Below the pieces are notes generated by a model. It was not told where the DNA came from. It made no database searches and saw only the letters and a program-made list of their open reading frames with translations. This document shows positions 1 through 64,000 of a DNA stretch of 64,000 bases, piece after piece. This stretch comes from Pempheris klunzingeri (taxonomy: Eukaryota > Chordata > Actinopteri > Acropomatiformes > Pempheridae): contig NC_092034.1 in the NCBI RefSeq assembly GCF_042242105.1, forward strand, positions 17,600,644-17,664,643, read 5' to 3'. The position numbers and the translations under genes were made by a program. Position 1 is the first letter of the stretch. The number at the start of each line of letters is the position of its first letter.

Positions 1-1312
1 ATGACACACTTAAGACTAGAACCCAGAGTGAATCATACCCATTTTGCTACAAGCTTCAAATCCCACCAGAAGTGTAGCGGCGTGTTTCAGAAGCATCCCA
101 GAAGCTGCTCAGCGCTCCGCTCTGCTAAGGACGTGTCTGGTCTATTTCTGACAGAAGCCACAGCCAAGCAGCATAGATGCTCATAGATATGAGCGGGTTA
201 ACTAATCAAGCAGACAAAGTGGAATTTAAAGCTTCGTAGAGGACGGAGCAAAACCAGATGGAGCACGACGGAGACGAGCCCAGTGGGTTTTTGGGGGGTT
301 ACACAATACTGTTGCACGCATTATGCATTCAATTGGGACGCACTACTTTGTCATACCATTGGGCCTTAACCTTCCACCCTCTTGCTCATCCGCTTCTTAA
401 GTATTACTTAGTAGTACTGTGGGGCTCATAGAGCAAGTGCACTTAGTGTCTCGGGCAGCTCTTCTAGACTTTCAAAATGTTCCTGGACCAAATGGCCACG
501 CTCTAAAATGAAACATGTTTATCTGTACATCATACGAGGACGGCGTGATACTTAATGAAAATATCTAAAACAAATGGCCACATTCCGTCATCTCTCAGGG
601 TTTTATGACACGTCCCTGCGGCTTGGTCTGTGCTTTCTTGGCAGCTCAGTCAATGTGACGCATCTTCCACTGCGCAGAGGATTGTGGGTCATGATATCCA
701 GAGAATCAAGCTGGCTCCCATACAGTAAAATGCAGCTGGATGTCGTAGGTCATCCTGGTATCCTAATACATCAGAGACCGTCCTGAAGGGTGTCTTGAAA
801 GATGGGAAACTGACCTTTAGAAATGATAATGGTGTGTAATTCTAACCAAGTGCTAAATCTCTATTTGGTTTAGGTGGCATTGTATTAATAGATGAGTTAT
901 GTTTTTACGAAACAAACATCTGTTGAATATGGCTTGTCCAGTAGGCCCCCACATATAGACACAATTTCTGAAGTCTCCCATGAGTATTTTCTGACTTCCT
1001 CCTTTGCTCCTTTCATAATTACATAACTAAAGCCACTAGACTGCCTATAACACACCCTGGTTATTTGTTATTTGCCAATTCCACCTTTAACTTAATATAG
1101 TTGGACCATTTAGAGTCTTGGATTCTGCATTTCGATCCTAGGGGTCAATAAACACACAGAGAGAGGTTAGCCTCATCGCAGGGTGTCTGAAGTGTTAAGA
1201 TCCCCCACAGAAGTTCACTTAATGCCACTGATAATGAAGTCTGTAATTTGAGGACACCACTGAGGGACAAATGTATTTGTGCCACTTGAGTTACAACCCC
1301 CGTTAACTCTCT
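1..1312. other. no gene recognised
   Basis: No exon resembling the earlier part of the downstream lipoxygenase gene could be read here. In particular I do not see the exon with the WLLAK / HxxxxH iron-ligand region or the exon preceding the YYxSD block. The upstream lipoxygenase exons are therefore probably left of the window. Short open frames here have no family resemblance. Confidence 0.5.
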
Positions 1313-1585
1313 TGGCGGCTGTGGTTCGGAGGTAGAGTGGGTCGACCATCAATCTGGAAGTCGGTGACTCGATCCCCGGCTCCTCTGAGTCAGCATGTCC
1401 AAGTGTCCTTGGGCAAGACACTGAACCCCAACTTGCTCCTGAAGCAGCTTCAGTGTGTGAAAGAACAGTCTCCTCCAGTTTAGATTGCTCCCGAGTGAAT
1501 GATGTGTGAATGGGTGGATGAGGATGTGATGGAAAATGACTAGAAAGGTGCTGTACAGATACAGACCAGTTACCATTTACCATTC
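1313..1585 (+). mobile_element. tRNA-derived SINE (teleost type)
   Basis: The element starts with a tRNA-like head (GGCGGCTGTGGTTCGGAGG resembles an A box; the CTCGATCCCCGGCTCC stretch resembles a B box). A conserved body follows (GTGTCCTTGGGCAAGACACT, then GTGTGAATGGGTGGATGAGG), and it ends in the typical TACCATTTACCATT tail. Copies with the same body occur at 6787-7083 and, truncated, at 3062-3215 (both on the minus strand). It sits immediately upstream of a lipoxygenase exon that begins at 1603. Confidence 0.8.
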
Positions 1586-1602
1586 CCTCAGCTTTGTCTC
1601 AG

Positions 1603-4600
1603 GTATGGTGAGCCTGTACTACCAGTCAGACCGTGATGTGCAAGAGGACCTGGAGCTCCAATGCTGGATCAGAGACATATCACAGGAAGGCTTCACAGAG
1701 CTCCCCAACTTTGGTAAGTTAGTGATGTCCTGCATGTTCATCTGTGATACTTCTGTAAATACAACCAGGTTAAAAAGGACATTTCCAGACTTTATTTTAC
1801 AGCTGGGGGAAAATGAAGGCCTCCATACAGCTGTGTTAAAGCTGCATTAAATTCAAATATTGGCTTTTACCAGATTTACTTTATAACTACATGTATAATT
1901 GATGTCTCTATATGTACAGTTTATACTTCGTACTTTACATCTCATAGTGTTGGGGTTGTTAGCTTAGCACCCTTTTGGTACAGTTGGGAATTTTTTGTCT
2001 TCATTTCCAAACACATAAATACTGAACAGTGGCTCATGGTCCATTATTCTTGCTGAGAAAATGAAGACACTCAAACGTTTGCATTTGAGATCAGAAGTTG
2101 TAGAGAATATGAATTAACATATCAATGAAGGGGTGAATATTATTCCAACTGCAGTCATTACAAACCCATACATACCTGGATAGTATGATCTCTGCCATAA
2201 TGTCACGTGACTCAGGTTGAACAATGTGGACACAAAGTGTTCTGTCTAATCCAGTGTTGCTATAATTTACTGGAAAACCCATTTAATCCACTGTAAATAA
2301 TCTGTCTGCTTGGTGCAAAGAAAAAGAGAAGGACCGGTTTGGAATGACTTGCATTTATATGAATTTGTATTAAAATACGTCCTGATCCTCTTCTGAGTTA
2401 CAGTGAACAATCTGTTTGAACTAAAAACTAGACTCAATCTCTAAGTTTTTAAACTTTAGGGAGGCACTTTTAAAAACCATGGAGGTATTTTGAGACACCT
2501 CAGCTGATAATAACCACTCCTCGAAGGAAAGACCTCTCAGATCAACAATAATTCATAGAAAAGTTGAAAGGGTTACACAGTCATCTCCAAGACTTAAGAT
2601 ATTCATCCAACCACAGTCACACAAGATGTCTACGCATGGAGAGAACTATGGACTGCAAGCCTCCCTCGAAGTGGCCATAAGCCAAGATGACTGGGGGGGG
2701 GGGGCATGATGAAGAATGGAAGAATGTCATTGGAACAAAGTAACATCTCCGTTCATGAGTCCACCACTCTGACTTTGAGCAGGCGTGGTGTTCATGGCAG
2801 GACAACACGGTAGAAACCATTACATTGCTGCACACCTGAACTTTGCCAAAGAGCATCTGGACACTCCACAATACTACTGTGTTTGAGGACAGACGAGACT
2901 ACGGTCAAGTTGTTTGGGAAGAAAACACAGCATATGGAGGTGGAGTGTAGAGCTTCATGATTCGGGGCTTCTTTGCTGCCTCAGGGTCTCGACACCTCGC
3001 AATCATTTAGGGGAGGATGTTCACCAAGACTTAGAAATAGATCTCATAAGAAAATGTCGGGGTAAATGGTAAATGCTCTGTATTTGTACAGCACCTTTGA
3101 CTACTCAAAGCAGTTTTACATCACATCCTCATCCACCCATTCACACATCATTCATTCAGGAGGAATCTAAATTATCTAAGTGTGGGTTAGGGTCCAGCAG
3201 CTGAAGCTCTCTAGAGGTTTGGTGGTGCAGCAGTACAATGGAGCACCAAAGTAACTCATCCTCCAGCATTGGAGTGGCCCAGCGGTGAGCTCAACCAAAT
3301 ATCTGAGTCACTTCCTTTTCCGACCAGCAAAGTGACAGTTTATTGGATGTGCTCAATGAAGAATTATGAAAAATTATAATTGTGTCTGTTTTATTAATAT
3401 AGGTCTATTGTAAGCAAGTCAGATAATACTTCCAAAGGGTTCACTCTCTTTTTTGGCACTGTATTTGTCTTCATCACACCCATGAGCTACGTAAGCTCTG
3501 CAAAACTGAGGAGCCTAATCTACAGTAGCTAACTAACACAAATCTCTCATCTGAATTTACATCCTGCGTGTGCAGAGATCCTGCCTGACAGAAGCTCAGC
3601 TTTTAGAAATCAGTGAAAAACTCAAGCTAGAGAGATGATGAGCAATTAGCATAAACATACTTCTACGTTGTTGAGAGCTCTTGTTTCAGATAGATGGAAT
3701 CAGACTGCAATATTTGACAGTATTTCACAAACTGCAGAGGATTTATTCATATAGAGTGCTGTGAGAGGCAGAGGAATGACACATTATTTGCCTCCTAACA
3801 CTTGATGGTGGGTGTGTGTTCAGGTCTGGCCGGTAAGCTCAGCACCAGAGAGGAAATGTCCACCCTGCTGACAGTGGCCATCTTCACCAGTACAGCCCAG
3901 CACGCTGCTACTAACAACGGACAGGTGCCCAGCACTCACACACAGACACACTGTGATGTTCATGCTGCTAAAGATCTCTCCGGCGAAGAGTTGAAGGGAA
4001 GACCTTTCAGCGCTGCCCCCGTTTTTTAACAGCACCACGAGGAGTCGGACCTCCTCCACAGAGTGGCTTTAACTCCCTCTCTGTTGATGTTTTTCCAGTT
4101 TGACTGGTGTGCCTGGGTCCCCAACACCCCCTGCACAATGAGACACCCACCACCAAAAGACAAGGATGCCGTTACCATGGAGATGATCATGGCCACCCTT
4201 CCCGATGTCAGTCAGTCCTGTGTGCAGATGGCCATCACATGGCATCTGGGGCGAGCACAACCAGATGCAGTGAGTCCGAACTGTCTATGAACTGTCTGGT
4301 TCATAGATTAAACCTCTAATGACTGTCCACGTTCTAATTTTAATAAGCTGAGTCTCACTTAAAAAGTTGAACTGCTTGATGTGAGCCGTCATCAACGTCA
4401 TTAAACAGTCTGTTCTCTGTGTGCGTTAGCTGCAGGCTTCACGGATCACATCACGCCACATCACACTTGATTTGCTTCCAAACTGCTTGTGTCATCTTTA
4501 ACACGTGAAATCGAATGTGCAGTAGATGAATGTGTGAGCAGTCTGCTAGTGTTAAATTCTGCACAGCTCATTCTAAACAGTGATGGTCAAACGTCCACAT

Positions 4601-5246
4601 GAAGTAACAAAGAGCTAAATAAGTATTAGTGGACAAAGACTTGAAGGAAATGAAATAGATGGCGTGGAGAACGGTACAGGTTACCCTCAGTCTGACTCCT
4701 TTGGTTCATCAACCAGAGGTTTAATGGTACCAGTTGGCAGACAGACTCCACCCAGCATACCGACGTTAGAGCGAGAAACGTTTGTTTAAATGAGAATCAT
4801 CAGAGAAAGAGACATTTCCTGTAATCTATGTCAGAATAACAGGAAAAATATCTTCCTACCAACATATCTAATATACAAAGACTACTGACGGGGGTCCACG
4901 GGGCGACAAAAACTGTAAGAGACAACCATCATAGCAAAATGTTAACTTCCTGCTCCAAACATGAATAGTCATGTAATTAAATGAACCTGACTGGCGACAG
5001 TGATCACGTAACATCACAGACATGAATTCCTGTCTCTTCAGCAGCTTTTTGTTTTCTCCTGCCCAGATTCCTTTGGGCAAATACACAGAGGAGCACTTCA
5101 CTGAGGGGCGGGCCCGGGAGCTGATTGACGGATTCAGAACAGAGCTGAAAGAGATCGAAGGCCACATCCTAAAGCAGAATGAAGGACTGGAGCTTCAGTA
5201 TCTTTTCCTCCTGCCCAGCCGCGTAGAAAACAGTATCACTATCTGA
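1603..5246 (+). CDS. alox12: arachidonate 12/15-type lipoxygenase, C-terminal exons (partial)
   Basis: Non-heme iron lipoxygenase that inserts O2 into polyunsaturated fatty acids; only the C-terminal part of the catalytic domain is in the window. Coding exons are 1603-1713, 3824-3924, 4099-4269 and 5067-5246, all with AG/GT borders and compatible phases (2-base carry-in, then 1, 0, 0). Exon 1 reads [19 protein letters not shown], exon 2 contains the iron-ligand block [10 protein letters not shown] (His and Asn ligands), and exon 3 has [15 protein letters not shown] then [19 protein letters not shown]. The last exon ends ENSITI-stop, placing the C-terminal Ile that is the last iron ligand. The exon 3 text is closest to mammalian ALOX12/ALOX15 as I remember them. 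The two N-proximal His ligands would be on exons left of the window. Introns carry a Tc1 remnant and a SINE fragment. The family is certain; the exact paralogue (alox12 versus another fish lipoxygenase) is inferred from the wording and from BACC1 and mir-497/195 being next to it, as in human. Confidence 0.88.
2575..3060 (+). mobile_element. decayed Tc1-like transposon in lipoxygenase intron
   Basis: The + strand text follows a Tc1-like transposase gene: TGTCTACGCATGGAGAG, then AACTTTGCCAAAGAGCATCTGG, then GACAGACGAGAC, AAGTTGTTTGGGAAGAAA and GGGGCTTCTTTGCTGCCTCA. These are the recognisable DDE-region phrases. Stops and frameshifts, and a run of 13 G, break the frame. No inverted-repeat ends were identified. 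Confidence 0.6.
3062..3215 (-). mobile_element. SINE fragment, antisense
   Basis: GGTAAATGGTAAATGCTCTG, then CTACTCAAAGCAGTTTTACA and CACCCATTCACACATCATTC are the reversed tail and body of the SINE at 1313-1585. The tRNA-like head is missing. Confidence 0.65.
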
Positions 5247-6443
5247 CAGACGGCTGGACTGGTCCATGCAAACATTTCTCACATTTACTTTCACTTTGAC
5301 ATTAACTGATGTTTTTTCTGCTGATCACATAAAAAAAACATTATATACCTTTAATACCTTCTGTGTTATCCAAAAAAAGATCCAAAAAAGAAGAGAAAGA
5401 CTTAGAAGAAGAAGAGAAATCTTGTTTGTCATCGGTGAGCTGATTAGTGATTTGAATGTTTTGATTGGACAGTTGAAGTCTGTGCTGCATAAAGAATGTC
5501 CACAGAAACAGTCTGGCTGTGCCACATCAACACTGTGTTTCAGCAGGTTTTTAGATATGCACAAATATCACAGCACCAACCCTCTAGACACAATTATTAG
5601 TGGTATATTCATTTTCATTAGCCATGTAAACAGCTTGTAGGACTGGGGACAAACGCAGAATGTTTTGTGCGTATAAATGTAGTCAATGGTAGTCAAGCAC
5701 AGCTGTCTAACACTTTTCTGTACCAAACAGAAGCATAACGAAGCGTGACATGTACCTGTGAGCGGCATGCTGCAGGAATAGAATTGCTTCAGTCTCTGAA
5801 AGTGTGACAGCAGGTGATCGGCTGAGATGTGTTAAAGGTCATCAACTAGGAGGCGTTGGAAAGCTGGAGGACACCACAGATGATCCACCTTCCCAACTGT
5901 GGGACGCACTATTTTCACGTCGAGGTATTTAACACTTTGAAATGTAAGGAAGCTCTTATGTGCACACTGAAATATTTGAAATGCTTAAAGTGCAACAACT
6001 GGTGACACTGTTGCTGATTTATTTCAAATTAAAGGCACAGTGAACCAGCAGGGCTGCCACATGCCATCCCATCTGCTCTGAGCTTAGTGGTACTGTGTCT
6101 CAAACTGAAGATACTGAACCGATTCAATCAAATTCATCTTTTGCATGAAACTGAAACAAGGAATCGCCTTCGACAAATGTTTTTACTAATCTTATGTCAA
6201 AGTTGTTAGTTTTTGTATGTGGTTTTCAAAGATGTGAGCCTTGTGCGCTCAGACCATCAAAACCTTTGCAACAATAATTTTCTTTACACACAGACAGGTC
6301 TTACCAGAAAGCAGTCAGTAACTTATTTTATTCTTTTTCTTGTTTTAAAAATGGTGGAACCAAGTAGGCGTCAAACAAGTGACACATTTATTCTTAAATA
6401 CTAATCCAAACTAGGATTGTATGACAATCTAGATTTGATTACA
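5247..6443. other. lipoxygenase 3' flank, no gene
   Basis: This is the 3' UTR or downstream DNA of the lipoxygenase. A 99-bp Tc1-like fragment lies at 6007-6105. I see no coding exon; human RNASEK would be expected between this gene and BACC1 but nothing like it was read. Confidence 0.5.
6007..6105 (+). mobile_element. short Tc1-like transposase fragment
   Basis: CTGATTTATTTCAAATTAAA, then GGCACAGTGAACCAGCAGGG and TCTGAGCTTAGTGGTACTGT match, with few changes, positions 47920-48013 of the Tc1-like element further right. The remainder of the element is not visible around it. Confidence 0.65.
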
Positions 6444-6447
6444 TTAA

Positions 6448-7127
6448 CCCTTTGAGGGTCTTCAGCACTTTCTAGTGTGTTATGATTTTTATTTTTAGCA
6501 TATTTTATCAGTTTTTCATGCATATTGCTTATAATTTTGCAAGATGGTGAATTTTTCAGAGTTCTCAATTTTTTTCATGTATTTTTTGTGTATTTTAGAC
6601 CATAAAATGATGCGCATCATGACAAAAACATGGCAATTTAAGGGTTAATTTTTTAAAAAACTAATTAAAATTTGATATGTATGATTAGGGCTGATGCTGG
6701 TCTAAAAAACTATTTTAAAAAAAAAAAAAGAAAGAAAGATTTTTAACATTTTTATGGCTTGTTTTTATGCATACACATTTATGTGTGTAAATGGTAAATG
6801 GTCTGTATTTGTATTAGAGCCTTTCTAGTTATTTCAACTACTCAAAGCGCTTTACATGACATCCTCATTCACCCATTCACACATCAATCATACAGGAGAA
6901 ATGTAATTTGGAGGAGACTATTCTTTCATACTCATTCACACTCTGAAGCCATGCTTCAGGAGCAAGTTGGGGTTCAGTGTCTTGCTCAAGGACACTTCAA
7001 CATGTTGACCCATAGGAGCTGGGGATCGAACCCCCGACCTTCTGATTGAGGGACGACCCACTCTACCACTGAGCCACAGCCACAGTAAGGATCTTTAACG
7101 TGATTATTTCTGAGGACCTTCAAGGGG
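6448..7127. mobile_element. piggyBac-type MITE flanked by TTAA, interrupted by a SINE
   Basis: The left end reads TTAACCCTTTGAGGGTCTTC and the right end, reverse-complemented, reads TTAACCCCTTGAAGGTCCTC. These are near-identical inverted repeats next to TTAA at 6444-6447 and 7128-7131. The TTAA target site and CCC start are those of piggyBac-type elements. Roughly 300 bp of the interior is the antisense SINE at 6787-7083, so the original element was about 380 bp. An internal AAGGGTTAA at 6641-6648 is an alternative right end. Confidence 0.6.
6787..7083 (-). mobile_element. tRNA-derived SINE, antisense
   Basis: Reading the minus strand, the element runs from a tRNA-like head (TGTGGCTCAGTGGTAGAGTG, then GGTCGGGGGTTCGATCCCC with a good B box) through GTGTCCTTGAGCAAGACACT to the TTTACCATTTACAC tail. 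It is the best-preserved copy of the SINE family in the window. Confidence 0.85.
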
Positions 7128-7185
7128 TTAAATTGATTGGAACCTCGTTAAATGCAACATTTAAGAGGAACATACAGGCAGTGTA

Positions 7186-7560
7186 CGGTTGCACTCCAAA
7201 TGATTCAACCCCCATTTCAAATGAAGTGTATTGGCAAAATGTACAAACTTCCAGCTGTGTTCACTGAACAACTCAAACAAGAATAATTGAAACACAGCTA
7301 ATATTCCAGGTGGTTTCTCCAAATTCATCACAATATGCCACTTTTACTGACTCCTGCAGTCTCTAAATGATTCAGCCCCTTCTTGACAAGCATCTCTAGT
7401 AGTTAGTAGAGCACCTGTAGCTGTTATGACCTGCTGCATGGCCAGACACCAGGTTCTGACAGTGTTCCTGAGGAATCAGCCCATTCCTCATGGACAACAG
7501 CCTCCAGCTCTCTAAAATTCTTGGCTTTGCTTGTTTCAAATGCTTTGCAAGTGTTTCAAG
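7186..7560 (-). mobile_element. Tc1-like element fragment (3' end of transposase plus terminal repeat)
   Basis: CGGTTGCACTCCAAATGATT, then TTGGCAAAATGTACAAACTT and CAGGTGGTTTCTCCAAATTC are the terminal-repeat sequences also found at 35682-35870. They are followed by the reversed 3' end of the transposase (minus-strand MRNGLIPQEHCQNL). A TA precedes the end at 7184-7185. The rest of the element is absent. Confidence 0.75.
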
Positions 7561-8612
7561 TATTTTTTTTTTACTTTTTGTGTCTTTGAGTTTCAAGAAA
7601 AGCTTTCTATAAATAAAATGTATCTAAAGATGAATCATGTTATTGGTGCTGCACATAGCATAGATACAGCCCTGTCTGTCCGGGGGGTCCACAGGTGGGG
7701 TACTGATTTCAGACTGGATCCTGACTGGGGTCATTTTAAGCTCAGACTGGATCAACAGCTTTTCATCATGGAGTCTTGAGTGATCTTGTTCTTCTAATGT
7801 TGTTTTCTTGTCTCATGGTTGGTGCTTTGTATGGTTCTGTCTGTATTTTCTTTTTGAGTTGTGAATTTAGTGTCTAATTATTGTCGGCTTTGTCTTTTGT
7901 ACTGTCTCTTGTGCATTTATTGTTAAGTGTTTCCTATTTTAAAGGCACTGAAAATTAGCTAAGGCCCCACACAAATAAACAGATAAATCCCGTTTAGTTT
8001 ACATCATATTTGCATCATTTTATGGCATTTTGTCTGTTCAGCAGCCTGCATTTATCAATCAGCTCACCAGTTTGAGACAGTTTGCAATGCTGTTGAATTC
8101 TTCTGTGATCTTTGTCAGAGGAAGCAGAAACTAAAGTGAAAAAGTCATTTGTTGGAACCTTGTTGCCTTTTCGGTTTAAGTAGAACTGAGCCATGAAAAT
8201 ATGTGACGGCCCAGAATAAGAAGGAAAAGATCAAACTCACTTAACGCTTTAGGTCCACAGACCAAACACAGCATGATTCAAGTGTTTTATTTGAAATCGG
8301 AGAGGAAAGGGAGCAGGAAGCTGGCCTGGGATCAGACTTCTGTCAGTCTGTCAGGTGACTGCTTACAGAAAGTAGGTTTCTGGGATGTTCATGGAGTTTG
8401 TTAGCTTTGAAAAGTTATATTACGGACTTAAACATCAAGTACTTCATTTAAATATGCCCATTCATGTATGATGGCTTTGAGCTGGACTAGTTTTCTGACC
8501 TGTGGTGGACTGAGAGCCTCTACAATCAGGAAACATAATGGCTTCTGTCACGTGACCTTCCTCGGTGGCCTTGCTGATGCTGCATTCAAGTACAGTCAAC
8601 GAGTGTTCGTTG

Positions 8613-8667
<55 letters not shown>

Positions 8668-9539
8668 TCTGGATTGAGGGGCCCAGCTGTCTCAAAAAGA
8701 ATCTTAACTCTTATGTAGAATTAGTTTTGATGTAATGCTGTCTACCATGTTTATCAGCTATTTATTATTTTTGGAACACTCCACACTCATAAGAAAACTG
8801 CAAGTTATTAAAGAATTCAAACAATATGGTACAATTTTATTTGACGTTGGAAACAAAAAAAGTTATTAACCAAATATACTGTGCTGTATTTAAGACAGAC
8901 TTTGTGTATGAGCACGTGTACAATGGATTAATAAGAATAATAAACACCTTATGTTGTGGTGAGCGACACAACGGCCACCCGGGGGACAGTCCCGTCACCC
9001 TCTCTGGTCTCCAGCGGCTCCATCAGCAGGGGCAAGGAGGATGAGCTGCAACATCTAAGCCAGCCTGAAGCCTCACCAGTTTACACTGAGAGCCAACAGA
9101 TGGTCATCCATCCTCGCTGCCCTCCACTCAGCCCCCACACACCTGCAAAATAACAGCTCCTACATCAGTTGGCTGGTTTCAGCTCAGTACAGCTCAGAAA
9201 CTGGTTTACTGACCATCACTTTATTGTCTGTTACAAAGTCACACAAGGCTCAAAAATACACATCTAAAACTAAAACTGAGAAGAACGGTGTTACAGCAGA
9301 GGACAGTGCTCTTTTGTAGAATGACAGAATAATGAACCTTGATAAAAAGGTGAAATGCCTAATAAATGAAGACTCAAATAAGCCCCCAAAGCCTATTTAA
9401 AACCTACATGAATATAACTCAGCATGCATGCTGTGCAGAATAACACTTTCATTCTTTCTCACTGTGTTTCCTGTTTTTCTTACTCCTGGATGAATGTCAC
9501 TGTTTTTTTAGTTAGTGTGGAATTACATTTGACCGTAAT
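7561..9539. other. intergenic, no gene recognised
   Basis: Apart from an (AG)n tract at 8621-8662, I see no recognisable feature. A GC-richer 200-bp patch at 8956-9153 is open in two frames but has no splice sites or family resemblance that I can support. Confidence 0.4.
8621..8662. repeat. (AG)21 microsatellite
   Basis: A perfect dinucleotide run, preceded by two GATA units. Confidence 0.95.
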
Positions 9540-9901
9540 GTCAATCCCTCATAGACGGGGCATGATGAGATCGGAGATTACGAGGGGACATTGAAGGCAG
9601 CAGCAGCGCTCTTGTGTTCGTTGGTCTGGTCCGTCTGTCTATCTGTCTCTCTGTCTGTCTGTCTGTCCCGGTGCTCTGTTGTTCCCCGGAGGTCAAACTA
9701 AGAGCACTATGCAGCGGCAGGTGTCCATGGCGGACTTTTCCAGGCACTAAAGGTGCTGAAAGAGCGGCTGCTGTGCTCTGCCACACCAGGAAGCGCTCCG
9801 GAGGCTAGCTAGCTAACTGTTAGCATCTCCGCTGCTGTCCGGCCCCTTGCAGGCATCACTTGGTGCTGCACACAGTCCGTGGTGCTACAGAGAGCAGCAG
9901 A
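9540..9901 (+). promoter_or_regulatory. CpG-rich promoter region of BACC1
   Basis: CpG density rises sharply here (GGAAGCGCTCCGGAGGC, CATCTCCGCTGCTGTCCGGC) and continues into intron 1 to about 10140, directly around the BACC1 start codon at 9902. No TATA box is evident. A short TCTG repeat lies at 9630-9666. It is typical of a housekeeping CpG-island promoter; the exact start site cannot be read. Confidence 0.6.
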
Positions 9902-11887
9902 ATGACCTCAGCCTCAACTAAAGTAAGTGATTTGCACAGGAACTACATGAACGCGCAGTTTGTTGCATCAGGATAAAGCTGTTCCGGTCTGAACGGCGTC
10001 CTGTTGTTTGGATACGCGCGCGAGCCTCACGTCTCCCGCTGCTGCTCGCGAGGTCAGCTGGGGGCTCCCGTCCTCCGGGGGCTCCTGTCCTCCCGGGGCT
10101 CCCGTCCTCCGGAGCTAACCCCGATCTGCCCCTCAGACCCCCAGTCCACATGTCCTTCTTAGATTTGTTCAAGGGAAGCTGCTCCAGGGAAAACAAAGCA
10201 CTGATCTCCTGCACACACCGACATGAGACAGCAGTGCTTCTAGCTCTGAGACACACTAGTGCCCAACACCTTTGGGACAGAGCTGAGGGCAGCTGTGAGC
10301 CAGCCCTGATCGGTCCTGATCGGTCCTGATCAGCCCTGATCGGCCCTGATCAGCCAGTATCGGTGCCCTGATGCTCCACTGGTTGATTCAGAGCGGATCC
10401 CTGCAGGCAGGATCCAACATCTGGTGGGAAGAAAGCACAAGAGTGGAGGCAGCTCCAGCATCGGTGCCCCATGTCAGCCATGTCACAGGGCTGCACCTGT
10501 CAGTGTCTACATACTTTAGAACATGTTGTGAAAGTCTTACACTGCATAACTGTGCCCACGGTGTGGTGACTGACACTGTACTCTGTTATGTTCCATGGAA
10601 TGAGGATTTCCTGTGTCTTTTATTTGAGTTTTAGTGTGTGTGAAGGTGAAACTGGCACCAGGTGCTGTTTTAATGACCGTTTGTGCTCCACAGGTAGGTG
10701 AGATCTTCTCTGCAGCCGGAGCTGCCTTCACCAAACTAGGAGAGCTCACCATGCAGCTTCACCCAGTGGCAGACTCCAGTCCTGCAGGGTAACACACACA
10801 CACAAATACTCATACACATGAATACAGAGTGACATTTGAACAGAGAAATTTGAAGTTTGGCGACATTCCATGAGGTGAATTCTGCTTGAGCAGCTGCTGA
10901 TGCTGCTGGTCAAACACCTTCACCAGCCGGTCAGCCGGTCAGCCCAACACGCTGACTGTATCTCTGGCAGCTGGTATCATGGTACCAAGTGTGTGGAAGT
11001 TTTTTGGAGCTCGCTGATTCACTGTTGGTCAGTTAGGCCTCTGCTCCATCAAGCACACGGCTCAGTGGAGCTCAGATACCTTGTTGGTTTTTATGTTATT
11101 TCCACAAAAAAGTACTTTCAGGAGCTGAAGGAGTGACGCTGTTTCTTATCTGTCATGTGCACATGAAATGGCATCATGTAAATGTGGCAGATTTAGCATC
11201 ACAGGCTAATTCTATGTTCTACACAAGCATGAACAGAAAAACACTTAACAAATAGTAATCCAATGACCCGCTCACTGCTCCAGATTCTGAAGGCGTGTTT
11301 GATTCCAGGGGATGCAGCTGTTGGCCGTCGTAGCTCGGGTCAGACACACAGATTGGTATCAGTGTTGTGGTTGTGCCTGCAGCACAGATGGGCTGTGAAT
11401 GTGTGTGTTAGTTTGGCACGTAGACTAGAAGTGATTCACTCTTCACAAGTGTCTTTGCTGCTGTTGAGCTGGTCTGAATACTAAAGTCAGTTCAGTTCCC
11501 ATCTTCCCCCCAGCGGTCAGACCAAGAGCACAGTGAAGAGGAAGCTGTATGAAGACGGAGCTCTGCCCGCCCCCTCTGACGGCTCCAAGAAGGTCGTCAA
11601 GAAAGCTACCGCTGCTGTTGCCGTGGCAACGCAGAGCACTCCGACCGCCATCTCCGTGCCCGCGACTCATGTTGTTGTGGCATCGGGACTACAGGGTTCC
11701 CCCTCCATCCAGCCCCCCCTGAAGAAACAGAAGACTGCAGGCGAGTCAGACAGCTAAACCTGATGAAGAATATTATTCATGTCCACGCTATAATGAAACA
11801 GGACTACTGAGGGAATTTAATGTGGCGCCAGGTTTGGACATGTTTTGAACATTTGAACTGAGCTGAGAAGATGGACAGGTTCTGGAT

Positions 11888-11921
<34 letters not shown>

Positions 11922-13213
11922 TGCTGTAGTGTTTTTTATTGACTGCAGCAGAACAATGTTTTAATCAGTAATTTCTCTCCATCGGGCTCAAAATAATCCC
12001 ACAAGCATCATACAAAGCACCGACATGTCTCAGCGACAGGTTTGGGCTTGTTTAACTGCCAGCTTGTGCTCTGGCCCAGATGTGTAAAATGTAAGATGCC
12101 ATGCAAAGATAATTCCCTCCATTAAAGGAGAACGTACAACCATCCGTCATAACTGCTTGTCTTTCTTTTTCCTTTTGAAGCAATGCATGTGTTCAAATTC
12201 CTTGTCTCTGTAATCATTTCAGCTGAACTGTAACAGTAAGCTTAGTTTCTTAACAGTACTACTTGTTGTCATCTTTTTGGGTTGTGTGTGTGTGTGTGTG
12301 TGTGTGTAGATGTGACCCTCAGTGCTCTCAATGACTCAGATGTCAACAGTGATCTTGTGGACATCGAGGGATTGGGTGAAGGATCCAACTCCAAAAAACT
12401 CAACAACTTTGATCAAGGTGAAGCACACAGAGGGCTGGTATGTCTGTGTCTGGACTGAAACACAGGCGTCGCATCACCTCTAGTATTTAAACACCTTGAA
12501 AGATGCCCAGGTCGATGCTACTTAGCTGGTGACATTTGTTCAGATTTCCTGTCCTGTGTGTGAATGATTAGTTTCCCGATGGACGATGGTATGGATGAGG
12601 GTGAGTGGTTTTTGTAGCTGAAAGCACTTGAAGTGACTGAAAAAGGACTAGAAAGGTGCCATAAGAGGACAGTCCACTTGTTATACATCTCCCAGTGATG
12701 TGTTAAAGGAAAACGTGATCGCAACACTATCACTTTACTTTTTGTTTTACTTCCAGACAGATGATGTGTATATCACACACACACACACACACACACACTG
12801 TAGCTTATTTGGATTCAATGTTGCTGCTACAAATACTAACTTGAGGACCAAATGTGGCTGAAAATAGTCCCCAACAAAAGCACTACTTCCTCCTGTTTGA
12901 GTAATGTTCGGTAAGAACTACAGTGGGCGTCTGTTTTAGGAAATGACCGAGTCGTTTTAAAAAGCCAGGCGAGGAGCTTGGAGCCACAGGTAGAGCAGGG
13001 AAGGCAGGGAGTGTTGGTAGAGGGTTAGGGTTAGCCTTTATTAGCTTTGGTCTTTTAATTGGATTTGCTGACAATAACAAATATGTGGAATAAATCCCCA
13101 CTTGTCCTTAAATGGAGCTGTACAAATGCTGTTCTTGTGTCTCCTTAGATAACCTGAACCTGGACTCGAGCCTTATCATGAATCCCAGTGACCTTCCTCT
13201 GCTCTCCCGCTGA
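9902..13213 (+). CDS. bacc1: BPTF-associated chromatin complex component 1 (BAP18 / C17orf49 orthologue)
   Basis: Nuclear subunit associated with chromatin complexes (known for human BAP18 with BPTF/NURF and MLL1). Coding exons are 9902-9922, 10694-10788, 11514-11740, 12310-12417 and 13149-13213; the phases join to 171 codons plus stop. The N-terminus [20 protein letters not shown] and the following [18 protein letters not shown] are practically the human protein. The block [10 protein letters not shown], a Lys/Ala/Pro linker, PLKKQKTA and [20 protein letters not shown] follow. Two oddities: the SANT (Myb-like) exon that in human lies between SSPAG and xxVKRK is not seen, and exons 2 and 3 join in frame without it. 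The intron after 11740 also uses a GC donor (GCAG|GCGAGT), and its acceptor is preceded by a GT repeat. The C-terminus has an extra exon ([20 protein letters not shown]) relative to the human form I remember. The start is the first ATG in the CpG island and matches the conserved N-terminus. Confidence 0.93.
10305..10363. repeat. 11-bp tandem repeat in BACC1 intron 1
   Basis: About five units of CCTGATCGGTC / CCTGATCAGCC with point changes. Confidence 0.85.
11891..11918. repeat. (CT)14 microsatellite
   Basis: A perfect dinucleotide run in BACC1 intron 3, about 150 bp downstream of the GC donor. Confidence 0.95.
12284..12307. repeat. (GT)12 microsatellite abutting BACC1 exon 4 acceptor
   Basis: The GT run ends directly at the TAG acceptor (12307-12309), so it occupies the place of the pyrimidine tract before exon 4. 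Confidence 0.95.
12552..12680 (+). mobile_element. SINE tail fragment
   Basis: GTGTGTGAATGATTAGTTTC, then GATGAGGGTGAGTGG, AAGCACTTGAAGTGACTG and ACTAGAAAGGTGCCATAA resemble the 3' half of the tRNA-derived SINE. The head is missing. It lies in BACC1 intron 4. Confidence 0.5.
12774..12798. repeat. (CA)n microsatellite
   Basis: A perfect dinucleotide run in BACC1 intron 4. Confidence 0.95.
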
Positions 13214-15916
13214 CCTTTACCTTCCTGCGGACTTCATAGAAACGATGGACAAACAATGGACAAGCCAGATGATGCTGACCACCCGCATTAGAGTTAATAT
13301 AGTAGGACTGAATATTGTGTGGTGTCATGCAGGCCTCCCATCCGATCCAACAGATCCCACATGTCTATCAGACCGTTTCAAGTTTTTTTTATTTTTCAGT
13401 TAAAGACATTTTTATTTTTTCTCTTCCTCATTGACTTTTGCTTCGTAGGAACAATGGAATCCTAAAATGTAAAAGCCAGATGACAGCACTGAGGAATCTG
13501 TTCTAAGATTCATACTTCCTGTGTTTCTTTATAGAGAAGCCAGGAAAACAAACAATGCGGCACAGAAACTGGTCTGCAAGACAAGATGACACTGCCAGCC
13601 ATCTTTGTTTCCCCATCCAGATGCCCCCGGACTGCAAAGGACAAGGATTCAATCTGCCACCATTTAGTCATTTACATTTATTTATAGATATTAACACAAG
13701 CCTTTTTTAGAACAACAAAGTCATTTTGGACTCATGTCTGACTAAATGGTTCCTGTTTTTTTTACGGAGTCCCAAAAGGTGACTTTTTTTTATTGTGTGT
13801 GAAAGTTAGTTATGATTATTGTCGCTGTCACATTACCATGAAAGCAGCATTCTAATGTAACTGTCAAGATGGAGCTCATTAGAACTAGTTTATATACTAC
13901 ACCCACCCACCCCCCTCCAGTGCGAGATCAATATTCATATTTTTCATATCGATGCATAATTATAAGTTAGAGTTACTTTTCAAAAGAATAGCTTGTCTGC
14001 ACAAGAAACACCATCTTTTGGCCCTTTAGGGGTTCTATAGGTTTTCAGTGTGGATGGTCTAAATCTCTTTTTGCTCATCTTTTCTCTCCAGTTAAGGTGA
14101 AACTAAATAATAACAAGAGTAGAAAACAAGAGTAAAATAATAAGAGTAGTTCTAAGGATATCTTGAGTTAACATAATAATCATTTCCTTTTGCTGAAATA
14201 AAATATATTGTGGTGATAGCACATTCATTCAACACTGAGACATCAAAATGGCAGAACAACAGTGGGGAGTAAGCGTGGAAGCCAGTCATTTTGAAGTACA
14301 TACTTCATTTAGAAAACAATATAAATATTAAAATAGTTAGCCTAACTTAGCACAAGGACTGGAATAGGGGAAAACAGCTGCCTTGGGCCAACACTGGTTA
14401 ACAAACAAAAATGTAACAGAAATGTAAGAATTAGTGGTTTCAGTGGGAAATGTGTGCTGGAGCCATTTCTTTGTAAACTACAGCAGTGACTTCCAGGAGT
14501 CTTATTGTCAGGATCCTTCACAGAGGTGGTGTGCAGACTGATGAACTGTTGTCTGGTGTCTTTTTCCCACCCAAGTACATTTCTACTTCAGCTCTGGACT
14601 GTACACACAGACAGGAGACTCTTCTCAAAGCAGATTTCCTAAAATGTTGTAGTATTTCTGTACTAATTTGGAGATGATTATTGTGATTACAATTCATTTA
14701 TCTCACTGTAAGGAGCCTAAGAAGTGCATTTGAGCACCAACAGTGTCAGCATTCAAGCTAAAGGTCTGCTTTTGGCTTCTGTATTTAAGAAATAAGCATA
14801 TTCCTAAATACTTGCTGGTTATGAATCATGACATCAGTCAGTTAGATTGAACATCTCTCTGGTTGTGACTGTACTAGAGCTCCATGTGGAGGCTCTATAA
14901 CAATAACCCATCTGTATGCCACGTGTGTATATAAAACGTCACTATGGAAGTTGGAAAATGCTATTAGTTTTTATTTCCTCTGTCAAAGCAATGTCTCTGG
15001 ATAGGTCTAGATACTCACTATGGTTTCAGAAGCACCCCGTATATATGACTCATATCCAGCTCATCCAGGGAAATACTTCTGTGTTTTGCCAACAGGAAGT
15101 ATCCCCAAGAGCTCAGTGACAACTGGGCAAATGACTATATCTAATGTGTGCTGGTGAAAGCCTTGAGATGTATGTGGAAGCCTTGGTAAAGCTAGTAAGC
15201 AACTATGAACTCTTATTTTATTAAGAAAAATGATACTGGTGAACCTCATTTGATGGGAATCTACAGAGCCCATCTCAAACAGGTGTTTAGCCTCGATTCA
15301 TTTTCACTCGACTGAAATGAAGTAAGACCAGTGACTGTGGACAGTAGTAATAACCTACAGTGCTATGCTGTCTGCTATAGGAAGAGTTTTAAACAATAAA
15401 AACAGTGGTGTTGTCCTTTACAGGTGCACACTGCAGGAGGGAGGGACTGGAACAGATCAACATGCTTACTGAGGGGTTTGTAGATGGGACTGATGAATGA
15501 GCCCCCACTTTCCTATCAGACTACACTACTACTGGAGACCAAAATAACAACCATCCTTACTGGCATTTTGAAATCAAGTGGAGTTACCTCCTCCATGCCC
15601 CACATTTCCAAAGATAAGAAAAGTAATGTGGAAATCTAAGTGTTGGCAGCTAAACACTGCTGGCTCCGTGCCATGCACCTTTATTAAGTCTAACAGCTAT
15701 AGTCTAAGGCTCTAAGGTAGAACATGAAAGGAGGACACGTTTGGGTTTTCAAACACCAGCCTTTTATTAATAGTGCAACAGCCAATATCCACACGTGTCA
15801 ACATGATGAAGTAAGAGGTCGTCTTTAAGAAATGACACTGTACAGATTTGTTTTTTTTTTGTTTGGGTAAGAAGAAAAGTTATGTGTGGGAGGAAGATGA
15901 TGCTGGAGGGGTGTGT
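13214..15916. other. BACC1 3' UTR and intergenic DNA
   Basis: The first several hundred bases after the BACC1 stop are presumably 3' UTR. An AAATAAAATAT motif near 14198 is one possible poly(A) signal, but no downstream element decides it. No coding exon is seen. Confidence 0.4.
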
Positions 15917-15996
15917 GTGTCTGACGGGAGCAGCACATATCATACTGGCAATGCATAGAGAACTACCAGTAATGATGTGCTGCTACAGCCCGACAC
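15917..15996 (-). ncRNA. microRNA precursor, mir-195-like (miR-15/16 family)
   Basis: On the minus strand the sequence folds into a near-complete hairpin. The 5p arm occupies 15963-15985 and begins TAGCAGCACATCATTACTGG; a 14-nt loop covers 15949-15962; the 3p arm at 15928-15948 begins CCAGTATGATATGTGCTGCT. The lower stem is GTGTCGGGCTG against CTGACGGG. AGCAGCA at nt 2-8 is the seed of the miR-15/16/195/497 family. The 3p arm and its CTCC flank resemble human mir-195 3p (CCAATATTGGCTGTGCTGCT). It lies downstream of BACC1 on the opposite strand, as human mir-195 does. The + strand also folds, but its arms fit known family precursors less well. Confidence 0.85.
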
Positions 15997-16006
15997 ACTG
16001 CTTTCA

Positions 16007-16010
<4 letters not shown>

Positions 16011-16062
<52 letters not shown>
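16011..16062. repeat. (CA)26 microsatellite
   Basis: A perfect run 15 bp beyond the mir-195-like hairpin. Confidence 0.95.
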
Positions 16063-16063
<1 letters not shown>

Positions 16064-16374
16064 GAAAAATCAAATCATATCCAGACAAATGGACTTCCAG
16101 TGTTGTTGGCTTAAGGTGTCAACAACACCTCAGAGGCGTCACACTGTCTCTGACTGTCCAACGGCAATGAATTCTCAAATCATATCCAGTGAAAAGTGAT
16201 GAGAAAATGATTTTGTTATTCTTACCTTCAAGATCAACGCATAGATTCATACATTGTCAAGAAAAGAATTTAGTTAATAACCAAATGTTCTCAGAAGAAT
16301 GAATTTAAATGAAATTATGTGTTTTTTTACAATGAATGTGATGCATGAATGTATTATATTCATAATTCACAAAC

Positions 16375-16378
<4 letters not shown>

Positions 16379-16411
<33 letters not shown>
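16379..16411. repeat. (GT)n microsatellite
   Basis: A perfect dinucleotide run. Confidence 0.95.
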
Positions 16412-16413
<2 letters not shown>

Positions 16414-16549
16414 AGGGAACAAGCTGAACTGTCAGTGAGAAGTACAAAGTAACACACGTCACACTTCCACTCAGTGAAAGTTCAGGAGATCAAACCTTTG
16501 ACACTCACTTGTTTTCATAATATAATAGATATTCCATTTTTCAATGATA

Positions 16550-16685
16550 TATATAGAGATAGATAGAAATACTTTATTGATCCCTGGGTGGAAATTCTGG
16601 TGCTACAGCAGTAAAGGAGTAAAAGTGACCACCACCATGAATACAGGCAAATAAAAAGATAAAAATGTGCAGATTAAAACCAAAG
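16550..16685 (-). mobile_element. non-LTR retrotransposon 3' end, antisense
   Basis: AGATAGATAGAAATACTTTA followed by TTGATCCCTGGGTGGAAATT is the reversed 3'-end signature of a common fish LINE, with a (TCTA)n tail on the minus strand. Only the end is present. Confidence 0.5.
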
Positions 16686-16751
16686 TGTGTGTGTATATAT
16701 ATATATATATATGTATATACATACATATGTGTATATATATATCTATATATC

Positions 16752-16782
<31 letters not shown>

Positions 16783-16825
16783 GTATATATATATACACGT
16801 GTGTGTGTGTGTGTGTGTGTGTGCG

Positions 16826-16869
<44 letters not shown>
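16686..16869. repeat. compound TG/TA/CA alternating tract
   Basis: About 185 bp of almost uninterrupted alternating purine-pyrimidine sequence: GT, then AT, then (AC)13, TA, (GT)12, TA, and (CA)18. It has several self-complementary blocks, so apparent open frames on both strands (HTHTH, VCVCV) are low-complexity artefacts. Confidence 0.95.
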
Positions 16870-16872
<3 letters not shown>

Positions 16873-18300
16873 TCAAATCAGGTTTTGAACTGTGCTCTCA
16901 CTTTATCAATCCATGCTTACAGTTCAATCCATTCACAGACTTGTTCTCCAGGTCCACATGCCCTGCTGCATCATGATTGACTGATTGTCGGACAGGGAAA
17001 GTCCATTGATGAAAACTAGACACATTAAAGCAATAAACACTAACATCAGTGTCATTAAAAATGACCTTGGGCATGTTGGGTGATTTGATATCTGCAACCA
17101 TTTGATTGTAGTGTGTCCCTACAGCAGGGAGTGATGTTCCAGGTCGGTGTGTGTTCTGGTCAGTTAGGGAGAATGTTAGCAACTGACCACCAGCAGTGCA
17201 CCGTCACTGACTTACCTACAAATACTATAAATCCTATTAATATTGGTAGTTTGTCACATTTATTACATGTTCTGTTTTTAATCAGTCACGATACAGGACT
17301 TAGAGTACTGGCCAGCTTTGGCAGTGACATAACTGTGCAGAGTTTCCTTCTGATTTTGACAGATATATGTGGACATACTTTGCTTCATTATTTAAACAAG
17401 GGAGAACAAAGAAAAAATGATTTCATGACCAGCATTCTTTCAGCATGTTCAAATGGAACAATACTAAATTCATATTTGTGTGCAAATGATTCATTCTAGA
17501 CCACAATGTAAGAAATTCACTAAGACTCATTCATTTGACGGATAAAACGGACCTCTGACCATGAGGATAAATGGGGTGGGGTGAACCCTGTCCTGTGTGC
17601 TGTGTGGCCCAGCTGAGCGGACTGTAAAGTCCTGTTCAGTAGGTACGGTATCATTTCTACTAGGAGAGGTACTCTGAGACCAGCTTTCATGTGATTCATT
17701 TGTTTTCCAGTTCACTGAAATCAACTTGGTTCATGAAGGCAGTAATATACAGGAGAGTCAGCTGAGCAGCATTTTAAATCAACTCACTAATTACAAACCA
17801 GTCAGAAATGTTTCAGGTTCCTCTGGCCTAACACTGAGTGAGGTGAAAAAGAGGCTTTCTTTTTTTTGTGATTCTAAATTATTATTATTTATTTACTTTT
17901 TTTACAATGATTTTTTTACACTCCATAAAAATGCCTGCCTTAACAAGAATTGTATGCTTCCAATACAAATGTACAATCTAATAATCTCAATGTAATGTGG
18001 CAAATTCTTATTAAAACGGCCCTACACCTGGGAGCTGTGGCACTGGGAATGCTGCACAAAGGATCACAGCTTGACCAGTTTGTCCAGTTTTCTCACTCAC
18101 ATACTCACAGTCCTGATGTTTCTGATGTGTCAGAACACACAGATGGAGCTGCCCCCCCCCACCCACACTCACATGGACAGAGGACATGTATCACCTCTGA
18201 CCTTTAAGAGGACGAACCGTAGTGAGAGGAGTTACTGCAGTCACAAGTGGGAGACACGTGAGGCCTGGCTGGGAGCTGTTCCCAGGGTGCTTTGGGGAAT

Positions 18301-18387
18301 CCAGGGCTCACGGTGGCAGCACATAATGATTTGGAGTGATTCAGCACATATCTGCAAAACATGATGTGCTGCTAGAGCGCACCCTGG
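18301..18387 (-). ncRNA. microRNA precursor, mir-497/mir-15-like
   Basis: On the minus strand the 5p arm (18353-18374) begins TAGCAGCACATCATGTTTTG. The 3p arm (18315-18334) is CCAAATCATTATGTGCTGCC, and the lower stem closes with CCAGGGT against CCAGGG (18301-18306 and 18382-18387). The seed is AGCAGCA. The 5p arm differs from human miR-15b at only a few positions by memory. The flank CTCTAGCAGC is reminiscent of the mir-497 precursor, and the position next to BACC1 and a mir-195-like hairpin on the same strand argues for mir-497. Transcription order (497-like, then 195-like) matches human, but the spacing is about 2.4 kb rather than a few hundred bases. miR-497, miR-15 and miR-457 naming cannot be settled without a database. 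Confidence 0.85.
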
Positions 18388-21300
18388 ACACACTGAGGCT
18401 GCCAGTCCAGCAGACTTAGTGCCTCAGACACTAAGAAAAACACATCAGTTTAACACCCAAAGTAATAATAGGGAATAACAGGGAAATTCACATGTCTAGC
18501 TTTTTTAATTATTTCATTAAATTAATTGATTAATTTAGCTCCCTATTACTAATGTGTTTCATTAATTAATCCAATTCATGTAAATGTAGAACACATGCAT
18601 AGCATAAGTACACTGCTTTAAAAGGGGTTCTCTTTTAGCAGCACCGTGACAGAAGGAATCTAGTTTCTGAAAGGAAATCTGACACAAACAAAATGGATGA
18701 AAAAGACAAAATGGAGGGAAAAAAAGACGAAGGGTAAAAGTGAAGAGTACCTGAGAAACACTGCTTATTTGCTTTGGGAAAACTTTATAAAATCTGCATT
18801 TCTGTTCAGGTGTGTAAGAACACCGAGGTTGTGGAATACCATCATCTCACCGTCTCTTCCATGTTGTCTTGTTTTTTCATCACTTAGTGAGTAAAAAAAT
18901 GTTTTGGTGTAGATTAACCTGCTCCTGTATTTTTTCAGAAACCATTTCACATATTACAAAATTCCTGTTAATTGCTTTTCAGAAGACACTGATTTACACT
19001 GATAACTGTGGAATGACATGAAACTACACAAATGTAGCTACATTTAGTGTGAAATCTCAGTTCTGCCTGAGATAAAGCAGCTGAACAGCATCTTACCTGC
19101 ACGCCTGCAGAGGGTCACACATTAGCACTGGAAAAGGAAAAGATGCGTTAGTGGGAGGGGTGGGGGCCGTTGGCAGGTCATGTGTTGCTGATGTGGCCCT
19201 TGAGAAATAATGAAGACTCATGCCACATGCAGTAGTATAAAAAAGGATGGTTTAGCTCATTCTATCACTTGTCAGACTAAGCACATGCAGAGTGCTACTG
19301 GAGAAGGATACAACATGACAGACTAAAGGAACCATCCTAACCTGCTTGTGTCACGTTTTATTTAAGAATATGCAATAAATATGCACAGAAAGCTACAGCT
19401 GCACCTGACCATTATATTAATCATTGATTGATTAGTGCTTTATTAATGGTTAACTTTTAGTCTGCAAGAATTCAACTGTTTCCCACAGTGAGGTCTTTAA
19501 GCTGCTTATTTATTTTGATGAGAGATATTCAATTAACAGGTACATGAAACAGAGATAAAGCACCAAAACCTCCCACTAGACAAACTGACACCAGTTCAGA
19601 GCAATTGCAAATTATCAGAATTAACTAAATACAAGAAAAGCCTATTTAATATATAATTATATAATTGATTGGTTTTACAAGTGTTGTTGATAGTTCTGAA
19701 GCTAACTGATTCCATACCCATATCCAAGGCAGCCATATTAATGCCACATAACCAAAGGAAAGCAGCCAAAACAGCCAGATTTGAGCCCTGTGAGCAGCAT
19801 GAAGCTAGTCCACAACATGGAGCGGGTTCTAACAGGAGCAGTGTCACAGCACAGACTCAGTGACTACACTTCAGTTAGTAGCAGTGTGTGAGCCGTTTTA
19901 CACTGCCATCATCTGTTCAGCTCCCTGTTAGTACTCTCACTGTATCATCCTGTTTCTCCAGTGGAGCTGCTACATTAAAGCTCCCATATATTAGTGGAAA
20001 TGAGTGATAAAGCTGCTGTCTTTGAAATGTAGAATGCACTGTATTATTCCCTGTTAGGGCTGGGTTACATGGGCAAAATCCTGTATCAGGGAATTTGTTA
20101 TTTTTAGGCAATACCAACATATCGTGATAAGGTACATTTTCTGGAAGATCAATTGTTGTTAATGGATAAAATATCCCGAGGACTGTGTCCGTTTTGGGCT
20201 AATTTAGTGAATTAAACACCTGACAAATCAAGTCACTCTATTCCAATGACTATTGTTAATAACACTGTTATCATCAATCTGCCCTGAAAAAAATCAAAAG
20301 TCTGATTTTAAGGGTGGACACCTCAGTATAGACAATATGATGGTTTGTTTTATTTTTATATGGTTGACAAATGTCTCAAACTACAAACTACAGGCAAGGG
20401 TACTGCCGAGTGATAACTACAATGGAGCTACAATTATTAATAAAACATCTATCAATTTCTGAGTAATCATTTATTTGACAAAGTGTCAGAAAAAAAGTGT
20501 CCATCTTCAGATGGCTGTTTTAACCAACAGTCACAGGTGTGTTTCATATTTTGGACGTCAATAAATAATTGATGATCAACATTGTTGGCAGTGTATTTTC
20601 TGTTCGACAATCCCTCAATGAAATCATCATTTCAGCATTAAACTACACCATCAATAACAAGTACCTGCTAACTGTGAGTTGTACTGGATTGGGTTGCAAC
20701 TAACAATTGCTTACATTTTTTCTTACTTATTCAATTAATTGTTTGGTTTCTTAAATGTCAGGAAATAATGAAAATTGTCAATTCCAGGTTCCCAAAGCCA
20801 CATTTTCACATTTGTGTTTCAGGGAGGGAAAGTAGCACCAGCCACCAGCCAAATGCTGGTCAAAGTGGCTGCTAGACTTCAGATACAAATGAGTGATTTA
20901 CTATTGGCTGCTGAATTTTCATTTGTTATCCAAACAGCAGTCCAAAACCCAGTCCTATTCCCCTTCTAATCATAAAAAACAGTGACAAGGCAACAAATCC
21001 TCACATCTGAGAAGCTGGAACCAGAGATTAATTTTGCCATTTTCCCTAAAATATGACTAATCAATTATCACAATTTTTTTCTGATTCATTTTCTGTCAAT
21101 TAAATTACTATTGTTTCTCCTCTAAAATACAATATATACAGTATAAATATGGTGTAACTGCAAACCAATAATTATGCTGTCACTTTCTTTCTGTAAAGCT
21201 GAAAAAAGTCTGAGGGCAGGCAAGAGGAGGAAATCGTGGCCTGTAAGCACCACACCCAACTTCTAAGACTTTCACTTTTGGATTTCTATGATTTTAAAAT

Positions 21301-21600
21301 GCCAATATTCATCAAATATTCTGCCATAAATGAAATATTGAAAAATCAAATACAACTTGCCCCCCCCTTCAAAAAATAAAAAAGGGGACAATTTTGAATG
21401 TAATGAGGTGGGAAAACAGTACAGGTCATGCTGAGCCTCCAGGACTGCTCACATGAAGCCTGACAGAGCCACACAGACACACAGTCCATCAGACAGAGCT
21501 CTGCTGATGGAAGGTGATTGGATTTGAAACAAGAGGTCATGTCAGCACGGGGAGCAGCAATAGACAAGCATTCAGCCCCAAACTCCCAACCTCATTCGAA

Positions 21601-21661
21601 GAAAAAAAAAAAAAAAAAAAATGAAACAGAGAGGGTGAGAGAGAGAGAGAGAGAGAGAGAG
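21601..21661. repeat. poly-A and (GA)n tract
   Basis: About 20 A residues, a short spacer, then (GA)11. It starts a purine-rich stretch to about 21760. Confidence 0.9.
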
Positions 21662-24600
21662 GTGGACAGAGGAGGGGGGTGAGAGAGGAGGGAAAAGGAG
21701 CGCAACTAAAATTGTGGTGGAGGGAAAGGAAAAAAGAGAGAAGCAACTTGGAGCTGAGAAAAGCTCCTCTCTGTGGCCTGCTGCTCTCTCCATTCACAGC
21801 TGCAGAGGCCATTTTAAATGCTTCAGAGAAAAAAAAAGATTCACTTACCGTCTGCTGCTGAGCTCATAACCCAGATGATGGAAGGACTAACTAGCCCTAA
21901 CTACTGACTAACAACACTGCTAGTTTTCACTACATGGGCCCCCTTATTTTCTCTCCCTCAGTTTGTGTGGATGCTCTTACCAAAAGGCCAGTGTCACGAA
22001 CCAGACACAGACTAGTCCAGAGTTAGAACTAGTCCAGAAAAAAAAGAAATAAATAATTAATAAAAAATAACAACAAAACAACCACACACAGCCACGCACA
22101 CACACGAGCTGCATTTAGGCTACAGTATAACAAAGATGTTCAAATAACAATGAAAACGGGAAAAATGGCAGGCCTAAAAGCATCACAACAGCACACACAC
22201 GCGCTCCACACAAACACATATAAATGGGAATATACCCAGTCTACTACAGTGACATGGAGAGAGCAGAAAAAAGGCCTGTTAGGGGTTTCTGGTTGCTCCT
22301 GCTTCTGTTCCTAGTAAGAGGGGGAGTGTCAGGGGGGTAGGGGGGGGTTTCTGGTCCCAGTCCAAAAAAATTGGCCCCCCAAAAAACTGGGTGTCCCCCC
22401 CTCATCCTTCCTTCCTGGCCCTTCACATCTTCACCTCCTAGCTATGTGAGTGTGTGTGTCCCAGTCCTCCTCAGTGCTGCCTGCTGCCTCGCTGGAGCCC
22501 CAGCTACGCACACTGAGACAGTGAGAAGGCTCAGTAGGCATAAAAACCTACAGGGCTGCAGCCTTTTTCCCTGGCCATCACTTTCTACAATACAAATCAA
22601 CATTTTCAGGGGTGCCAAAAAATCTGAAAAAAAATAAGGTTGCCCCCGAGGGTGTGTGTGAGACAGATGTGAAAGAAGGGGTCTGGAGGAACTACCGTTC
22701 ACAAGTAAAAAATTAATTTGTGGGAGGCGAGGGGGCTGCTGCGCTGTGCTGAGCGCTGAGCTGTAAGCCTGCCAAGCTGCTCGGCAGTCACACTGAAAGA
22801 AAAAGACTGAGGAGACAGGGAGGGAGGAGAGGGAGGGAAATAAAATGAAGAAAGTGTGGCTCAGAGAGGAAACTGTCTATGCTTTCATACACATACTCGA
22901 AGAAGTCTGCTTTCCAAGGTATAGTTGCAAAATAAAAACCATAAACCACAGCAAAGACATAAGGGAAGCGAGTGCGACTTTAGCACACCGAGGCACAGAA
23001 GGACAGGGCTGAACAGAGGCGCAGGTAGACCAGCATTAATGTGGAAATATGCTGTTAATTGCGGTGATGGCTAGGCTCAGTGTTTGCTTCACTCTCCTGT
23101 ATTTTCATGTGTAATTTGGTCATGAGATGGGAGTCGTCGGGAAGGAGGCTGGCCCTCAGACTGCTGAAAGTGCTGCTCTCAAACTACACTGCTTTACCAG
23201 GAGGGCGGTGAGGCCCTGCCCATCCCCTGTCTGTTACGCGTGCATGCGTACACACACATTCACACACACAGAACAAGAAAACTCAGTGCACATTAAAAAA
23301 AAAAGACTAAGGCTCTGCTCTCAGTGTGTTGGTTGAATTCTGACTAAAGAAAAAAATCCATAACCAACCACAAAGGGGACTGAATCCTCTCAGTTTAACG
23401 TTCGGTACCACAGTGACATTTCCAGGGAGGCCCTAGCATTCTGATTTTCCTCTCATTCCGTTCATTAGAAATGACCTCAGGTACAGTTTGAAATAATGAA
23501 CAGCAGGCCCCATCATTCCTGGGTGATAACAATTTAAGGCATGTCAATAAAACTGGTACTACACATGGTTACCTAAAATATCCATGTGGGACCTTAGAAC
23601 TTTTTGAGCAACTCCTGAATTTTGACCATAAATTTGTACTAATAATAAACTGTCAACCTAAACGTTGCACTGAACTCCCTGGTCAAAGTCTCATCTTTTA
23701 ATCAAATATTTCCTGATCTGAGACATTTGGTAATTATATTATATTTAGGTAAGCATCATGTATGTTGTGTTAACACAACATTAATAACTGGTGCAGTGGA
23801 AAGTTGGGTCTATCTGTAAAACAAAAAAGAAATAATAGGATGGGCAGAAAAACAGGTGTTTAATCAACGAAGTAAGTGACTTAAAAAAGTATGATTCTGT
23901 CACTGGTGTCTCAGTGTATCCAGCTCTAGTTTGGAGCCTGTAAAGATTAGAATTTGTTGATTAACCTTTTTAAAACTGATTAATTGATTGTGATAAGTAA
24001 TTAATGATGCAAAAAAAAAAAAAGTCACCATCATCATCAGGTAGAAATGTGAGGATTTGTTTTAAATAAACATCAATCTGGGCTCTGGGAATCTGGGGTG
24101 GGAATTTTTCATTATTTACTGGAATTTCAGTGACTAGTAAATTTAACTGATAATGGAAAATTTTGGTAGTCAGATCTTAACTGCTCAGAATATTTCTTTG
24201 CTTAAAATGAAAAAGGCAGATTCATTTTATTACAAAGGCTCTGAAAGTTCTGCTCAGTTTATATTGAAACATGTTAGTACATTTAGGGAACATTCAGGGT
24301 CATAAATATGTTTAAAGTAGACAGTGTTTTAGGCGGCCTCTGGGACAGAGGAGTTCTGGACTATTTGAATGTCATATTTATTATGTTCAGTTCTCTATAG
24401 TCTAACGTTCAGTGCAGACTGTTTCCTCTGAGTCTAGTAAAAAAAAGAAATTGAGAATCCTCTCAGTGCTTTTGTTGTTAATTAATTTTATAGCCCACTC
24501 TTTATCACCTCATTATTCATTCATTTATTTCAGTGATTCGTTATATTCAGTTAGTTAATCAGTTGACATGAAGGAGACAATGTTTAACAATGTGCTGTAA

Positions 24601-25637
24601 AAATCCCACAAATTCAAATGTGACAAGTTTCTGCTTTTTCCGAATTTATCTCATTGTAAATTGCAGTTTGAGGGTTTTGGATTGTTATTTGAAGACATCA
24701 CATTTGGCTTCTGTAAGTTGTGAAGGGCATTTGTGCTACCTTTTATTGATCAAATCTATCAAACAATAGTTATTTGTATAAATCTGATAATATCGGATAA
24801 TAAAGATAATTAATAGGTGGCCCTTGAAAAGACACTTCACTTTATTTTTATGTCGAGGTAGAGCTGACTAGCTGACACACACTCTACATCTCATTAAATA
24901 ATTCACAAAAAAGGGTTTAAACAATAAACCATAACTATTTAACTTGTAATTTCAACATTTTTCAAGACAGACTGGAGACACTGGTTCGCTACACTGTATG
25001 AGTGAAAACAAATGTAGGCTGAGCTATTAGTACAGTTTATCCAAAGCGGGGAGAAGCTCACAGAGCCTGTCTTAAAATAATTTCTCAACATAGGGAGGAA
25101 TATGCGGGCTGCTTGAAGCACACACACATATCAGAGGCACATATTACTCCACTGGCACTATTATCCAGACGGAGGGGCATTGACTGTCTGCATTACTTTT
25201 AGACCTGCCTGCATGCTTAGGCTATTTTATGCATTATGTTGTTCGATTAGGTTGTACTAAATGCTGGTTGACTTAAACTATTAACTATTTTACATTTTGC
25301 TGAAAACCCCCACTAACCTTAACCTAACTAGCTCCTGTTTGGCTCAGTTTATATTCTAGCATGTTTGTAATGACCAAGTGTGGATCTATTTTTTCTTTAA
25401 AAACTAAATTCATGCAAGGGCCAGTTTTATTAGTAGAGCACTATTTTATTAGTAGAGCCCTGTCTGCTGTGCCAACCCTGGCAGAAACATCTGATTATAA
25501 CACTTTAGTTACATTCAATAATTAATACGGGACGCTGAGTGCTTCAGAGGCACGAGCCTCCACGCAGATAGGTGCACCTGTAACTTGTCTGTGGGAGCGG
25601 GGCAGAATGTCGCCTGTCTGCTAGCAGTCCTGGCAGG

Positions 25638-25670
25638 ATGACAGACAGACAGACAGACAGACAGGCAGGC
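25638..25670. repeat. (GACA)n / (GGCA)n short tandem repeat
   Basis: GACAGACAGACAGACAGACA followed by GGCA units. Confidence 0.95.
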
Positions 25671-25799
25671 AGACTGCTGACTCAGCAGCTTCACCGAACC
25701 AAGCCGAACAGCTCGTCTGAGCTCGTCTTTCAACAGAATCTAAAATGGATTAAGTTAGTTTGGCCTCAAGACTCAATAATAAAGTGGTCGCTTTTTTGG

Positions 25800-26790
25800 T
25801 TTTATACAGCTACGGTGGTTTTCCGAAGCGTGTTTGGTCGCAGCGGACGGCCGGGGTGGGCTGGGGTCTTTGGGGAGGAGGCTGTGACTGGGGGAGTGTC
25901 CGCTTCCCCAACATACTCAGTTATCTCCGAAAAGTCTTTTGTACTGAAATTTAAAACAATTTCTCCAATGTAAACGTTAGCCTATGTAGAGAAACGGTTT
26001 AGCTTCTTTTTTTTCTACCTGCCTCAGTGTAGAAAAGAATAAAGCAGCCGCTGTCCGACAGGCAGCCGGAGCGTTAGCTGAGTGTGGAACAGCAGCCTTT
26101 GTCTCAAACAGCACTTCATTACAGCCGAGCTAATCAGGAGGGAAGCCACACAATAGTAACGAGCAGTTCACCCAGAAGCAGCTCGCTTTGTTTCCCTGGA
26201 ACTGTAACACGCCAAGAAGTATAAAACCTAACCACTGATAGAGATAAAAACATAAATGACTACGTATCTCACCTATAAAAGTGGATAAATCTGGAAGGAC
26301 CAATTTGCTTACCTTCCGGAGAAAAAAACGGTCCAAAAGAGATATGGTGTAAAGATATTCCTCGACTTACAGTGATTATGAAAAAGACAAATGAAGTGGT
26401 GTGTAAATGTATTTGAAGCCGGACTCTCATTCTGTGTCAGTGGAGGATTTGAAAGTGGCGCCAACCGCTGCGCTCCCCGGCTCCCCACACACACCGCCGT
26501 CACACACACAAAAAATAAATAGAAAATCAAAGGCGCCCGCAGCAATATTTCACCGGTACCAAAATGTGCCTGTGGACCGACCTGACCGACCCCCGGCGGA
26601 ATGTCTGAATAATATCACTCCTGTGATTTTTATTTATTTTTTATGTGAAATTAAAATAACCGTCAGAGGTTTCCCCAGGCCGCGGTGCAGGACGGGAGAT
26701 TGCGCAGGGCGGTTGTGTTTTGAATTTCTAACCGGTGAGGGAGGGAAGGGGAGAGGGAGGGGGAGGGGGGGGGCACTGCATCCTCCTGCA
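25800..26790. promoter_or_regulatory. CpG-rich patch, candidate promoter of the microRNA host transcript
   Basis: Against an AT-rich background this kilobase has clusters of CpG: GTCGCAGCGGACGGCCGGGG near 25840, GTGGCGCCAACCGCTGCGCT near 26460, GACCCCCGGCGGAATG near 26588 and GGCCGCGGTGCAGGACGGG near 26680. No coding gene adjoins it on either side, so a non-coding transcript is the simplest user. A minus-strand start here could make the primary transcript for the hairpins at 18.3 and 15.9 kb; that link is inference only. Confidence 0.35.
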
Positions 26791-29700
26791 GGGCTCCCTG
26801 TATACAGCTCTAAGTCACAGTCAGTCAGTGGTGGAAAGTAAGAGCACATTCTTGGGTATTTTTGATTTTCTCCACTCTACATCTCTTTGCTCCACCACAT
26901 TTAACTGACAACACAAGTTACTTTGCACATTCAGATCAACAATACAGATAGAATCAATAGATCAGGCGTGTGTTATTATATGACAGCCACGTTTCAAAGT
27001 AGAAGTAACTACTTGAGAAAATATTCGCAGGCCTTTTTTACACTAAAAACATACATTTACGCAGGTTTCTGAATCTCCCACATCACCCAGAAGACCTGAC
27101 CTCACAACGGATACCTATAGTCCTGACCGCAAAGTGCTAACTGTATGAACTGCCGATATACCAAAAAGACTAGTAGTATATTAATTACCTTGTGTTAACA
27201 TCAAGGTTTCCATTACATGAATCAAACAAATACTTTACTGTATATTGGTGAGACATCTTGAATGTGATCTGGCGTAACCAACCTGCATCTGTGTTTTGAA
27301 ATAATTGAAGTATGATCATCATCTCAGTCAAAGAGGGGTAATGTGAAAATGTCAAGAAAAGACACAGACCAAGAATGTCCCAGTTGATGAGGTTTTATAG
27401 TGTCGTGTACGGTGTCTTGTTATGTCAGTAAGGTGGTGGTTGAGGGTGCATTTGACTAAAATCTTTGACCAGAGAATGACCTCAAAACTAGAAGCATACT
27501 CTAAATATGCCCAGTGACAGCACGTGATGATATGTAGTGCAGAAGTAGTGACTGAGGAAGGCCTCACATCTGTTTGTGTAGTATACACATATGCTGGTTT
27601 AAGGGCTTGTTGCTCATTTTCTGATGCATTTTAAAGTAAGATTTGTGCTCCTGTACTGACAGATAAAGAGAGAATACAGGTTCCATTTTCACAGTCTGCC
27701 ACAGTGACCTTTTTAACCTACCACCAGGTGGTGCCAAAAATAGAAACCACTGACAACAAACAAAGTGGCAAATTCAGTTTTCGGCAATGATCGAACTGGT
27801 TCCAGTAAGAGAAGATTTATCTTCAGCAGAATGTACATGTCTTGTAATTATTTCTGTCACAGCCGGTGGCTGCTAACGTGTGCAGAGAACAAGCAAGAAG
27901 GTTCTTGAGGGACCTGTTTTATTCTTGTGCATTAGAGAATATGTACATCCAACTTTCCCAAAAGGCTTCCTAAAGTCAGTGTTTAGTTTGAGTTACACAG
28001 AAGAGTATTAGGGCCAGGCAAAGGAAAAAAATTGTGGAGCATAGTGAACAGAATAGTGGCAAAATTTTGAGAATGTCAATATTAGCTCCTGACATTAGAA
28101 AAATCAAGGAGGGAGATATCAGGAGTAAAGTTGTAAAATCAAGAATAAAGTTGAGCATTTGAGAATAAACCAAACTACTAGTGTTAGTGCATATAAGTTT
28201 GACTTTCATTTAGTCTGGAAATGCAAAATGTTTCTCACATTTTAACTCATTTTCCCTCTCATGCCTAGCCCTAATAGAGGTATCAGGTCGAGGGGAGTTC
28301 AGTTCATAATGCAAACTGAACACAAATCTGCTCCGTCTGTAGACTGAAATCACGTCACACATTACACTATACTTACTGCAGATGTTCCCGATTTTGAGGT
28401 TGAATCCTCAATCCTATTAACAGGTCAAATTTAAATTTTCAATGCATCTGTTTAAATCAAGACAAGATTTATTTAAGTGCATTATCACACTGAGGTGTAT
28501 CACATTCACCAAAAAATATTAGCACAAGTACTAACAATGTAAGCTGCATTAATAGAAAATTATGAGAAAATAAGCGCATGTGGAATTAGAGAGAGATGCA
28601 ATAATAACATTGTAACAATGAAACCAATGCAGATTAACAATGGTTAGGTGCAGGGTGAAGGTTACAAACATGTCTCGAATCAGCCAAGTAGGAATATGTG
28701 TGTTGTGATGTTTTACAATTTATGTGGACTTTTTATTATTTTTCGAGTCTCTCCTTTAAAGTTTCCAAGGAAGAGTCCTCTGACATGGGATTATTTTTAT
28801 GCCATCTGAAAAGTCATCCTGACAACTATGTACAGCTTTACATAGTGTAGAGACATCTGAGAGGCAGTCAGGTGAGTATTTTAACGTCAATAGATCAAGG
28901 TTAGCGCGATAGGATCAAATGTTCTGTATTGTGAGCAAGTTGCAGTTTTTTGACAGATGACCGGACAAGGCTGGACAAGAGAAAAAACTCTGATGATTAA
29001 AAAACAAAAGATGCATACTGGCTATGGTGCACAGGTGGTGAAGTTATAGGAAGTTACAATAACTGTGTGACACAGCCTAATTTTCACAGAAAGGTGTGAG
29101 AGAAAGGGATTTCTGAGGCAGTATGATGAACAGCCGTGCACTTTGTTTGACGCATGTATGGATCAAATGTCCATCCTGTATCATCATCTGGTCATGCCAT
29201 CAAGGTGAAGAAACATCCGTGAGGAAATCTTTGGGTTTGACTGGTCCTATATGAATAGTTTGGTCTCTCAAAATAAATGGGGGAGTCTTTATTTTCAAGG
29301 TGAAAGTACCTTCAACAGTCTATTCTGTCTCTTACTACTAACTTCTAAATTGTTGGGCCGCTTGCTTGTTAAACACAATCTAATTTTACTTATAGACATA
29401 TTTAATAGAAAAGATGCATTGTGTGGGTGTGTATGAATTTGAGCTGTTTAAAGGCACATTTGATGAACTTGGGTTGAGTAACAAAAGTAAAGTAACAAGT
29501 AATGCAAGACATTACTTTTGCTGCTGAGTATTTAGTAATGATATTACTTTTCCAGTATTTAATGGGTTATTGATGCAGTTACACTGCTGGTCAGATTGTC
29601 TAACAGCATCTGAGACGCCCTCCCCCAACTCCTTTTCGACAACCAGTCCACTAGAGGATATGGTGGGGGACACACGAGAGGATCGTTGTAACGATTTGCC

Positions 29701-30550
29701 TTCCCTATGTGGTCACAAGTAGGTATTAATTAATAAACATTACACTTTACACTCTTAAAGTTATGCATCAAAAGTACACATTGTAGTGGGTTACAATAAG
29801 TATATAAGTAACAGAATCACTTATGTCACATAAGTTACGTTAAAAGTAACGCTACATACATGGTCTAAGTTACATCACTCAAAATGACTCAACGTTGACT
29901 TTTCGTTTCACACAGGAAATGAACCCCAGTTTCCTGTTATCCTTTTATCCTTTGCTGCAGTCATTATCACCCCCTGCTGGTGCTGCACCTTCATACGTGT
30001 GTGTGCTTTACATGCTTCAGTGAGGCAAAACATGATAGTGACACGGTATCCTCTAGTGGATCAGTAGGTCTGTTTGGTCTTTGGCGTGATACTGAACCGT
30101 GACAATATTTCTGTCTTCCATAGAGAGACTGTCTGAAAGCATGTGTTAATATTACCATTTGAATGATTATTATATCTTGCCTTTAGATGGTGTTGGATGA
30201 CATGTTGTCTGAACAACTTAATCTCAAGCATAACTGAACTTAAAATGAAATCTGTAACCCCAATGTAGAACTTTTAATCTATAACACATTATGAAAAAAA
30301 TGTACACCCCATGAAACAAAGTAACAGATTATTACCATACTGAGGCATTCACATTGCATTTAACTCTTCAGGAAACATTTGAAGTATAACTTGTAGCAGA
30401 CCAGTAATTAGAAATAATAGGCATATTAGGATTCATGCTTGGGTTTTCTTCAATCATTGCTTTTGCTACAGTGCTCATATTATATATTATATCATTTTTT
30501 TCACAAAAAAACAACCTACAGTGCATCTAAAATTCATTTAGTCACTCATT
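26791..30550. other. intergenic, no gene recognised
   Basis: AT-rich DNA downstream (3') of the P2Y receptor gene. Apart from a possible MITE at 29472-29890 I see nothing that I can name. Confidence 0.4.
29472..29890. mobile_element. possible MITE rich in GTTACTTTT/AAAAGTAAC
   Basis: The left part reads TTGAGTAACAAAAGTAAAGT and the right part TAAGTTACGTTAAAAGTAAC ... GTTACATCACTCA. These are inverted, imperfect copies of a motif common in fish hAT-type MITEs. No clean target duplication was found, so the boundaries are approximate. Confidence 0.4.
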
Positions 30551-31942
30551 TCATTCAACTATATATCTGACTTTTGCTCTGTTCATGTATGATGGACTGT
30601 TTTGAAATGGTTTTTTTTCTTTATTGTCAATACCATCTTCAATTCCTCCCTCCTCTGCGCCCTCTTCTTTAGCCATCATCCTCAGTGGCAATAGAAGCCC
30701 ACCATGTTGTTGGGTGGTGGTGTTAACTGCCTGGCAGCAGTGAGCTCCCCCCTTGTCTTTAGTCAGGAAGTATAGGAGGGCGTTGAGCCATGCATTGAAT
30801 GACGCCAAAGGCCTCGTGACCTTATAGCACATGGAGACCATGGTCATGGTGTGACAGGGGACGCCCTTGGTCACTTTCAGCAGGAGGAAGATGGTTCGAG
30901 TGACATGAAAGGGGAAGAAACAAAGAGCAAACAGAAGGGTGATGGTGATGATGGTCTTGATAGATTTACGTCTGCGATTGGCGTAAGGGGAGTGCGCGCC
31001 AAGAAAAATGGAAATGCCTTCATCTCTTCTCAGAACCCTTGACATCCCATTGCTTCTCTGTCTTCCTTCATGTCCTCCCACTCTCTGACCTCTGTGGGAT
31101 GAGGGTTGAGAATGCAGCGTCCTAAATATGGTCAGAACAACGTGAGAGTAACACCAGGCAATTATTGAAAAAGGCACAAAAAAGCCCAGCAAATGGAGTA
31201 TGATGCCATAGGGTACGTAATCAGGAAACTCCTTATCAATGGCATCGTCCCAACAGTTCTGGTACGCTTCAATGACCCCTCCCAAGTTACCATAGCTGGG
31301 ATATCCATTCATCAATGATACCTCATGGCTTGGGTTGTCAACACTGCTTGCATTGCCATCAAGCCCTGCCAGTCTTGTCACGTGACCAGTCTGAGCAAAC
31401 CGGAATATGGGGCAGGTCAAAGCAAACACTACAATCCAAACTAAAACACAAGTGCACTTGACAGCCTTCTTAGTCTCCAGTGTGATGACTTTCATCGGGT
31501 GGCAGATACCGAGGTACCTGTGGACAGAGATGCAAGTGAGGAAGAAGATGGAGCAGTAGAGGTTAAAGTAGAAGAGAAAACGGACCAGACGGCACATGAA
31601 GTCCCCAAAAACCCAGCGGTCACGCATGACATAACTAGCCACAAGGAATGGCAGTGACAGGCCATACATGAAGTCTGTAGAGGCAAGGTTGACCATGTAG
31701 ATCAGCGAAGCATTCCAGCGCTTGGTCCGGCGGAAGGAGCGATAGAGGATGACAGAATTGAGGGAAATGCTAAAGATGAACGTGAAAGAGTAACAGATGG
31801 GAAGGAAGATGTACTTGTAGGACTCGTCTATGCTGCAAGAAGGAGATGGAAGTGTGGTGGAGGGAGAAGGTGAGAAGGATCTGAGAAGGTCATGGAGTAC
31901 CGAGGCACTGATGTTGGGTGGAACTCCACCTTTGGATGGCAT
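30551..31942 (-). CDS. P2Y-type nucleotide G-protein-coupled receptor (P2RY2/P2RY4-like)
   Basis: Plasma-membrane receptor for extracellular nucleotides, 463 residues in one exon. It has an N-glycosylation site NIS at 10; Cys36 before TM1 (residues ~44-69); TM2 ~78-104; Cys117 and TM3 ~113-140 with HRY (141-143) in place of DRY; TM4 ~162-181; a long second extracellular loop with NAS at 197 and Cys230; and TM5 ~245-274. A long basic third intracellular loop (275-328) follows, then TM6 ~329-354 with HVTR (346-349), and TM7 with KVTR (374-377). The HxxR in TM6 and KxxR in TM7, with FYFNLYCSIFFLTCISVHRY in TM3, are hallmarks of the Gq-coupled P2Y1/2/4/6 group. The usual DPxxY at the end of TM7 is NALLY (387-391). 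The C-tail is acidic and ends YIVE. The start is the ATG 35 codons before Cys36; the exon extends upstream to an acceptor at 32130. Paralogue not decided. Confidence 0.92.
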   Translation of the reverse strand: MPSKGGVPPNISASVLHDLLRSFSPSPSTTLPSPSCSIDESYKYIFLPICYSFTFIFSISLNSVILYRSFRRTKRWNASLIYMVNLASTDFMYGLSLPFLVASYVMRDRWVFGDFMCRLVRFLFYFNLYCSIFFLTCISVHRYLGICHPMKVITLETKKAVKCTCVLVWIVVFALTCPIFRFAQTGHVTRLAGLDGNASSVDNPSHEVSLMNGYPSYGNLGGVIEAYQNCWDDAIDKEFPDYVPYGIILHLLGFFVPFSIIAWCYSHVVLTIFRTLHSQPSSHRGQRVGGHEGRQRSNGMSRVLRRDEGISIFLGAHSPYANRRRKSIKTIITITLLFALCFFPFHVTRTIFLLLKVTKGVPCHTMTMVSMCYKVTRPLASFNAWLNALLYFLTKDKGGAHCCQAVNTTTQQHGGLLLPLRMMAKEEGAEEGGIEDGIDNKEKKPFQNSPSYMNRAKVRYIVE

Positions 31943-32129
31943 TGTGTCGGATTACGGGATTTTCATGTGAGTGACAACTTAAACCAGGTTGTGGCTTGTG
32001 CGTTTAGGATCCTGTCAAGCTTATTCTCTGTCATCCTCACTGTACTGTTAAATGGTTTGATTTTGTACGATCCTGGACAGTGGATTTCCAGATGATTTCA
32101 GATGGTCACATCCAGGACTGGGAGTTCAC
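31943..32129 (-). other. 5' UTR part of the P2Y receptor coding exon
   Basis: On the minus strand CTTTTTATCTCTAG|GTGAAC gives a good splice acceptor with the exon starting at 32129. A non-coding upstream exon probably exists, but I could not locate it. Confidence 0.55.
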
Positions 32130-35100
32130 CTAGAGATAAAAAGACAAATAAGTTATCCATTTGAAGTCATTTAGGATTTGTCTTCATCTTATACAGTAAA
32201 TCTCATCTCAACAGTGTAATCAGTAATATTTTACTGGCTTTCTGGTAGTTTAATTTTTGTTTCAAATCAAGTCTAGAATGGATTATTTTAGCCCAATGCC
32301 TTTATTCATCTGAACTGTAAAGACAGCCAAACATTTATTAAACAGGGTTATATCAGAGACAGACCTTCATTCCACATTTTAGAATATTTCAAGAGGCCTG
32401 TGATTTTTATTTGCCAAATCAAAATTTAGTTACTAATCCCATGGGGAACATGGGAATGGCACGAATGACTTCGGTGGCCCAGGTCAAAGTTTCAGTTGTC
32501 CAGTACTTTGGTTTCTGATGATCAGCATCAGCTGTAAAGACTTTGTGTTCAGTGCTACATAGCTAGTATGTTAGCATGCTGATGTTAGCATTTGTTTAAA
32601 GCACCAATCAAAATAAAGCCTCTGTCCTCATGAAAAAATGTGCTGTATTTTGGCTCATATTGAGGGGGAGGAATGGAAAGAGGTAGTATCCCCCGCCACA
32701 CCCCCCACCCCTTTCCTCTTTGACTGTTGACAAGGGCCTTTGCGCAATCTGTTTGACCTCCTGCTGTATGCTGCTGATTCTTAGTGCTTGTTTGCCTTCC
32801 TGTGTACAAGGGTATGCTGCTGATTCAGTTCTTCGTCTCACCCCATTAACTCAGCAATAAGTAACCACACTTCCCCTGGGCGTCTCCATGCACCCCTCTG
32901 TACAATGGTCTCCCACTCTACTGACTATATACTATAACTCTTCAGTGTGTCTTCATAATTCTAAAATGTCACATGTAGATCAGATCAGAAAAATCAACTC
33001 TGAGTCCAAAGCCTCCCCATCAGGTGCACCCCTGCATATGAGGATCAGCACACTGGCAGGTGCAACTGTGTGTGTTCGTGTAGGTGTTAAGTGAACCATC
33101 CACAGGTTATAGCACCACTTCACTATAGAGCTCAGGTAAATAAGGGTAATGTGTCAACCAGTAACATGATATATTAACAGTACAACACAAATAAGGTGTA
33201 AAAGGTCTCCACCCTATAACCTAAAGCAGTCTCATCAACATGCTGAAGTTTTCAGAACTAAAAACAAGAAAAATGTATTACATTTTAGAGCAGCTCCCTG
33301 GTGTGTTACTGATTTCATTGTTAATGAATCAACCTCCTATTAATGTAGTAAACCATTCAGATAATCGGGTTGATCGTTTAAATGACCATTTAAGTGTGTG
33401 TTTGCAAGCTTTTGTTCTTTCACTGTAAAAGCTGATTATTTATGAATACATGATACACATTTTTAGATTTTGGGTTGAACTTCAACTAGGAGACTCTTAA
33501 AAGTGGCTTGAGTTGTAGAACCCATTGCAGTGAACATTCTGCATCCGTTTTTCAACCATCGCATGCTGTGTTAGCTCTTCAAAATAATGTTACTTCGACA
33601 AAAATGTATGCGCAAATGATTTGATGTTCACTTGATGAGTTATGCAACTCAATTTTCAAGAGTCTGCGGACAGATTTTTATATTGTAGAAAAATGAAGGC
33701 AAATAAATGATTTGCATGTCTTAGCCCATTAACAATTAAGAAATTATCAACAAATAACGTCTCCTTTACCTTTGAGCTAACCATTTGGCAAACAGCAGTG
33801 CAGCGTCTTAGAATTGTGAATAAATGTTTTCTTCCATTCAAGGCCTCCATTCATTTTGATACGATATGAAAAACTGTTAGGACAGGCCCCAAAGTTTTGT
33901 GATTAGAGCATGAATATGTCTGAATTTTACTCATACATTCAGCAATGGGAACAATTATTGTTTAGACTGATGGAGACAACTTGACGCGTTTATCTGACCT
34001 TGAATAAAAGTATTTGGAAGACAAATATGCATTGCTGTGTTTAACGATATTTGCCGCTCTGCTGTCACACTGATGTATTCCCAGTATCAAATCTTTGTCA
34101 CACACACTCACACAAGCAGATCAGAAACCTGGTTACATCTACACATGTATGAGCGTTCTCCTGGAGAAATCCATACATGACGTTTCAGAAAACATGCTAG
34201 TTAGTGAGGTGCATGAACGCAGTGATTGTCACTGTGATGGATGGTTTATACCACATAAAGATAAATGGAAATCAGTGGCTGCCTGAAAAGGTTAGGACAC
34301 ATTTACATCACCTCACAGTTGTGAGCCTGGTAAAAACATGATTCATGGTTCAGGAGCTAAAACTTGACACACTTGAACAGTAAAGGTCTAACATACAGAC
34401 ACAATACACATTTGCCATTCAGTGTGATAGGTTGGTCAGTATGAGAGTGAGAAAGTGTAGCTTGTATCAGATTCAACATCAAGTTTAGCATGAGGGTGGC
34501 TTTTATTTTCTAGGTGATCAAACCCTTCAGCTGCTGAGGTAATGCCAAAGGTGACCAAAAGGAATAAATATATATATGACATAGAACCTTATTGTTAAAA
34601 TGAAGTCTTAAAGTCACTGCCATAGTTACTGTTTTGTTAAAAATCACTAGAATTGCACGTTTTTCTTTTCTGGACTGGATAGAGGCCAAATCAAAAGAGG
34701 CTGTTTTTTCAGGAGCAGCTAATAGTTTCTGAGAAAACCCAGGATACACACACTCCAGCCTGACGTATCATCTGCCACTGAATTCATATTCAGTCTCATT
34801 AGGAAATGTTCCAGGGCGCCTTCTTTTTGTCCTAAAAGAATTTCTTAAATCTGTGTTTAAAAACAAAACTGTTTTAGTGCTTAAGCAGAAAATAACCAAA
34901 AATAACCGCCGTGAAGTCTTGAGAGACGCATTAGGAGTTCAGTGTTTATGAAAACGGAACTGCATCAAACTCATAAATACCTGCATCACCACAATCTGCT
35001 GTTCGACAAAGAGCTTACCTGTGCCAGCAATGACTTTTACTCCATATGGCTCCTGTTCTGTCTGGCGCCCATCAGAATCTTCACAACAAAATCAGAAAAT

Positions 35101-35351
35101 ATCCAAAAGGCTTCAACTGCAGTGCAGCTAAACACCAGCAGCTTGAAAATACATCTTCTTTTGGTTGTCTGAAAAGTTCAGCAAACATCAGCTGGGAGCA
35201 GCGTTCAGTTGGCTGATCTTGACAGTTAGACCACTTCAGCTTTCACCTTTTTCTGCTGCTTCTCTGAACAGCCTGAGCAGTTTCTATGGTAATTCAGTCC
35301 CTCCCTCTGTCCCTCACTGTGTGTCATCCAATTCTTCTTCCCCGCTTCACC

Positions 35352-35398
<47 letters not shown>

Positions 35399-35681
35399 TC
35401 TGCTTTTCTCACCTGTTGAGCTGATGTTTTGCAGTGGAAGTTGATCATCCAAAGAACACACTAACAGATGAATGCACCCCACACACTAACTAGCAGGATA
35501 TTTCATCTAACTATTGGGGCACGTGGTTCCTGAAAACACAAAACGTCAGTATAGAAGTAGTCAGTATATAAAAACAGCCCAGAGGTCTCCACCACTATTC
35601 ATTTAACCATTTGTTAGAAAAACTAAATAGCATGTGTTTAACTGTGTTGTGGTGGGAGAGTAGCAGGGGTACACTGATATA
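32130..35681. other. upstream region of the P2Y receptor, no gene recognised
   Basis: It would contain the 5' UTR intron and promoter of the receptor. Only a (GT)n tract at 35354-35394 stands out. Confidence 0.4.
35354..35394. repeat. (GT)20 microsatellite
   Basis: A perfect dinucleotide run. Confidence 0.95.
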
Positions 35682-37005
35682 CAGTTGCACTCAAAATCAT
35701 TCAACCCCTATTGCAAATTAGCTGTATTGGCAAAATGTACAAACTTTCAGCTCAACTCAAACAAGAACAATTGAAATAGCTCAACACAACTAATATTACA
35801 GGTGGTTTCTCCAAATTCAACACAAAATGCCACTTTTAATGACTACTGCTGTCTCTAAATGATTCAAGAGCACTCGTTTGCAAATCAGGTTTTGTTTCTA
35901 GCACAGCTGATACACCTAACCAAGGGCCTCATTAGTTGTAGTGATGTTTGGTTGCACGTTAGAAATATGGATAAGTCAAGAGAATTGTCCAAAAAGTTAA
36001 GAGAGGCGATCACTGCAGGAAAACAAGGAAAAGGGTACAGAAAGATAGCAAAAGCACTGAATGTTCCTGGATATACTGTTGGAAGCATAGCTCACAAGTT
36101 CAGAGCTAAAAGAACACTACGCTACCTGGACGTGGCAGAAAGAGCAAGCTATCAACAGCTGCCACCAGATTTCTGACTGCAAAAGACCTGCAGTAAGATT
36201 TGGTGGCAGCAGTGACTGAGGTTTCAGCTTCTACAGTGAGGAGCATACTAAACACTGAAGGCCTCCATGACCGAACTCCATGATGTTTACCACTGCTGAA
36301 CCACAAGGACAAGACAAGCTGGCTCCAATATGCTTGAAACCATAGAAATAAGCCTCAGAAGTTTTGGGATTCTGTTCTGTGGAGCAGTGAAACAAAACTT
36401 TAAGGGGCGTAGGATCAGCGGAAGAATGAGGCATACGCTGAAAAGAACACCCTGCCTACAGTGAAGCATGGTGGTGATGCTCTGGGGCTGCTTTTCTTCT
36501 TCTGGCCCTGGAAACCTGCAGCGTTTGGAGGACAAGATGGATTCAATCAAGTATCAGGAAATCCAGGAGAAAACGTCATGCTGTCTGTGAGGAAGCTGAA
36601 GCTTTGGCGTCACTGGACCTTCCAACAGGACAATGATCCCAAACATACCTCACAGTCCACCAAGGCTTCAGAAAAAGTCCTGGAAGATACTAGAGTGGTC
36701 GTCACAGTCACCTGACCTGAATCCCATAGAAGATATCTGGTGGGATTTGAAGAAAGCTGTCGCAGCAAGCAAACCCAAGAATATTAGAGAACTGGAGGCT
36801 GTTGTCCATGAGGTATTCCTCTGGAACACTGTAAGAACTTGGTGTCTGGTTATGCTCTACTGAGTACTAAAGATGCTTTTCAAGAAGGGGCTGAATCATT
36901 TAGAGACTACAGTAGTCATTAAAAGTAGTGTGCTGAATTTGGAGAAACCACCTTTAATGTAAGTCGTGATGAGGGACTGAATACTTTTGGGCTCATTTTG
37001 AACTG
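35682..37005 (+). mobile_element. Tc1-like transposon, nearly complete, inactive
   Basis: A 1324-bp element bounded by TA (35680-35681 and 37006-37007). The outer ends CAGTTGCACTCAAAATCATT and, reversed, CAGTTCAAAATGAGCCCAAA are imperfect. A second, better inverted block lies inside (35800-35865 against 36885-36955: GGTGGTTTCTCCAAATTC ... CTAAATGATTCA), the IR/DR layout of Tc1 elements such as Sleeping Beauty. The transposase is broken by frameshifts. Visible parts are an HTH domain starting MDKSRELSKKLREAITAGKQ with a second Arg-rich block (HKFRAKRTLRYL), then FQQDNDPKHTS with the second catalytic Asp, and SPDLNPIEDIWWDLK at the third acidic position. Confidence 0.88.
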
Positions 37006-37879
37006 TAGCTGCACATGGTTGGATAAATGAATCTCAAAATCTAGAATGGACTTCATGGTGTCATAGTACAGATAGAGGGCCCAATTTCTTTTCTTTTTTC
37101 TCCTACCTAACCAACTGTGGCCCCTGGACATGAGGCTTTCCTGTACATGAATCTATACCAGGCAGGGTACAGTCACCAGCTGTGGCTCCTGAGCAGCTTC
37201 AGCATTGTAATATTTTTGCCCCACTCCCAGATTCCAAATATTTAAACAGAACATGAATTAGATCTGATGGTGTTGCCTGAGACTAGTTGTCTAAATGTCA
37301 TACAGATGGAGATTTCTCCACCTCAGTGATTTGTGGGCGCAGGAGTGCACAGACGGCCTTTCAGAAGAGCCACATCTAGTCAGAGGCCACGAGCCCCCCT
37401 GCTTGAACACCACCTGGGGTCTACATGTGCACGTGCCTGACAGTGAATAACCTGGTTACGACTGTCTCTCCTGTCTCATCCTGGGTCTCAGATCACCCTT
37501 GTTTTAAATCTGAAGTGACACTAACCTGTTCTCTGTGATGTTGGTGCTGATGTATTTACCACTTGCCACACCGCAGCCACACTGAGCCTGTCGTACCCTT
37601 TCTCGCCTCACCTCAGTCACGCCTCTCTCTACCAGAACAAGGCATCAAGAAGTCTTCAGCAGGCCTGCAGGAGACTGGAAAATGGTGTAAATCAAAGCTG
37701 CATGTATTCCACCTCTCATGGCATGAGTGTTAGCATATTTCTGACATTTATTACAATTAGTAACAGTTAACACAAGCCAAGATTTCTTTTGGACACTACC
37801 GCCAAGAGAAGAACAGCCGTCTGTTAGCTGCTCATCTGTTACAGCTCAGAATTCTTCCTGTGGTAAACAGGAACTGGCT
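37006..37879. other. intergenic, no gene recognised
   Basis: A slightly GC-richer stretch with no recognisable exon or repeat. Confidence 0.4.
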
Positions 37880-38830
37880 ACTACCTGCTTCCTCAGGACC
37901 CTTCCAGCTAAACATTTTAAGGCCATCTCTGGGTCCCACAAGACTGAATATTGTAAACTTATCAGTTAGGACTAGCACTGTCCTCACTAGCTTTAAAACT
38001 GCTGTGCTTAAAGCTCTATAGAAGAAACCACACCTTGATCCAGGGTCTCTGAATAACGACAGACCGGTGTCTAATCTTCCATTCTCTATAAATATACGAG
38101 AACAAACTGTCTCAGCATCTGCCCACATAATTAACATGTAGTTTCAATAGTTTCAATGCCAATCTGCTTATCGTTCCAGTGAAACTGCACTTACTAACCT
38201 GAATGATCCTCTAACTGTTGATTCAGATTCCAAACTCAGTTCTTCTGTTACTGGATCTTAGTGCAACACTTGACAACTTCTATAATAATAACTACAGATT
38301 AATATTCACCTATGTGAAATATTCAGTACCTCTGGGCTCTATTGTCCCACTTCTTTTCATTCTACACATTTCACCTCACCGCCAAATGAATTCATGTCTG
38401 CTTTTATGCTGATAACACTCAGCTGTTGGTGTTTGTAAAGGCAGACAATCATTCCCAAATTATGAATGCTTGTCTGCTGTGAAAAACCGGATGTCATGTC
38501 ACCTCCTGCTCTGATGAAACAGAGTTGCTGGTCCTTGACCCTGCTCAACATAGACGCCAGTTTGATGAAGTCAGGTGAGTCATTTCTCAGATCGTTGCCC
38601 CTTCATATCAGCCTGATCTCTTTTTACTTCATTTACCATCCCCTGCTCTCTGAACAGAGCCTGTGTCTGTCCCCAGAGTTAAAAGGAAGTCAGTCTAAGG
38701 CCCTGCTTGCCCTACTGCTCTGTTTTTCTCTGGACTAGCCTCCCTGTCTGGCTCTGTCAAGGCCTTTACATTCACACTTAAAACTCATCATGTTGCCATT
38801 ACTTCAGACCTCGCACCTGTTGCCATTATC
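37880..38830 (+). mobile_element. decayed L2-type LINE fragment
   Basis: The + strand text runs parallel to the ORF2 of the LINE at 55.4-59.3 kb. TTTAAAACTGCTGTGCTTAA matches FKxAVIKPL, CACCTTGATCCAGGGTCTCT matches TLDxGxL, then CCTCTGGGCTCTATTGTCCC and CTTTTATGCTGATAACACTC match the YADDTQL block. Stops and indels throughout; no intact ORF. Confidence 0.7.
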
Positions 38831-41602
38831 CTCCTGGTGGGTTGATCTCAGTCTCAAACAATCGTTTAACCTGAGCACTTTTAGCCCAAATTGTGTTTTT
38901 TGTCCTCAGTAAAAGTGTAATGTTCAGATGTTGTCCTGTGTAAGGAGGCAGCCAACTTAACAATACAGCAACTGTATGTTTTTCATCAATGAGTAGCTTT
39001 GTTTGGGCAGCCAGAGAGCAGGAGCCAGACCTTCTTATGTTATTAAAGCAAGAACGGGAATGGGTTTTAAAACCTAAATGTAGCCCAAGTTAGCAAAAAT
39101 AATATCAACTCTTCCCCTAAATCTAAATTTAGCTGCAATTATGATGAAATAAAGAACATATGAACAATTTAGCTAAACAGAAACATAACGTGTCCAGCCA
39201 GGGGGGCATTTAAGAATGAGATTATGCAAACAGAAGGGTCACTCCCTAGATATCAAAATATTTCTGAATTACTCTCTATTAGCATCATGAACTTCGGTCA
39301 ACAGCAACTGATAGGACACAAAATCAAAACACACACACTAGTAACCCTGGTCAGAGACACAGACACACACACAGACAGTAGATCCGTGTGCAGGTCACAC
39401 AGAGGGACTTCAGTGTGAGTTACAGGCAGATGACCATTTATTCATCCACTGACAAGTGCACTGCCACCAAACTGCTCACACAAGTTCTTCACAAAGGCAC
39501 AATCTGTTGTCGAACGTAGAGAACATTGTCGACCCATCACCAAAATCAAAAACACATGATTGGAGTGTGAAATTAATCTCATATTTACTGACAGTTGTTT
39601 TCAGTACTCAGATAAATACCAGACAACTAAATCCAAATGACTGTTTTCTTCCCATCAGTTTGGAAATAAATCAAGGCATTTGACAGGGTAACGTGCTTAT
39701 ACATATATTTTAGCTAATCCAGATTAACAGGATGTTAGCCAGATGAAATGATTTCACATCCAGCTAAATTGGTTCTTTGATCGCAGGTTTGTTTAAACTT
39801 GTCAGACGATAACAGCACACATCAGTAGAAACCATGATCAGTACATATGTTAAAAAAGTGGGAATGTGGAGGCACTACTGGGTGCGACAACAAAATGAAG
39901 GTGTTAGGCTTCAGGGTTAGGGACTGTGGTCACAGCTCAGTTCAGAGCTGATAAATGCTGAACAACAGTTGTTTTTAATGCAACGTTGGAGGAAATGGTG
40001 AGTAAGACCATGAACTGACGAGGCAGACAGACGGGGAATTTTCCCTGCTCGTCAGACAGGGACCATCTGCTTACTAACTAAAATGTGCTTAATTTGTTGT
40101 ACATATGATCACATTTAGTTCTTTACCACCTAAAAGACCTACACAGACACGTTATATCAAAAATCATGTTTTCAAAAGAGATCAGAGAAAATAACTACAT
40201 TAAACCAAGTAGAAAACAAAGATCACAGATTGTTCAGTTGGCAGAATCAGCAGCTTCTATACAGGATGGTTAGAAATTGCGGGTTTTACTTTAAAAACGT
40301 TTCTGAACAACTCGTTTTAAGGCATATTAAGGCCTCCGTTTCTAGCTACCATTCTTCTTTTCTCTGCCTTTGCTGGCAGTGGAACCTGTGGAACAGCGTG
40401 ACACTTCATCCTGCTGCCCTCATGCTCTGGTGCATCGATACAAACAGCTGCTCCACAGCACTAGTAGTGGTCAAAAACCCTTTCAGGAAGAGAGGCCGAT
40501 CTGGAAAATGAATGGAATTTTCATCAACACCGGATGAATCCTTTCAGTGAACATTTGACCAATGAAACTAGTGTCTGTCTGAGATCGCTACTGCATAAGA
40601 TTGTCTCTCCACATTTCTTGTCCATATCTTGCAGTGAATGATGCGAATCTAAAGCACAGGCTGACGTCAGTGCTGCCATGGCTGTAGAGTAATGCTAAGG
40701 GGCAGCCACACCATAGTAGGTCTGCTAAAAACACTGTTTTGTAAAGATCTTCCAGGTCTCTCTCTGTCGGGATCCTTTCCATAATGCTGTCACACACTTA
40801 GAATAACACTCTGAGCCTGTCAGTGGATCAAACAAGCTCTTTTAGTGGACCTACTGTGATCAGGTGCAGTTGTCCCAAAGGATCACGTTGCAGCCCGTTT
40901 GGTGGCTGCTGGCTGAGGTGATCTACTGGACCAGTTCCAACACTTTTACTGCCTACCAGTCATTTAGAATCCAAAATACACAAAATTGGGCCCAGCTTTA
41001 ATAATACTGAAGTAAACTTTGGAGAAGAAACAAAAAAGAAAAGTACGTCTACAGCCGAAGCTTGGAGACTCCAATGCTGAGCAGATGTTCAAGGAGACAC
41101 TTAAACAGAACAAACTGCACAAGTGTACATGTTTGACTTGGACTTGATGTGCAGCATTTCACAAAAATGTTTCGGTTTGTTTTGCATCGGATGGAACTTG
41201 CACTGATCCTCTAATGTGAATCAGAGTAAGAAGGTGAAACAGCACCAGCCACCACCCTCTGATGTGTCCAGCTCTGAACTGAATGGCTTTGACGCTCTGT
41301 CGGCTCTGTCACATGCAAGATTCAAACCACTGCTGGTGGACACCGTCCCTTAGTGAGACAAAGCTTCCCTTCTAAATATATAACACAGATAACAACATTA
41401 AAGATATGAAGCATCTGAATGAAAGTCCTTTGAGGGAGTGGCGCTCATCGTAGTGATTGGCTGTCAGACCAACAGCAGGAGGGGCCGACTGAGATGTTTC
41501 TGAAAGCCACTGTGCAGCATCCACAGACTGTGACACATGTTCAGAGGTTGACCCCTCCCGACTGCTTGACGGGTGAACTCCAGCTGGGAGTGACTGGCTG
41601 GC
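38831..41602. other. probable 3' UTR of the schip1-like gene and intergenic DNA
   Basis: The right part directly follows the stop codon of the minus-strand schip1-like gene and is likely its 3' UTR, of unknown length. An AATAAA on the minus strand at 39437-39442 is one candidate end. No coding exon is seen. Confidence 0.35.
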
Positions 41603-44600
41603 TCATAGTGATGTCAGGTCCTGGACCTCCAGCAGCATGGCATCCTGCTCCGTCCTCAGCTGGTCTCGGACCTGGAGGCGACCCACCAGTTCTGAGCTCA
41701 GGTCTGACGTGGACACATGGAAAATAAGTTCAACATTCAGTTTGGAGTTAGTTCTCAGAGAAATAGTGAGAAGGGTTGCAGTTAAGCTTGTTGCAGCTCC
41801 ATGCAGTGTGCTGTCTGTGTGCAGGCGAGCACCTTGTATGGCCTGGCTGAGAGACGTGGACAGAGCGTTCAGCTCCTTAATACTGAAGTTCTCTAAATCA
41901 GGGCGCTCCACATGTCTTCTCTGGACCACAGGACCACTGCATGCTGCAGTCTGAAAGGAGAGAGGAGAGGAGAGGATGACGATCATGATAATGGTGATGA
42001 TTAAGTCAGTGGAATTTCTTTCTTGCATCACAGCAGCAATTGTAACATCACAGAAACAAGAAGACAACAGACACAGTGATGTGCATGAATACACTAAAAG
42101 ATCACAGTGAGTGAAGGTGCTCCTGTTTTTGGCAAATGCTAAACTGAACTCATTCGTTCACCAGGGTGGACATTAGTCTTCACCAGACACAAGCAACAAC
42201 AGCATAAAACTGAGCACGTGGCCAAGTCGCATTACATATTTAAAAAACAGTTCATGTCAATTTCCGTGGCTTAGATCTCATCAGCCACCTGTTGAATTGA
42301 GGATATTCACACGTGGAATAAAGGACTTCTTAAATAGATTTTTATTCACCAGAGGGACTCTATAGCGCCTCCCGGAGAGCAACAGCTCAAACTGGCCAAA
42401 GAGCAGAAGAGAGCTGTCTGCCAGGATACTTTCTTCTTCGACCTCAGCTGAGTCAACGGCTTTTTTGACACAATCCTAGATAATGTATTCTTAGATCTAC
42501 AGTTTAGGTGGCACCAGGCAGGAAGAGCACATAAGATACTCGGAACAGTAGTTTAATACACTATTTCTGAAGGCTGCTGACTATCACCAAGGCCACTGAG
42601 TTTCCTGAGAAGATTAAGTCAGAATGTCGACCACACAGGCAACAAATTTGAAAGAACTCATTGAGTTGTAGCGTCCAACCAGTCTTGGGAAATATCAGCG
42701 AGTGAGAAATCATTAACAAAGGGCGAGACCACAACAGCCTCAAGTATGAACATGAGCCAGTTCATTTATATCTGAGTGAGCTGAACTTGCTCTTGTGAAA
42801 CGTGTACCTGCCCACAATCCTAAATATACACAGTCCTGTGCAAAGGTCTTAGGCTGCTGTGAAGAAATACTGTAAAGTAGGAACACTTTCAAAACTCTGC
42901 TACCAAGGTAAGGCTGTGGAAGACAGTTTGATGTCACAGGTCATGGCCACGGCCACCATGGCCAGACTGAAGTGGTCTTCATGGGAGAATAGCAGCCTAA
43001 AGCCAAACCTCCGACGTGGAAACATGGCTAAACTCAACTAAAACAGCCAATGTCATTAGGAACTATCTTCGGTGTACAGAAGAACAAAGAGTCCTGGAAG
43101 TGATGGTGTGCCCTCCCCCCCCCACAGAGCACTGATCTCACCATCATCCAGTCCGTCTGGGATCACATGAAGAGACAGAAGGATCTGAGGCAGCCTTCAC
43201 CCTCAGAAGATCTGTGGTTAGTTCTCCAACATGTTTGGAACAACCTGCCTGCTGAGTTCCTTCAGAAACTGTGTGTAAGTGTTCCTGAAGAACTGATGCT
43301 GTTCTGAAGGCAAAGAGTGGTCGCACCAGATACTGATCCGATTTAGATTTTCCTTCTGTTCACTCACTTTGCATTTTGTAAATTGATAAGAATAAAAAAT
43401 GAAGTTTTGTATTTTTGAGAGCATCTTTACTTTACAGCAGTTCTTCACACCTGCCTAAAACGTTTGCACAGTACTGTGTGTATTTAACATGACAGTATAA
43501 TCACTTTGACCCTGTTGCATGGTGGAGTCACAGACCATATTGTTGGAGAGGAGAGGAGAGGAGAGGAGAGGAGAGGAGAGGAGAGGAGAGGAGGACATGT
43601 TTGCTTTCACCAGAGCTTTGTGGTCTGTCCTCAGCCGGTCTCGCAGGTTCCTCAGAGTGTTCCTGAAACCTCTGGATTTTGGTTTCTCTGGCTTGGCAGG
43701 GGGCTGAGGATTCTTTTGGACCTGAACTGTCCCTTTCTTCATCAGCTGGGACAGACAACAGTGTGGGAAGAACATGGAGAAGACATACATGAAATAAAAT
43801 AACACCACTGTTTGCTGCTGCCAGAGATAATCCACTGTAACCTGTTCGATTCTATCTATTCTAACAGCAGGAGCTTGTGTTAGGGGGAGTTACCTGTGTG
43901 TTGCTGCTCTCTCCCTCCTTCTCCTCCTCCTCTTCACTTTCACTGTTGTTGATGAAGCACAGCTGAAGATTCATCTGAGTCTGCAGGCTGGAGGATAAAC
44001 GCCAGTCAAACAGACTTCATGTGGTGGTTTCATGTCGGTCTGGTGCATGAGCTATCCACACAAACATTAGCTCACACAAACGGCATCGTTGTGTATGTGC
44101 ACTGGGGACGTGAACCAGGCTACAAAGTGTTCACCAATGTGAGGATTAAAGCCCAGTACTCTCTAGAGACGAGCAAACTGTTTTAATGTGCAGTGAGCCG
44201 TCAGCTTTAAAGATGATTCATTTGTAGTGGTGGGTGGATCAAGCTTTCTTTCTGTTTGTGCCAAAAATGATTCAGAGGTTTGGGGCTTCAAACGCAGCAC
44301 AGTGAGACTCACAGCAGCCCTTCTAGCCTGGAATGCATTTGTTCAGACCTACTGCATTTAATGTAGATGCTATTGATGCAATATGTTACAGTAAAATGAA
44401 TATGAATCAAACTATCAATCTTTATTTATGTAGCGCCAATTCACAACACACTCTTTCCATAAAGAGCAGGTCTAGACCAAACTCTTTAATTAGAGAGAGA
44501 CCCAACGATTCAGGAATTCAACATTAAGGATTCAAGAATCCCCACATGAGCAGCATCAGATATTATATTAGGACACAGAATGCATTGTCTCAGAAGTCTA

Positions 44601-46046
44601 GATCCAAATATTCTTGCTGTGAAATGTGAATGCATCTCGCTGGTGTAGTTCAGGCCCTGTGTCACTGTGGGGTCACGAACTTAAACTTCTAAACTATTTA
44701 ACATTTCATGAGGTGCAATGTGATGAGGAAGATTAAATTAGCCTGTAACTGTAACACACTACTTGGTATCAAGTGGAAATGTTCTAGTACTTGATGATCT
44801 TTCTAGTGGGCGTGGCCATGCTTCTCAGTTAGGCTGGTTCTCTTCATTCAGACAACTTTAAGACCATTATGAATGCAATTCAAGGACCATAAGAAAGGTT
44901 CAGAGCACCTCAACTTCAATGTTGATGAATCCAAACACTGTCTGGAGGTGGGATGTTAGCATCACTAGCTGTGTGTGCTCCCAGCTGCCCAGCGTGCTTC
45001 AGCGGTTATTGGTTCCGTTTCCTTGTTTTGTCAGTGTGATCATTACAGGTTTTTCAAGTTATCGCAACTCTATGAAACCAACATTAACTTCATAATCTAA
45101 TCAGTTTCCCAGATCAGCGTGTTGAAACTTCACAGGTGTGACACAATCGTTAAAGCGTGGCTGTCATCAGCCCATCTCTACTTCTTTATCCAAAAAATTT
45201 CCATTTTCCACTGATGTCGTTCAAAGGTTAGTCTCCCACAGCAACACTAGAGGGCCTACTCCACTGAGCCTCCACATCAATGTGCAGTTCATCCTCAACA
45301 GTTGAATCCACAGAGAGAAGCAGGGCTGGCTGCACCAAGACTATGCAACTCATTTTTTATGGTCCTTGAATTGCAAGCGACACAGCAGTGCTTACTGTAA
45401 TCTGAATATAAAGATGATAAATGTGGAGAAAGAGAAAAAAAATGAGAGAAATGAGAATTGTGAATGTACTTAGTTACTTCCCCTAGCTTCGACCTTTGAA
45501 CCGATCTTTGAAATAAAGAATTGTATTCTACTATTGGGACATGAATAGCAGGGGTTTTGCATGGTAGAGCATACAGCACACAGAACAAGCTAGCTGACTC
45601 ACTTCAACTAAACTCAGCTCAGCTCGCTAGTTAGTACCTGACCTAATCTGAAAGTTAGTAGTTATGTTTAGTAGTTGTTCTCTTCTAGAAGATACTGTAC
45701 TGTGCAAACGTTTTAGGCAGGTGTGAAGAAATGCTGTAAAGTAAAGATGCTCTCAAAAATACAAAACTTCATTTTTTATTCTTATCAATTTACAAAATGC
45801 AAAGTGAGTGAACAGCAGAAAAATCTAAATCAGATCAGTATCTGGTGCGACCACTCTTTGCCTTCAGAACAGCATCAGTTGTTCAGGAACACTTACACAC
45901 AGTTTCTGAAGGAACTCAGCAGGCAGGTTGTTCCAAACATGTTGGAGAAGTAACCACAGATCTTCTGTGGATGAAGGCTGCCTCAGATCCTTCTGTCTCT
46001 TCATGTGGATGGACTCCAGATGGACTGGATGATGGTGAGATCAGTG

Positions 46047-46077
<31 letters not shown>

Positions 46078-47122
46078 GAGGGGGGGGGCACACCATCACT
46101 TCCAGGACTCCTTGTTCTTCTGTACACTGAAGAAAGATCCTAATGACATTGGCTGTATGTTCTTCACCCTGGTTCCTATGTTTCTGTGCATAGTTGAGTC
46201 GGTTGGCCATGTTTGACTTCTCCGGACAGTAGATGGTGGACCTGGTCCCACTGGTTTCTTCTATTTCTGAGCTGATGGCTCTGCTGGACATCTTCAGATT
46301 TTGAAGGGAAGTGAGCATAATGTGTCTTTAATCTGCAGCACTACATTTCCTTGGCCGACCACTGCATTACAGTCCTCAACGTTGTCTGTTTCTTTGTTTT
46401 TCTTCAAAAGAGCTTGAACAGCACATGTTGAAACCCCAGTCTGCTCTGAAATGTTTGCCTGGAAGAGACCTTGCTGATGCAGTAGAACCACCTTGTTGCT
46501 GTGCTCAGTCTGAACATGATGACCTGTGACCTGGCTGTCTTCCACAGCCTCACCTTGGTAGCAGAGTTTGGCTGTTCCTCCCCCAGTTTTAATCCTGCTA
46601 CAGCCGTTTCTGTTTCAGTTCATGACTGTGTTTCAACCTTCATATGAAACTGAGGATCATCAGCACCTGTTTGGTATAACTGGTGAATCACACACCTGAA
46701 TATGATCCTACAAAGTCCCTGAAGTGTTCCTGAAGAACTGATGCTGTTTTAGGGCTAAGGGTGGTCACACCAGATACTGATTTGATTTAGACTTTTCTTC
46801 TGTTCGCTCACTTTGCATTTTGTAAATCAACAAAAATTAAATTCTATATTTTTGAAAGCATTCTTACTTTTTTTCATACATTCCTTCACTCCTGCCTAAG
46901 ACTTTTGCACAGTACTGTACATCTTAACATGTTGCTATAGCTGATGAGAAAATACAGTTAGCGAAAGCTGTTGCCATGGTCACCACGCACACAGCGCCTG
47001 GCGTTTACTTGCAGAACGCTCGTCACTTAGCATCTAAAAAAACCTTTAGGCTGCGAGATGATGCACACCAAATCCAAAACATGACACCATGCTCATGAGT
47101 AACAGCACTCCTAGAGGAGGAG

Positions 47123-47170
<48 letters not shown>

Positions 47171-49771
47171 CGGGAGGTGAGTGTCAGCATGTGGCTGTTA
47201 CAGGAGTCGTCTCTGTCCTCCCAGCTCTCAGCTCTCCTCCCTCTGTCCTCCCTCCAGCTCACCGGAGCTCTGCCTCTCTCCAGAGAAACTCCACTCTGAA
47301 AAACACACCAGATGTGTGTCACATGAGAAATCCACAAACAGCCCACTGGGACAGTAAGAGCTTTTTTCCCCCCAATTGGTGTGACTGCAATTTGCTTATG
47401 TTCACAAAGTATACTTAGGTTAAACGAACCAGAACATGTTTTAGATTTTAGATTCTCTAACTTCTGCCTTGATGACACCTTTTCTCGCTCTATAATTCTC
47501 TCCATCAGCTTCATGAGGTCACCTGGATGGTTTGAAATGAACACGTGTGCCTTGTCAAGAGTTAAGTTGTGGAGTTTCTTACCTTCTTATTGTGTCTTAA
47601 TACTGAACTAAGTAAAGAGAAGCAACAGTCCATCATTCCTTTAGGACACAGAAATGCTTCACAGAGTTCAAGAAACAGACACACCTCAACATCAGCTGAG
47701 GAAGAAGAGAATTGTTTGGGCCAAGAAACTCAAAGAATGGACTTTAGAACAGTGGACATCTGTACTTTGGTCTGATGAGTCCAAATTTGAAATTGAGTTT
47801 GGTTCCACCCCCCATGTCTCTGTGAGACACAGAAAAGGTGAGCGGATGCTTTCTACATGTGTGGTTCTCACTGTGAAGCATGGAGGAGGAGGTGTGATGG
47901 GGTGGGGGGGCTTTGCTGCTGATTTATTTCAGATTAAAGGCACACTGAACCAGCAGGGCTACCACAGCATTCTGCAGACACATGCCGTCCCATCTGGTCT
48001 GAGCTTAGTGGGACCATCATTTGTTTCCCAACAGGACAATGAGCCCAAACACTCCTCCAGGCTGTGTGACCAGGAAGGAGAGTGATGGAGGGCTGCGTCA
48101 CATGACCTGGCCTCCACAACCACCTGACCTAAACCCAGCTGAGATGGTTTGGGAGGAGTTGGAACAGAGTGAAGGAGAAGCAGCCAACAAGTGCTCAGCA
48201 CCTCTGGGAACTCTTTGTAGACTGTTGGAAAACCATGCAGGTGATCTCATGAAGCTGACTGAGAGAACGCCAAGAGCGAGCAAAGCTGTCATCAAAGCAG
48301 AAGTTAGAGAATCTAAAATATCAAACATGTTCTGGTTTCCTTCATAGTTTTAACGTCTTCAATATTATGCTCCAATGGTAAAAATGACACAATACAAATA
48401 AAGAAAAACCATTGAATGAGAAGGTGTGTCCAGACTTCTGACTGGTACTGTACTGTGTAGCCGTTAGCCGCCACAGCCAGTTAACAGAGCGTTTGCAGCA
48501 GCCAGTTCAGGCGATCTACTGGGACAACTCCTCTCAGGACCAACTCTCAAACAAGACGAGTCATTTCAAACCCAAAATATGTAAAAAATAGGGCTCAGGT
48601 TAAAAACCACAGAAGTTATCCGTTCAGAACTTTGTTATAAAGTGATCCATGTATCATACATGCAGTCTGGCGTACTGCATGTGCAACATGACTGTAAACT
48701 TTCCTGTCATTAATTGACCAACTCACACAGATCTGCATGAAAATCAGCTGATTTCTGATCATCTGATTTGTAAAGTGACATATGTGCACATTTCCAATAA
48801 TGTATTGGAGGCTATTACATGTTTTCTGGTAACTTTTTCTAAATATTTGATTTTAAAATACAGCCAATGATACACACAGGCTCTTCCTCAATGTTTACCT
48901 CTGTGTTGTTGTAATAACTGTCGACTGTTTGTTGGACGTTCCAAGGCTACCACACTTTAAAAGACAAGCTTTTGCTTTGTCTTTTAAAACAGTGAATTGC
49001 AAAACAGCACTGATAGCTGGATTCATGAACCATGTCAGGTCCTGCATGGAGTTAAAAATTAACTGATGCATCCTCGCCCTCTAAGTCACACTGGGTTCAG
49101 ACAGGTCAGCGTTGTGAAAGAAGTGCTGGTACATCATATGTTACATATGATAATGACCTGATGCTGATTAGCGACAAAGTATGCACCCTATGCGTTAAAG
49201 ATCTGCCCTTCCACTGTATTTACTGTTTTTTAAATGATGTACTTGTGTAAGCATACTAACAAATGGCGGCGCCTTGGGGCACTTCCTCATCCTGTCTGAT
49301 CCCACCATTAATTGTTCCATAGATCCTGTGAGGTCACCCCCAAGTGGGAGGCCCACTTAAGTTAGTAAGTGGGCTGGAGTTGAAGTGATCTCTGCTTCTG
49401 GACCAGAGACTCAGAGTAGCAGAACACACCCATGGAGTCCTGTGAGGTTCTGTTAGTGACACAACAAGCCCCAGACCCCCCCCCCCCCCCCCTCCCAGAC
49501 TATGACTTCTGACCTTTGCCTTCTTCTCTTTCTTCTCCTCTTCTTGCTTCTCCAGCTCAGCGATGCGCAGGCTCAGCGCCTCCCAGTGCATGATGGGAAG
49601 GCCCAGGTTGTCCTCACCGTAGCCTTCCTGCCACACCAGCGCGGCACCCTCCGAACCTTCATCCTCCTCTTCTTCGATATCAGCATCGTCGTCACTCCTC
49701 CTCTCATCCTCTGCCTCGTTGCTTTCCTTCTCCTCTCGCTGCTGCCTCTGCCTCTCCTTCTCTCCCTCCAT
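41603..49771 (-). CDS. schip1: schwannomin-interacting protein 1 (SCHIP1)-like
   Basis: Cytoplasmic coiled-coil adaptor family (human SCHIP1 binds merlin/schwannomin and ankyrin). Minus-strand coding exons are 49514-49771, 47171-47295, 43894-43987, 43611-43745, 41833-41950 and 41603-41703; all have AG/GT borders and phases summing to 276 codons plus stop. Residues 1-50 are Glu/Arg-rich and acidic; ~57-80 read LPIMHWEALSLRIAELEKQE; ~129-142 LQTQMNLQLCFINN is followed by an acidic run. The C-terminus ELVGRLQVRDQL then RTEQDAMLLEVQDL parallels the SCHIP1 C-terminal coiled coil (…RDELHTEQDAMLVDIEDL). The ATG at 49769-49771 is two bases inside its exon. The joined upstream exon has an in-frame TGA at 50942-50944 and no ATG after it, which fixes the start. 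Three introns carry Tc1-type insertions. It could be schip1 itself or a fish paralogue. Confidence 0.85.
42829..43480 (+). mobile_element. Tc1-like transposon copy 1, internally deleted
   Basis: The ends are CACAGTCCTGTGCAAAGGTC and, reversed, CACACAGTACTGTGCAAACG, bounded by TA (42827-42828, 43481-43482). The right half carries the 3' end of a transposase on the + strand (ATCATCCAGTCCGTCTGGGA, then AGAAGATCTGTGG). It lies in an intron of the schip1-like gene and belongs to the same family as 45695-46918. Confidence 0.8.
43545..43593. repeat. (GAGAG)n pentanucleotide repeat
   Basis: Ten GGAGA-type units; on the minus strand a TCCTC tract that starts about 15 nt after the donor of the schip1-like exon at 43611-43745. 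Confidence 0.95.
44400..44525. repeat. interspersed repeat fragment (LINE-tail type)
   Basis: AATCTTTATTTATGTAGCGC, CAATTCACAACACACTC, then GAGCAGGTCTAGACCAAACT and AGAGAGACCCAACGATTC form a phrase that recurs in many fish genomes. Only this short piece is here, in a schip1-like intron. Confidence 0.5.
45695..46918 (-). mobile_element. Tc1-like transposon copy 2, decayed
   Basis: A 1224-bp element between TA dinucleotides (45693-45694, 46919-46920) with inverted ends (CTGTACTGTGCAAACGTTTT and, reversed, CAGTACTGTGCAAAAGTCTT). The minus strand carries transposase remnants: a paired-type HTH (QANISEQTGVSTCAVQALLK) and later parts with frameshifts. A (GT)13 tract at 46051-46076 interrupts the catalytic region. 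It is in a schip1-like intron, opposite in orientation to copy 1. Confidence 0.85.
47125..47168. repeat. (GT)22 microsatellite abutting a schip1-like splice donor
   Basis: On the minus strand it is (AC)n beginning directly after the GT of the donor of exon 47171-47295 (CCCG|GTACACAC). Confidence 0.95.
47415..47539 (-). mobile_element. Tc1-like 3'-end fragment, inverted
   Basis: The minus strand reads NHPGDLMKLMERIIEREKVS, matching NHAGDLMKLTERTPRASKAV in the + strand element just to the right. This is therefore a second, reversed piece of the same family fused to that element's left end. Confidence 0.7.
47540..48450 (+). mobile_element. Tc1-like transposon, 5' part deleted
   Basis: It starts with the family's left-side phrase (AACACGTGTGCCTTGTCAAG), skips the HTH region, and then runs through the transposase: LRKKRIVWAKKLKEW, LWSDESKFEIEFGS, MGWGGFAADLFQIKG, FVSQQDNEPKHSS and PPDLNPAEMVWEELEQ. 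The reading frame survives for 143 codons and then shifts. The right end, reversed, is CAGTACCAGTCAGAAGTCTG, followed by TA at 48451. Confidence 0.85.
48451..49513. other. schip1-like intron 1, left part
   Basis: Unique-looking AT-rich DNA with a poly-C run near 49479-49495. No exon is seen. Confidence 0.4.
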
Positions 49772-50874
49772 CTCTGGGGGGGGGGCAGAGAGCTCATTAT
49801 ACAACATGTTGTCCAAGCTAGATGCCTGGTCACATTTAGAATTCTTTGATCAGAGATTTCTCCTGTAATATCTACATTTGACCAGTTTTAGACAATATTT
49901 CATTTAAATAAAGTTCTTGCAGCTGCTTGTGATTAACATTTGAGAACGAGTTCTGTTAAATAACAACACAACTTAAAAGAAACACTCATTATTAAGGTTG
50001 GCTATCAAATAAAGTACTGCATCAGCCACAGAACAATATGTGACGCATTTCATTTCATTTAATATCCAGTCCTAAACAGAGCAATTAAAGGGATAGTTGG
50101 GATTTTCTAAAGTGCTGTTTGTATGAAATACTTATCCACAGTCAGTGGGCATGCCCCCCAGTGTGGAGTCCTGGCACAGACACTCAGCAAAGTGCTGCTG
50201 TGGATGCAGGCGGCAAGAAAATGGATTTCATCCACCTAAAAGAATCAGCATCGGTTGGAGTCCACGCTTCATTTAGCATATATTCATCGCTTTGCATTGG
50301 TGGCAGGCGGTTCTTCTCACCGGGGAGCTGAAGCTGCTGGTTCTCTCATCAAAGCCGACAGACTCCATTGACTAAAACAGCAGTTTCCAGGAGTACAGTC
50401 GTAGTCGCTGGACTAACACTGCCTCGACCTGCTGCTTTGTTTGAGCCGCTGTGTGACTTTGGTGTTTTAAAGGCTTCCTCCTGATCATTAACAACCTGCT
50501 AGTTGGATGAGCGGGTGGTGGCAGTGTGCCAGGTAAGATGTCAGTGGAGTCTGGCTGCTTTAAGAGAGCACACAGTGATAAAAGGGTTGAACTCCCAGGA
50601 CAGTGAAAAGCGTCTGATGACACTTCAACTGATGCTGATGTTTTTTTTTAGGTGGATAAAATCCAAGTGTGCAGCAGCCTGAGCTGGGCCTGTGTGCTCC
50701 TCCACCTGCTGGGGGCACCCTCACTGTGGAGAAGGAGCTCACAGACCCACAGCCCAAGGTGGGGCTGCTGGCTGGGACTCTGGACCCGTGCCCTCCCCAG
50801 TCCGGCCCTGCCGAAACTCAACAGTTGGGGCAGCCAGCGGAGCTCAGAAAGCGCTGGAGCCCCCACACAGAGCG

Positions 50875-50896
50875 CCCCCCCCCCCCCCCCCCCCCC
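50875..50896. repeat. poly-C tract
   Basis: About 21 C in a row, next to the donor of the candidate schip1-like 5' exon. Open frames through it on the + strand (poly-Pro) are artefacts. Confidence 0.9.
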
Positions 50897-50904
50897 GGAC
50901 TCAC

Positions 50905-51295
50905 CGCCTGCCGCCTGCGGACCTCCGGTCAGAGAAGCAGCTCAGAGTTGTGCCACATACTTGTGAGAGCTCCTTCCTCCGCAGCTCCTCCCAGTTATCT
51001 TCCCTTCCTTCCCATCAGGACTTTCTCCCCCTCTGCCTTCTCTCCCCCCGACAGCCGAAACCAGCAGAAAATAAGTCCGCGAGAGCCTCTCACCCCTCTC
51101 CGCCTGTCTCCCCGCCGGCCTGTCTCCCTGACTCACGGCTCTGTCTCGCTGCGTGTCTCGGGCTGCTGTCCTGTCACACTTCCACTCACTTCTCTTCGGA
51201 CCCACTCACGAACAAAAGAGTCCAGCCGGAGGAATTTCACCAGAGGAACAAGTTACAAAGTCCGCTGGGTCAACTTCCTGTCGGCGCCTTCAGAA
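50905..51295 (-). promoter_or_regulatory. candidate 5' UTR exon and CpG promoter of the schip1-like gene
   Basis: A GC- and CpG-rich segment whose minus strand ends in a strong donor, CAGGCG|GTGAGTCC at 50905. Spliced to the acceptor at 49773 it puts an in-frame TGA 42 bases before the start ATG, so it is 5' UTR. The upstream limit and start site cannot be read. Confidence 0.55.
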
Positions 51296-51299
51296 TAAA

Positions 51300-51536
51300 G
51301 GCAGAGAGAGACAGGCAGATAGACAGAGAGACAGGCAGACAGACTGTCAGATAGACAGAGAGACAGGCAGACAGACTGTCAGATAGACAGAGAGAGAGAG
51401 AGAGACAGGCAGGTAAGACAGACAGACAGATAGACAGACATGGAGACAGACAAAGAGACAGACAGGCAGACAGAGAGAGAAAGAGGCAGACAGACAGACT
51501 GACAGACAGACAGAGAGAGAGACAGATAGATAGACT

Positions 51537-51571
<35 letters not shown>
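51300..51571. repeat. compound GACA/GATA/GA microsatellite
   Basis: About 270 bp of GACAGACA, AGGCAGAC, GATAGACA and GAGAGAGA units. A 42-bp higher-order period (ATAGACAGAGAGACAGGCAG...) repeats at its left end. The minus-strand frame reading SLSVCLSVCLS is low complexity. Confidence 0.95.
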
Positions 51572-52789
51572 TCAAATTGCCAAAAGCAAAGTTTCTGTGT
51601 CGACATTTTTCTGGTGCACAGAATATATTAGTGCTAAAATAGGTCGTGTGCTTATTGGTTTGGAAAGTAGTGACCAAATACAAACTGGTCATGTTTGATT
51701 GCTTAAGGTGGAATTAATGACATCTGTGGGCATCTTGTCAGGCTCCACTGTGTCTCGTACACTTTCTGTTAACTGTTGCTGCGCCTCAAAGTAAGACAAC
51801 GTTTCCAAATCGGTATGTGTGCAAATGAGGAATAAAACAAAGATATAGAAGCCACATATTCATGACTGCACTGTTTTATTTCATTGTAAACAATGCCTTC
51901 ATACTCCGTTTCTGCTCCTCCAGTCCTCTGTGGCTTCCAGTGAGAGCAGGCCTGAGCTGAGTCAGCTTGACACCGTCAGGAGAGGAGGCGGAGGTGGAGG
52001 TGTCTTATTTCACTCCCTTCTTCTACTCTCTCCACTTAAAAATGCGTTGATGCAACAGAAAGAACAGAAACGGTAGGAGGGCTGATCTGCAGGGAATGAT
52101 GACAACCCTCCCCCCCCAATGTAAACACTGCTGTAGGCTGACAACCATTTAATACAGATATTCCAGAGCGTACCTGTCTAAGACAGAAGAGAGGGAAAGT
52201 GGGAACATTTCCACACTATTATCATGTTTCTTTTCCTCTTGAGTGAAGTGGTGTGGTATGTGACCAACAAGTTCTCACAGGCAAGAGAAATGTGCCCCCA
52301 CCCCTAACCCAACACTCCACCCCTCCAGCGCCTGCCCTGTCTGTGTTGATCTGGTTTCACATAGATGAAGTAGAATCGTCAGTTAATCCAATAAAACACT
52401 GAGCTCGACTCTAAACGGCTGCATGTGGTCAGATTTAGTTTACAGGTGCAATTCATTCTCACACACATTTACATCACAGGGGTCCAAAGTGGGTGGCTGA
52501 TGAGGTGGTGGTGGGGGTTCTACGTTTTCCTTCTCAATTCTACCTCCAAACCACTGGGCGCTTGGTCACAGCAGATTAGAATTTGTCCTTCTTTTAAACA
52601 AACTGGAAATGTTTTAGCACATCAGTGCAAATGAGTAAGTCTAATTATTGTTTGTTAGCACAATAAATGTGCAGGATAATGTGAGCTTCCACCATGGAAA
52701 AGTCAAAAGATGCCGATGGTGTTCCTGCCACCATATTCTCCATATCTGAATCCAGTGGAGGAACTCTTCTCTGCATAGCAATGGAAGTG
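51572..52789. other. upstream of the schip1-like gene, no gene recognised
   Basis: No exon or repeat that I can name. Confidence 0.4.
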
Positions 52790-53330
52790 GCAATTTATTT
52801 ATTTAGCACAATTCATTACAGGTAAATTCAAAGTGCTTTACATTATGAGGCAAAAATGTTCAAATCTTAACAAAACCGTAAGCTATTAAATGTGGATGTG
52901 GTTGTGATGGACCTCAGCTCATCTCCAGAGAACAGGCCCACAGTAGCTAAAGGCTCCCTGGATCCTGGATCTAATTCTAGGTACAGCTCACACGAGGGGC
53001 CGTATCGGAAAATTACTGAGGAGCCAAACCACTGAGTGCTTTATAAAGTATTAGCTGAATTTTGAGGGTGATTTTGAGTCAGTGAAGTGATTTCAGTACC
53101 AGAGTAATATGTTGAGATTTGCGTGTACATGTAAGGACTCTGGCTGCTGCATTCTGGACGAGCTGGAGTTTGACAGTGACCAGTTTGACATCTAAGTTTT
53201 GATGTGTTTTTTTTAACTGACAACATGCTGCTCTGGTGAGATTGATGATATCAAAACTGAGATAAGTATCCAAAATGATTCCAAGGTTTCTGACTTGCTC
53301 ACTGTATTTCAGAGGTAGTGATGCCAAGTG
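52790..53330 (-). mobile_element. L2-type LINE 3' part, antisense
   Basis: On the minus strand VRNLGIILDTYLSF, then [12 protein letters not shown] and LVLKSLH match [26 protein letters not shown] and LASLHWLP of the LINE ORF2 at 58.0-58.4 kb. At the left the reversed tail AAAGTGCTTTACATTATG / TTTATTTAGCACAATTCA is seen. Confidence 0.75.
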
Positions 53331-53819
53331 TGAACACGTTCTCTCTGTGACTTTGTGTTTCTATTGTGTTTCTTTATGACAATACCAAGCAGGAGCACGT
53401 ATAAATTGAAGAGCAGTGGACCGAAGACTGACCCATGTGGAACCCCAGAGAAAAGTTTTGGCTCTGCAGATTTAAAACTACCCAAAGCTCCTGACTGTTA
53501 AGTAGGATGAAAGTCAGTTAAGAACTGGGCCAACTAGACCGACTGAAACCTGGAGCCTGGGAATTAAGATGCCGTGATCAACTGTGTCAAAGGCAGCAGT
53601 GAGATCAAGTGAGACTCATCAGTGAGACTTTGAGAAAGAAAGAAGAAAGAAAGAAAGACTTGAAATTGGTCTATAATTATTATAGACAGAAGGGTGTAGA
53701 TACTCCGACAGAGGTGTGATTACAGCACATTTGAGAGGAGCAGGGGAAATGCTGGCCTGCAGGGAGCTGTTAATAATATTTTCTATGTGATTTATGAAAC
53801 ACTGAAAGACAGATTTGAG

Positions 53820-54075
53820 TTTGGTGGAGATGGAATGCCCTCCCAGACCACCTGAGGGCGCCTCAGACTGTGGACTCTTTCAAAAGACACTTAAAAACAC
53901 ATCTCTTTAAGAGGGCTTACCCCTAATTGAAGTGTTTCCCTGAAAACTGTACTCTGCTTTTATGTTAGTTTTTAGGCCGTGCTCTTAAATGTTGTTGCTT
54001 TTAAATGTCTTGTGTTTTCTTTTATCTGTAGATTTGTTTTCCAAATGTAAAATGCATTATAAATAAAATGTATGT
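53820..54075 (+). mobile_element. LINE ORF2 end and 3' tail
   Basis: TGGAATGCCCTCCCAGACCA and CTTTCAAAAGACACTTAAAA encode the usual C-terminal phrase WNxLPDxL...TFKxxLKTxLF. They are followed by a stop, then a tail with CATTATAAATAAAATGTA. Sense orientation, inside an otherwise antisense LINE block. Confidence 0.6.
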
Positions 54076-54694
54076 GACAGTAAATCAGTACATGGGTGAG
54101 GTAGGGCTACATGTGTGAGATTGATATATTATTATATTATTATAATAGGAGGTAATTTTTCCTGATAAATTGCATGTGGTCATGGAGATAAATGATTTGT
54201 TAGTTGGAGTGAACAGAAATTCAGAATTATTCTGATTACTGTTGATCAAATGAGAAATGTTGGTCTGTGTAATAGATTTAGATTTTTTTTGTTGTAACAG
54301 TAAAAGTGCATTTTTATAGATCTAAAAATCAACTTGTAATTAGTTTTTTCTCCATTTCCGTTCAGTGCTCCGGCAATTTCATTTTGACATCCTTAGTTTT
54401 TCACTGCTCCTCCAAGGTGCTTTTGGTGGTCCACATATTTTTACAGTGTTGGTAGGAGCAACATGATAAATGATCTGAGAACGAACACTCAGAAAACTCA
54501 ACTTTTCCACCGTGGCGTCACATGATGGCAGAGTGGGCAATGTAAACTTTGAAAATTCTTTAATAAATGCATCAGCTGTGTTGGCATTAATGCAACATTT
54601 CTTAATGGATCTGTTAGTTTTCTTAGCATCCGAATTGTTTTATCGAAGCTTGTGACCTCTGGTATGAGTGGACCAACTGACATATGGTTTGAAA

Positions 54695-54960
54695 TCAAAT
54701 GATTCTAGTACAGTAACAAATTGCTTTGTATCTGAGTATTGTATCTATCTTGTTTCTGTTATCAACATGAATATTGAGATCACCTGAGACCACAATGCTG
54801 TCAGAGTCAATTCTGATTTTTGATGAACAGACAGTAAGAGGAAGTACAGCAGGAGATATGGATTTAATAACTAGACCTAAATATTCAAAACTCAGGAAGT
54901 TGCCAAAAGATTTAGAGCGAAACAACAGCACCCCCTCCTTCTGTTCTACAGTGTACAGTG
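54695..54960 (-). mobile_element. LINE endonuclease-domain fragment, antisense
   Basis: Minus-strand IVVSGDLNIHVDNRNKID matches the catalytic [15 protein letters not shown] of the LINE at 56.2 kb. It is isolated and degenerate. Together with 52790-53330 it suggests one decayed antisense copy. Confidence 0.7.
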
Positions 54961-55779
54961 AACTGGAGTTAGCAGATGATTTTTCAGTCAGCTCCTTTTT
55001 ACCAGTTTGATTGAGCCAGGTTTCTGTCAGCGAGGTATAGTCCAGTATGTGTGAGCAGTAATGATGTCATTAACAATGACAGTCTGACATTAAGCAGTGC
55101 TAGTTTCAGAGGATTTAGCAGGGTCAGGTTTTGATGGCTTGATTCGTACAACACAACTGGTAGATCTCTGGGATTTTCTTATGTGCTTGCTCCTAGGCTT
55201 TGGTCTATTGTTAATTACTACTTTAATATTAGATGTTAGTGTGGGACACAGGGTGAAGGCTTTGCAGGCATGCAGTGTGAGTTTGATGTTCATCGATAAA
55301 AGACAAGATCCTGCATGATTGGGGGGCAATCCTGTTTAAAAGGATCAGCTCTGTTGTAGAAGGCGGTATAGTTGTTGCCGTAGGGGATGTTTCTGGTGCA
55401 GCAGTAGTCCTTAAGCCAGATGTGCAATTGCCTTAGTCAGCTAAACTTTATATCACCAAAACAGCTAACAATGTGGGCTTCATAGACAATTGGAAGTCTT
55501 TCTGGGGAAAACCTGGTCTCATTAGAAGAGACGGCATCCATCCCACTTTGGACGGAGCTGCGCTCTTATCTAGAAATATGGCGAAGTTTATTAGTCCTAA
55601 AACTTGACAATCCAGAGTCGAGACCAGGAGGCAGAGCTGCAGTCTTACACACTTCTCTGCTCCTCCATTAGTACAGTCACCCACCCAACATCCCATAGAG
55701 ACTGTGTCTGTCCCCCGACCACTCAGATCTTTTAGATCTATTAAGTCCAACAGGAGAGGAGTTCAGCATCAACATTTAA

Positions 55780-58644
55780 TCAGTGCCATTGGCCCTATGA
55801 AACAGGACAGGAGAGTGAAATGTGGACTTTTAAACATCAGATCTCTGCCATCCAAAGCTGTAAATGATCTGATATCTGACCATGAAATTGATTTATTGTG
55901 TCTGACTGAAACCTGGCTACGTCCTGAGGAATATGTTAGCCTTAATGAGGCCACTCCTCCCAGTCATACTAATACTCATATTTCCCAGAGATTCTGGACG
56001 AGGAGGTGGAGTTGCAGCAATCTTTAACTCTAGTTTAATAGTCCAACCTAGACCCAAACTTAATTATAACTCCTTTGAAAGTCTTACTCTTAGTTTTTCA
56101 CACCCAACCTGGAAAACTCTAAAACCAGTGTTGGTTGTCACAGTGTACCGCCCTCCTGGTCCGTACTCTGAATTCTTAACTGAGTTTTCAGAGTTTTTAT
56201 CAGATTTGGTCCTCAGTGTGGACAAAGTGATTATAGTAGGTGACTTTAATATTCATGTGGATAATGATAATGATGGTCTTAGCACTGCTTTTGTCTCACT
56301 ACTGGACTCAATTGGCTTCTCCCAGAGTGTAAATGAACCAACTCACTGTTTTAACCACACTCTTGACCTTGTTTTGGCTTATGGTGTTGAAATTGAACAG
56401 TTAACAGTCTTTCCACATAACTCTATTTTATCAGACCATTACCTGTTAACATTTGATTTCCTGTTACTGGACTATGCTCTATATGACAGAGAGGTCCTCA
56501 CTAGATCCTTATCTGATAGCGCTGTTGCCAAATTTAAGGAGGTGATTCCTTCAGTATTTCAGCCAGTGTGTCCCTGTGCTGTGGATGACCCCCATGCTAA
56601 TCTTAGCCCCTCCCAAATTGATTATGTGGTCGATAGTGCTGCAGGTTCACTGCGAATGACACTAGACTCTATTGCCCCTCTAAAAAAGAAGAGAATTAAA
56701 GAAAAGAGACAAGCTCCCTGGTATAACTCCCAGACACGTGAGCTTAAGCAACACTCACGAAGGCTAGAAAGGACATGGCGGGCCACCAAAGTGGAAGAAT
56801 CCCGTTTAATCTGGCAAGATAGTCTTAAAACCTATAGAAAGGCCCTCTGTAATGCCAGAGCCGCCTACTACTCCTCATTAATAGAAGAAAATAAAAGCAA
56901 CCCTAGATTCCTTTTTAGCACAATAGCTAGGCTGACAAGGAGCCAGAACTCTATTGATCCTTGTGTTCCCTTAGAGCTCAGCAGTAACGACTTCATGAGC
57001 TTCTTTAATGATAAAATCCTAACTATTAGGGACAAAATTCAACACCTCCTGCCCTTAACAGGGTCTGGTCCAACCTCAAACCTAGGAACCATAGAAACAG
57101 CTGTTAGACCTGATGTGTACTTGGACTGTTTTTCTCCAATTGATCTTGCTGAATTGACCTCAATAATCTCCTCATCTAGATCGTCAACATGTCTCCTAGA
57201 CCCCATTCCTACTGGACTCCTTAAAGAGGTCCTGCCCCTAATTAACACGTCCTTACTGGATATGACAAATCAGTCTTTACTAACAGGCTATGTACCGCAG
57301 TCCTTTAAAGTAGCAGTAATTAAACCTCTCCTGAAAAAGCCTACTCTTGATTCAGGTGTGTTAGCTAACTATAGACCTATATCCAACCTTCCCTTTCTCT
57401 CCAAGATCCTGGAGAAAGTTGTAGCTAATCAGCTGTGTAATTTTTTAAACTGTAATAGTCTATTTGAGGATTTTCAGTCAGGTTTTAGAACGAACCATAG
57501 CACAGAGACAGCACTGGTGAAGGTTACAAACGACCTCCTTATGGCATCAGACACCATCGACCATCACATCCTGTTACAGAGACTGGAACAGTTCATTGGC
57601 ATAAAAGGAACTGCATTAAGCTGGTTTAAGTCTTATTTATTAGATCGATTTCAGTTTGTACATATTAATAACAAATCCTCTGTCCACACTAAGGTTAGAC
57701 ATGGAGTTCCACAAGGCTCAGTGCTTGGACCAATACTCTTTATCTTATATATGCTTCCTCTTGGTAATATTATCAGGAAGCACTCCATTAATTTCCACTG
57801 TTATGCAGATGATACACAATTATATTTATCAATAAAGCCAGATGAACCCAATCAGTTGGTTAAACTTCAAATCTGCCTTAAGGACATAAAGTCCTGGATG
57901 AGCAGCAACTTTCTGCTGCTAAATTCAGATAAAACTGAAGTTATTTTGCTTGGCCCCAGACACCTCAGAGACAGCTTTTCCACTACCTTAACTGCTCTGG
58001 ACGGCATTACTCTGGCCTCCAGCTCCACTGTGAGGAATCTGGGAGTCTTATTTGATCAGGATTTGTCCTTTAACTCCCACATTAAACAGATTTCTAGAAC
58101 TGCCTTTTTCCATCTACGTAATATTGCCAAAATCAGGCCCATCATATCCACTGATGATGCAGAAAAATTGGTCCATGCATTTGTCACTTCTAGGTTGGAC
58201 TATTGTAACTCTTTATTATCAGGCTGCCCCAATAAGTTGTTAAAGACTCTCCAGTTGGTCCAGAACGCTGCTGCTCGTGTTCTGATGAGAACTAAAAGAA
58301 GAGACCATATTTCTCCTGTATTGGCTTCTCTTCATTGGCTTCCAGTAAAATCTAGAATAGAGTTTAAAATCCTTCTCCTCACCTACAAGGCTCTTAAGGG
58401 TCAGGCCCCATCATATCTTAAAGAGCTTATAGTACCGTACTACCCCACTAGAGCACTGCGCTCCCAGAATGCAGGCCTACTGGTGGTTCCCAAAGTCTCC
58501 AAAAGTAGTTCAGGAGGCAGAGCTTTCAGCTATCAGGCTCCTCTCCTGTGGAATCTCCTTCCAGTTTGGGTTCGGGGGGCAGACACCCTCTCTACATTTA
58601 AGAGTAGACTAAAAACCTTCCTTTTTGACAAAGCATATATTTAA
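55780..58644 (+). pseudogene. LINE ORF2 (endonuclease plus reverse transcriptase), defective
   Basis: The endonuclease starts in another frame ([16 protein letters not shown], then [15 protein letters not shown], 55810-55940). A frameshift near 55960-55995 moves to the long frame, open from 55933 to 58644 (903 codons). That frame has [20 protein letters not shown] and SDHYL of the endonuclease. The reverse transcriptase follows, with [35 protein letters not shown] and YADDTQLYL (motif C intact). Motif A is damaged: [16 protein letters not shown] lacks about 20 residues that normally hold LLDLSAAFD, so the first catalytic Asp and the steric-gate Phe are gone. The deletion is in frame, which leaves the ORF looking deceptively intact. 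Not expected to be active. Confidence 0.9.
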
Positions 58645-58849
58645 GGGCTGGATCAGGCCTTAGACCAGCCCCTAGTTATGCTGCTATAGGCTCAGACTGC
58701 CGGGGGACTCCTATGGTGCACTGAGCTCCTCTATTCTCTATCCTCCTCTTCCTCTCCATCGTTATGTCTCATGTCAGTCAAATGTCTGCCTCTAACTTGC
58801 TATCTTCCCTGGAGCGTTTCTGTGCTTTCTCATCTCTCAGGTTCCTGTG

Positions 58850-58981
58850 GATCCTGTGGATCCTGGTCCTGGTTCTGCTGATGTGGTTCTCTGGTTCCTA
58901 TGGATCCTGGTCCTGGTTCTGCTGATGTGGTTCCCTGGTTCCTATGGATCCTGGTCCTGGCCCCGCTGATGTGGTTCTCCA
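58850..58981. repeat. 44-bp tandem repeat in the LINE 3' UTR
   Basis: Three units of GGTTCCTATGGATCCTGGTC ... CTGCTGATGTGGTTCTCT, the last slightly diverged. Confidence 0.9.
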
Positions 58982-59293
58982 CCAGCCAATGGATGTGCGT
59001 CTGTCCAAGGCTACAGCCTGTCCGTCCTTGGGAGCTGGATCTCTCCTTCACTGTGGTGCTCCCGGAGGTTTCTCTTTTCCCACTGGGTTTTTTGAGTTTT
59101 TCCTTCCCGAAGAAGGAGGGTCATAAAGGGCAGGTGATGCCTCGGACTGATCCACCGGACTGATCCATTGGCCTCATCGACTGCTGGACTCTTACACTTG
59201 TTTATTTCAGTGAACTTTGTAAAGCACTATGAGACACTCTGTTGTGATATTGGGCTATACAAATAAAATTGAATTGAATTGAATTGAATTGAA

Positions 59294-60813
59294 CAGGGGG
59301 AGGAGCGGTGCAGAAAGATGGGTGATAACGTAGCAGCTACAGGACAGAGGTGTTAATGTCCTTACCGGGGCACCTGGGTGGCAGGAAGTGTGGCACATAT
59401 GAATCTGGACATGACAGATAATGGAGGAACCAACAAGAAGCACAGGCAGATAGTTGGTATGATTTCCTCAACATCTGCTGAGGTGAACGTCCCAGGGCGA
59501 ACACTGACCCCCTGTATACTGAAGACTGTCTGCACACGCTGTATTCAAACCAAATTACAATTTAGTAATTATCAAATAAGTGGATATTGGGGAAAGAATG
59601 GCAGCTTAGTGTCTAAATGAGCGGTGACTCCACTGTTTCACACTGCTGGGCTTCTGACTAACACATAGTGAGGGTGGATGTGTTCAAGAGACTAAAGAGT
59701 CATCAGTGGATCTGCAGAGGGAATTTAAAAGGACTTTCAATTTAAAGTGCCTAAAACACCATTATGCAAACATGTAGATGCTTCTGCACTCCAGAATGAG
59801 CAGCATGGTCAGAATGTTGTTGTGGGTGGCAGTAGCTCATATAGGATGGAAGAGGGAAGATCACTGTGGCTCAATAGTTACATTTTAAACCACACATCTT
59901 TTGTTGTAACCAAAGGATTTAAATAAATGCATTTTTGTTTTAAACAATATTGGGTTCTTTGACTCTTCTTCTTCTTCTCATATTTCTACAACATTTACCT
60001 TTTACAGTAAGAGTTGCATTCACTGCTGTCTTTGTAGTATGATGCAATGTTATAGGATTATACCTGACACTATAAATGAGCTATGAACTATTTCTGCTTT
60101 TGACATGTCAGCACATCCTTCAGTGTTGTCAGTGCCCTGAAAACACTTGTTAGTAGCACAGTGAATAAAATGAGTGAAGTAAAAATGAACCTCACTCACT
60201 GCCGCTAAATTAGACCATGTGCATGAAAAACTGACTGCACCTTTGGACCTTTGGACAGAGGAAAGTTGACTGAAAGTCACATTTACTGAAAGGTTTAAAG
60301 TCATCCCACCTTTATTCCACTGATGCCCTGTGAATTTCTGATTAAATAAATAGTATTTCAGCAGTAAATCTTCAGTCCGGTCCATCATTTCATTCCTGTG
60401 TGCAGGTCTCTGCCTGGCTTCAAACAGTCTGTATTCTCTTGTTGCAGACAAGACTTTAATTAAACAAATCATGAAAAGATGATGATTTCCTTTGTAACTG
60501 ATTTTCGTGCTTTGATTATTCTCAGTTCTTATAATGTATACTGATAGTGAAGTTGTACTAATAGATTTATGGAAAGTGATAACATGAGTACCAGTTATAT
60601 TAGTATTATGATCAGTATTGTTGTCATTGTTAGTTTTTCTGCAGACAAAGTCCATTTGTCCATTTAATAATTTATTGCAGTACAAACATTAGTAGCAGCA
60701 ATACTATATCTGTAAATACTTTAATAATATGTCTAATATGTCTAAACGTTACGTTGAGCTTTCAACTACGTTTCACTGTCTGCACTGCAAAACTGTACTC
60801 GCTGTGGAAGAGC
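59294..60813. other. intergenic, no gene recognised
   Basis: It contains a 211-codon minus-strand open frame (60050-60685) in AT-rich DNA, for which I find no family, splice sites or codon-like composition. Otherwise nothing that I can name. Confidence 0.4.
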
Positions 60814-61425
60814 ATCAGAATCAGAATCAGAATTCCTTTAATAATCCCCAGGGGGAAATTGCTTTTTGTTACACACAGCTCCAAAAGAATAAGAATAAAC
60901 TTAAAACACAAAAGTAATAATAATGATAATACAAATAATACCACTACTACTAATAATAATATATTGGCAGATAACGTGGACGAAGACCAACAGCAGACAG
61001 TTCAATGTCCGGGCTGCAGGTGTGCTCCTTGATAGTAATATGAGCAGGATTGCACCACCTGTTGTTCACTAGAGCCCCCCTCCTTTCCGCTTACCGCTCC
61101 TGGTGCAGTCCCTGTCAGCCCGAACAGTTTGGAAGCCACCGATGGAAACATTGTCGTCGGGAATGTCCTGATGCAGCCATGTCTCCAAAAAGCACACCAG
61201 ACTACACTCCCGGTGCTCCATCTGACTCCAGGCTAACGCTGTTAGCTCCTCCATCTTGTTTACCAGCGATCTCACGTTGCCCATAGTAACGATGGAGAGA
61301 CAGGGTTTAGATTTCTTTTCCTCCATACTCCTCCTGGTTCTTCTTTCCTCCGCAACCTCGGTGTGTTTTCCTCCACAATTCTTCTGGAATTTGTGAAGAT
61401 CTCGTGGTCAAGGTGCCAGCAGGTT
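60814..61425 (-). mobile_element. non-LTR retrotransposon, internally deleted, antisense
   Basis: The minus strand begins with an endonuclease start (MGNVRSLVNKMEELTALAW, CFLETWLHQDIPDDN, GGFQTVRADRD, KRKGGGL) at 61327-61069. It ends near 60814 in the reversed 3' signature (AATTCCTTTAATAATCCCCA, GGGGGAAATTGC). The reverse transcriptase between them is missing. It is a different LINE family from the L2-type copies at 53-59 kb. Confidence 0.75.
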
Positions 61426-61426
61426 T

Positions 61427-61456
61427 CTTCAGAGTGATCAGCTGATCACTCTGAAG
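61427..61456. repeat. perfect 30-bp palindrome
   Basis: CTTCAGAGTGATCAG is followed immediately by its exact reverse complement CTGATCACTCTGAAG, with no spacer. Three 10-bp units of GGCTACCAAC follow directly (61456-61487). Confidence 0.95.
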
Positions 61457-61959
61457 GCTACCAACGGCTACCAACGGCTACCAACGGCCATATGTTTACT
61501 GCACCTGGCAGAGTTAAAGTAGTACTTTCACAGCAAAAAGATGACAAGAGCTCTCTCCACCAGCATGTATTGGAGAGGGAACATATTACCAGCAAAAAAA
61601 GTAAAACAAATAGTTAAAAAGATAGTTAGAAGTAAGAAAAAATAAGAAAACAAGCAGGAGCAATCGTAACAGGCAGCATATACTTCCGCACATGCGCACT
61701 GGAACTAACTGACATGACTGGGAAACAAGCATGTGTAGTATGTGGGCATTGATTAAAGATTATTTTGTCAAAGGACTAGTTTTGTGTTGAAGATGCAAAG
61801 TGCTATGTGGAGCAGTGACCAGAGAAACACGAGTGTCTTTGCTCCTGTGTGCTCTATGAAAAAGTCTAACCATGACTAACAGATCATGTAATGGTCATTT
61901 GCATTTGTCCCCACAGATGAACAATGCTGTTACAAGTACCTGTGATTGCAAATCAACCT

Positions 61960-62850
61960 GTCTCGCATCTGGTAGGAGTTAAAGAATTGGGAGAGACCTC
62001 ACACACTCCCTAACAAGTGGGAAGGCTTCAGACGCTTTCCTCAAGGAACCATCCTCTTCTGGGAGGAGTTGCGGAGGTTTGAGAGATCTCCATGTCCTCG
62101 ACAAACTGCTCTCTTTAACCCCAGGAAGCTGTGGAAGTGAGAGAGACCTCGGTTTCCAGGACAAACTGCTCCTTCAAACAATTTGGACGAGTTGTGGAGG
62201 TGTGAGAGATCTTCAGCAAACCACTCCTTCTAACATCTGGGAGCACTGGCAGAGGACGAGAGATCTTCATTTCCTCGACAAATTGCACCTTCTAACATCT
62301 TGGAGGGGTTGCAGATTACTGAGAGACCTCTGTACCGTGGACAAACCACCACCTCTGAGATCTGGGTGGAATTAAAAGTGGGTGACAAACTGCCATCATC
62401 TGGACAAATCAACTCTTTCATGGTCTGGAAAAACTTGCACAGCATTAGGAGCCCTTGGTCTTGTGGACAGGACTCTTCTTCTGTGAACTGGGAGGAGCTG
62501 TGGAAGAGTAAAAGACCTCAGTCTCGAACAGAATCAGCTCCTCCTGTTTGGGAGGAGTTGAGGAGGAGTGAGGGACCTCAGTCACATGGTGAATGGAGTA
62601 CTCAATGTGCAATCTTGGAGGAGTTACAGGGGGCTGACATGCCTCGGTCTGATGGAGCAATGGACCCCTGCATGGTCTGGAAGCAGTTAGCCAGGAGTGA
62701 GAGTCCTCGGCCTCCTGGAGAAACAGCTCCCTCTGTGGGATCAGCCTGTGAGGAGTTAAAGAGGAGTGTGAGACCCCAGCCTGAAAAAGCTGCCCCTGCA
62801 GCGGTGAAGGAGGAGGTGAGGAAGAGTGAGCGATGTCGGCTGAGGAGAAA
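61960..62850 (+). repeat. 60-69 bp diverged tandem repeat, about 14 copies
   Basis: Each unit contains GGGAGGAGTTG, then a GAGAGACCTC-like block, then GGACAAACTGCTCC or a variant. Spacing between equivalent points is mostly 60, 63, 66 or 69, i.e. multiples of three. In one + strand frame the unit reads about WEELRRSERPQSxGQTAPSN; copies vary strongly in the linker and keep WEEL and ER/GPQ best. Confidence 0.85.
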
Positions 62851-62935
62851 GATAAAGTTACCTTTTGAAGCTTCTTTAGTTTGGCAGGAAATGAGAAGAA
62901 GGGTCCTCGACAGCATGAGCATGTTCTTCATGTGA
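62234..62935 (+). CDS. unrecognised repeat protein, 3' exon (partial or decaying)
   Basis: Product and function unknown. This frame is open for 233 codons and covers the last eight or so repeat units (SAPPVWEELRRSEGPQSHGE is typical). It ends with a different, basic tail KIKLPFEASLVWQEMRRRVL then DSMSMFFM and stop. The same frame carries older units upstream to about 61976, but is cut by TAA (62231), TGA near 62138 and TAG (61973). The sequence sits in what looks like an exon: acceptor TTTGTCCCCACAG|ATG at 61917 and donor CAAG|GTACGT at 62989. A terminal exon follows from 63697 with a poly(A) signal. Either earlier coding exons join in a way that I cannot see, or the first ATG in frame (about 62418) starts a roughly 170-residue protein, or the gene is a decaying copy. 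The minus strand is also partly open, as expected of a repeat with a period divisible by three. Confidence 0.35.
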   Translation, partial: HLGALAEDERSSFPRQIAPSNILEGLQITERPLYRGQTTTSEIWVELKVGDKLPSSGQINSFMVWKNLHSIRSPWSCGQDSSSVNWEELWKSKRPQSRTESAPPVWEELRRSEGPQSHGEWSTQCAILEELQGADMPRSDGAMDPCMVWKQLARSESPRPPGETAPSVGSACEELKRSVRPQPEKAAPAAVKEEVRKSERCRLRRKIKLPFEASLVWQEMRRRVLDSMSMFFM

Positions 62936-63004
62936 GAACACAGGTCAGCACAAAGGACTGCAGGATACATTAAGGTCATGCAGTCAAGGTACGTTTGAAT
63001 TTAA

Positions 63005-63218
63005 CTCTTGTATGGTGTTCGGGTCTGTGGGACCCGTTTTCATTTTTTTATCGAGCAAAATGATACGATTAATTCTTTTTTCAAACTCAGACTCATTGGC
63101 CTTGGCTCATATTGATGAGTCTGAGTTTGAAAAAATGATTAATCGTATAGTTTTTCTTTTGATAAAGAACATGAAAACGGATGAAATCGGGTTCACAAAC
63201 CCAAACACCATACAAGGG
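63005..63218. mobile_element. palindromic piggyBac-type MITE
   Basis: A 214-bp element flanked by TTAA on both sides (63001-63004, 63219-63222). The ends are CTCTTGTATGGTGTTCGGGT and, reversed, CCCTTGTATGGTGTTTGGGT. Inner arms (TTCAAACTCAGACTCAT against ATGAGTCTGAGTTTGAA, and GATACGATTAAT against ATTAATCGTAT) make almost the whole element one long hairpin with a loop of about 20 nt. It lies inside the presumed intron 62989-63696. Confidence 0.85.
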
Positions 63219-63696
63219 TTAAAGGAGAAGAGAAGAAAACAGACAGAAAGGAACGATGCAGAGAATTAGTGGCAACCGTCACAACTTTAATAGCCAAATA
63301 ACTCAATGACAGTATGAATGTTTAGACTTTCTCTTCCATGTCATCAACCTAATATGAGCTATGCACCAACACAACCTAAATGACGGCATGTTTTCTGAAA
63401 ATCTAAAAAGAATGGCCTTCATTTTTAAATTTTTTTTATTTTCCTTTAACACAATTTTCCTTAAACGAAGACAAATGAAGAAATAAACTGCCTTTTATTT
63501 GTAAATTCACGTGTTACTGTGACATTTGGCCACAACTGGCCAAGAACTGTTAAAAACAACATTATGATCCTCACAATGATAAGGTATCTTTCAAGTCATT
63601 CCTACAAACAAGCATATTTTTAAGTTTACCACCTCCACATCTGTATATTTCTATATTGTATCTTTGTTTTATTTCTCATTGTTTTCCTCTCTGCAG

Positions 63697-63835
63697 GCTG
63701 GAGCTGAAGCCCACTGAGTGGTCCTGCTGTGATCCATGTATATAATACCAGAGTTTCTTCCTGTTGTTTTATCTTTAGACAAACGTCTTTCTTTTTAACT
63801 TGTTGTAAATAAATGTGATTTACTATTATTGTACC
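63697..63835 (+). other. candidate terminal exon
   Basis: TTGTTTTCCTCTCTGCAG|GCTGG is a strong acceptor (exon from 63697). One frame reads LELKPTEWSCCDPCI then stop. It ends at the poly(A) site below. It could be 3' UTR of the repeat-bearing transcript at 61.9-63 kb or the coding end of an unrecognised + strand gene. Confidence 0.45.
63808..63813 (+). terminator. poly(A) signal AATAAA
   Basis: AATAAA followed about 20-30 nt later by a GT/T-rich element (GGTGTGTGTCCTGTTCTTGT), the layout of a working cleavage site. Confidence 0.6.
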
Positions 63836-64000
63836 TGGTGTGTGTCCTGTTCTTGTGTCTTTCTTGTCTGCTCTCCTGTTTTTCTTCATCGTCTTCTGAT
63901 TAATATTGTTATTTTCATGGCTTTATTTTATTACAACCAAAGAACAGCAAGCATAGGTCTGCACCCGCCATAAGGTCCCACAAGGCAGTTTATCAGTCAT

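Follow-up and report, generated by a model that had tools for sequence, protein, structure and literature searches.

A mir-15/16 family cluster downstream of BACC1 in Pempheris klunzingeri: fish mir-457a and a mir-15-type partner in the likely place of mammalian mir-497~195

In the human genome the gene order at 17p13.1 is ALOX12, RNASEK, C17orf49, MIR195 and MIR497. In the direction of transcription of the mammalian mir-497~195 cluster (MIR497HG), the mir-15-type hairpin comes first and the mir-16-type hairpin second, an order that is implied by the name of the cluster. C17orf49 is introduced in one report as an antisense transcript downstream of mir-497~195 (PMC2632650), and the text of another has MIR497HG overlapped by the region downstream of C17orf49 (PMC11450065). 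In mouse, both stem loops are placed within 500 bp (PMC5561095). Among fish microRNAs, whitefish miR-457a-5p is tabled as a mature sequence in an Illumina liver study (PMC4938405).

The window analysed here is a stretch of 64,000 bases from Pempheris klunzingeri, and it carries two microRNA-type hairpins which, as far as the mammalian locus is described in these sources, share with mir-497~195 both the succession of a mir-15-type and a mir-16-type hairpin and a position antisense to and downstream of BACC1 (C17orf49). They are unlike the mammalian cluster in that the arms differ beyond the seed and the Rfam mir-497 model does not recognize the first hairpin. We propose that the pair is the teleost counterpart of mir-497~195, with a probability of about 0.88; this figure covers the cluster and its orthology, while transcription of both hairpins as one unit is less sure.

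Two minus-strand hairpins of the mir-15/16 family

The only Rfam matches at gathering level on either strand of the window are two minus-strand hairpins (n=2). Hairpin 1, at 18301-18387, is a member of the mir-15 family (RF00455, 62.4 bits, E 8.9e-14, gathering score 57.3), and hairpin 2, at 15919-15994, is a member of the mir-16 family (RF00254, 40.3 bits, E 1.8e-5, gathering score 36.5) that also reaches 53.0 bits on the mir-15 model, below the cut-off of 57.3. These bounds bear out the original prediction, which had placed two minus-strand hairpins near 18.3 and 15.9 kb. The mir-15 model scores the minus strand above the plus strand at both places, with 62.4 vs 52.4 bits for the 18.3 kb hairpin and 53.0 vs 42.0 bits for the 15.9 kb hairpin. 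On the mir-497 model (RF00793, gathering score 62) the 18.3 kb hairpin remains below cut-off, with 22.3 bits on the minus strand and 35.2 bits on the plus strand. The opposite orientation, to which the 35.2-bit match might point, was rejected because on the mir-15 model the minus strand is ahead by 10 bits, and the gene order agrees with the minus strand.

Each hairpin folded alone is more stable than all of 200 shuffled sequences, at -35.8 kcal/mol (z -3.95) for the 18.3 kb hairpin and -36.4 kcal/mol (z -5.89) for the 15.9 kb hairpin; folding had been named as a check when the hairpins were first proposed. With flanks of 18 and 29 bases the fold of the 15.9 kb hairpin holds (z -5.67, 0/200 shuffles as stable), and with 30 bases on each side that of the 18.3 kb hairpin is weaker (z -2.37, 4/200 shuffles as stable).

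The predicted 5p arm of the 18.3 kb hairpin occupies 18353-18374 and the 22-nt 5p arm of the 15.9 kb hairpin 15964-15985, both on the minus strand. The motif UAGCAGCAC begins at 18374 and 15985 on that strand, coinciding with the two 5' ends that had been predicted. The octamer AGCAGCAC occurs six times on the two strands of the window: once in each hairpin on the minus strand, once on the plus strand at 15929 inside the 15.9 kb hairpin, and three times elsewhere. It is found on the plus strand at 18637-18644, about 250 bases from hairpin 1, where it would form a perfect mir-15/16 seed match in the presumed minus-strand transcript, probably by chance. The processing motif UG at -14/-13 is absent from both 5p arms, the bases there being TC at 18.3 kb and AG at 15.9 kb; CNNC patterns are common downstream of both hairpins and little informative.

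A permissive Rfam search of 9000-30000 for a third hairpin gave 58 matches. Simple repeats at about 16.68-16.94 kb account for 46 of them and the two hairpins for 8, with 4 in other places. Only one, to mir-15 on the minus strand at 18301-18387, reached its family cut-off, and no third hairpin was found in this interval. Matches in the simple repeats (up to 69.8 bits against a cut-off of 90) outscored the mir-15 match in bits and were rejected as repeat matches; bits and E-values alone can thus mislead in simple-repeat sequence.

Identity of the two 5p arms

The 15.9 kb hairpin carries fish miR-457a. Its 5p arm is identical to whitefish miR-457a-5p at 22/22 bases in the published table (PMC4938405) and matches marine medaka miR-457a, as printed, at 21/22, the difference being the first base only (PMC4211694). 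Against the S. salar mir-457a precursor in the same whitefish article, 60/68 aligned bases are identical with gaps set aside, in contrast to 47/68 for the 18.3 kb hairpin (PMC4938405); relative to that precursor the 15.9 kb hairpin lacks 7 loop bases, has 2 extra bases and differs at a few bases on the 3p side. The agreement with carp miR-457a as given in PMC3267759 is 17/20 only. Both the carp sequence (PMC3267759) and a catfish sequence listed as "miR-457b" (PMC3546936) have CAAUAUUGGC where the 15.9 kb arm has CAUUACUGGU, so that among these four fish, on their published forms, the 15.9 kb arm groups with whitefish and medaka. With miR-195 the arm agrees at 16/21 positions, no better than with miR-16 (16/22). 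A resemblance to mir-195 had been proposed for this hairpin; by sequence it is miR-457a, and mir-195 is a name deduced from the order of the genes.

The 5p arm of the 18.3 kb hairpin is most like the miR-15b/miR-15c type. The closest sequences compared are human miR-15b (20/22) and zebra finch miR-15c as published (19/21, with differences at positions 16 and 21; PMC3585881). Next come zebra finch miR-15a (18/21), catfish miR-457b (18/22) and miR-424 (18/22), and human miR-497 is further away (15/21). The gene neighbourhood of miR-15b is presumably unlike that of the 18.3 kb hairpin. The 5p sequence itself was not found in the literature searched for it. A likeness to mir-497 or mir-15 had been suggested at the outset; the mir-15 half is borne out by the family model and mir-497 becomes a positional name.

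Neighbouring genes and the relation to mir-497~195

BACC1 (BAP18) lies at 9902-13213 on the plus strand, convergent with the hairpins, as a joined open frame of five coding exons (9902-9922, 10694-10788, 11514-11740, 12310-12417 and 13149-13213). The joined frame of 171 residues runs without a stop and aligns with human BAP18 (E 3.6e-49, 97 identities in 184 columns), which confirms the adjacency to BACC1 that had been predicted. Independent confirmation came neither from Pfam, where no family matched up to E 1, nor from the PDB, where no match was meaningful. Between 10788 and 11514 the in-frame join leaves out a SANT-domain exon, equivalent to about residues 40-74 of human BAP18. A probe for the SANT segment turned up no convincing match, the best being at E 1.7 in 10500-11700 and at E 0.53 in the whole window, which is free of N, and this copy of BACC1 may encode a SANT-less protein. 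The intron between coding exons 3 and 4 (11741-12309) appears to be of the GC-AG kind, CAG being followed by GCGAGT and not by GT.

Further left on the plus strand, two open frames at 4030-4287 and 5004-5243 contain the final exons of an ALOX12-like gene. The best PDB match of both is 12-lipoxygenase ALOX12, clearly for the former (E 3.9e-23) and narrowly for the latter (E 5.3e-9, with other lipoxygenases nearly equal); neither short frame matched Pfam at E 0.001. The ALOX12-like exons are thus followed by BACC1 on the plus strand, left of the hairpins. A probe for RNASEK, a gene expected between ALOX12 and BACC1, had its best match at an unconvincing E 0.79, and inspection by eye of frames of at least 70-75 residues right of the hairpins revealed nothing resembling the zinc fingers of BCL6B.

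Beyond the cluster the minus strand carries a P2Y-type receptor in an uninterrupted 466-residue frame (30554-31951, best PDB match P2Y4, E 3.3e-59) and a SCHIP1-like frame (41606-42157) whose match to Pfam SCHIP-1_C, 23.1 bits over 36 residues, falls just below the cut-off of 23.5. The frames 43458-43889 and 49337-49849 look by eye like further parts of it, yet have no SCHIP match. A LINE-type element with a 912-residue open frame, including reverse transcriptase and endonuclease domains, is located at 55906-58641.

An orthologous locus should have its two hairpins on the strand opposite to BACC1 (C17orf49) and downstream of this gene, with the mir-15-type hairpin transcribed first, and this is the arrangement found. 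The original prediction of the same order and orientation as in mammals accordingly holds, with the hairpins downstream of and convergent to BACC1 and ALOX12-like exons beyond. The second hairpin is miR-457a by sequence and the first fails the mir-497 model, and orthology to mir-497 and mir-195 therefore rests on gene order. The order favours the mir-497~195 slot, though the arms do not single out the 497 and 195 names. Directly observed are the hairpins, their family, the gene order and the complete match of one 5p arm to a microRNA published from fish; orthology to mir-497~195 specifically is inferred. The cluster is real and belongs, as an ordinary member, to a known microRNA family, most likely in an ancient position.

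Spacing, transcription and alternative readings

The spacer between the hairpins (15995-18300, minus strand) measures 2,306 bases, in agreement with the wide spacing predicted; in mouse, the one species compared, both stem loops are described as lying within 500 bp (PMC5561095). The expanded or differently processed primary transcript suggested at first would have this distance as its basis. Dinucleotide and tandem repeats make up 233 of the 2,306 bases, about a tenth, and on this low coverage an origin of the wide spacing in repeats was rejected. By eye, a stretch near 16.57 kb looks similar to a fish LINE tail.

We propose a single minus-strand primary transcript that would start right of 18.4 kb and carry the mir-15-type hairpin (18301-18387) followed by the mir-16-type hairpin, fish mir-457a (15919-15994). 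Its candidate 3' end is marked by an AATAAA at 15763-15768 on the minus strand, about 150 bases downstream of hairpin 2, with further minus-strand AATAAA signals at 15680 and 15217. A candidate promoter is the stretch of higher CpG (observed/expected 0.60-0.74) at 25501-27000, about 7 kb upstream of hairpin 1, which could equally belong to another transcript. Drosha and Dicer would release 5p arms starting with UAGCAGCAC, and the two arms, with the common seed AGCAGCA, would be expected to repress the usual mir-15/16 targets.

Three other readings were weighed. That the hairpins are chance inverted repeats, or dead hairpins giving no microRNA, finds a point in its favour in the 18.3 kb fold, only moderately better than shuffles once flanks are included (z -2.37); set against the Rfam scores, the z-scores of the folds and an arm exactly identical to a published fish microRNA, it is extremely improbable. 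More serious, and still quite improbable, is that the pair is another mir-15/16 paralogue, akin to mir-15b~16-2 or mir-424~503, that moved beside BACC1; it would work in the same manner without being an orthologue of mir-497~195. The 18.3 kb arm is indeed nearer to miR-15b, miR-15c and miR-424 than to miR-497 in the comparisons given above, but 22-nt arms with a frozen seed hold little paralogue signal. Human SCHIP1 is presumably near MIR15B, so that the SCHIP1-like frame at 41606-42157 could also speak for a paralogue, or might go back to the duplication behind the mir-15 clusters; paralogues arising from whole-genome duplication would be expected to have such neighbours in common anyway. Convergent hairpins downstream of BACC1, and ALOX12-like exons on its far side, make up the neighbourhood of mammalian mir-497~195 and argue against a moved paralogue.

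The remaining alternative disputes only the single-transcript step and is compatible with the rest of the preferred explanation: the wide spacing would separate the hairpins, with poly(A) signals in the spacer ending some transcripts after hairpin 1 or with each hairpin having its own promoter. The 2,306-base gap does contain minus-strand AATAAA signals at 17888, 17259 and 16573, in addition to an ATTAAA at 17277, but such short signals would be expected by chance at 39% GC and a single primary transcript can span a gap of 2.3 kb, and we consider this separation unlikely. Slightly less probable again is the stronger form, in which the two hairpins have moved 2.3 kb away from each other and may be produced separately through the spacer poly(A) sites, leaving the mir-15-type and mir-457a arms out of step, unlike in mammals.

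With the counterpart of mir-497~195 as the preferred reading, the naming of the locus needs one correction: in fish nomenclature the locus pairs mir-457a with a hairpin of mir-15 type, and 497 and 195 are positional names. The titles listed in literature searches around these microRNA names included none on the gene order of the cluster in fish, and we make no claim to a first report. The fish name mir-457a thereby gains a genomic position, the one that mir-195 occupies in mammals. If this position holds across fish, the findings on mammalian mir-195/497 and those on fish mir-457a call for direct comparison.
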